A DNA stretch of 31,253 nt from IMG/VR virus record IMGVR_UViG_3300037222_000033, positions 1 to 31,253 of that record. One strand, written 5' to 3'. Made by a program: the position numbers and the translations under genes. The stretch's first letter is position 1. The number at the start of each line of letters is the position of its first letter. Below are positions 1-31,253 of the stretch, in pieces. The notes under the pieces are model-generated. The model searched no databases. It saw only the letters and a program-made list of their open reading frames with translations, and was not told the origin of the DNA. This DNA is from a virus.

Positions 1-304
1 TGAAGGTATTAACCATGTTCTGCACGTCAGCAGCGACGAGTGCACCGCCCTCCTCCGCTGACATGAATAATTTAAATTTAGTCCCATCCGAATTGTTCGA
101 TGCAGCCTGTGCAGCGGCGAACATCGCAGCAGCATGGGTTTGATAGTTTGAATCCCATGCGCCGGCCGCTATCGCAAAGCCGTCAATCCCTAGCGCCTGC
201 GCGTCAATAATGTCTTGCGCGTAGTTGGCCTGCAAGAACCCGTAGGTGCTGGTTGCAAGCATATAGTACGCGAACACCATCGGCGTTTGGTGCTGGGTAA
301 ACAT
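1..304 (-). CDS. GH71-like alpha-1,3-glucanase, N-terminal part (runs off the left edge)
   Basis: The frame is open from an ATG at 304 to the left edge, giving 101 residues. The ATG overlaps the stop of the upstream gene in an ATGA arrangement. After residue 8 the protein reads PMVFAYYM, then YAQDIIDAQALGIDGFAI, and later FKLFMSAE. This order (an FxxxYY-type strand, a helix with D-I-x-x-A-x-x-x-GIDGF, then a KLF strand) is that of glycoside hydrolase family 71, which cleaves alpha-1,3-glucan. The catalytic acids would lie beyond the edge. In a phage it would probably be a tail or fibre depolymerase acting on host exopolysaccharide. The family call rests on motif resemblance only; another (beta/alpha)8 hydrolase such as a GH99-like enzyme is possible. 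Confidence 0.6.
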   Translation of the reverse strand, partial: MFTQHQTPMVFAYYMLATSTYGFLQANYAQDIIDAQALGIDGFAIAAGAWDSNYQTHAAAMFAAAQAASNNSDGTKFKLFMSAEEGGALVAADVQNMVNTF

Positions 305-2154
305 CAGGCATCAGCCGCCATTGCGCGGATAGAGGGCTGGGTTTGTCCGGTTGACCAGTAATGCTCCCAAGTATGGTAGCGTCCGCGCTCTGTGGCAAAA
401 TTGGTGTTCGTGCTTCGGATTAGTTCGCCTTCGGGAAGCACCCACACCACAGAACCATCGCCGGGATAAGCAACGGCGCCGTTGTATTCTGTTGCGCCGT
501 CAAGCGCACAGACCGGAGCGAACACATAAGTCTGTACGGTCGTCAGGGAGCTGATCCAGTATTCGGTTGCCATGGTGTCCGACGCAAGAAAGTGATGGTC
601 CGAATTAGATGTAATGTTCGCTGTGGTAGTCATGCCGTTCGGATTTTGAATAAGGGCGACTTCTCCTCCAATCGTTGCCGCAGAGAATCGCATTGCGACC
701 GACATCAATTTTGCAGCCGCCAGAAGATCGACGGCGGTATATCCGGCGGTCGTACCGCTGCCGCTGTCCGCCGTGATAAGCCGCTTGGTTGAAATCGTTG
801 GGACGGTAATGACACCGGCAGCCGCAATCTGCGTATAAGCCTGCCCGGTCGGTGCGGTCCCGATAGCACCGTCTGCACGGTCGAAGTCATCGAAGAACGT
901 CACACCCGCCTTGGAAAGCGTTGCACACGAGACGCCGGACTGCGCGGTTCGCAGGAACGTGGCCCTGGCAATCGTGGCATTGAGATACCCCGTGGTTCCG
1001 CCGCCGAACTGCCCTTCGTTGAAACCGGTTGGCGAAGTGATGGCTGCCGTGACCGCGGTTTTGCCATTCAGCGACGCTGTGATGCCAGTCGGGGAAATCG
1101 CCAGAACAACAGTTGATCTGGTCAGGATTGGCACCACGCCGATTGTCGTGTCAGTCAGCGTCGATCCGCCGGAAACTACCTTGCACTTGAGCAAGTAGCC
1201 TGACGTGTAAATCTCAATCCGGTTGTTGGCGGCATCGCCCGAAATCCGTTCCTCCCAAACATTGAAGTTTGGATTGAGACGCGGCGCATTGAACGAAAGC
1301 GCAACCGTTCGGTTTACGCTAGCAAAATAGGCCGAGCCGCCCGACAGCAACGCCACATCCGCCGACCGTGTCGCGGCGGGCTGGAAGGTGGAACGATAAG
1401 CAGATTTCTCAATCTGAGGCCGCTCGATGCGGTATTTTGCATTGATCGGCGTTCCGCTAACAACAACGGGATTGATCGGATAGTAGGTAAGCCGCTCCGT
1501 CGTCGCCGGAAGCGTTCTCACATACTGCTGCGGGAACACCTTGTCGCTCTGCGGGGCCGCCCCGGCCTTATAGGTGCTGTTCCCGATCAGTGCCCCGGCT
1601 GCGGTATAGTATTCAAATAACTGATCTGAGGGGCTGTTTATCCCCGTCGATTGGAAGCAGCGAACGAAAGCTGACCCGCACCATACATCCCCAGCGACGC
1701 AAACGGCGCCGCCGGTCCCGGTCGGGTTGACGCCTACATAAAAACCAGCAGTTCCGGTCGGAGTTCCAACGAACGTAAATTCAATACCCGTTGCATCTAG
1801 TGCAGTAATCGTTGTCGTAATCCCGCCCGGCATTCCCTTGAATGTCCAGCTAGTCGGGAATGCGCCACCGGAGCCAATTACCCCGGTCGCAGCGCCCGCT
1901 AATGTCGGGCTTGACGCACTGTTGACAGCCGACGCCTCGATCAGCAGTCCTGCCGAAGCGGCGAATATCTCGTCACAACTGATTCGGGCGGCATTGATCG
2001 CGGCGGTCGATAGCGAATAGTCCGAATTGACAACCTGCGCCGTTGTGGATCGAGTGACGGAAACCCCAGCGGAGTTACCGGCCGCAAAATTACAATCTAT
2101 GGTGCCGACTAAATTGCGCAGGACGTTTTTACGAGCAGATACCCTCGATGGCAT
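304..2154 (-). CDS. Large virion/fibre-like protein with lectin-like (LamG-type) domains
   Basis: 616 residues, rich in Ala, Thr, Ser and Gly, with few Lys and many short beta-like segments, as in phage fibres. The first 260 residues end in a segment (FQPAATRSADVAL) that closely resembles the linker found in phage head-fibre and spike proteins just before a concanavalin A-like domain. Residues about 275-410 look like a LamG-type jelly roll (N-R-I-E-I-Y, then SLNGK). A second module starts at FDDFDRADG near residue 425, a start typical of carbohydrate-binding beta sandwiches. An AGGATTAAG site precedes the ATG. It lies between connector genes and a glucanase, which suggests a surface adhesin. 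No exact family is recognised. Confidence 0.75.
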   Translation of the reverse strand: MPSRVSARKNVLRNLVGTIDCNFAAGNSAGVSVTRSTTAQVVNSDYSLSTAAINAARISCDEIFAASAGLLIEASAVNSASSPTLAGAATGVIGSGGAFPTSWTFKGMPGGITTTITALDATGIEFTFVGTPTGTAGFYVGVNPTGTGGAVCVAGDVWCGSAFVRCFQSTGINSPSDQLFEYYTAAGALIGNSTYKAGAAPQSDKVFPQQYVRTLPATTERLTYYPINPVVVSGTPINAKYRIERPQIEKSAYRSTFQPAATRSADVALLSGGSAYFASVNRTVALSFNAPRLNPNFNVWEERISGDAANNRIEIYTSGYLLKCKVVSGGSTLTDTTIGVVPILTRSTVVLAISPTGITASLNGKTAVTAAITSPTGFNEGQFGGGTTGYLNATIARATFLRTAQSGVSCATLSKAGVTFFDDFDRADGAIGTAPTGQAYTQIAAAGVITVPTISTKRLITADSGSGTTAGYTAVDLLAAAKLMSVAMRFSAATIGGEVALIQNPNGMTTTANITSNSDHHFLASDTMATEYWISSLTTVQTYVFAPVCALDGATEYNGAVAYPGDGSVVWVLPEGELIRSTNTNFATERGRYHTWEHYWSTGQTQPSIRAMAADA

Positions 2155-2157
2155 GAC

Positions 2158-2970
2158 TTAATCCTGCAGGGCGTCGAGCGTGACCGTGAACACCTCTCCC
2201 GTCCCCGGCGTCCATGTGCCGCCGTTGCGAGCTTCGAGTATGCCGTAAATGATCTGCGCCGTGGCGACGTAAGGGATCGATCCGCGCGAATTGTCCGGTG
2301 CCCCGGTGCCCCACGCCACGTCCGAGAATCCGACAAAAGTCGGGATGTCGATGTAGCCGAGATAGCCCTTACCCGAGGCGACAACTACGGTGGTCATTGC
2401 CGAATTATCGCCGGCGCTTGTAAATGTCGGAATGGTATTGAACAGATGCAGGCGCAGCGAGGCTGTTACAGTATTGACCGACTTCTGGATCGACGCGCCG
2501 ACGATAACGCCGGAACTACCGGAAACACGAGCCAAGGTCGTAAACTGCAAAGCGGCGACCGAACCCGCCGTAACCGAGTTGGCGACCAAATCGCCTAGCG
2601 TGTAAGCGGTTGTATCAGCGGGTCTTGTAACTGTGGATGACGCCGCCTGCGTGATTGTGAGGCCACCCGTTGCCACCGGCGTCATCGACGCAATGCCCTG
2701 CATCGAGACGACCTGTGTCGAAGCCGAGCCTGCCGTACCGACCGTTAGTGCGCCAGTAACGAGCGCTTGAACGCTGGCGCTGATCTGCTTCCAGATCGAT
2801 ATGCCGGAAACTGCAGTCGTGTCCGTTGCTGTGGACTTGGCGTCGGCTTTCGCGCCAAGCGTGGCCTGGCCGCCATCTGCCATTAAGGCGTCAATGGTGG
2901 ATACATCGCCCGTGCCCGTGTTCGGAACGCCATTAACGACACCGACTTTATTTCCAGCAATGGCTGCCAT
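2158..2970 (-). CDS. Putative virion protein, Ala/Thr/Ser-rich
   Basis: 270 residues, low in charge, with a beta-rich pattern. The region around residues 40-110 (IWKQISASVQALVTGALTVG, then Q-G-I-A-S-M-T-P-V) resembles a segment I associate with minor structural proteins of many siphoviruses and podoviruses. The C-terminal half has aromatic Gly-Trp motifs (WGTGAPDN, GGTWTPGTG) suggesting a folded beta domain. It starts 3 nt after the stop of the repeat protein and no good Shine-Dalgarno is visible, so it may rely on translational coupling. The next gene begins 3 nt after its stop. Its exact role (head fibre, decoration or tail completion) cannot be told. Confidence 0.72.
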   Translation of the reverse strand: MAAIAGNKVGVVNGVPNTGTGDVSTIDALMADGGQATLGAKADAKSTATDTTAVSGISIWKQISASVQALVTGALTVGTAGSASTQVVSMQGIASMTPVATGGLTITQAASSTVTRPADTTAYTLGDLVANSVTAGSVAALQFTTLARVSGSSGVIVGASIQKSVNTVTASLRLHLFNTIPTFTSAGDNSAMTTVVVASGKGYLGYIDIPTFVGFSDVAWGTGAPDNSRGSIPYVATAQIIYGILEARNGGTWTPGTGEVFTVTLDALQD

Positions 2971-2973
2971 ATT

Positions 2974-3336
2974 TTAAAATCCGTATATGTAGAATGTGGG
3001 AGTTGAACCGCCGCCGCCGCCGCTAATTCCATTGACCGCAATGCGCGAAAGTTGGCCGTAAATATCGTTGGCGTAAGCGCCCGTCGCGCCAGCGTCGGCG
3101 ATCTTTTTGATCTGCCCATAGATATCGCCGTTGTACGTTCCGGCCGCGCCGACCTGATCCGCGATACGTTTCAGTTGGCTGTATTTGTCACCGCTATAAC
3201 CAGAAGCCGCGGCGCCGACCTTGTCGGCAATGCGGTAGATCTGCCCATAGATATCATGCGGGTATGTATCGGGAGCACCGGCATTATCGGCGATCTGCAA
3301 TAGCATTCCATAGACGTCATTGGTGTACGTTGGCAT
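2974..3336 (-). CDS. Tandem-repeat protein with five DIYGQI-x3-IAD units
   Basis: 120 residues made almost entirely of five repeats of about 20-22 residues. Each has the form Y-x-x-D-I-Y-G-Q-I-x-R/K-I-A-D-x-V/x-G-A. Repeat cores start near residues 4, 26, 48, 69 and 89. A Gly-rich linker (SGGGGGS) and a short FYIYGF tail follow. The start ATG shares one base with the stop of the head-tail connector gene. Each unit could be an amphipathic helix plus turn, so the protein may form a solenoid or short fibre or act as a chaperone. No known family is recognised. The genome position argues for a structural or assembly role. Confidence 0.75.
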   Translation of the reverse strand: MPTYTNDVYGMLLQIADNAGAPDTYPHDIYGQIYRIADKVGAAASGYSGDKYSQLKRIADQVGAAGTYNGDIYGQIKKIADAGATGAYANDIYGQLSRIAVNGISGGGGGSTPTFYIYGF

Positions 3337-3968
3337 CAGATTAGCGGCGGGCGGTAATTATCAAGGATATCGGTAATCGAAGGATCCATGTTACCCGCCT
3401 CGGTCCCCGTAGCGATCCACCAACTCTGCTCCAGAACTCCTGGAATATTCTGCTGTTTCAAATTCGGATCGCGTCCCTTGGAAGCGAAGCGACGCGTCAC
3501 CATTCGAATAATGGCGTCTTCAACGTCAACCGGTATCGTTGCGTAACCGGCCGAATAGACAATAGTCAGCGGGAGCGGATGCCAGTAGACCGATAATCCG
3601 GATGCATCCAGGCGCGTTAATTGCCCATTCGTTTTATCGACCAGATAATCGGTATTTTCGACAAGCAGGGTGCTGTCTTCGGTAACGTTCGTGCTGCTGG
3701 CAATCAGAGGCCACCGCGCGAGCTGAAGTACCTTGACGCCGCCGCGGACCATTCGATTAGGATGATCGGCAAAGAACTGCTCGGAAAGTGTTTCGATCGC
3801 AAAGGTACGGTTGCAATACTGCATCGCAGCCAATGACGCGCTGCTGATATAGCGAGCAAGGATAGAATCGCTGGCACCGTCCTTGACGCCAAGTTCGTCC
3901 TTAACGTCGGAGAGTTCGGTCAGGTCATAACTTGTCGCTGCAATCGTAACGGTTAGGATCGATTGCAT
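3336..3968 (-). CDS. Head-tail connector protein, gp6-like (phage_connect_1 type)
   Basis: 210 residues, matching the usual length of HK97 gp6/SPP1 gp15-type adaptors that sit under the portal and join head to tail. Landmarks are: an N-terminal helix region with DVKDELGVKDGASDSIL; a helical ISSASLAAMQYCNRTF segment; a middle strand ARWPLIASSTNVTED; the block TDYLVDKTNGQLTRLD; and then VYSAGYATIPVDVEDAIIRM, the classic conserved motif of this family. A C-terminal ASKGRDPNLKQQNIPG segment also fits. An AGGATC site nine bases before the ATG lies inside the preceding small gene. Confidence in the family is high. Confidence 0.88.
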   Translation of the reverse strand: MQSILTVTIAATSYDLTELSDVKDELGVKDGASDSILARYISSASLAAMQYCNRTFAIETLSEQFFADHPNRMVRGGVKVLQLARWPLIASSTNVTEDSTLLVENTDYLVDKTNGQLTRLDASGLSVYWHPLPLTIVYSAGYATIPVDVEDAIIRMVTRRFASKGRDPNLKQQNIPGVLEQSWWIATGTEAGNMDPSITDILDNYRPPLI

Positions 3969-4067
3969 TTAGAATGATCCTGATCCGCTGTCGTGCGGCT
4001 CGTCTTCAATCCAGAGAAAAAGACCGAAGATAGTGACAGCAAAGCAGATCTCAAAAATATGAGACAT
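3969..4067 (-). CDS. Possible 32-residue single-span membrane peptide
   Basis: An ATG at 4067 opens 32 codons that end directly before the connector ATG, and it begins one base after the stop of the upstream gene. It therefore fills the space between two genes exactly. The first 19 residues are hydrophobic (IFEICFAVTIFGLFLWI) and look like one transmembrane helix, followed by an acidic and Ser/Gly tail. An ATAGG sits very close to the start, which is a weak ribosome site. Placement argues for a real gene. It could equally be spacer sequence that is open by chance. Confidence 0.45.
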   Translation of the reverse strand: MSHIFEICFAVTIFGLFLWIEDEPHDSGSGSF

Positions 4068-4068
4068 C

Positions 4069-4269
4069 CTATTTCAGTTTCAGCGTTGGCTTGTTCTGAT
4101 TAGTCGATTTCACCACGGGTTCTTCCGGCGCAATCTCGGCCTTTTCTTCGGGCTCATCCGATCGTTTCTGCATCTTGATGGATTGCAGCAATTCCCGCAA
4201 ATACCGCGCGCGCGGTGATTCGTATTCGGCATCGCCCTTGGCGAGATAATCTTTTCCTGCTTGCATCAT
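4069..4269 (-). CDS. Small charged protein of unknown function
   Basis: 66 residues starting at the ATG at 4269, which overlaps the stop of the methyltransferase-glycosyltransferase gene as ATGA. A GTG three codons upstream is less likely. The N-terminal half is predicted helical (YLAKGDAEYESPRARYLREL) and the C-terminal half is a low-complexity, Glu/Pro/Lys-rich tail. No family is recognised. Tight coupling to the glycosyltransferase gene suggests joint expression in the head operon. Confidence 0.65.
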   Translation of the reverse strand: MMQAGKDYLAKGDAEYESPRARYLRELLQSIKMQKRSDEPEEKAEIAPEEPVVKSTNQNKPTLKLK

Positions 4270-5453
4270 TTCCAGCACTCTTCCGGGACACCGTTCTGTT
4301 GAAAATCAGTCATTGACTGATAGTGAACATTCAAATTGATGTCGGGCCATCGCGCCATAAGCTCGGCATGGCCAATTGCAACGCGATTTGCGAGATGGAG
4401 CGAATTGCCGGCGGTTTCCCACTTGCGCCAAAATTCGATGTCTTCATCGATATGACCTTCATTCCAGTCTAGATCTGGAGACGGCACGGACTGAAACCAC
4501 GGCTTCGCCATCTTCTTAAGCGCCGCTGTTCTGATCAGCGTAAGCCCGAAGTGCGCGGTTGAAACCTGAGAGGTATCACCTTCGAATCGAGTGCGCGGAA
4601 TGGTCGGCGCATTCTTTTCCGCTGAATCGTCTCGAACCGTGAACAGTGCCGTATTTAGATGGCGCGATGATTGGATGGGCGCTAGTGCATCAATGTCAGG
4701 GTAAAGGCACATTAGCTGCATGAGATGCGCCAGATGGCGGGGCAGGAAAACAGAATCGTAATCGATAGTAAGGATCGCGTCCGGATCATCTTCCTCGATG
4801 ATCCGTTCAAATACCTTGGTCATCGACTGGCCCCAGAAGGCACCGCCGTGTTTTCGCAACTTCACATGACAAGGAAGGCACGCTTCCATGCAACTGAAAA
4901 AATTATCGGTGAAAGTAAGTCTCGGCATGCTCATCGCGCCGGAGACATTGATCTCCGGCATATGAGGCTTGTACGCCTCCAGGTTCAGCGAGATCGGATA
5001 AGCAGCGCAGTCCTCGATTTCCGAAACCCATGGCCGGATTAGAACTAGACCCTGGCCGGCGAGTAATGCCCGCAATTTGTCGCGATCGAACATCGCCTTG
5101 TGGTAATCGTTCTGGTCGACCTGGCCGCCCATCATGTACATTTCATGAGGCTGCGCTTTGCCGTTCAGATAATCCTCCGCAATCGTTTTGAAATCTGGAA
5201 CGGCGATCTTGAGTTTGCCGCCCTTCTTGAGAGCGCGAACCCAATCCTTCAGGACCGCTTCTACCTGGCGGTGCGGGAAATGTTCGAGGACGTGAGAGGC
5301 AACAATTTCGTCAACCGATCCATCGGCGTAGGGCAGCGGATATATCTCAGACCCGTAATCTCTGCCGAGCGGAATGAAACTGGGGCGCGCAATTTCGCCT
5401 GCGCCTAAATCAAGTTTAATCTCAAATTTCGGAAGCGTAGCTTCGATATGCAT
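4266..5453 (-). CDS. Fused SAM-dependent methyltransferase and GT-A glycosyltransferase
   Basis: 395 residues in two modules. Residues 1-165 are a class I methyltransferase: motif I is LDLGAGE (14-20), then SVDEIVASHVLEHFPH (46-61) and LKKGGKLKIAVPDF (75-88). This is the layout of small methyltransferases found in glycan clusters. Residues about 175-395 resemble a GT-A glycosyltransferase, with ILTIDYDSVF (227-236) holding a DXD-type metal site (D231, D233), followed by the HFGLTLIRTAALKKM acceptor-side region and a C-terminal DEDIEFWRKW. AAGGG lies seven bases before the ATG. It sits between capsid and connector genes, where it could modify a virion protein or sugar. Substrate is unknown. 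Confidence 0.78.
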   Translation of the reverse strand: MHIEATLPKFEIKLDLGAGEIARPSFIPLGRDYGSEIYPLPYADGSVDEIVASHVLEHFPHRQVEAVLKDWVRALKKGGKLKIAVPDFKTIAEDYLNGKAQPHEMYMMGGQVDQNDYHKAMFDRDKLRALLAGQGLVLIRPWVSEIEDCAAYPISLNLEAYKPHMPEINVSGAMSMPRLTFTDNFFSCMEACLPCHVKLRKHGGAFWGQSMTKVFERIIEEDDPDAILTIDYDSVFLPRHLAHLMQLMCLYPDIDALAPIQSSRHLNTALFTVRDDSAEKNAPTIPRTRFEGDTSQVSTAHFGLTLIRTAALKKMAKPWFQSVPSPDLDWNEGHIDEDIEFWRKWETAGNSLHLANRVAIGHAELMARWPDINLNVHYQSMTDFQQNGVPEECWK

Positions 5454-5477
5454 TTGTTGCCCTTGTCGGAGGGGATC

Positions 5478-5507
5478 GATGGAGATGGACCGACATCCAT
5501 CTCCATC
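5478..5507 (-). terminator. Strong intercistronic hairpin (possible terminator or mRNA-stabilising loop)
   Basis: GATGGAGATGG at 5478-5488 is the exact reverse complement of CCATCTCCATC at 5497-5507, with an 8-base loop. It lies in the 101-base space after the virion protein gene (stop at 5555) and before the methyltransferase-glycosyltransferase start. On the transcribed strand no T-run follows, so it is not a canonical intrinsic terminator. Partial termination or 3'-end protection of the upstream capsid messages is plausible. Confidence 0.55.
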
Positions 5508-5554
5508 TATTCAGCGCTGAGGTCTCATTCCGCTGTCGGGCAGAATTGGACGCG

Positions 5555-6025
5555 TTAACCCTCGACGAGCGAGAGCACGCCGGCTTTAGCTGCGGTCGAC
5601 GGCGATTGTTCGGCTCGGAAACCGTTAGCGTTGACGGCGAACGTCTGCGTCGTGGTCGGCGAAACAACGACGTTCAGGTAACGCTTGCGGGAGCGGCAAT
5701 CGACGTTGAACTTGTAGGCGTTCACGCCGGAGGTCTTGCCGACGCCCAACACATAATCGACGTTAGTCGCAGCGGCAGAGCCGCCGCGGAAACCGACGAC
5801 GTCAGCGAAGCTGGTAACGACAGTCGTATCGCTTTCCTGGATCTTCAGAACGGAAGGCGAACCAGCCTGCGTCGACGCGCTCTGCGTGGTCGCGGAAATG
5901 TCGATGGTGACAAAATCGACACCCAGCGTATCGATATTCGCCGACGTTCCGGTTCCGGCGTTGGTTACGGCGCCGATGCTACCGGTGTTGGCATCGAGAA
6001 GAAGTTTAGCTGCGGGAACAGTCAT
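5555..6025 (-). CDS. Small virion protein, possible head decoration or capsid-associated protein
   Basis: 156 residues from an ATG at 6025 with a near-perfect AAGGAGG seven bases upstream, one of the best ribosome sites in the window. This implies high expression. The composition is low in charge and rich in Ala, Thr, Ser and Val, with alternating beta-like segments (VDFVTIDISATTQSASTQAG, FADVVGFRGG, KRYLNVVVSPTT). It follows the major capsid gene, a common place for a head decoration or cement protein. I do not recognise a specific family. A strong hairpin follows its stop. Confidence 0.75.
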   Translation of the reverse strand: MTVPAAKLLLDANTGSIGAVTNAGTGTSANIDTLGVDFVTIDISATTQSASTQAGSPSVLKIQESDTTVVTSFADVVGFRGGSAAATNVDYVLGVGKTSGVNAYKFNVDCRSRKRYLNVVVSPTTTQTFAVNANGFRAEQSPSTAAKAGVLSLVEG

Positions 6026-6133
6026 GGGTGCCCTCCTTGGGCAAAGAGATAGTGAACGTCGCCGTATCCGCTGAATTGCGGCCACGTCGTTATGTCGTCT
6101 TTAGGCAATTGCCCTTGGGACAGGATTGCGAGG

Positions 6134-6313
6134 CTAAACAGCCCCTCGCGCGGCTTTGGATTGAGCATTCGCTTGTCGCGTCGCTCTTACTTTGGCAATT
6201 CTAGCGGCCTTCTTAACTGGATCTTTCCAGCCCGCATTGCCGGCGGCTGAGCCAAGCGATGCAATCGCTTTGGCATGAGCTAATCGCCTCAGTTTCTTTT
6301 CAGGGTCCAGCAT
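6134..6313 (-). CDS. Possible small basic protein downstream of the capsid gene
   Basis: An ATG at 6313 opens 59 codons ending in TAG. The product is strongly basic and Ala-rich (KKLRRLAHAKAIASLGSAAG, later KKAARIAKVRATRQ) and mostly helical. It fills much of the 341-base space between the capsid stop and the next virion gene. No Shine-Dalgarno is visible, and the start sits directly below the hairpin at 6315-6348, so translation is doubtful. It could be a nucleic-acid-binding peptide or chance coding. The rest of this space, 6026-6133 and 6349-6366, holds nothing I can identify beyond the ribosome site of the next gene. Confidence 0.35.
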   Translation of the reverse strand: MLDPEKKLRRLAHAKAIASLGSAAGNAGWKDPVKKAARIAKVRATRQANAQSKAARGAV

Positions 6314-6314
6314 A

Positions 6315-6348
6315 GGGCTGGAGAAACGTTAGCGCGTTGCTCCAGCCC
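6315..6348 (-). terminator. Hairpin after the major capsid gene
   Basis: GGGCTGGAG at 6315-6323 pairs perfectly with CTCCAGCCC at 6340-6348 across a 16-base loop. It starts 18 bases after the capsid stop on the transcribed strand. No T-run follows. It may act as an attenuator or protect the 3' end of the capsid message. Confidence 0.5.
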
Positions 6349-6366
6349 GACTCTTATAGCAGATTA

Positions 6367-7692
6367 TTACGGAGCGACCAGCGAAACCAACGGGCCGGCA
6401 TTCGTGTTATCACCGAAATCATGGGCCGATATGTCAAATCGCTCTGTCCCGAGTAACCCGATCTGATCGTTCTCGAAATACCGATGGTCCGAACGCTTGA
6501 TCGTCACGCCGCGGCGTTCGCCCATCATCGCCGCCTTGGTCAGGTCGCCGAAGAAAAGCATCGCCTTGGTGGTCTGCGACGCTGCGGTGATCGGAAGTTT
6601 CTGAGCGATCGTCACATCGAAGCCGAGCAGCCGCTTCTGGATGCCCTCCGAGAGGATATCGAGACGGTTGCCACCAGCGCCGGCCAAGAGACTCGCAACG
6701 CAGGAATAGAAACCCTGTTGCGACATATACCATTTGGCACCACCGAACGCGTACTGCGGCAGCGTACCCATCAATCCCGTGAGATCGCCCAGCGTCAGCA
6801 ACGCGAAGGTATTGTGGCCAGTAGCCGCAGTGAACTTCGATGCGTTGTGATTGCCATCGGTCGCAAGCACGGTAAGACCGCGAATACCGCCGTAGGGGCT
6901 AGACCCGTCGCCGTTGAAACCACAGTCGTCTTCTTTCGAAGCGAAGGCGTAGGCCATTTCGCCGACAAGCCAGTCAGCGATCGCGACTACGGCATCCTGT
7001 TCGATTTCAGTCGACATGCGGGTCAACACGGCACACTTCTTAGCGGTCAGGTTGACGTTATCCCAGGAAGCCTGAGACTCGGTCACGCCCTGATTTTCAC
7101 CAGTGAAGAACGCAGTCAGGCCACCAGTCCGACGCGGCCAATTGAGCGTATCGGAACCCATCGGGACGACCTGGCATTCCTGCCGGAAGACGCCGAATTG
7201 TTCACGAAGCACGATGATGTTGGCCATCAGCTCTTCGGGAACGAGGTAGCCGCCAGCGCTGTCAACGCCTTCACCCTGTGCCTTCTGAATGCCAATGCCG
7301 CGCGCCTTGCACCAATCCTGCGCTTCTGGATTGTCCATCAGGGTCGCTTTGAACCACATGCCGGCCGTGTACGCCTGATCGACGGCACGATACATTTGAC
7401 CCTTGATCTCGCGATCCTGGAAGTTCTTCACCGTGCTGAACAGCTTGTGTGCGCTGGGAGGAGCGAACGGCGTCAGACGGTCCTGACCGGGGACGGCGGT
7501 CGCGAGGTTACGCGCGATCGTCTCGGCCTCTTCAACGCGCCCGAGGCGCGCAGTAACTTCGACGAACTTTTCCTTAAGTGCGTCGTAGATATCCTGCTTG
7601 AAGCCCTCATCCTCGGACTTGCCGGCCATTTTCTCGATTTCGTCAGCCAGCGCAGAGAGCTGCTGTTTGACTTCATGTTTCTTGGTCGCCAT
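6367..7692 (-). CDS. Major capsid protein, HK97 fold, with N-terminal delta domain
   Basis: 441 residues. Residues 1-90 are helical and charged (KQQLSALADEIEKMAGKSED, then VTARLGRVEEAE), as expected of the HK97 delta or scaffolding domain that the prohead protease removes. The mature part starts near residue 91-110 and contains the family hallmarks GEGVDSAGGYLVPEEL (140-155), WPRRTGGLTAFFTGE, the long spine helix region, and the C-terminal ERRGVTIKRSDHRYFENDQI and FDISAHDF segments. GGAAAC lies eight bases before the ATG. The 132-base leader contains a 7-bp inverted repeat (7712-7718 with 7754-7760). A paralogue without the delta domain is encoded at 10216-11277. Confidence 0.93.
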   Translation of the reverse strand: MATKKHEVKQQLSALADEIEKMAGKSEDEGFKQDIYDALKEKFVEVTARLGRVEEAETIARNLATAVPGQDRLTPFAPPSAHKLFSTVKNFQDREIKGQMYRAVDQAYTAGMWFKATLMDNPEAQDWCKARGIGIQKAQGEGVDSAGGYLVPEELMANIIVLREQFGVFRQECQVVPMGSDTLNWPRRTGGLTAFFTGENQGVTESQASWDNVNLTAKKCAVLTRMSTEIEQDAVVAIADWLVGEMAYAFASKEDDCGFNGDGSSPYGGIRGLTVLATDGNHNASKFTAATGHNTFALLTLGDLTGLMGTLPQYAFGGAKWYMSQQGFYSCVASLLAGAGGNRLDILSEGIQKRLLGFDVTIAQKLPITAASQTTKAMLFFGDLTKAAMMGERRGVTIKRSDHRYFENDQIGLLGTERFDISAHDFGDNTNAGPLVSLVAP

Positions 7693-7824
7693 CGCTATGT
7701 TTCCATAAATGTCGCTGGAGCGCTGCCCGGGCGCGTGAAAATGGGCGGTATCGCCAGCGACGCGATGCGCGGCCCGACTCCCGGTTGCTCCAGGTGTCGG
7801 TCGGTAGAAATTCAGAAAGATATT

Positions 7825-9153
7825 TTAGATTTGGACGGAAGCCCTTAGCGCTTTCGCCTCTGCGAGGCGTTGTTCGCGCACGGATTCCGCACTGAGAACC
7901 GTAACGGTCGGGACAGGATCAACGTCCGGCTCTACGTCATTGTCGCCATCAGGATCGGCAGCCGCGTTGCTGGCCAGAACATCCTTGATGCATTCTGTTG
8001 CGGACGCGTGATGGTCCATTGCCTTCTGCAGCAACGCCTCGTTGGCGTTGCTGATCTTTCGCCCAGCCTTATCCACTGGCGCGATAATAATTTCTGCGGT
8101 TACGTCTTTTTGTTCGGTGATATCTTTTTGCTCGTATTCGTCGGCGATTTCCTTCGCCAACTCGATGACATCAACGGGCGCTTCAGTCTGGGCGAGGCGC
8201 ACCTGAGCGGCCGTAACGCCAGATTTAATCGCCTTTAGCTCACCGTCGACGATATCGGCGAATGGCAGTTTATAGCTGCTTCGCAGCACGGGATTCGCGG
8301 CGTCGTGAATAAGGAAGCCGCGAGCGGCCTTGGCGCCATCTGGGCAATCGCCATCGAATCCGGCATCATCGAGAACGCGTTTCGCCGCGGCGGCGCCGTC
8401 CCAAATCTCGGCATCGGCTACCGGTAAATCATCGGCGGCGCCGACCTTCCAGTCAGCCGCTTCGGATTTCGCTAGATATTTCTGGCGCGTGGTGCGCGGG
8501 GTCTTGGCCTGGCGGAACGTTTCCTCAAGCACGTTGCGCGGGATCAGCACCTTGCCTTCGCCGTCCAAAATTCGCTCCGCCCATTCCGAGATCGGACCCG
8601 TATCAATGCCGGCTGATCGCGCATCGATCAGAGCATTTTGATTGCAAGGAATTGGGCACAAACTGACCTCGAGTAAAATTTGCTTGATAAAATCCAAGCC
8701 CGATGGCCGCTTCTTGTCCTTGGAGAATTCCCATTCAGTCGGGATGAAGCCGACCGAGACCGCATTTAGGAATTTGCCGCGAACCATTTTTGCAAGCGTA
8801 GCAGCAAACGGATAAATATCTTCCGTTACGAATTCGAGATCGCCCTTCAGTTTGCCGGCGATAATTCCCAAGTTTTCCCATCGCCCAATGGGTGGCATAG
8901 AACTATCGTGGCACCAGAGGCCGACTCCGTTCTTTTCTTCGAAGTCTTTAAGATTTGTCCATCCAGATTGTTTGATGAGATCTCCGGAAAGATCTATGCT
9001 CTCGTCGCTGCATGTAAACCGAAAGACGTTCGGATTTGCGCCGTCGACCTGAGCTGGATCGCCAGGCATCGCCCGCAAAATACGGCAATCGGGTTGTGCG
9101 CCATCCTTGGCGGCAATCCTGAACGCATCTGCAGTCAAGAGTTCTATCGGCAT
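7825..9153 (-). CDS. HK97-family prohead protease with a long C-terminal extension
   Basis: 442 residues, about twice the length of a minimal protease. Residues 1-185 hold the herpesvirus-type serine protease fold: the GLWCHD segment gives the catalytic His82, and NAVSVGFIP gives Ser133. EVSLCPIPCNQNALI is the conserved closing strand. Residues about 235-340 contain a second module (LPVADAEIWDG, AGFDGDCPDGAKAARGF, then SYKLPFADIVDGELKAI) that I associate with longer phage protease proteins, and the C-terminal 110 residues are acidic and helical like a scaffold. It probably cleaves delta domains and itself during head maturation. The start codon is 11 bases after the HNH gene stop. Confidence 0.88.
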   Translation of the reverse strand: MPIELLTADAFRIAAKDGAQPDCRILRAMPGDPAQVDGANPNVFRFTCSDESIDLSGDLIKQSGWTNLKDFEEKNGVGLWCHDSSMPPIGRWENLGIIAGKLKGDLEFVTEDIYPFAATLAKMVRGKFLNAVSVGFIPTEWEFSKDKKRPSGLDFIKQILLEVSLCPIPCNQNALIDARSAGIDTGPISEWAERILDGEGKVLIPRNVLEETFRQAKTPRTTRQKYLAKSEAADWKVGAADDLPVADAEIWDGAAAAKRVLDDAGFDGDCPDGAKAARGFLIHDAANPVLRSSYKLPFADIVDGELKAIKSGVTAAQVRLAQTEAPVDVIELAKEIADEYEQKDITEQKDVTAEIIIAPVDKAGRKISNANEALLQKAMDHHASATECIKDVLASNAAADPDGDNDVEPDVDPVPTVTVLSAESVREQRLAEAKALRASVQI

Positions 9154-9164
9154 TGAAACCTCGT

Positions 9165-10088
9165 TCAGTCTATCGGTGCGCCTAGCGCGGCTAGGCGGGC
9201 GCGCAGCCGATCAATGAGAATGTCTTTTTGGTGGTGTGTGAGCCAGCGATTGACTTTAGTCGCCGAATGGCGATTGCGACCGGCTTCGGATTTTTCGCCA
9301 ACACTTTTCTCGTCGTGACAGACGGCGCATAGCACCTGAAGATTAGCTAGCTTCGTTTGTCCGCCACGCATCATTGGTATGATGTGGTCAATCTGCCATG
9401 TTTTTGGTGGCGCAAAAAAATCGAGCGGGACAGCACAATTCTGGCAGGATGACCCGGATCGCTCAAACAGAAACGCTCTTAGAAATTTTCCAGAAGCGCC
9501 GCGCGATGCATATTCAGCGTCTGGATCGGCCAACATTTTAGCTCGGCCTGTATTTAGCCGCGCCGACTTGCCGAGATATTTCTGAAGTACCCCAATGTGA
9601 TGCCCGCAAAGCGTGTTTCGCGCGTAGTCACCCTTGCGGGTAAGCAGCGTCTTGTGTGCAAGATATTGTCGGCCGCGGCTAGATTGAAGGATGGTTCGAC
9701 AGGCCATCGTCTCATTGCATTCTGGCCAACAACATTTTATTTGATGAAGGCCGAATGCATCGGTGCATTCTCTCGAGCAAAATGTGCTCTTCTTCAACTG
9801 GCTTCGCCGCCGTGTTACGGGATTACCGCATTGATGGCAGGGCGCACTTACATGCGTCCTAAGTTCTACCGCCTCACAACATGCCTCTGAGCACAGCCAC
9901 TTGCCTGCTGTCGGATGCGCTCTCTTCGGGTTTGTTTTTCGGATTAATCTATTTCTCCGGCGATAGTGCAGTCTATTGCATTCGTCGCAGGGGACGACTT
10001 CTCCGGTTTTTGGTCGGCTTCCGACCTTCCGCGCGATTGCGGGGATGCTGTCAAACAGATCAAAAAGGGGTAATGTATTTTTAGCCAT
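9165..10088 (-). CDS. HNH endonuclease with N-terminal zinc clusters, homing-type insert
   Basis: 307 residues. Three Cys clusters (CDEC with CSEAC, CHQC with CSREC, and CCWPEC) in the first 150 residues look like treble-clef DNA-binding fingers. The C-terminal third holds the HNH nuclease: CQNC, then WQIDHIIPMMRGG, then NLQVLCAVCHDEK, with zinc-binding CxxC pairs around the catalytic His. GGAGG lies about nine bases before the ATG. It interrupts the head gene order between a capsid-fold gene and the protease, as free-standing homing endonucleases often do. The 127 bases before it (10089-10215) hold no gene that I can see. Confidence 0.85.
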   Translation of the reverse strand: MAKNTLPLFDLFDSIPAIARKVGSRPKTGEVVPCDECNRLHYRRRNRLIRKTNPKRAHPTAGKWLCSEACCEAVELRTHVSAPCHQCGNPVTRRRSQLKKSTFCSRECTDAFGLHQIKCCWPECNETMACRTILQSSRGRQYLAHKTLLTRKGDYARNTLCGHHIGVLQKYLGKSARLNTGRAKMLADPDAEYASRGASGKFLRAFLFERSGSSCQNCAVPLDFFAPPKTWQIDHIIPMMRGGQTKLANLQVLCAVCHDEKSVGEKSEAGRNRHSATKVNRWLTHHQKDILIDRLRARLAALGAPID

Positions 10089-10215
10089 TGTCTCGCGCCT
10101 CCAGCGCAGATGATGGTTAGGGTTGGCGCGGTGTTACAAGCACTGCGTCAACCCGCTAATTTTACACTTTCTCCCGTTAAAATACTAGAAGTTTCCAGTT
10201 ACCGGCATCCCAAAT

Positions 10216-11277
10216 TTACGGCGCGACCAACGCGGCGAGCGGCCCGAAATTGTTGGAATCTCCAAGCCCATGCACGACTGCATGGAATCGCTCGGTTCCG
10301 AGGACGGCGATCTCGTCCTGATCGAGATAGCGATCCGCCGAACGCGCCAGGGTCAGACCGCGGCGCTGCCCGAGCGCCCCGCCCTTATACATGTCACCGA
10401 AGGCGAGCATCGTGGCGCCGGAAAGCGTCGTACTGATCAGCGGAAGTTTCTGAGTAAGGATGACGGGGAAGCCCTGGAAGTAGGGTGTCATCACCCCATC
10501 GAGTTCTGCCATGGGCAGATAGCCGCCGCCAGCGATGCGGATGAGGGTCTGAGCAAGACAGGTCTGAGAACAATACCATGCCGCATTCGGGATCGCGGCG
10601 GCTGTTACCGACGCCATCAGACTGCCGAGATCATTCGAATCGAGCGTCAAAAATGTATTGTGGCCGGTGGCAGCAACGACCTTTGCCTTGGCATGATTGC
10701 CATCGAGCACGATGGATCCGATGCCGCGCATCGTTCCGTACTTCGAAGTCCCGTCGCCATTGAAGGCGCAATCGTCTTCCTGAGCTGCGAATGCGTAGCC
10801 GATTTCGTTCGCTACAAAATCAACGATGTCCGAGATCGCATCTTCTTCAAGCTCGCTCGATATCCTGATGAGCGAAGCGATCTTCTTGGCCGTAAGATTG
10901 ACCTTATCGAGAGTGACGGCGGTCTCTACGTTAACGCCAGCGCTGTTATTACCTCCAACGAAGAACGCGCTGGCGCCATCTAGGCGCCGCGGAACATCGG
11001 TACTATCAGACGCCATCGGAATGATGCGGGCGCGACGACGGAAGGCGCCGTAAGTATCGCGAATATCCAAGATCGCGTTCGAAAGTTCGTTCGGAACCAG
11101 GAAGCCGCCGCTGGAGTCGATACCTTCACCGGTGGCCTTTGTGATCGCCACGTTATTCGATTTGCACCACGTCAGCGCTTTTTCGTTATGATAGATCGTA
11201 GCAAGGATCCATTGACCGGCGCGCTGATATCGCGCCTCGATCTCTGGACCACGCCCCGGAAACGCGCGATGCCTCAT
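10216..11277 (-). CDS. Second HK97-fold capsid protein, lacking the delta domain
   Basis: 353 residues, clearly homologous along its length to the 441-residue capsid protein at 6367-7692. Its residue n aligns with residue n+90 of that protein at the start, and nearly without gaps to a shared LVAP C terminus. Shared blocks include GEGIDSSGGFLVP, DKVNLTAKK, EEDISD-like and AAQEDDCAFNGDGTSKYG, and ATGHNTF. It lacks exactly the helical delta region. Its ATG overlaps the portal stop as ATGA, the position normally held by the protease or capsid gene. All conserved elements of the mature fold remain, so it does not look like a decaying copy. It may be a minor or vertex capsid protein. Confidence 0.9.
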   Translation of the reverse strand: MRHRAFPGRGPEIEARYQRAGQWILATIYHNEKALTWCKSNNVAITKATGEGIDSSGGFLVPNELSNAILDIRDTYGAFRRRARIIPMASDSTDVPRRLDGASAFFVGGNNSAGVNVETAVTLDKVNLTAKKIASLIRISSELEEDAISDIVDFVANEIGYAFAAQEDDCAFNGDGTSKYGTMRGIGSIVLDGNHAKAKVVAATGHNTFLTLDSNDLGSLMASVTAAAIPNAAWYCSQTCLAQTLIRIAGGGYLPMAELDGVMTPYFQGFPVILTQKLPLISTTLSGATMLAFGDMYKGGALGQRRGLTLARSADRYLDQDEIAVLGTERFHAVVHGLGDSNNFGPLAALVAP

Positions 11278-12662
11278 TCGTCATCTCCTGATTCTAATTC
11301 GGTCGCGCCAGTGTTCTGGACGAAATCGCTTTGTTCGCTCACGATGTACGGCGCTATCGCGGATTTCTGCGGAGCGGCCGGTGTACTTGGAGTATCCGGC
11401 AACGTTCCGCCATCGGGACGACCGGCACCGTCCGGCGCTGCGCCTGACATGTCCGAACCGCTGGGCGCAAGATTGACCGGCGTTAGAAGGACGTCGCCGC
11501 CCTCCAAAGGAGGATCGCCATTTTCGGCGCGGCATTCATTTTGTGTCGAGATGCCCGACATGATCTTGAGGCGCTGGTTATTGATCCGCGTCGCTTCCGC
11601 GGCACGAAGCAATCTGCGCTCGTCGAAATCAGCAACTAGACCTTCTTTATCCAGATTGAATTTCTGAACGAACTTCTGTTCCCACGCGTCTAGATCAGGC
11701 ATGATCGTGGTATTGACGTATTGCTGATCGGCGTCGTCAACCTTGAGCCTCGACATCTCGCCCTTGATGCCGAGCTTGTAGAGCGGCATATCAAACCAGC
11801 GCGCAATGTCGCCTATCGAATATTCACGCTGCGCTATGAATTCCAGATCAACCGAGCTAAGCTGCGTCGCCTGCCATTTCAGTCCCTCTTCAAGGATCGC
11901 AGTTTTTCCGGCGTTGTTAATGCCGGATCTGAGCTGTTCCCATTGCGTTCGCAATCGGGTTGCGGCGTCGAGAGATAGAAGTTTGTCCGTCTGCAGCACG
12001 CCACTCGGACGCGCTCCGTTATTCATGAATCGTGCGGCTTGCTGTTCGAAGCCCATCGCTAGACCGATCGAGTCTCGCGCGATCGAGATCAGAGAAAGGC
12101 CCATCAGCATATTGAAGCCGATATTCCGAAGATGAAAAATATCCTCTTCCGGAATCATCAGTGGTTGCGTTTTCAGGATGGCATTCAAAAAGATGCCCTG
12201 ACGCGTTACCGAATAGAAGATTTCGCCGCCCGGCGCCTCGTAAAGGATTACAAGATCCGGATTGATCGGAATCAGCGCGGTCGGATTTCCCCGCCCATCC
12301 CGCATGATGACCGCAAACGCGTTGCCGCGAAGCAAATACGCTCCGTGCATCTGGCGAGCCCATTCGGTCCAGTCTTGCCACTGATTTGGGCGTTTGAATA
12401 ATTTCGCGACCGGATGATTCGTGATCGGCTTATCGGCGCGCGCAGAATTCTCTCTCATCAGCCGCGGCGAACAACGCGCAACATCCTTCGACCTAATCGA
12501 GATACAAGCAAAGACCGTCGAAACACTGACGGCGGTTGTCTGATTGACGGCAAGTCCAGTTGCGGACTTCGTTCCACCGAGCAACGGATATAACGTGGAA
12601 TTGCCGGTAGCTTTTTCGACCGTCCCGCCAAATACGCGGCGGCCCCAGTCGATCAAACCCAT
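11274..12662 (-). CDS. Portal protein, HK97 family
   Basis: 462 residues. The N terminus (GLIDWGRRVFGG) and the block NQTTAVSVSTVFACISIRSK match HK97-type portals, as do the middle segments NPDLVILYEAPGG, FHLRNIGFNMLMGLSLI and FMNNGARPSGVL, and the stem region EEGLKWQATQLSSVDLEF with AQREYSIGDIARWFDMPLYK. The dodecameric portal is the channel for DNA packaging and the docking site for terminase and connector. The C-terminal 60 residues are Pro/Gly/Ser-rich and probably disordered. AAGGAAA precedes the ATG. It begins 11 bases after the terminase stop and overlaps the next capsid gene by 4 nt. Confidence 0.93.
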   Translation of the reverse strand: MGLIDWGRRVFGGTVEKATGNSTLYPLLGGTKSATGLAVNQTTAVSVSTVFACISIRSKDVARCSPRLMRENSARADKPITNHPVAKLFKRPNQWQDWTEWARQMHGAYLLRGNAFAVIMRDGRGNPTALIPINPDLVILYEAPGGEIFYSVTRQGIFLNAILKTQPLMIPEEDIFHLRNIGFNMLMGLSLISIARDSIGLAMGFEQQAARFMNNGARPSGVLQTDKLLSLDAATRLRTQWEQLRSGINNAGKTAILEEGLKWQATQLSSVDLEFIAQREYSIGDIARWFDMPLYKLGIKGEMSRLKVDDADQQYVNTTIMPDLDAWEQKFVQKFNLDKEGLVADFDERRLLRAAEATRINNQRLKIMSGISTQNECRAENGDPPLEGGDVLLTPVNLAPSGSDMSGAAPDGAGRPDGGTLPDTPSTPAAPQKSAIAPYIVSEQSDFVQNTGATELESGDDE

Positions 12663-12673
12663 AAAGAATTTCC

Positions 12674-14554
12674 TTAGACGACTAGAATCTCTCTAGTCTC
12701 ATATACTGAGGCGTCGGACCCAAATTCGGCGATTGCCGCACCCGTCGACATCGCTATCGTTACGAGACCGTCAATTCGTCCGCGTGAGCGTTTTTTATCG
12801 AATGCCCTGTTCTTCTGACCGTCTGCAATCAGAAGGGCATTCGCCGCGCAAGAGTAGGTCACGGGCGACCGCTCGATGGTGATGCCGTTGTTTAGAATTC
12901 GATCCTCGAGTCGCTCAACGGAGCGCGGCATACATAGCCGCTCGATCGGTTGCCCGTTCTGATCCAACTCTTTGTAGAAAATAACTCGCGTACCCTGACC
13001 ATGCGAAACTAGTTTAAGACCTTGGCCCCGATCAGTGTCCGGACCTTCCCAGAGCCAGACCGCGAAACCGTTCGTCTCGCAAGCCTTCATGAAGTCGCCC
13101 ATGCCGGCCGGATCGAATGCTAGAAACTGAACATCGAACTCGCTGCAGATCTCGGCGACCTTGGCTGCGATATAAGTCTTGTCGATCACGGCACCGGTGA
13201 CTGCTGTCAGATATCCGTCGGCTTCCCATTGCACATAAGGCGCGTTATCGGACGTCGCTCGATCGGCGAGTCCATCCTTCGTCGTCCAGTACCAGGTCTT
13301 GGCCCAGAGATGCTTGCTGTCGTCAATCCAAACTGCTGTTAGCGCTGTCAGATCGTTCTTCTGTGATAAATCGATCGATAGCCAGCATTTGCATTTCTTC
13401 AGTGCTGGCAGATCAAGGTCGCCCTGAACGGCCGACCATGCTTCTTCCGCAATCCAGAAGTCCACTGAGCCTAGCGGGATTCCGAAGAAGAGACGTTTGA
13501 CGGACATCGCCGTCGATATTTTCCATCTTGCCGTATTGACTTCGCCGCGGATATTTTCGACCGGGAAAGTAATATTAAGCGCGGGAAGCGCCTTAGACCA
13601 GCACGCCTCGTTATCGAAAACGGTTTCTCGGTCGGCCTTGTCGACGCGGGCGATGAAGGCAAAAGCCTCATCGTCCCTAATCTCTCCCCTCGCTACCTTC
13701 TGATAAAATTCCGAATACTCTGTGCCAACGATCTGCGTTGACGCCGGCGTGTTTGTGCCAAGCAACATCAATGCGTCGCCCGACATTTTAGCGATTGCCC
13801 GCATCCACGTCTCGATCGACGCGTTAGTTTTCATCTCGTGGATTTCATCAGCCGCAACGAGTATCGGCTTAGGTCCGGAGATCGCCTCGCCATTAGCCAG
13901 AGACTGGAAAACAGAATTAGTATCTGGATGCTCAATCTTGAAGGCATTATCCAGAATTCCGCGGATGACTACTTGGCCGCGGCTTTCTAGCGTGTCACCA
14001 TCTTCCGGATCGGAGCCCGGTATAGGCGCGCGGCACATCGCCGCCGCATCCTTGAACAAGACATTCGCGGTCGCCTTATCCTGGCCGATCGCGTAGACCT
14101 TGGCGCGCTGCACGCCGTAATAGCCCATCATGTACAGGCCGATGGCGGCCATCAATGGCGATTTGGCTTGACCCTTTCCGGTCTCAAACCAGCCGGAGCG
14201 AAACCGCATCCGGCCGGAGTCCTTACGCCAACCGAACAGCGAACCCACGCAAAACGTATGCCATGGCAAAAGATTGAAGGGCTGCCCAACCTTTGCACCC
14301 TCAGTAATCGATAGGACTGCCGGGAAGAAACCGAAGGCATGTTCGGCTTTCTCTGGGCACCAGTGAAGGCCGCGCGCCGCGCCGTCTACCAAATCCTTAA
14401 GATGGCGCTCTGCGGCATGCCGGACTATCTCGCCGGAGACAATCTGTCCTTTGACGACATCACGCGCCCAGCGCGTGGTCGGATCACTTGGTAACCGACT
14501 TGAGGTATCCACCGCCGATGAGCGACGGTTTTTGCCTCTGGACTTTTCCGCCAT
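12674..14554 (-). CDS. terL: Terminase large subunit
   Basis: 626 residues, with the ATPase at the N terminus and the nuclease at the C terminus. The Walker A variant ETGKGQAKS is at 124-132, Walker B ILVAADEIHE at 231-240, and LLGTNTP near 265 fits the coupling motif. The RNase H-like nuclease has its first acidic residue in SIDLSQKND (Asp395), the second in FLAFDPAGMGDF, and a third in RGRIDGLVTIAMS near the C terminus. It translocates DNA into the prohead and cuts the genome. The ATG lies inside the small-subunit gene, with a 71-nt overlap, implying coupled translation. Confidence 0.94.
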   Translation of the reverse strand: MAEKSRGKNRRSSAVDTSSRLPSDPTTRWARDVVKGQIVSGEIVRHAAERHLKDLVDGAARGLHWCPEKAEHAFGFFPAVLSITEGAKVGQPFNLLPWHTFCVGSLFGWRKDSGRMRFRSGWFETGKGQAKSPLMAAIGLYMMGYYGVQRAKVYAIGQDKATANVLFKDAAAMCRAPIPGSDPEDGDTLESRGQVVIRGILDNAFKIEHPDTNSVFQSLANGEAISGPKPILVAADEIHEMKTNASIETWMRAIAKMSGDALMLLGTNTPASTQIVGTEYSEFYQKVARGEIRDDEAFAFIARVDKADRETVFDNEACWSKALPALNITFPVENIRGEVNTARWKISTAMSVKRLFFGIPLGSVDFWIAEEAWSAVQGDLDLPALKKCKCWLSIDLSQKNDLTALTAVWIDDSKHLWAKTWYWTTKDGLADRATSDNAPYVQWEADGYLTAVTGAVIDKTYIAAKVAEICSEFDVQFLAFDPAGMGDFMKACETNGFAVWLWEGPDTDRGQGLKLVSHGQGTRVIFYKELDQNGQPIERLCMPRSVERLEDRILNNGITIERSPVTYSCAANALLIADGQKNRAFDKKRSRGRIDGLVTIAMSTGAAIAEFGSDASVYETREILVV

Positions 14555-14984
14555 TGTTGCGTCGTCGCGGTGTGATGGTCAGCTCCGCTTCAGCGGCTGA
14601 CGCCATCGCATTCGCATCCTTTAATACTGTGAACCACGGATTATAGGCGGGCTGCTTTTTGCCCTTGCGCGGGAACACCGCGCCTTCTTCCGCGACGTGG
14701 CGCATTGCGATCTCATATAGAACATAGCAATCTATCAGCCGCTTAATCTGGCGTTCATTAGCGTTCGCCAGTTTCTCGGAACTTCGAAGCTCGCCGACGA
14801 TGACCCGCCATTGCTGGCGCGCCAACTCCTGATCTAGTTCATCAGTAAATTGCGTAGACCAATCCGGCTCGGTAATACCATCCACGATCGACAATGGAAC
14901 CGGCGCCTTGCGTGGCTCCAGTGGAGACACCTTATCTTTTGGTTTGCGGCCGGCGCCGATACGCTTCCCGCCATGCATCGACAT
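14484..14984 (-). CDS. terS: Terminase small subunit, P27 family
   Basis: 166 residues from the ATG at 14984. A second ATG two codons on is equally possible. It begins with the basic motif GGKRIGAGRKPKDK, typical of P27/Terminase_4 small subunits, followed by a helical core (WRVIVGELRSSEKLANANER then IDCYVLYEIAMRHVAEE) and the late block YNPWFTVLKDANAMASAAEAELTITP, which is diagnostic for the family. It recognises the packaging site and recruits the large subunit. Only a distant AGGA (about 13 bases upstream) is available as a ribosome site. Confidence 0.87.
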   Translation of the reverse strand: MSMHGGKRIGAGRKPKDKVSPLEPRKAPVPLSIVDGITEPDWSTQFTDELDQELARQQWRVIVGELRSSEKLANANERQIKRLIDCYVLYEIAMRHVAEEGAVFPRKGKKQPAYNPWFTVLKDANAMASAAEAELTITPRRRNNGGKVQRQKPSLIGGGYLKSVTK

Positions 14985-15022
14985 CAGATTTGAATTGTTC
15001 CTCAAAATCAAGAAATCAAAAT

Positions 15023-15045
15023 GATAACAAGTTCAATTTGTTATC
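15023..15045. promoter_or_regulatory. Perfect 8-bp inverted repeat upstream of the terminase genes
   Basis: GATAACAA (15023-15030) and TTGTTATC (15038-15045) are exact reverse complements separated by 7 bases. The surrounding 15012-15170 is unusually AT-rich for this window and holds no gene. It lies 39 bases before the terminase small-subunit ATG on the transcribed strand. It could be an operator for a late promoter or a packaging-site element. No convincing -10/-35 pair was found. Confidence 0.4.
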
Positions 15046-15170
15046 GCCATATTGACCTCATTATGCGATGGGTCGGTCTTGATTTCAGGTCTTACTGCAA
15101 ATGGAGCTATTTGACCGGTTCCAGCCTCTATTTCGGCCGGCAAACAAACCCCTATCCCCGCTGCATTGCG

Positions 15171-15503
15171 CTAGATTTTATTCCAAGGATGTGCGGGGTC
15201 AATTGGTCTGCCGTTGGCGTCACTGCCCGACATGAAGCCACGCGCCTCGTCGCGTTGTTTAGTGCTGTTGTGGTGCGTCTCGCATAGAGCCGCCCAGTTA
15301 TTATTCTTGTCCCAGAACAACGACTGATCGCCACGGTGTGGCTTGATATGGTCGACCACGGTTGCAGCTACCTGCCGGCCCATGCCAGCACACTTGATGC
15401 AATGTGGATGGGACTTCAGATAACCTCTGCGAGCCTGACGCCATGCGGCGCCATATCCTCGCTGCTGTGCTGTTGCTCTTGCATCTGTCACAGTAGACAC
15501 CAT
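15171..15503 (-). CDS. HNH endonuclease next to the terminase genes
   Basis: 110 residues from the ATG at 15503. A TTG 12 codons upstream is an alternative. The sequence QQRGYGAAWRQARRGYLKSH is the usual N-terminal block of small HNH proteins in HK97-type packaging modules. It is followed by the zinc ligands CIKC, the catalytic core VVDHIKPHRGDQSLFWD, and WAALCETHHNSTKQRDE. In the HK97-like group such HNH proteins work with the terminase during specific genome cleavage and packaging, and the position directly before the small subunit fits. No good ribosome site is visible at either start. Confidence 0.87.
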   Translation of the reverse strand: MVSTVTDARATAQQRGYGAAWRQARRGYLKSHPHCIKCAGMGRQVAATVVDHIKPHRGDQSLFWDKNNNWAALCETHHNSTKQRDEARGFMSGSDANGRPIDPAHPWNKI

Positions 15504-15542
15504 TGAGCGCGTGGCAAAGTACGGCGACCAGAGTAACAAACA

Positions 15543-15827
15543 TCAGGCGCAGTCATCGTCCGGCGCGCAATATGCCACGTCGCACGGCAATCCATTGTCC
15601 GCGTGGTCCATGGTCAGATCACGATCACCGCCTACGGATGATCCATGGAACAGATGCTCAAGCCCGATGGTTTGACGCCTACGTTGGATGCGAGCCTTGC
15701 CGCCATCCTCTGGCAAATCGTCGATCAACGGAGTTGTTGGGAAGCTGCTTTCGTAAATAGCTTGGGCTTGCCGGATTAACGCATCGCGATCAACTTCGGG
15801 GCGAAATGGAATAATTGTTGCGCTCAT
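15543..15827 (-). CDS. Small acidic protein of unknown function
   Basis: 94 residues from an ATG at 15827 with GAGG about eight bases upstream. The N terminus (MSATIIPFRPEVDRDALIRQ) is well formed and followed by a helix; the C terminus is rich in Asp and ends in a Cys/Asp cluster (CAPDDDCA). It lies just before the HNH gene. I do not recognise a family. Between it and the next gene upstream lies a 190-base stretch, 15828-16017, with only weak very short frames. Confidence 0.6.
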   Translation of the reverse strand: MSATIIPFRPEVDRDALIRQAQAIYESSFPTTPLIDDLPEDGGKARIQRRRQTIGLEHLFHGSSVGGDRDLTMDHADNGLPCDVAYCAPDDDCA

Positions 15828-16017
15828 ATTGTCGCCTCGCGAATATTATTTGCGCCGGTACGTTGCCGGGTTGAAGATGGTAATCCAGAAAATCATCAAG
15901 AGCATGACGGCTTCCCCTCGGATAAATTTCGCCCCGTCCCTACCAATCAGGATGGCCTACCCTCTATGTGGACTTACGGCGCTCGGGGCCGGTCAGGCGA
16001 TCAACTCTGACCGTTTC

Positions 16018-16116
16018 TCAATCGAAATCAGATCCAAAATGGAGCACCTGATAGACGGCCGGGCCGCGCTTGGATGCTGGAATATGGAATAGGCCCCAAT
16101 GGCTGCATGAAATCAT
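16018..16116 (-). CDS. Possible 32-residue peptide coupled to the upstream gene
   Basis: An ATG at 16116 overlaps the stop of the upstream gene as ATGA, the dominant arrangement in this genome, and opens 32 codons to a TGA. The sequence (ISCSHWGLFHIPASKRGP then VLHFGSDFD) has no recognisable domain. The overlap is the only support. Chance is a real possibility because the frame is short. Confidence 0.3.
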   Translation of the reverse strand: MISCSHWGLFHIPASKRGPAVYQVLHFGSDFD

Positions 16117-16340
16117 GCTACTGGTTCCTTTGGGTGTTCGTGTAGATATTTTGAATCATAACTCTGTTCTGGCGTGTCTTCCGGCAATAGTGCAAGTGAC
16201 TGCAACCAAGCGTCGCCCATCAATGCTGTAGTCGCCATCGTCATCGCCAGCATTTCGAACGGATCAGGACCAATCCAGAAGGCGCGGTCGCGATTTGATT
16301 TGGCTCGAAAATCGGTCCCATAGATGATCTGTGCTGTCAT
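16113..16340 (-). CDS. Small protein of unknown function, first gene of the putative late unit
   Basis: 75 residues from an ATG at 16340, with GGAAGGA ending about six bases upstream, a strong site. The sequence begins TAQIIYGTDFRAKSNRDRAF and has a middle hydrophobic stretch (FEMLAMTMATTALMGDAWLQ) that could be an amphipathic helix, followed by an acidic tail. It comes immediately after a structured leader (16360-16432). No family is recognised. It may be the first product made when late transcription begins. Confidence 0.65.
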   Translation of the reverse strand: MTAQIIYGTDFRAKSNRDRAFWIGPDPFEMLAMTMATTALMGDAWLQSLALLPEDTPEQSYDSKYLHEHPKEPVA

Positions 16341-16359
16341 GCTAGATCCTTCCATGTAA

Positions 16360-16432
16360 GGCACCGGGCGGCGCTAGCTCTCTGGTGCCACAAGGGCTCA
16401 TGTATATTTGAAGAGAGCTGCAAGCACCGCCC
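16360..16432 (-). promoter_or_regulatory. Structured leader: long imperfect hairpin with a competing pairing
   Basis: Plus-strand 16366-16383 pairs with 16412-16432: GGGCGG with CCGCCC, GCT with AGC, and AGCTCTCT with AGAGAGCT, with a small bulge and a 28-base loop. GGCACC (16360-16365) can instead pair with GGTGCC (16384-16389). That alternative encloses one arm of the first hairpin, so the two folds should compete. On the transcribed strand the element ends about 12 bases before the ribosome site of the gene starting at 16340. This looks like an attenuator, antitermination site or other cis-acting RNA. It does not fold as a tRNA. Confidence 0.45.
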
Positions 16433-16749
16433 GATTGGGGAAACATCATCCCACGCCGCTCAGGGTGGCCACCCTTCGTTCTCGTGAGTTAAACACTGCG
16501 TTTTCTAGGACACGAGCGGGGTAAGGGCTGATTAGACCCGTCCAGAACTCGCCATTCTCAGAAATCACTCCGATCCACAATGCAATATTAAATTAGCGTA
16601 AGATCCGCCGCTTGTCCCCGTCGAGACGACGCGCGGGCGTCGTGGGCGGTAATTATTAGCGCTCCGGCCTAACGGCTGGCGTGCGGATCCGCTTTTACAA
16701 TGCGGGCGGCAGGCGCTCGGAGCTAGACGGCCAACGTCCTGGTTTAAGG
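16433..16749. other. Non-coding stretch with a perfect palindrome and small hairpin
   Basis: No convincing gene was found on either strand here. It contains a perfect 12-base palindrome, GGGTGGCCACCC (16463-16474), and a short hairpin near 16625-16645 (ACGACG with CGTCGT, 6-base loop) without a T-run. An AT-rich patch around 16580-16600 could hold a promoter for the late genes, but I could not find a -35/-10 pair that I trust. Confidence 0.4.
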
Positions 16750-16929
16750 CTAACGCCGGGTTTGAGACGTGCCGTCTGTCTGAATTGGAACGTAGAGTTT
16801 GCAGCGCTTATACGATCGGACAACAACCGCGGCTTTTTGGTAAGCCCGCTGATAGGTTGGATTTCCGGCCCTGTTTTCCAGGTTGAGCGCAACGCTCTCA
16901 AGCACGTCGTGAAGATCGGCGCTATCCAT
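16750..16929 (-). CDS. Possible 59-residue helical protein, coupled to the upstream frame
   Basis: The frame begins at an ATG (16929) that overlaps the stop of the preceding frame by 8 nt, with AAGG about eleven bases upstream. The product reads like a real helical protein (DSADLHDVLESVALNLENR then YQRAYQKAAVVVRSYKR). Two earlier ATGs in the same frame lie inside the previous frame. No family is recognised. Coupling and composition are the only support. Confidence 0.42.
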   Translation of the reverse strand: MDSADLHDVLESVALNLENRAGNPTYQRAYQKAAVVVRSYKRCKLYVPIQTDGTSQTRR

Positions 16930-17179
16930 GCTGCACATGACCTTGGTCCGGAATTTTTGGCGCATTTCTAGAAGCTGAGACCCCGCCAATTTTGCGGGTC
17001 ATCGGCATATCCGGGGGATTTACCCCGGCGTGAGAAATGCTGCAAGTCCAAGAACGGGTCGAACCGTGGTCCTTGCAAATTCCTGCCACATCGATCGGCG
17101 CAACTGCGATGCAAGCGCGAACCGAACGATACGAGATATGGTTGATTTGTTCTTGGGCGTCTATTAACGAAGTATTCAA
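16922..17179 (-). CDS. Possible 85-residue protein after the early/late regulatory region
   Basis: A TTG at 17179 lies four bases after a perfect AAGGAGG, and the frame then runs 85 codons. Upstream is the palindrome at 17195-17209. The product (LIDAQEQINHISYRSVRACI, later CKDHGSTRSWTCSISHAG) has no recognised domain, and its C-terminal third is low in helix or strand signal. The unusual start codon and tight spacing make this uncertain. The ribosome site and the overlapped next frame argue for it. Confidence 0.4.
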   Translation of the reverse strand: MNTSLIDAQEQINHISYRSVRACIAVAPIDVAGICKDHGSTRSWTCSISHAGVNPPDMPMTRKIGGVSASRNAPKIPDQGHVQHG

Positions 17180-17194
17180 ACGGCCTCCTTGTGT

Positions 17195-17209
17195 TTAACA
17201 AAGTGTTAA
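17195..17209. promoter_or_regulatory. Operator-like inverted repeat upstream of a strong ribosome site
   Basis: TTAAC (17195-17199) and GTTAA (17205-17209) are exact inverted arms around a 5-base centre. On the transcribed strand this sits directly before AAGGAGG. Together with the two direct repeats at 17244-17286 it forms a compact control region after the winged-helix regulator gene. A regulator binding site is inferred from position; no promoter boxes were convincing. Confidence 0.35.
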
Positions 17210-17243
17210 GCATTCGCGGCATGATCTGGCAATCATTAGGCGT

Positions 17244-17286
17244 TCAAAGTGGGCGTCTAATTCCTTGAAATGCTCAAAGTGGGCGT
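17244..17286. repeat. Two 13-base direct repeats, 30 bases apart
   Basis: TCAAAGTGGGCGT occurs at 17244-17256 and again at 17274-17286, the second copy touching the stop of the winged-helix regulator gene. The copies extend imperfectly (G/TTCA and CTA/TTA ends). The 30-base spacing equals about three helical turns, which would place both copies on the same face of the DNA. A binding site for the adjacent regulator is a reasonable inference. Confidence 0.5.
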
Positions 17287-17697
17287 TTACTTTTCCTCTG
17301 CAAAACTCTTGCGCGCGGCGTCTCTTATTAATCGCAGTGCGACGTCAATGTAGCTGTCATCCGCCCCCGGATCGCGATCAACAATGATGTACCTGTTCCC
17401 ATCCGCACGCGCGACGATATTCCGCTCGCATAGAATCTGCAACTTGCGTTGTACCGTAGGACGCGGGATGCCAAGCCAGCGCGAAATTCCTGATGGGTTT
17501 TTGGTTTTTCCTTCCGTATGGCCCACAAGCACAGCGGCAGCGATTAGTAACATTTCTACCTCGCCTGCGATGGTAGTTATGAATCGCTTGCCTAAGTGCC
17601 TTTTTTGCCTGCCAATAGGTCCGGAATGTGCGGTCTTGATTAGGTCAATTTCAAGCTTTGCGATGATATTGCGCTCGGCTTCTCTATGCAGAGTCAC
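17287..17697 (-). CDS. Winged-helix transcription regulator
   Basis: 136 residues from a GTG start that overlaps the upstream stop as GTGA. The core is a winged helix: a long helix (ITTIAGEVEMLLIAAAVLVG), then HTEGKTKNPSGISRWLGIPR with a recognition helix RPTVQRKLQILCERNIV, and a wing ending in NRYIIVD. The pattern resembles MarR-like regulators that choose DNA by a helix after PSGISRWLG. It is the last gene of the early operon and lies directly beside tandem repeats that could be its own operator. It may switch the early/late boundary. Confidence 0.75.
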   Translation of the reverse strand: MTLHREAERNIIAKLEIDLIKTAHSGPIGRQKRHLGKRFITTIAGEVEMLLIAAAVLVGHTEGKTKNPSGISRWLGIPRPTVQRKLQILCERNIVARADGNRYIIVDRDPGADDSYIDVALRLIRDAARKSFAEEK

Positions 17698-17921
17698 ACT
17701 GGCTCCTTGTGTTTGAGCGCGCGAATCACTTCTATGATTGGCGAGACGATTCCAAAATCACCCAAGAATTTTGCAACACGCAATGCCGCCCGTTCCAGCG
17801 CGTCATTCTCTGCGGCTCGGATGGCGGCTGCGATTTCAGCACGCATTTCGTTTGACTGATCCAAGTCCTCGCATGCACTTCCGGTAATGTTGATTTCCCA
17901 AGCCCGCTCTTCCGGTGTCAT
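17694..17921 (-). CDS. Small helical protein of unknown function
   Basis: 75 residues from an ATG overlapping the upstream stop by 4 nt. It starts MTPEERAWEI and continues with a helix (EMRAEIAAAIRAAENDALER) of the kind often seen in short phage early proteins from alphaproteobacteria. No catalytic or metal site is visible. Confidence 0.65.
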   Translation of the reverse strand: MTPEERAWEINITGSACEDLDQSNEMRAEIAAAIRAAENDALERAALRVAKFLGDFGIVSPIIEVIRALKHKEPV

Positions 17922-18097
17922 TGCGATTCCTGTTCAAGTCGCTCAAGTTCCTCAACCTCTTCTTGGGTGAACTTCACGTCTGATCGGTGGGTATTAAAAA
18001 AATCGATAAAGGTAACATCTTCAGCCTGTCCGACGTGGCAGATATAGCGGCGTAGGAGATCCCGGTAATCGATCTTGGACGGGCTGGTCGGTGTCAT
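17918..18097 (-). CDS. 59-residue acidic protein of unknown function
   Basis: It starts at an ATG (18097) that overlaps the upstream stop as ATGA and ends in a TGA that overlaps the next ATG in the same way. Both edges fit the operon exactly. The sequence begins TPTSPSKIDYRDLLRRYICH and ends in an acidic helix (FTQEEVEELERLEQE). No family is recognised. Confidence 0.65.
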   Translation of the reverse strand: MTPTSPSKIDYRDLLRRYICHVGQAEDVTFIDFFNTHRSDVKFTQEEVEELERLEQESQ

Positions 18098-18324
18098 TGC
18101 TTGATCTCTAGCGCATAGGTTTGCAGAAGCGATTCCTTCTCTTTGGTGTCACCATATTTAACAAATTCGGTCTCTGTGAATCTCTCAATGCCTTGATGCT
18201 GCGTCGTTCGTACAGTCGATCGAACGTCAAATAACGCCACGCGCGAAGATTCCCACGTCAATCGGATTTGACCGGATCCGTCCTTCGACGGCAACACCTC
18301 AACCCCAACCAAAAACCTGCTCAT
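18094..18324 (-). CDS. Small protein of unknown function
   Basis: 76 residues with an ATG overlapping the upstream stop as ATGA. The first half is beta-like (RFLVGVEVLPSKDGSGQIRL) and the second is mixed. No domain is recognised. The start of this gene lies next to a duplicated 3'-end sequence, 18325-18347. Confidence 0.62.
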   Translation of the reverse strand: MSRFLVGVEVLPSKDGSGQIRLTWESSRVALFDVRSTVRTTQHQGIERFTETEFVKYGDTKEKESLLQTYALEIKQ

Positions 18325-18548
18325 GCTGCTACCACCTTATCAGCCGGAGCAAATTCTTTGGCTTGCGTGAAGCCGTGGTTTACGGCATTCAGCGCCTCTT
18401 CCTTTTCCCACCCAACAATTGCCGGACCACGATTTCCCAAACTGCAAAGCGTGGCCTCTTGTCCGCATCGGAAACCGGCTGCAAAGGCGAGAGCGCGTTG
18501 CGATTCTATTAGTTGCCGATGGGCGTCGCGTTTCCTGAAAAAGAACAT
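18321..18548 (-). CDS. Small protein sharing its C terminus with the NusG-like protein
   Basis: 75 residues, with AGGGAG before the ATG. The middle has a helix with RALAFAAGFRCGQEA and the C terminus is PADKVVAA. The NusG-like gene just upstream ends PADMVVAA. The 23 bases encoding this end (18325-18347) match 18563-18585 with two differences, so the 3' end was duplicated or exchanged. Function is unknown. Confidence 0.62.
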   Translation of the reverse strand: MFFFRKRDAHRQLIESQRALAFAAGFRCGQEATLCSLGNRGPAIVGWEKEEALNAVNHGFTQAKEFAPADKVVAA

Positions 18549-18585
18549 TGATTTCTCCCTAAGCTGCTACCACCATGTCAGCCGG
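18325..18585. repeat. Duplicated gene 3' ends (23 bases, two mismatches)
   Basis: The copies are at 18325-18347 and 18563-18585, both reading GCTGCTACCACC at the left and CAGCCGG at the right on the plus strand. Each copy encodes the last residues of a different gene on the minus strand, the second being the NusG-like protein. It suggests a past recombination at a gene boundary. Confidence 0.6.
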
Positions 18586-19149
18586 TAGGCTCGTCCGGAT
18601 CATCCCCAATAATATCTCAATTCTACCCTTGCTGTCGATTTTGTTGATAGTCGCAATGAGGCCAGCATAGGCGCCGCCATCTTGGTCTACGCGTACCTTG
18701 TCGCCGCGTTTCCACGCCGAGCCGCGGCGCCCTCCAACCTCCTTGAGCCATATCTGATGCTCCTGCAATTGGCGTTTGAATACGGCCAGCACGGCGATAT
18801 GCGGCAGTTGAACTGGATTTCCCAATACATCTCGCATGAAGGCGCGAACGCCGCGGATTTCTTCGATCTCGCCGTAGTCGCCAATTCCAATCGTTCTGAG
18901 GAAACCATAACCTGGGAACATCGGTTTTGCGATCACTCTCGTTATCTTATGACCATTTTTTCCGATGCGTCCGGTCTTGATGCGTTTTCGGATCACCGGA
19001 ACGAACATCTCTAATCCCAATTTGTGCAGGCGCCAGACCGTCATCAGATCCTGCTGTGGTTCGGTCAACATCACGAACCACGGCGATTCCATTGGAGACG
19101 GAACGGGCTTTGGCTCGATGAGCGCCTCGCCTAGATTAGATGCTCGCAT
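18559..19149 (-). CDS. NusG/RfaH-like transcription antitermination factor
   Basis: 196 residues. An NGN domain covers about residues 20-125: WFVMLTEPQQDLMTVWRLHK, then the core strand FVPVIRKRI, VIAKPMFPGYGFLR (the F-P-G-Y-x-F motif) and GVRAFMRDVLGNP. A KOW domain follows (WKRGDKVRVDQDGGAYAGLI then IDSKGRIEILLG). Such proteins bind RNA polymerase and reduce pausing and termination, the specialised ones at particular sites. GGGAGAA precedes the ATG at 19149. Its first residues, MRASNLG, are shared with the Mrr-like nuclease at 21794. It lies between early and late genes, so a role in late expression is a natural inference. Confidence 0.85.
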   Translation of the reverse strand: MRASNLGEALIEPKPVPSPMESPWFVMLTEPQQDLMTVWRLHKLGLEMFVPVIRKRIKTGRIGKNGHKITRVIAKPMFPGYGFLRTIGIGDYGEIEEIRGVRAFMRDVLGNPVQLPHIAVLAVFKRQLQEHQIWLKEVGGRRGSAWKRGDKVRVDQDGGAYAGLIATINKIDSKGRIEILLGMIRTSLPADMVVAA

Positions 19150-19150
19150 T
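19127..19150. repeat. 24-base repeat, copy 1 (shared gene junction with the Mrr-like cassette)
   Basis: 19127-19150 is identical to 21772-21795. It spans the end of one gene (C terminus KNASI) and the start of the next (MRASNLG), which overlap by 14 nt. The same junction occurs in both cassettes. Confidence 0.75.
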
Positions 19151-19444
19151 CTTTTCTCCCTTGTATTCGTGCAGTTCACCGAGAGATAACGGCGGCAGCG
19201 CATCCCAGAGTCTAACTTCCTCGGTGTTCATTATCTGGGCGAGCACACGATTCCGTTTCGTGTTTGGCCGAAGCGGCCTAGACAATCCAATGGGTGCCAC
19301 TAGGATTGCGTGACAGCCGACAACATCTGATATCGCAACGCCGCTGATACCTGTATTTGGCGCAGTCTGCGCTATAGCCGCAACGGGCATAACGGTCACT
19401 AGGGGCGCGATGCCGATGAATTGTAATAACGATCTGCGGTTCAT
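19136..19444 (-). CDS. Small secreted or membrane-anchored protein with twin-arginine-like signal
   Basis: 102 residues. The N terminus (MNRRSLLQFIGIAPLVTV) is a signal sequence with an N-R-R-S-L-L motif resembling the Tat consensus, followed by a hydrophobic core and an A-I-A cleavage-like site near residue 25. The mature part is short and has no recognised fold. It starts one base after the upstream stop and ends KNASI, overlapping the NusG-like gene by 14 nt. A second protein with the same layout occurs at 21781-22077 before the Mrr-like nuclease. Confidence 0.68.
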   Translation of the reverse strand: MNRRSLLQFIGIAPLVTVMPVAAIAQTAPNTGISGVAISDVVGCHAILVAPIGLSRPLRPNTKRNRVLAQIMNTEEVRLWDALPPLSLGELHEYKGEKNASI

Positions 19445-19460
19445 TTCACTTCTCGACGAT
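19432..19460. repeat. 29-base repeat, copy 1 (shared junction before the signal-peptide genes)
   Basis: 19432-19460 is identical to 22065-22093. It contains the end of one gene (C terminus IVEK) and the MNRR start of the next. Paired with the 24-base repeat it frames a signal-peptide gene in both cassettes. Confidence 0.75.
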
Positions 19461-19625
19461 GTTAATTTTTGTGCATTTTATAAACTGTTGTTTGATATAG
19501 TGATCTCCAAGATCATCAGGTTCTAATCCAATATCGCAAAACACACAGCCGCAACTCGGCGTGTGCGCAATTTTAACGACATCGTTGAGTCCAGCCGCAA
19601 TCTTGTTAAATACTCTCTTGTTCAT
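19446..19625 (-). CDS. 59-residue protein with a CxCxxC motif
   Basis: The ATG at 19625 overlaps the upstream stop as ATGA, and the TGA lies one base before the next ATG. It reads NKRVFNKIAAGLNDVVKIAH, then a SCGCVFCDIG stretch with three close Cys residues that could bind zinc, and ends INIVEK. That end lies inside the 29-base repeat. No family is recognised. Confidence 0.65.
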   Translation of the reverse strand: MNKRVFNKIAAGLNDVVKIAHTPSCGCVFCDIGLEPDDLGDHYIKQQFIKCTKINIVEK

Positions 19626-19933
19626 GCTGCGGCCTTCGCTTGAATGCCATTATTCATTATAAGGCGCTGTAGCGCGGCTATGTCGTTTGATTGGATGTTG
19701 TTGTGTGCGCCGTAGTTTTCGACATCAGTTATAAGTTCGTTCTTTTCGAGAGGGGTCAATCCAATCCAATGCGAGTAGTAGCATTGTTTGGCGAATGCAT
19801 AAGGGATCGATCTCGCCAACCTCTTGCGGCGAAGATCACGCATGTAGTCTGCGTGTGCCTCAGTCTCTTCCTCGCTAGGCGTCTGCACCCAAACAACCAA
19901 TCGGCGCAGGTATTTGTGGATCAATTTAAACAT
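19622..19933 (-). CDS. Small basic helical protein of unknown function
   Basis: 103 residues, with ACGGAG before the ATG at 19933. The N terminus has an amphipathic stretch (FKLIHKYLRRLVVWV) that might associate with a membrane or nucleic acid, followed by an acidic helix and a Lys/Arg patch. It ends AKAAA and overlaps the next gene by 4 nt. No domain is recognised. Confidence 0.62.
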   Translation of the reverse strand: MFKLIHKYLRRLVVWVQTPSEEETEAHADYMRDLRRKRLARSIPYAFAKQCYYSHWIGLTPLEKNELITDVENYGAHNNIQSNDIAALQRLIMNNGIQAKAAA

Positions 19934-19960
19934 TTCATTGCTCCGTTGATTTGCGATGTA

Positions 19961-20155
19961 CTAATGCCCAAGGATACGCGGGGCTTTCAATCTATGGTTC
20001 AGCGCGGCGGTGGCGTCGCCGTCCGCTCGGCTCAATTCCTCATCAAATTTCCGCAACATCTCGGTTTTTGACATTTCGCCATCAGACACTTCGCCATCAG
20101 ACAATATGTCGAGCATCAATCTTTCCTCTGGCGTCAAATCGTTAAGCGCAACCAT
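19961..20155 (-). CDS. Small helical protein of unknown function
   Basis: 64 residues from an ATG at 20155 with AAGGAAG about six bases upstream. It is mostly helical and acidic (ALNDLTPEERLMLDILSDGE then KTEMLRKFDEELSRA). Its last residues, APRILGH, are encoded by a 19-base sequence that also occurs upstream of the gene, at 20176-20194. No family is recognised. Confidence 0.62.
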   Translation of the reverse strand: MVALNDLTPEERLMLDILSDGEVSDGEMSKTEMLRKFDEELSRADGDATAALNHRLKAPRILGH

Positions 20156-20194
20156 CTCGATCTTCCTTCTGCACGGCCCAAGGATACGCGGGGC
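19966..20194. repeat. 19-base direct repeats flanking a small gene
   Basis: GCCCAAGGATACGCGGGGC occurs at 19966-19984 and at 20176-20194, 210 bases apart. The first copy encodes the C terminus of the 64-residue protein; the second lies in the space after the Mrr-like gene. Together they bracket the small gene. A tandem duplication with later loss, or an insertion, would explain this. Confidence 0.65.
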
Positions 20195-20207
20195 GCGCCA
20201 AAAAGTC

Positions 20208-21794
20208 CTATTGATCGCCAACCGCCACCAATTCAATTCCTGCCGCGAAAGCGTCGGCGGTGGCGGCGGACGTAAATCCTGACGACGACAGGATCAGGGC
20301 GATTGGTTCAATACCGTGCTTGGCTTCGAATGTGGATCGCGTTCCAATCATTTCCCTGACGACGGACGGACCTACTTTGGCGGTCCAGTGCTTGGCTTGC
20401 CCAATGGCAAACTTTCCGTTCGAATTATTGACGGCTAGAATGTCAATCCCGCCATCGCCGACCTTGTCAATAATCTCGTAGCCGCGCCCCTCCATCAGTT
20501 TTTCGCAAAGTCTTTCAAACTGGAACCAATTTAAGCCATCTAAAAGCATAACTTGCTTGCTTAATTCGATGACATCAAACAATGAGCGCGATGCAGTGCG
20601 GCTTCTATATCGCACCAATCCGCCGTCCGTCGCCTTTCCTGCGATGTGCGCACGGACCCATGTCTTTCCAGATGGAAATTCCGTAATACCGTGCAGCGTC
20701 GCTATCGCTTTTTGTTTTGCCGACGCGGAATGACCATCGCCTAATACCCTAAAATGAGATCGGATAAAATGCGGCGACACACTCCATATTTTGGTATCCG
20801 GATTCGCGGCGGCCGTCACCTTTTCGCGGTTGTATTTGCAGCGCGGCAGATAAATTATTTTATCGATCTTCTTCCCGTCGCGGCCGGTATGTCTTCTCAC
20901 GCGCGGAGCACCAAGTCTGAACGCGTTTTCGCGGTTCTCCACGACCCAAAAATCCCTTAAGATCGCGGCGCTTAAGAAATAAATGGCGCTAAATTCGTCT
21001 TCGTCAAAATTTGATATCCACTGCACGGAGCGCTGCTCACGTACCGAAAGTTCGAAATAACTTCTAGTCATAGGATCTTGGACAGAAAATCTATTTCTGA
21101 TGGCATCAAGACCGTCCGTAATGATTTCCCACTTAAACTTTTCCTGCGATACCTTAACCCGACATATCAGCCGGGCGTTGCCATCGGCATCTCGCCAAGA
21201 GAAATAAACGGTGTCTCGACGCTCGGAAACTTCAACGCCGGCAAAATCTCCTATTGAGAATTCAACCACGGCACCATCAGGAACGGTCGATTGCCTCGCG
21301 GCAACACCCTCCGTTAATAACATCTCCGCCAACCGATCGTGGCTGATCCTTTTGGCAATGGGTAAGGTGACGGAGAAATCGGGAGGATTGTCCCATTTCA
21401 TGCCGACTTCACGACAGAACGACGCGGCTTCGGCGTCGTTGTCTATATCAATCAGATTCCAATCAGCCGGTAGAGAGAATGCAGCATGCCCGCTTGGAGT
21501 ATCTTTGGCATGACCGAATAGAGGACATTGGCGATCAAGGATGGAATTTTTTCTCAATTCGTTGCGTTCTTGGTCAATTTTTTCACGCTCCATCCGCAAA
21601 TGATGACATCTGATGCGCGGGTCAATTTCCTCTTTTCCATCTTTTTTTCTATTGAGATATTTTAGCTTTTCCCAATCGGTGATCCCAGGCGCCGAATCGA
21701 AAAGCTCCAGCGCGCGACGCTCGATTTCAGGACTGGTCCACGGATCTCCTGGCTTATATGGAGCGACGCCGTCGCCTAGATTAGATGCTCGCAT
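20208..21794 (-). CDS. Mrr-like restriction endonuclease domain protein with a long unknown N-terminal region
   Basis: 528 residues. The C-terminal 105 residues are a PD-(D/E)XK nuclease of the Mrr_cat type: FERLCEKLMEGRGYEI (426 on), the acidic site GDGGID (446-451), and the QAK catalytic triplet (466-468) followed by a helix with VVREMIGTRS. The first 420 residues match nothing I know. They contain patches such as VYFSWRDADGNARLICRVKV and HGITEFPSGKTWVRAHIAG. Such nucleases usually cut modified or foreign DNA, and here it could attack host DNA or a rival phage. It shares its MRASNLG start and upstream junction with the NusG-like gene. Confidence 0.8.
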   Translation of the reverse strand: MRASNLGDGVAPYKPGDPWTSPEIERRALELFDSAPGITDWEKLKYLNRKKDGKEEIDPRIRCHHLRMEREKIDQERNELRKNSILDRQCPLFGHAKDTPSGHAAFSLPADWNLIDIDNDAEAASFCREVGMKWDNPPDFSVTLPIAKRISHDRLAEMLLTEGVAARQSTVPDGAVVEFSIGDFAGVEVSERRDTVYFSWRDADGNARLICRVKVSQEKFKWEIITDGLDAIRNRFSVQDPMTRSYFELSVREQRSVQWISNFDEDEFSAIYFLSAAILRDFWVVENRENAFRLGAPRVRRHTGRDGKKIDKIIYLPRCKYNREKVTAAANPDTKIWSVSPHFIRSHFRVLGDGHSASAKQKAIATLHGITEFPSGKTWVRAHIAGKATDGGLVRYRSRTASRSLFDVIELSKQVMLLDGLNWFQFERLCEKLMEGRGYEIIDKVGDGGIDILAVNNSNGKFAIGQAKHWTAKVGPSVVREMIGTRSTFEAKHGIEPIALILSSSGFTSAATADAFAAGIELVAVGDQ

Positions 21795-21795
21795 T
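21772..21795. repeat. 24-base repeat, copy 2
   Basis: Identical to 19127-19150. It covers the KNASI end of the signal-peptide gene and the MRASNLG start of the Mrr-like nuclease gene. Confidence 0.75.
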
Positions 21796-22077
21796 TTTTC
21801 CTACCTTATCTTCGTGAAACTCATCGCATAATGGCCGATCCGCAAACATCCACTCACGACACGCGATTGGATCGAGATAGGTCTTGGTGAGAGAAAACCG
21901 CCGCCGACCAGCAGAGGACGACGATTCAATATATTTTTCGAAGCTACTTGCAAGACCCGCGCGCCATTCATCGCTGATACGCTTAAGTTCGGCTAATGTT
22001 GGCCGGGTCTTGGTCACTGCGGCGCCCCCAAGAAATGGAACGGATGCCAAAAACCCGAAAAACAATCTGCGGTTCAT
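21781..22077 (-). CDS. Small secreted or membrane-anchored protein with twin-arginine-like signal
   Basis: 98 residues from the ATG at 22077, one base after the upstream stop. The first 20 residues (MNRRLFFGFLASVPFLGGAA) are a signal sequence starting N-R-R. The rest is helical and charged (LAELKRISDEWRAGLASSFE) with no recognised fold. It overlaps the nuclease gene by 14 nt and ends KNASI. The overall layout is the same as the gene at 19136-19444, but the bodies of the two proteins differ. Confidence 0.68.
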   Translation of the reverse strand: MNRRLFFGFLASVPFLGGAAVTKTRPTLAELKRISDEWRAGLASSFEKYIESSSSAGRRRFSLTKTYLDPIACREWMFADRPLCDEFHEDKVGKNASI

Positions 22078-22093
22078 TTCACTTCTCGACGAT
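22065..22093. repeat. 29-base repeat, copy 2
   Basis: Identical to 19432-19460. It spans the KIVEK end of the upstream gene and the MNRR start of the signal-peptide gene. Confidence 0.75.
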
Positions 22094-22309
22094 CTTGATG
22101 CCGTTTTCATCTAGCCATTGTTGCAACATGCAATCCATCACGCGGAACTGTAATGCCAATTTAGTCAAGCCGACCTGAGCCGCAGTCGGAGGCGCATCAA
22201 CCTTGAGTATTCCGACTGCGACGGCCCAATCAGTCAAATCCTCCCCTAAGCAAGACGTGCCTCGATCTTCCATTTTTCCGAATAACTCAACTGCCTCGTC
22301 ACGAGTCAT
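22079..22309 (-). CDS. Small acidic protein of unknown function
   Basis: 76 residues from an ATG overlapping the upstream stop as ATGA. It begins TRDEAVELFGKMEDRGTSC and is mostly helical. It ends IKIVEK, matching the INIVEK end of the gene at 19446-19625, because both ends lie in the 29-base repeat. No family is recognised. Confidence 0.62.
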   Translation of the reverse strand: MTRDEAVELFGKMEDRGTSCLGEDLTDWAVAVGILKVDAPPTAAQVGLTKLALQFRVMDCMLQQWLDENGIKIVEK

Positions 22310-22398
22310 GATGCATCCATTCGCAAAAAGATTCCAAGACTAGCCAACGCGATAAGAAATAACTCAACCGATATTACCGCAAATTGAAAATCACTCAT
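22306..22398 (-). CDS. 30-residue single-span membrane peptide
   Basis: An ATG at 22398 overlaps the upstream TGA as ATGA, and its own TGA overlaps the next ATG in the same way. The frame therefore tiles perfectly into the operon. Residues 5-25 are hydrophobic (QFAVISVELFLIALASLGIF), giving one predicted transmembrane helix. Function is unknown. At 30 residues it is easily missed, but the double overlap makes chance less likely. Confidence 0.55.
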   Translation of the reverse strand: MSDFQFAVISVELFLIALASLGIFLRMDAS

Positions 22399-22745
22399 GC
22401 TGCATCCTCCGTAGATTGAGGGGCTGCAACCTCGAACGATCCGATAAATTTCTTTTCTCGGACCATCTTCGCGCTCTCGGTAATGCGGACAAGATAATCA
22501 GCGCGCGGCGTCATCTCATCGAGCCTCGTTGCGGGTAGTGTTGGGCCTTCGCACAGAGCATCGAATTCGCCAAAATTCGCATCGCCGCGGCGGCGCACGT
22601 CTATAATGCGATGGTCGGGTGGAAAATTAAGTAATTCCGCAAGCAGACCCATACTGACCCGGATGATTCCGACGCGCTGATCCGCATCACTCTCGGATGT
22701 AATACAGTCCTCATTTTTCCGATCGAACTTCACGGATATGCTCAT
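22395..22745 (-). CDS. Small protein of unknown function
   Basis: 116 residues from the ATG at 22745, which overlaps the replication gene stop by 4 nt. It is mixed alpha/beta and acidic (ISVKFDRKNEDCITSESDAD, then LAELLNFPPDHRIIDVRRRG). It ends STEDAA, one of several Ala-Ala C termini in this operon. No family is recognised. Confidence 0.65.
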   Translation of the reverse strand: MSISVKFDRKNEDCITSESDADQRVGIIRVSMGLLAELLNFPPDHRIIDVRRRGDANFGEFDALCEGPTLPATRLDEMTPRADYLVRITESAKMVREKKFIGSFEVAAPQSTEDAA

Positions 22746-23713
22746 GCTGCATTTTCCGATTCTGGTGGCGCGATACGTTCGCCGGTTGCTTCGTCGTAGC
22801 CTGGCGGGAAAAGTGTTTTGCAGCGCGCCGCCACGGCTTCGGCGCCGTTGACGATGTGCTTGCTGAAGAACAACCATCGCAATCCGCGATCGCGATTGTA
22901 GGCATCCCAACAGACCGCCTCGGTCGTTCCTTGGATTACCAAAACATAGGGTTCTTGCGATGCCGCTACAGGCTCCGGCGTTGGCTTCCAATCCGGATCC
23001 TTCTTGCGTTTGAAATCCAACCAGCGGTCGCACCAAACCTTGAAACTCATGTCTGGATTGAAGCTAACGGCACGGGTTTCGAGGCTCCTCGCGATGAATT
23101 TACTCAATTCGGATTTTAGGTCCACTGCCTTCATTCCTAGTGAAAAAGCGTATTCGATGGCTGGTTCCGATGGTCCGTAATTTATATCGATTGGGGTTGG
23201 TTTTTCTTCCCCAACCAATTTTAAATCAGAGCGAGCGGGTTTTACTCCCTCTCCTTTTTCAATTCCTATTCCAGATTCCTCCTCCCCTTCACCTCCTCCA
23301 TCCTCCATCTGCGGAGACTTTTCCGAACTAGTTCCGGACTGGTGGAGAACCTGTGACGAACCGTCCTGCCTTAGACCGGCGTAGGTGTGTAACTCCTGTG
23401 GCATGTGAAAGGTATATTTCGGCTTTTTTGGCCGTTGATACCGGCAGAAGTTACGAACCAGTCCGTAACTCTTGCCTTCTGATGTGAACTTTTTTACGCA
23501 ATTGCACGTCGCCATCTCTTCCATAAGCGCCGCGATGTCGGCGGGATCGGCCGGCATGAGTCGCATCTTGAATTGCAGCGGCTTCCACTCGAATATTCCA
23601 TGGTCGTCTGCTTCGGTCCAAATACCGATGTAGAGGACGCGCGCCGTCATCGACAACGACACGAATGCCTCGTCGGTAAATAATCCGGGATGGACACTGC
23701 GAATTCTAGCCAT
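22742..23713 (-). CDS. Phage replication (replisome-organizer-like) protein
   Basis: 323 residues from the ATG at 23713, with AAAGG six bases upstream. The first 115 residues form the winged-helix region typical of phage replication initiators and organizers: ARIRSVHPGLFTDEAFVSLS, then ARVLYIGIWTEADDHGIFEW and KMRLMPADPADI, then RYQRPKKPKY. An acidic, Gly/Glu linker (residues about 130-170) leads to a C-terminal helical domain with FKVWCDRWLDFKRKKDPDWK. Proteins of this type bind the phage origin and load the helicase. No helicase or loader gene is visible here. It ends SENAA and overlaps the next gene by 4 nt. Confidence 0.75.
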   Translation of the reverse strand: MARIRSVHPGLFTDEAFVSLSMTARVLYIGIWTEADDHGIFEWKPLQFKMRLMPADPADIAALMEEMATCNCVKKFTSEGKSYGLVRNFCRYQRPKKPKYTFHMPQELHTYAGLRQDGSSQVLHQSGTSSEKSPQMEDGGGEGEEESGIGIEKGEGVKPARSDLKLVGEEKPTPIDINYGPSEPAIEYAFSLGMKAVDLKSELSKFIARSLETRAVSFNPDMSFKVWCDRWLDFKRKKDPDWKPTPEPVAASQEPYVLVIQGTTEAVCWDAYNRDRGLRWLFFSKHIVNGAEAVAARCKTLFPPGYDEATGERIAPPESENAA

Positions 23714-23721
23714 TGTAGCCT

Positions 23722-24168
23722 TTATGCGATTGCTCTGACGTTGGAATTTTCCGAATAATAGTGGCGCCACGCCTTAAGAACGCGACCCACCCGCTCGTAT
23801 TCCGGGATCATGGTATTCTGCACTATCTCGTCGAAATCGGGGTGTGGCGGCGGGACCGGGGCTTGGGCCTGAAGATGCACCCGAAGAACGCGACATGACT
23901 CGGCCATGGCGTAAAGTGGATCTAAGTCAAACCATTCTCCGGCCATGCGCTTATCTGCGAAGTGTTTATGCAGTAGCGACTCCCAAACCCGCGCTATCCA
24001 CCTCTCGGGGACGCGAAATTCCGCCAGCGTTATTACTGGCTTTGGGGATGTGGTTTGGATGGCCTTCTCGCGCTTCGCCAGATTGCCCGTAAACCCGATT
24101 TTAACAGGACCAAGAGGCTCAGCGTCGCGGCCATTGAAGCACATGAGATAAACTTGCCAGCCCATCAC
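23722..24168 (-). CDS. GIY-YIG-family (T5orf172/MUG113-like) protein
   Basis: 148 residues from a GTG start that overlaps the GapR gene stop as GTGA. An ATG directly follows and could also be used. The first 85 residues fit the T5orf172-like branch of GIY-YIG nucleases: VYLMCFN, then [20 protein letters not shown], a WESLLHKHF segment and the closing GEWFDLDPL. In this branch the GIY and YIG motifs are degenerate, so nuclease activity cannot be assumed. The C-terminal 60 residues are Pro-rich then helical. It may act on DNA beside GapR and the replication protein. Confidence 0.7.
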
Positions 24169-24449
24169 AGCATGCCCATGGCGGCTTGGTATGTCTCCAG
24201 GATAGCCTCCTGCTCCGCCCGCTCGTTGGCGTCCTGCTTGCGCATCCGGACGATCGTTCGCAACGCTTTCACGTCGAATCCATTCCCCTTCGCCTCCGCG
24301 TAAATGTCGCGGACGTCGTCGCTGATCGTTTTGCGCTCTTCCTCCAGCCGTTCGATCCGCTCAATGATCGCCTTGAGTTGATCCTTTGCGAATGATGTTG
24401 CCGGCGCTTCCGGCTCGACTCCGGTGTTGCTTCCGTGTTGGGGGGTCAT
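24165..24449 (-). CDS. gapR: GapR nucleoid-associated protein (DUF2312)
   Basis: 94 residues from the ATG at 24449, which overlaps the upstream stop as ATGA. From about residue 21 it carries the complete DUF2312 domain: [40 protein letters not shown] and [20 protein letters not shown]. GapR is a small alpha-helical dimer/tetramer that encircles overtwisted DNA and helps replication and the cell cycle in Caulobacter. A 20-residue polar N-terminal extension precedes the domain. In a phage it might remodel host or phage DNA during replication. Confidence 0.93.
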
Positions 24450-24628
24450 GGCTTTGCTTGCTCCCATCGTATAAGCGCATTCGTAAGTTCGTCGGCCTTG
24501 CGGACCGCCGCCGCAAGTTCCGCCTTGAGGCGCGATATTTCCTCTTTTGCCTTGCGAAGGTCGTCGTCGTATCGACTGCCTTTGTCTTCGAGTTGTTTTT
24601 CGGCGAATGTTTTTCCATAAAAGATCAT
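24446..24628 (-). CDS. Short coiled-coil protein
   Basis: 60 residues with an ATG overlapping the upstream stop as ATGA. Residues 15-50 form a heptad-like helix ([20 protein letters not shown] then [11 protein letters not shown]) predicted to form a coiled coil. It is tightly coupled to the gapR gene, so it might bind GapR or another small protein. No family is recognised. Confidence 0.68.
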
Positions 24629-24804
24629 GACGCGATCTCCTTCGACTTCCCCGCCAGCACCTTCCCTCGCGCAACTAAATCACGCGCTTCCGATTCATCG
24701 ATTTGAAATGCAGCCGCAATCTCTCGAATATTGAGAGCGGCCGAAAGTGCGAGGGCGAGCCCTGCTTTGTCGTCGCGGTCTTTGTCGGGGTGTTTTAGTT
24801 TCAT
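24625..24804 (-). CDS. 59-residue HTH-like small protein
   Basis: The ATG at 24804 and the stop at 24625 both form ATGA overlaps with neighbours. The sequence ([20 protein letters not shown] then [13 protein letters not shown]) looks like a compact helix-turn-helix of three helices. A DNA-binding role is possible but not shown. No family is recognised. Confidence 0.62.
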
Positions 24805-25058
24805 GCGATGTTCCGTGTGATCTTCTTGAGATCCGCCATTTCGCGGTGAAATCCTTCGTCTACTTTTTCAGTCCAATAGCCGTCATATTTCGCCGCTTGT
24901 CCGATGGCCTTAAGCCGTCCGGCCAGTATCATCGCGCCCTTGTATGAGCCGTCGAATCCGGCGACGAGGTCAACGACGCGGGACGATAGGCCCTCGCGCC
25001 GCAGTTTTTCGCCAACGCGCTTTAGGGCCATTGCATATTCCAGCGCTGCAATACTCAC
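24801..25058 (-). CDS. Small helical protein of unknown function
   Basis: 85 residues from a GTG (25058) that overlaps the upstream stop as GTGA. It is mostly helical (AALEYAMALKRVGEKLRREG, then MILAGRLKAIGQAAK). No domain is recognised. It ends NIA just before the next ATG. Confidence 0.62.
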   Translation of the reverse strand: MSIAALEYAMALKRVGEKLRREGLSSRVVDLVAGFDGSYKGAMILAGRLKAIGQAAKYDGYWTEKVDEGFHREMADLKKITRNIA

Positions 25059-25315
25059 GACGTTTTACCCAAAACTACTTGTTTCCCGTGAAACGGTTTC
25101 CGCATCCGTTGCTCTCGCGTGAGACTTTCCCTCGGAACCTTGACGCGTCCGCGTCCCCATTCTTTCTGATATGCGGTGTTGCAGGCACGGCAGTAGCGCT
25201 GCGGTGCCCTGTCATTTGGCCGGTCGCATTTTGAACAGCGCGGCACGCCGTCAAGCAAACCGCTCTCACGGCGCCGCTCTCGCGTCTTGGCGTGCATCAC
25301 CGTCATTTGTTTCAT
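25055..25315 (-). CDS. Small zinc-binding-like protein
   Basis: 86 residues from the ATG at 25315, overlapping the upstream stop by 4 nt. It contains CSKC (residues about 26-29) and CRAC (about 41-44), a typical zinc-ribbon spacing, surrounded by many Arg and Lys (HAKTRERRRESGLLDG, KEWGRGRVKV). This suggests nucleic-acid binding, but no family is recognised. Confidence 0.65.
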   Translation of the reverse strand: MKQMTVMHAKTRERRRESGLLDGVPRCSKCDRPNDRAPQRYCRACNTAYQKEWGRGRVKVPRESLTREQRMRKPFHGKQVVLGKTS

Positions 25316-25635
25316 GAGTATTGCTCCGCTGTCCAATTGTCCCAATCGAAGCCGCAGCGGCATTTGGCAAGAAAGGTCGGGCCACCGAGCACGGGCTGAT
25401 TGATCGGCTCTCGTGTCTCTTCGCATTTCGGGCAGGTCGGTTCTTGAATTGAAATCACAGTACCGGGCGGGAATAGCTGTGCATCCAGTGTCAGCGGTTC
25501 GTGATTAAAATCACCGTCTTTGTCACCATCAGCGTAGCACCACCAGCGCGGCTCCATCTGGTCGCATTCCTTTCCGCCATACATATCCGGATTCATTTCG
25601 GCGCGCATCGTTTCGCGAAGTACTGGCTTGCTCAT
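25312..25635 (-). CDS. Small acidic protein with two CxxC or CxC zinc motifs
   Basis: 107 residues from an ATG overlapping the upstream stop as ATGA. It has CPKC near residue 68 and CRCG near 92, together forming a possible zinc ribbon, and a Trp-rich acidic part (EPRWWCYADGDKDGD and FDWDNW). No family is recognised. Confidence 0.65.
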   Translation of the reverse strand: MSKPVLRETMRAEMNPDMYGGKECDQMEPRWWCYADGDKDGDFNHEPLTLDAQLFPPGTVISIQEPTCPKCEETREPINQPVLGGPTFLAKCRCGFDWDNWTAEQYS

Positions 25636-25907
25636 TCGCCCTTATCCTTCAGGTCGACCGCAGCCCGCACGACGTCGATAGTTTCGATGTCTGGAACCGG
25701 AGGCGCGAACGACTCCGGCCCGAGCCGTGGTGAAGTTTGTGCGAGGCGCAGCGCTATCGCAGCGCCATCGACGACCATGTTTGCGAGCTGCGCCCTTGAT
25801 ATTTCGAGGCGGTAGAAATCCTCGCCCTCAACGCGAAGGTTGAGCAGATAGACGTCGGGCGACGGGCAAGTTAAAAATGCCAAACGGGCCATGCGAGGGA
25901 CGTTCAT
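25632..25907 (-). CDS. Small protein of unknown function
   Basis: 91 residues with an ATG overlapping the HNH stop by 4 nt. The segment VYLLNLRVEGEDFYRLEISR AQL (two beta strands and a helix) resembles small proteins common in alphaproteobacterial phages. No catalytic residues stand out. Confidence 0.62.
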   Translation of the reverse strand: MNVPRMARLAFLTCPSPDVYLLNLRVEGEDFYRLEISRAQLANMVVDGAAIALRLAQTSPRLGPESFAPPVPDIETIDVVRAAVDLKDKGE

Positions 25908-26629
25908 GCGCGCCTCGCATATTCGCCGTAGTATTTTTGTTCGCCAGCCAAGCGGGCGCGGACAGCCTCTTCGAACGAACTAAATGAGCCGAGCCGAATT
26001 GTCTCATCATTGACGTATACCGAAGCCACCCAACTATTCCGGTGGCGCCGGACGCCGCTTTTGCCAGAAGTGTTGTTTTTACTTAAGCCTTTATTGAAAC
26101 AGTTTTGCGCGTAGGTGCAGACGCGCAAGTTTTCCCGTCGATTGTTCATCGGATCGCCGTCCTTATGATCTACGCACATTTCCATCGGGGCATTCATCAG
26201 AACGCGCTGGAGATGGACTTGCCTCCGCTCTCCGGGCGGAGTTGCGGAGGCGTAATAATGACCCTCAGCCCGTTTCGAAACATACCAAGTTAGCCCCAAA
26301 ACGAGGGGAAGGTCGGCGATGTCTATGATTGCGCAAAACCCCTGCGTAAGAGGAATCCTTGCAATATCTCCGTCAATAAGCGGAACGCGGTCGGCGGGAC
26401 GGCCTCTCTTCAGCCCTCCCTCGCGCGGAGTACAAAGAAGCTTCACACCCAGCGCAATTGCCCTTTTTACGACTGAGTAGTTTTGGCAGCCAATTTCGGC
26501 GCCTATCTGCGTAGACGACAATCCTAGCAGGGCCAGCGCTTTCAATTTCTCCGACCGCTCTAGGGTCCAATTAAACCGAGCCCTTCGGTTCTTTGGATAA
26601 GGTCGTTTTGCGGGACGGGGCGTGTTCAT
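25904..26629 (-). CDS. GcrA-like HTH fused to HNH and AP2 domains (homing-type endonuclease)
   Basis: 241 residues in three parts. Residues about 18-65 (FNWTLERSEKLKALALLGLS, then QIGAEIGCQNYSVVKRAIAL) match the N-terminal helix-turn-helix of GcrA. Residues about 100-180 hold an HNH_3 nuclease with VHLQRVLM (His139) and CVDHKDGDPMNNRRENLR (Asp154-His155, Asn163/Asn167). Residues 185-240 are an AP2-type DNA-binding domain (SGKSGVRRHRNSWVASVYV then LGSFSSFEEAVRARLAGEQK). HNH-AP2 proteins are classic phage homing endonucleases; the GcrA-like head is unusual. The ATG overlaps the upstream stop as ATGA. Confidence 0.85.
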   Translation of the reverse strand: MNTPRPAKRPYPKNRRARFNWTLERSEKLKALALLGLSSTQIGAEIGCQNYSVVKRAIALGVKLLCTPREGGLKRGRPADRVPLIDGDIARIPLTQGFCAIIDIADLPLVLGLTWYVSKRAEGHYYASATPPGERRQVHLQRVLMNAPMEMCVDHKDGDPMNNRRENLRVCTYAQNCFNKGLSKNNTSGKSGVRRHRNSWVASVYVNDETIRLGSFSSFEEAVRARLAGEQKYYGEYARRA

Positions 26630-26934
26630 AGCGATTTCCCCATAATGTCAACGAGGACGCCAATCGGTCCAGACGGTGTTCCGTCCGAATCGCGCGTGAG
26701 CGCGTGGCTGATTGCGGAAAGAGGAACGCTGTATTGGAGTGCCAGGCTCAGCAACACCGCGGAATCGCGGGCGAGCGTCATGGCCTGTTCGCCAGTTTTT
26801 CCGCAATTGATAAACACTTCGGAGATGGGCGCGTCCGGATCAGCCCGGCCAAAGCCAACGATATAACGGAGTCCCCAGTGCGTGAATCGCACAGTTTCAT
26901 GGGCGCGACGATTTGGTAACGGCTTCCGGTTCAC
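26626..26934 (-). CDS. TSCPD-domain protein (ribonucleotide-reductase-related)
   Basis: 102 residues from a GTG (26934) overlapping the upstream stop as GTGA. The segment RFTHWGLRYIVGFGRADPDA, then SEVFINCGKTGEQAMTLARD, ALQYSVPLSAISHALTRDSD and GPIGVLVDIM, is the TSCPD domain, known as the C-terminal part of B12-dependent ribonucleotide reductase and as a free-standing protein. The family name derives from a Cys-containing motif that is not intact here (INCGKTG). It may affect nucleotide supply. A direct function has not been established for free-standing members. Confidence 0.82.
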   Translation of the reverse strand: MNRKPLPNRRAHETVRFTHWGLRYIVGFGRADPDAPISEVFINCGKTGEQAMTLARDSAVLLSLALQYSVPLSAISHALTRDSDGTPSGPIGVLVDIMGKSL

Positions 26935-27356
26935 ACTACGGCCCTCGCTGCAGCTAGGATGACCGCGCGTTCTTCCGACGAAAAGGGCCGATACGAAAGA
27001 TCGTCCGGCTTCATAAAGTAGACGGGCTTGCCAGCCACGACGAACGCCTCGATTTCGTGACCGATGCCGTGAGACGATTCCCAACCGGTCATCACCGCGA
27101 CGATCATCGCATCCGATTTATCCATCATAGCCGCGTCGAACGGCAACCAGATCGAATGATCGAGCGGATCGATATTCCCGTGGATCGCCACCGGATGCGT
27201 ATGTGCAATCGGAGAATATACCGAGAGACCTTCGCGCAATAGCCGCGCCGTGATCCTGCAGGCGTCGACAAACGCCGCGTCGATGCCGCCTGGGTAGCGG
27301 CTATACGGTGTGCCGATATAGATCAGATCGAACTTTTTCAGATCATCGAGATTCAT
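26931..27356 (-). CDS. DUF1937 protein, related to nucleoside deoxyribosyltransferases
   Basis: 141 residues starting at an ATG that overlaps the upstream stop by 4 nt. It has the Rossmann-like pattern LIYIGTPYSRYPGGIDAAFV, then YSPIAHTHPVAI, LPFDAAMMDKSDAMIVAVMT and GIGHEIEAFVVAGKPVYFM. This fits the DUF1937 family and the wider nucleoside 2-deoxyribosyltransferase superfamily, whose members cleave or exchange bases on deoxynucleosides. It lies beside the TSCPD gene, so both may tune nucleotide pools. Activity is inferred from the fold only. Confidence 0.8.
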   Translation of the reverse strand: MNLDDLKKFDLIYIGTPYSRYPGGIDAAFVDACRITARLLREGLSVYSPIAHTHPVAIHGNIDPLDHSIWLPFDAAMMDKSDAMIVAVMTGWESSHGIGHEIEAFVVAGKPVYFMKPDDLSYRPFSSEERAVILAAARAVV

Positions 27357-27499
27357 TTCAAATTCTCCAAATACTCCTGACCGGCCTCAGTCAGATACAT
27401 CTGTAAATCCAGACCAATCTCCGCAAAGCCAACAGCCAGCGCGGTCACTGACGGACTCCACGGGCTGGTCTCAAATAGGAATTGGGCTATCGATCTCAT
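27353..27499 (-). CDS. 48-residue protein of unknown function
   Basis: It starts at an ATG (27499) that overlaps the methyltransferase stop as ATGA and ends in an ATGA overlap with the DUF1937 gene. It reads RSIAQFLFETSPWSPSV, then GFAEIGLDLQMYLTEAGQEY. No domain is recognised. Confidence 0.62.
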   Translation of the reverse strand: MRSIAQFLFETSPWSPSVTALAVGFAEIGLDLQMYLTEAGQEYLENLK

Positions 27500-28095
27500 T
27501 CTGCGGCCTCCGCGAACTTGTCGGTCTGGTTGCCCCATACGTCCCAGCCCTTGCGGGGAGCGCGGGCGAATAGTTCGAGATAGGGACCGGCGACGAGGCG
27601 CTCTATGCCTTCATGCACGCCATCAGGCTTGCGGGAGTGTTCGCGCGCTGGAGCAACAATTGCTTGCCTAACCCCAGCACTAACCCGCTTTGGCTTACCT
27701 CTGGTCGCCAATAGACAAACCTCGCTGTTGCTCCGAGTCCAATAGCCAAGTTTCATTTCTGTTTTAATCTCTTCTTGAAAAAAATTAGGCTGTGTATTGT
27801 TTGCCTTTATCCATGCAAATCCGCATGTCTTATAAACAAAGCCCCATTGCTCTATGCAGTTGATGCAATCAAGAAGCATCGGCCATGTCACCCAACAAAG
27901 CAGCACGCAATCAGGCGCGGCAAGGCTGGCGACTGGCAGCGCGGCTATTTCATCCATCGTCATAAATTTATAAGGCTGCTCTTTCGTCCGGGCCGGAACG
28001 GCCAATCCGCTCCATTTAGGAAACGCCCACGGCGGATCAGCTAGGATCGCCCCGTAATGCCCGCGCGGGAGATCGGCGAAGATATCAGCGTTCAT
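27496..28095 (-). CDS. MT-A70-family DNA N6-adenine methyltransferase
   Basis: 199 residues. The DPPW catalytic motif lies in ILADPPWAF (residues about 17-25). TMDEIAALPVASLAAPDCVL, the strand LLCWVTWPMLLDCI and FVYKTCGFAWIKAN follow, and the SAM-side pattern ends with SNSEVCLLATRG and PDGVHEGIERLVAGPYLELF. The C-terminal RKGWDVWGNQ is typical. Such enzymes methylate adenine in DNA. Phage members often protect phage DNA or alter host marks. It is distinct from CcrM, which is a different methyltransferase family. It shares the operon with GcrA, whose binding depends on adenine methylation in Caulobacter. Confidence 0.9.
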   Translation of the reverse strand: MNADIFADLPRGHYGAILADPPWAFPKWSGLAVPARTKEQPYKFMTMDEIAALPVASLAAPDCVLLCWVTWPMLLDCINCIEQWGFVYKTCGFAWIKANNTQPNFFQEEIKTEMKLGYWTRSNSEVCLLATRGKPKRVSAGVRQAIVAPAREHSRKPDGVHEGIERLVAGPYLELFARAPRKGWDVWGNQTDKFAEAAE

Positions 28096-28451
28096 GCGGA
28101 CCTCGGAGCGTTTACGAATTCAAGTAAAAAAGCGGCGTGACATTCAGCAGATGCTGGGCACCAGCACGCAAGGTTCTTTCCTCTCAGCGTCTCCCGCTGC
28201 GCTTCGGCGTGGCGAAGGAATTCCATCTGCGCATCTGCCGTTGCCTTGGTGGTTAGTGCTATGTAACCGCCGAGAAGTTTCCTGAAGAGGTCGACGCATT
28301 CCGCGCGCGTGCCGTCTTCGCCGACGACGAATGGATTGCCCCACGGGCCTGGCCGCGCGACGGGGACGGCGTAAAGGCCGTTTAGCGATTTCGATGCCTC
28401 TTGCAGGCTGAAGCCCTTGGCGCGGGAAAGTTGGATGCGTTGCGGATTCAT
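28092..28451 (-). CDS. DUF4326 protein
   Basis: 119 residues from an ATG overlapping the upstream stop by 4 nt. The family pattern is visible: LYAVPVARPGPWGNPFVVGE, GTRAECVDLFRKLLGG, and LRGKNLACWCPASAECHAAF with the CWC and Cys-His ligands. DUF4326 proteins are common in phages and may bind metal. Their function is unknown. It is followed directly by the methyltransferase gene. Confidence 0.85.
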   Translation of the reverse strand: MNPQRIQLSRAKGFSLQEASKSLNGLYAVPVARPGPWGNPFVVGEDGTRAECVDLFRKLLGGYIALTTKATADAQMEFLRHAEAQRETLRGKNLACWCPASAECHAAFLLEFVNAPRSA

Positions 28452-28588
28452 GCGGACACCTTATCAGTCCAGAAAAGCAGCTCCGCCGCGCATGCGCCGC
28501 CGAACCAGCCCCAAAAGAAATTGTCGCTTACCGACCGAAAGATCGCGCACAGCCCGCATACCGCCAAGAATTCTGCAACGACCGTCAT
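28448..28588 (-). CDS. 46-residue hydrophobic small protein
   Basis: The ATG at 28588 overlaps the upstream TGA as ATGA, and the terminal GCATGA overlaps the DUF4326 start in the same way. The frame therefore fits both neighbours exactly. The sequence is hydrophobic with four Cys or Trp patches (EFLAVCGLCAIFRS then NFFWGWFGGACAAELLFW), so it may be a membrane-associated peptide. No family is recognised. Confidence 0.58.
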   Translation of the reverse strand: MTVVAEFLAVCGLCAIFRSVSDNFFWGWFGGACAAELLFWTDKVSA

Positions 28589-28878
28589 ACCGACACCTCA
28601 AATAAATCAGGCGTGTTTTCGCAGCGCATCGGTTTTGACGGCTCAGTGGTGAAAGCCGTGCAGCGCGGGTTGCTGCCGTCGTCGTTTTCAATCCACGCCT
28701 TGGGGAATTCAGGATCGCGAATATCGTATGCGAGCGCGTTGGCGAGTATCTGGCAACCGAGCGCCGGATCTACATCCGGACCCGAACGGAATTCAGCGTC
28801 ACGCGCGCAACCCTCGCACCAATAATGATCGAAGATATCGCCTTCGCTTCCGTTGCTCGGACGGTATGACTTGCTCAT
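28585..28878 (-). CDS. Conserved phage protein with CxxC zinc-like motif
   Basis: 97 residues from the ATG at 28878, which overlaps the upstream stop as ATGA. The pattern YRPSNGSEGDIF, then WCEGCARDAEF, CQILANALAYDIRDPEFPKA and NPRCTAFTTEP resembles a family of small proteins found in many phages and mobile elements. The Cys positions suggest zinc binding. Function is unknown. Confidence 0.75.
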   Translation of the reverse strand: MSKSYRPSNGSEGDIFDHYWCEGCARDAEFRSGPDVDPALGCQILANALAYDIRDPEFPKAWIENDDGSNPRCTAFTTEPSKPMRCENTPDLFEVSV

Positions 28879-29228
28879 GCGGCCCTCCCGTGGAATAGGC
28901 CGCTGCGATAGACCGGATAATTGTGCTTGTGCTTGCCGGCGTCGCTGACGCACGGGCGGATCGTTCCGGTTCGGACAATATCGCCATTCTTGATCGCGCG
29001 AAGCCAGATCGCGCCCATACAATTCGGATGAGAGGGCTTCACCTTCAAATAACGGATGAGGTCGTCTATATGCACTTCACATTGTCGCCGCGCAACATGG
29101 CAGATCGCGGCATAAGCCGTTTCCGCGAAATCTGGATTGACCAGCGTCTCGGCGAATTCAGCTTCAACCATGCCGATGTCGCGATTGTGCGCAGCCCAAT
29201 CGAATAACGTGGATGAGGAATTCAGCAT
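28875..29228 (-). CDS. Small protein with a winged-helix-like region
   Basis: 117 residues from an ATG at 29228, overlapping the upstream stop by 7 nt. The part YAAICHVARRQCEVHIDDLI, then KPSHPNCMGAIWLRAIKNGD and IVRTGTIR, resembles a short wHTH module common beside phage replication genes. The N-terminal 30 residues and the C-terminal 20 are variable-looking. It ends GRAA. A DNA-related role is inferred, with modest confidence. Confidence 0.65.
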   Translation of the reverse strand: MLNSSSTLFDWAAHNRDIGMVEAEFAETLVNPDFAETAYAAICHVARRQCEVHIDDLIRYLKVKPSHPNCMGAIWLRAIKNGDIVRTGTIRPCVSDAGKHKHNYPVYRSGLFHGRAA

Positions 29229-29623
29229 GCCGACATCTCCGCTGTATTCCGCACGGCCTGCGCAAACATCTCGCGTAACGCGTTCTTTGACATTTCCGGA
29301 ATGCGCGGGAGTTGGTTGCGATAGATCGGCGCCGTTCTGCTCGTGCCAAACGCTACGGTTATGTTAATGGATGGCGTCTTGCCCGCGCGGCGTCTATCCT
29401 GTTTCCGTTTCTCGCGTGCCCTGTCATTGACGCGCATCGCGGCCAGTTCGGCGGCGGTATGCATCACAACGTCAATATTTCGGCGAGTACAGCATGTCAG
29501 GACGCTTTGCTTAGATGTCCCGATAATCGCGCCGATTTCGGACGCGGTTAATCCGCTGACCGCGAGGCTGCACAATTGAGTGCGCCTTTCGTCCGTCCAG
29601 AAATTCCGACTGCTATTGTTCAT
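29222..29623 (-). CDS. GcrA-like helix-turn-helix protein
   Basis: 133 residues from the ATG at 29623, whose start overlaps the DnaA-domain gene stop as ATGA. Residues about 7-50 (FWTDERRTQLCSLAVSGLTA, SEIGAIIGTSKQSVLTCC) match the N-terminal HTH of GcrA, including the leading W-T-D-E-R. The body is basic (REKRKQDRRRAGKTPSIN) and lacks the GcrA C-terminal Cys/His region. It is probably a DNA-binding regulator. It lies two genes after gcrA. Confidence 0.75.
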   Translation of the reverse strand: MNNSSRNFWTDERRTQLCSLAVSGLTASEIGAIIGTSKQSVLTCCTRRNIDVVMHTAAELAAMRVNDRAREKRKQDRRRAGKTPSINITVAFGTSRTAPIYRNQLPRIPEMSKNALREMFAQAVRNTAEMSAC

Positions 29624-29970
29624 GCCGCGCATCCGAGTTCGGTTCTGATAGAGGCGAGCAATTGCCTCGTGCCGCCGTCTTCCCGTGCAAGCCGTTCGAT
29701 TTTTCGAATGCCTGATAAAACGGTCGTATGATCGCGATCCCCGAACGCGCGCCCGATGGCGGGATAGGATTTAAGCGTGAGGTGGCGAGCGAGATACATC
29801 GCGACGTGGCGCGGCATGATCACCTCACCGGGCCGCCGGTCGGAGTTGATGTCGTTCACCGTGATGCCAGCAAACCGTCCGCAAACCGCGCTTTGGATAT
29901 CGCGAATCGTTGGCGCGGGCTTCGACTCCGCATCCATTTCGCAAACGATATGGAACCACGGGGCCTTCAT
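29620..29970 (-). CDS. Stand-alone DnaA domain IV protein
   Basis: 116 residues from the ATG at 29970, which overlaps the gcrA stop as ATGA. Residues about 25-105 carry the complete DnaA C-terminal DNA-binding domain: a first helix (IQSAVCGRFAGITVNDINSD), then RRPGEVIMPRHVAMYLARHL, and the signature block IGRAFGDRDHTTVLSGIRKI. No AAA+ part is present. Domain IV binds DnaA boxes by itself, so this protein could compete with host DnaA at the origin or steer it to a phage site. It ends GCAA, with the next gene overlapped. Confidence 0.92.
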   Translation of the reverse strand: MKAPWFHIVCEMDAESKPAPTIRDIQSAVCGRFAGITVNDINSDRRPGEVIMPRHVAMYLARHLTLKSYPAIGRAFGDRDHTTVLSGIRKIERLAREDGGTRQLLASIRTELGCAA

Positions 29971-30560
29971 GCCGCGATTCCCTTGGTCGCAGCGCGTTCG
30001 GATCCGGTGCCGGGTCCGCTCGTAAGATCGTGATGGCCACCACAATAAGGCGACTTAACATCAACGCCAGCACGTCCATATGTGAAACGCGGATGGCCAC
30101 AAAAACGATATTCAGATGGATGGCCCACGCCATATATATATTTACAATCGCCCGCCTGTAATTCGGCGAACGTCACGAGGCGAGGCACGATATCCACGCT
30201 GCGGAGTTCTGCGATCTCCGCGGACATGGTGGATTGGATGACGCGAGTGCCGCCGTTGCCGCCATTGGCGATCTTGTAGATCGCGTGGTGGTCGCCCTGG
30301 CGCTTGCGATCGCGTGACGCTCTCGGTGCCTTGGCCTTCTTTTCGGGCTTCGGTTGTTTTTTGAATGACGGTTCACTGAGTCCGAGGCGGTGAATTTTCC
30401 CGATCACGGCGTTGCGTGTAAGTCCATCTCCCAAGGAGCCAGCAATCTGCGTCGCCGAAAGTCCACGATGCCATAGACGTTCAAGTTCGGCCGAACGTTC
30501 TGGGGGCCAAGGCATGTTATTGCGAACGCGTTCGATCGTAACTGTTTCTGTTTCAGACAT
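29967..30560 (-). CDS. gcrA: GcrA-family cell cycle regulator
   Basis: 197 residues from the ATG at 30560, with AAGGA seven bases upstream. Residues about 18-65 form the family HTH: MPWPPERSAELERLWHRGLS, then QIAGSLGDGLTRNAVIGKIH. The RNAVIGKxHRLGLS block is diagnostic. The middle is basic and disordered. The C-terminal part ends CKYIYGVGHPSEYRFCGHPR, then PYCGGHH, the Cys/His layout of the GcrA C terminus, which binds sigma-70. Host GcrA works with sigma-70 at promoters with GANTC methylation. A phage copy may redirect that system. It ends GIAA and overlaps the next gene by 4 nt. Confidence 0.92.
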   Translation of the reverse strand: MSETETVTIERVRNNMPWPPERSAELERLWHRGLSATQIAGSLGDGLTRNAVIGKIHRLGLSEPSFKKQPKPEKKAKAPRASRDRKRQGDHHAIYKIANGGNGGTRVIQSTMSAEIAELRSVDIVPRLVTFAELQAGDCKYIYGVGHPSEYRFCGHPRFTYGRAGVDVKSPYCGGHHDLTSGPGTGSERAATKGIAA

Positions 30561-30725
30561 TGCGATCCTTGATGTTGAGAGAAACGAGACGCGGTCGGGA
30601 ACAAAAACTATGCAGAGGTCGTCGACCATGAACGCAGAACACACCACTTCCAAAACGGAAACGCTGGCCGACTTTCTGAAAACCGATTCCTCTGCTAACC
30701 GATCGAAAGGTCCGTCCTGGTGAAC
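30561..30725. promoter_or_regulatory. Largest gap in the early operon, upstream of gcrA
   Basis: This 165-base space is the only sizeable break on the minus strand between 31253 and 17287. Every other pair overlaps or is separated by under 60 bases. A promoter for gcrA and the genes after it is therefore likely here. I could not find a -35/-10 pair that I trust. A short frame runs through it on the other strand (30632-30723). Confidence 0.4.
30632..30723 (+). CDS. Possible 30-residue plus-strand peptide
   Basis: A plus-strand ATG at 30632 opens a frame ending in TGA at 30723, just two bases from the stop of the convergent minus-strand gene. The sequence (NAEHTTSKTETLADFLKTDS) is polar and looks protein-like. 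AGAGG lies about ten bases upstream. It would be the only plus-strand gene in the window and lies within a gap that otherwise looks like a promoter. The length and support are weak. Confidence 0.25.
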
Positions 30726-30911
30726 TTATGTGACAGCCGCTCGGATCGCGTCCCATGCCTTCTTTTTGCGATACCAAGGATGGCGCATCAGCGATTTCTC
30801 GCGATCGGATTCATCTTTGAACGTGAACGCGACGAATGCTGCGCGAGGATTCGGATAAGGACCGCGCTTTGGCTTATTGGCGTGGACACATTTTTTTCTC
30901 ATCGCGGTCAT
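30726..30911 (-). CDS. Small basic protein of unknown function
   Basis: 61 residues with an ATG overlapping the upstream stop as ATGA. It is rich in Arg and Lys with Tyr/Trp patches (CVHANKPKRGPYPNPRAAF, RHPWYRKKKAW). A second ATG three codons on (MRKKC) is an alternative start. A nucleic-acid-binding role is possible but there is no family match. Confidence 0.65.
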   Translation of the reverse strand: MTAMRKKCVHANKPKRGPYPNPRAAFVAFTFKDESDREKSLMRHPWYRKKKAWDAIRAAVT

Positions 30912-31253
30912 TGGTTCATTTTACCTTGCGCCGCAGGCGTTTCTGCAACAGCGTGTTCCACCATTTGAACAATCGGCGAAACAACAGCATTGTCGGATAA
31001 TTCCTTCTTCACTTCGAGGATTCCAGTATCCATATCCCGAAGAGCGCGAGCTGCCCGAAGCAACGCAAGCACGTCATCCCTATTACGATCCTTGTTGCTT
31101 TCATTCAGTACTCCTGCCGCCATCTCGAATTTCGTCGCGAGTGCCCGCGCCTCATTCCGTTCCCTCTCGGCTGCGCTTAGAACGCCTAATGCGACGCTGA
31201 CTTTCGGGTCGTTACACCGGCCATAAAAAAGCGATTCGATCTGCTGGTAGGTA
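30908..31253 (-). CDS. Small early protein of unknown function, 5' end beyond the right edge
   Basis: The frame is open from the stop at 30908 to the right edge, 114 codons. An internal ATG at 31123 gives only 71 residues, but the sequence before it reads like protein (YQQIESLFYGRCNDPKVSVA, then SAAERERNEARALATKFEMA), so the true start is probably outside the window. The visible part is helical and charged (DDVLALLRAARALRDMDTG). No family is recognised. Confidence 0.62.
   Translation of the reverse strand, partial: TYQQIESLFYGRCNDPKVSVALGVLSAAERERNEARALATKFEMAAGVLNESNKDRNRDDVLALLRAARALRDMDTGILEVKKELSDNAVVSPIVQMVEHAVAETPAAQGKMNQ

Follow-up and report, generated by a model that had tools for sequence, protein, structure and literature searches.

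The window, that is, the whole stretch of DNA analyzed, is a 31 kb linear virus record, and both of its capsid open reading frames were confirmed on the minus strand. They lie in a head operon, all on that strand, which runs from the genes for the small (TerS; 14484..15011; PF05119) and large (TerL; 12674..14554; profile matches) terminase subunits and the portal protein (11274..12662; PF04860, 4.5e-79; TIGR01537) to a short capsid gene (10216..11277), an HNH endonuclease gene (9165..10088; PF01844), a gene for an S78 prohead protease with a C-terminal extension (7825..9153; PF04586, 1e-4; phrog_80, 2e-18) and a long capsid gene (6367..7692). The two capsid genes are thus separated by the protease gene and by the HNH gene, which is inserted between the protease and short capsid genes. 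On the 3' side of the long capsid gene are genes for a 176-aa protein, a methyltransferase-glycosyltransferase fusion and a head-tail connector (3336..3968; PF05135, phrog_442). Based on profile searches, the window itself supplies TerS, TerL, portal, protease, major capsid protein and connector. As reported in an earlier note on this DNA, the short gene starts directly after the portal gene; its ATG overlaps the portal stop codon as ATGA (11274..11277), a few bases downstream of a Shine-Dalgarno-like AGGAG (11285-11289). The window also carries a GcrA gene (PF07750, 5e-26) and a gene for a DnaA C-terminal domain. As GcrA is typical of Alphaproteobacteria, the presence of these two genes suggests the host is an alphaproteobacterium.

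The short (353 aa) and long (441 aa) capsid proteins are homologous as the earlier note had described, with 46% identity over 338 aa (BLASTP, E=7e-106) and a common LVAP end. Both match the Phage_capsid family PF05065 (4e-42 for the long protein, 5e-33 for the short) along with TIGR01554, and the curated profile cut-off for these HK97-type capsid families is passed by all 28 full-length short proteins found among relatives. The long protein has a complete delta domain. The short protein consists of a truncated scaffold region (residues 1-47) followed by a mature part with the HK97 fold (residues 48-353).

To align the pro-regions, HK97 gp5 was the reference, as its cleavage site and scaffold structure are both known. 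In HK97 Prohead I, the delta domain has two structural parts: trimeric coiled-coil towers surround the portal (residues 2-66; two towers for each hexon), and a helix-turn-strand, or spoke, lies beneath each capsomer (residues 76-103) (PMC10275583). The HK97 K103/S104 site aligns with K137/A138 of the long protein and with K47/A48 of the short (11134..11139), which are the predicted maturation junctions; an alignment of short proteins only places the junction at 51/52 rather than 47/48. Similarly, residue 128 of the phi12 capsid protein (CP), which is cleaved before residue 129 (PMC8569155), aligns with position 44 of the short profile. A short protein that is born mature, starting at the mature N-terminus, was ruled out as the HK97 and phi12 sites both align about 47 residues in. 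The short pro-region (residues 1-47; 11137..11277) is basic (pI 10.2) and aligns with about residues 72-103 of the HK97 delta domain, the helix-turn-strand spoke (PMC10275583), in an approximate register in which the start of the short protein maps between HK97 residues ~66 and ~76 depending on aligner settings. In the long protein, low-confidence AF2 helices, heptad contrast and the HK97 towers (residues 2-66) point to a coiled-coil tower half at residues 2-64 (7501..7689), while alignments and the AF2 model place the spoke half at about residues 90-137, up to the predicted junction (7282..7425).

Since the short protein begins near HK97 residue 66-76, it is predicted to have lost the tower (coiled-coil) half of the delta domain while retaining the capsomer-binding spoke half. 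The earlier note held that exactly the delta domain was missing and that the protein might be added without proteolysis. Neither proposal is supported, because the missing part is limited to some 90 residues at the N-terminus (the predicted coiled coil and a linker), and the C-terminal half of the scaffold, about 47 residues, is retained with its K/A cleavage junction. Among the full-length short proteins, the junction has Lys or Arg at P1 in 28 of 28 and Ala at P1' in 27 of 28; it is K-A in all 31 long proteins and K/R-A in all seven single capsids. The pro-region is 44-48 aa in every one of the 28 short proteins versus 136-137 aa in the long ones (47 versus 137 in the window), their start point is identical throughout, and the mature lengths are near equal (301-307 aa in short, 300-312 aa in long proteins). 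The regions kept and lost by the short protein coincide with the two structural halves of the HK97 delta domain. Both proteins were also modeled, as proposed in the earlier note. The AlphaFold model of the long protein has helices at residues 2-23 and 33-64 (tower) and at 103-118 and 122-130 (spoke), and that of the short has the spoke helices only (11-28 and 32-40), which fall within its N-terminal part, the better-scored region, and has no tower; with pLDDT values of 63 and 58, these models are too weak for interfaces to be read and cannot show pentamers.

The search for the same pair in relatives, which the earlier note had set as a test, found it in tens of contigs with no decay. IMG/VR scans returned 13 and 80 loci for the two capsid proteins and 47 for the short alignment; substantial parts of both genes are present in at least 34 distinct IMG/VR contigs, and fragments in a few more. 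As several contigs hold identical capsid proteins, the distinct lineages number about 28. The gene order among the contigs with the pair is portal, short, protease, long, and eight contigs of 54-98 kb each encode exactly two capsid proteins. One candidate contig with the pair derives from IMG record 2927473223, whose number suggests a possible isolate genome. Only the window and near-identical contigs have this HNH gene, which nearly all relatives lack; in other relatives the same junctions are occupied by different inserts, such as a homing endonuclease (L019) or an HNH gene (L109). The ATGA overlap is found in the window and its near relatives and is not general. In L046, what looked like a fusion of portal and short was rejected, the open frame being spurious and the DNA GC-rich. 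L026 and L040, both in the long clade, have no short gene between portal and protease; L026 encodes another truncated capsid protein further downstream, and the L040 contig does not extend to that position. A single capsid gene is present in more distant relatives (L053-L060). Truncated capsid homologues are also carried by the satellite-like contigs L063 and L148, whose upstream helical open reading frames show no detectable relationship. Among annotated phages and plasmids there was no close relative, all being below 60% identity, and genome contigs scanned with the two capsid alignments contained no relative. Three INPHARED queries gave 186, 176 and 273 records with a recognizable homologue, none at more than one place; for annotated phages, this lends limited support to the earlier description of the pair as uncommon.

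The short proteins form one clade (100/100) as do the long proteins (100/98). At columns that distinguish the two consensus sequences and show a clear state in the single capsids, the long protein retains that state at 61 and the short at 23, indicating that the short protein is the derived, specialized copy. Agreement between the two consensus sequences, the very start of the short protein aside, is lowest (20%) at residues 331-345 of the long protein, equivalent to about residues 273-286 of HK97 in the A-domain. In T4, mutations that bypass gp24 map to the A-domain of gp23 (PMC9958956). AU tests of an origin of the short protein within this phage clade gave mixed results (p=0.26 and 0.027). 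In a reduced tree, the short proteins and the truncated capsids of L026, L063 and L148 fall on one side of a branch (98/92), where long-branch attraction is possible because the added rows have long branches. An independent origin of the truncated L026 capsid was considered but is not proposed here; by identity it is nearer to the single capsids (51%), but trees group it with the short proteins (79/92; 98/92 together with L063 and L148). It is conceivable, if doubtful, that the tower-less capsids are an old penton lineage common to phages, which would use them for their own vertices, and to the satellite-like L063 and L148, which could use them to capture or resize helper heads.

In our preferred reading, to which we assign a probability of roughly 55%, the product of the short gene is a penton (vertex) subunit dedicated to that role, and hexons are built from the long protein. 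A vertex or minor capsid role had been put forward in the earlier note and is the best reading here, since the uniform truncation, the conserved fold and junction, the A-domain divergence and the linkage to the long and protease genes described below match the division of labor of T4 gp24 and of Ccm, the capsid homologue encoded by the satellite SaPIbov5. Under this scenario, pentamers of the short protein, held by the spoke, would assemble into the procapsid together with the long protein, and the S78 protease would then trim both proteins to near-equal mature chains of about 306 and 304 aa. For the window proteins, the predicted masses are 32,091 Da for the short protein cut at K47 and 32,492 Da for the long protein cut at K137, with 37,557 Da for the uncleaved short protein (37,426 Da without Met). 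The absence of the tower helix may be explained by symmetry: towers are trimers, so that a hexon would give two and five chains no whole trimers. In addition, 11 of the 12 vertices do not face the portal.

Other observations weigh against a penton role. HK97 builds its pentons from a full-length protein, which counts against the argument from trimers and five chains. The single-capsid relatives L053-L060 manage without a short protein, and L040 has none in the available sequence. The short gene also adjoins and sometimes overlaps the portal gene, which could suit a low copy number or a portal-linked role. That position is what speaks for a low-copy subunit specialized for the portal vertex and coupled to portal translation, as the short gene is directly 3' of the portal gene and, in the window and its close relatives, overlaps it as ATGA. 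However, such overlap is not general, and the predicted missing half of the delta domain is the one that contacts the portal in HK97. Moreover, the linkage of the short gene is to long and protease, not to portal. Distances among short proteins correlate with those among long proteins at r=0.55 versus r=0.26 for portal, and in 61 pairs the portal is less than 45% identical yet the short protein at least 65%, as the portal is often swapped. Specialization for the portal vertex is on these grounds improbable.

The mode of evolution of the short protein bears on two further alternatives. The dN of the short protein is 1.6 times that of the long, and its E-loop is poorly conserved (column conservation 0.50 versus 0.87), as might be expected were it a non-virion regulator or antagonist that caps or chaperones the long protein or blocks a satellite or competing phage. 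We regard this as fairly unlikely, given that the full mature fold and the cleavage junction are kept and that the codon bias of the short gene, below that of the long gene in most cases, exceeds that of the portal gene in 20 of 29 comparisons and that of the TerL gene in eight of eight, as expected of a structural protein. A relic of recombination or duplication that is being lost would be in keeping with the existence of single-capsid relatives and with the HNH and homing endonuclease inserts, which mark a recombination-prone spot. Yet all of the roughly 28 distinct full-length copies, whose identity falls to about 52-56%, are intact, and the median pairwise omega (dS<2) is about 0.25 for the short and 0.20 for the long protein, rough values as dS is partly saturated, well below 1 and indicating purifying selection. 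These data already contradict a relic, which is very improbable, and bear out the earlier argument against a pseudogene. A size or shape modifier, mixing into capsomers beyond the vertices to set the T number or head shape, has a precedent in Ccm, which from within pentamers turns phi12 heads from prolate to isometric (PMC8569155), and the truncated homologues in L063 and L148 fit with it. This is possible but rather unlikely, as the phage carries the short gene in its own head operon, between portal and protease, and is not known to have a second head size; this reading also overlaps with a vertex role, as Ccm acts by being the penton. Encapsulins are among the Foldseek matches, raising the idea of a separate encapsulin-like compartment or self-assembling shell. 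However, all HK97-fold proteins match in Foldseek, the model behind the matches is weak, the vicinity of the short gene showed no cargo gene, and the gene belongs to a head operon, making a separate shell scarcely credible.

In HK97-type phages, a single scaffold-fused protein normally builds both hexons and pentons. The division of hexon and penton roles is known from T4 and one bacterial satellite and may not yet have been described for HK97-type phages, as literature searches for a second major capsid gene or a penton paralogue in such phages yielded only work on T4-like phages, giant phages and SaPIs and general reviews, weak evidence given that most subscription papers were outside their coverage. 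If the penton reading is correct, a tower-less penton copy would separate the tower function of the delta domain from that of the spoke, open questions of hexon versus penton and of portal symmetry mismatch to genetics, and bear on the origin of satellite proteins such as Ccm.

The window resembles HK97 gp5 and the portal_HK97/S78 head module in its gene set, capsid-fused scaffold and aligned cleavage junction. It differs in having two capsid genes where HK97 has one, and neither protein keeps the HK97 crosslink residues K169, N356 and E363. The closest solved sequence relative of both proteins is the alphaproteobacterial RcGTA capsid (6tba/6tb9), a distant one (E 1e-12 to 1e-14). Capsid homologues dedicated to pentons are known in T4 gp24 (PMC9958956, PMC3012670) and SaPIbov5 Ccm (PMC8569155). 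Like the short and long proteins, T4 gp24 and gp23 are paralogues encoded in the same genome with the HK97 fold, gp24 having the shorter pro-region (10 versus 65 aa). Unlike the pair, T4 uses a separate scaffolding core, and gp23 and gp24 are only about 20% identical (PMC9958956); in the pair, the capsid protein carries a fused scaffold, the two proteins share 46% identity, and the vertex location is inferred. Ccm is similarly an HK97-like capsid homologue with a shorter delta domain than phi12 CP (87 versus 128 aa) (PMC8569155). It occupies all pentamers and is cleaved after a Lys (K87/Q88) (PMC8569155), as is predicted after K47 of the short protein. Ccm, however, is a satellite protein that alters the head of its helper and is 24% identical to its partner (PMC8569155), while the short protein is encoded in the phage's own operon. 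The window, with its own TerS, TerL, portal, protease, major capsid and connector genes, is unlike satellite capsid-redirecting systems, which are satellite-encoded and resize a helper capsid; L063 and L148 may differ in this respect. With known vertex proteins, the short protein shares its paralogy to a partner major capsid protein and its shorter pro-region.

An HNH endonuclease gene (9165-10088) is inserted in the window between the genes for the protease and the short capsid, the paralogue with a truncated scaffold. Different endonuclease or unknown inserts are found near the short gene in three related IMG/VR contigs (L019, L109 and L032), and its surroundings are therefore an insertion hot spot. 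Between the window and another related contig, L005, the short capsid, HNH endonuclease and protease are 99-100% identical. Identity falls to only 89% in the long, major capsid, which points to a recombination boundary between protease and long capsid.

The head operon of the window also encodes a methyltransferase-glycosyltransferase fusion (4266-5453), which is kept alongside the capsid, distant single-capsid relatives included; the capsid surface might be its target. Elsewhere, a GcrA-like protein adjoins a free DnaA C-terminal (DNA-binding) domain (29623-30599), a pair suggesting an alphaproteobacterial host and control of the host cell cycle or replication. A phage-encoded NusG-like protein (18562-19203) and a protein with an Mrr-type restriction endonuclease domain (20211-21794) are present as well.

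The related phage L026 is without the usual short gene, yet carries a second truncated capsid gene (6870-7931), located downstream of the 176-aa gene that follows the long capsid in the window and not after the portal. Contig L063 (1-4306) encodes TerL, two small ORFs, a capsid with a truncated scaffold and an S78-like protease, with neither portal nor full-length capsid up to the point where gene direction reverses; it is satellite-like or a remnant. Terminase, portal and protease are all absent from what is visible of the 4.4 kb contig L148; its 45-4280 region contains small ORFs, a gene for a RepA-like AAA_25 protein and a truncated-scaffold capsid gene (3231-4280; product beginning MKQIRAFTG). 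L148 is satellite-like, and its capsid protein possibly resembles Ccm, the SaPIbov5 satellite capsid homologue that occupies pentamers and alters the helper's head.
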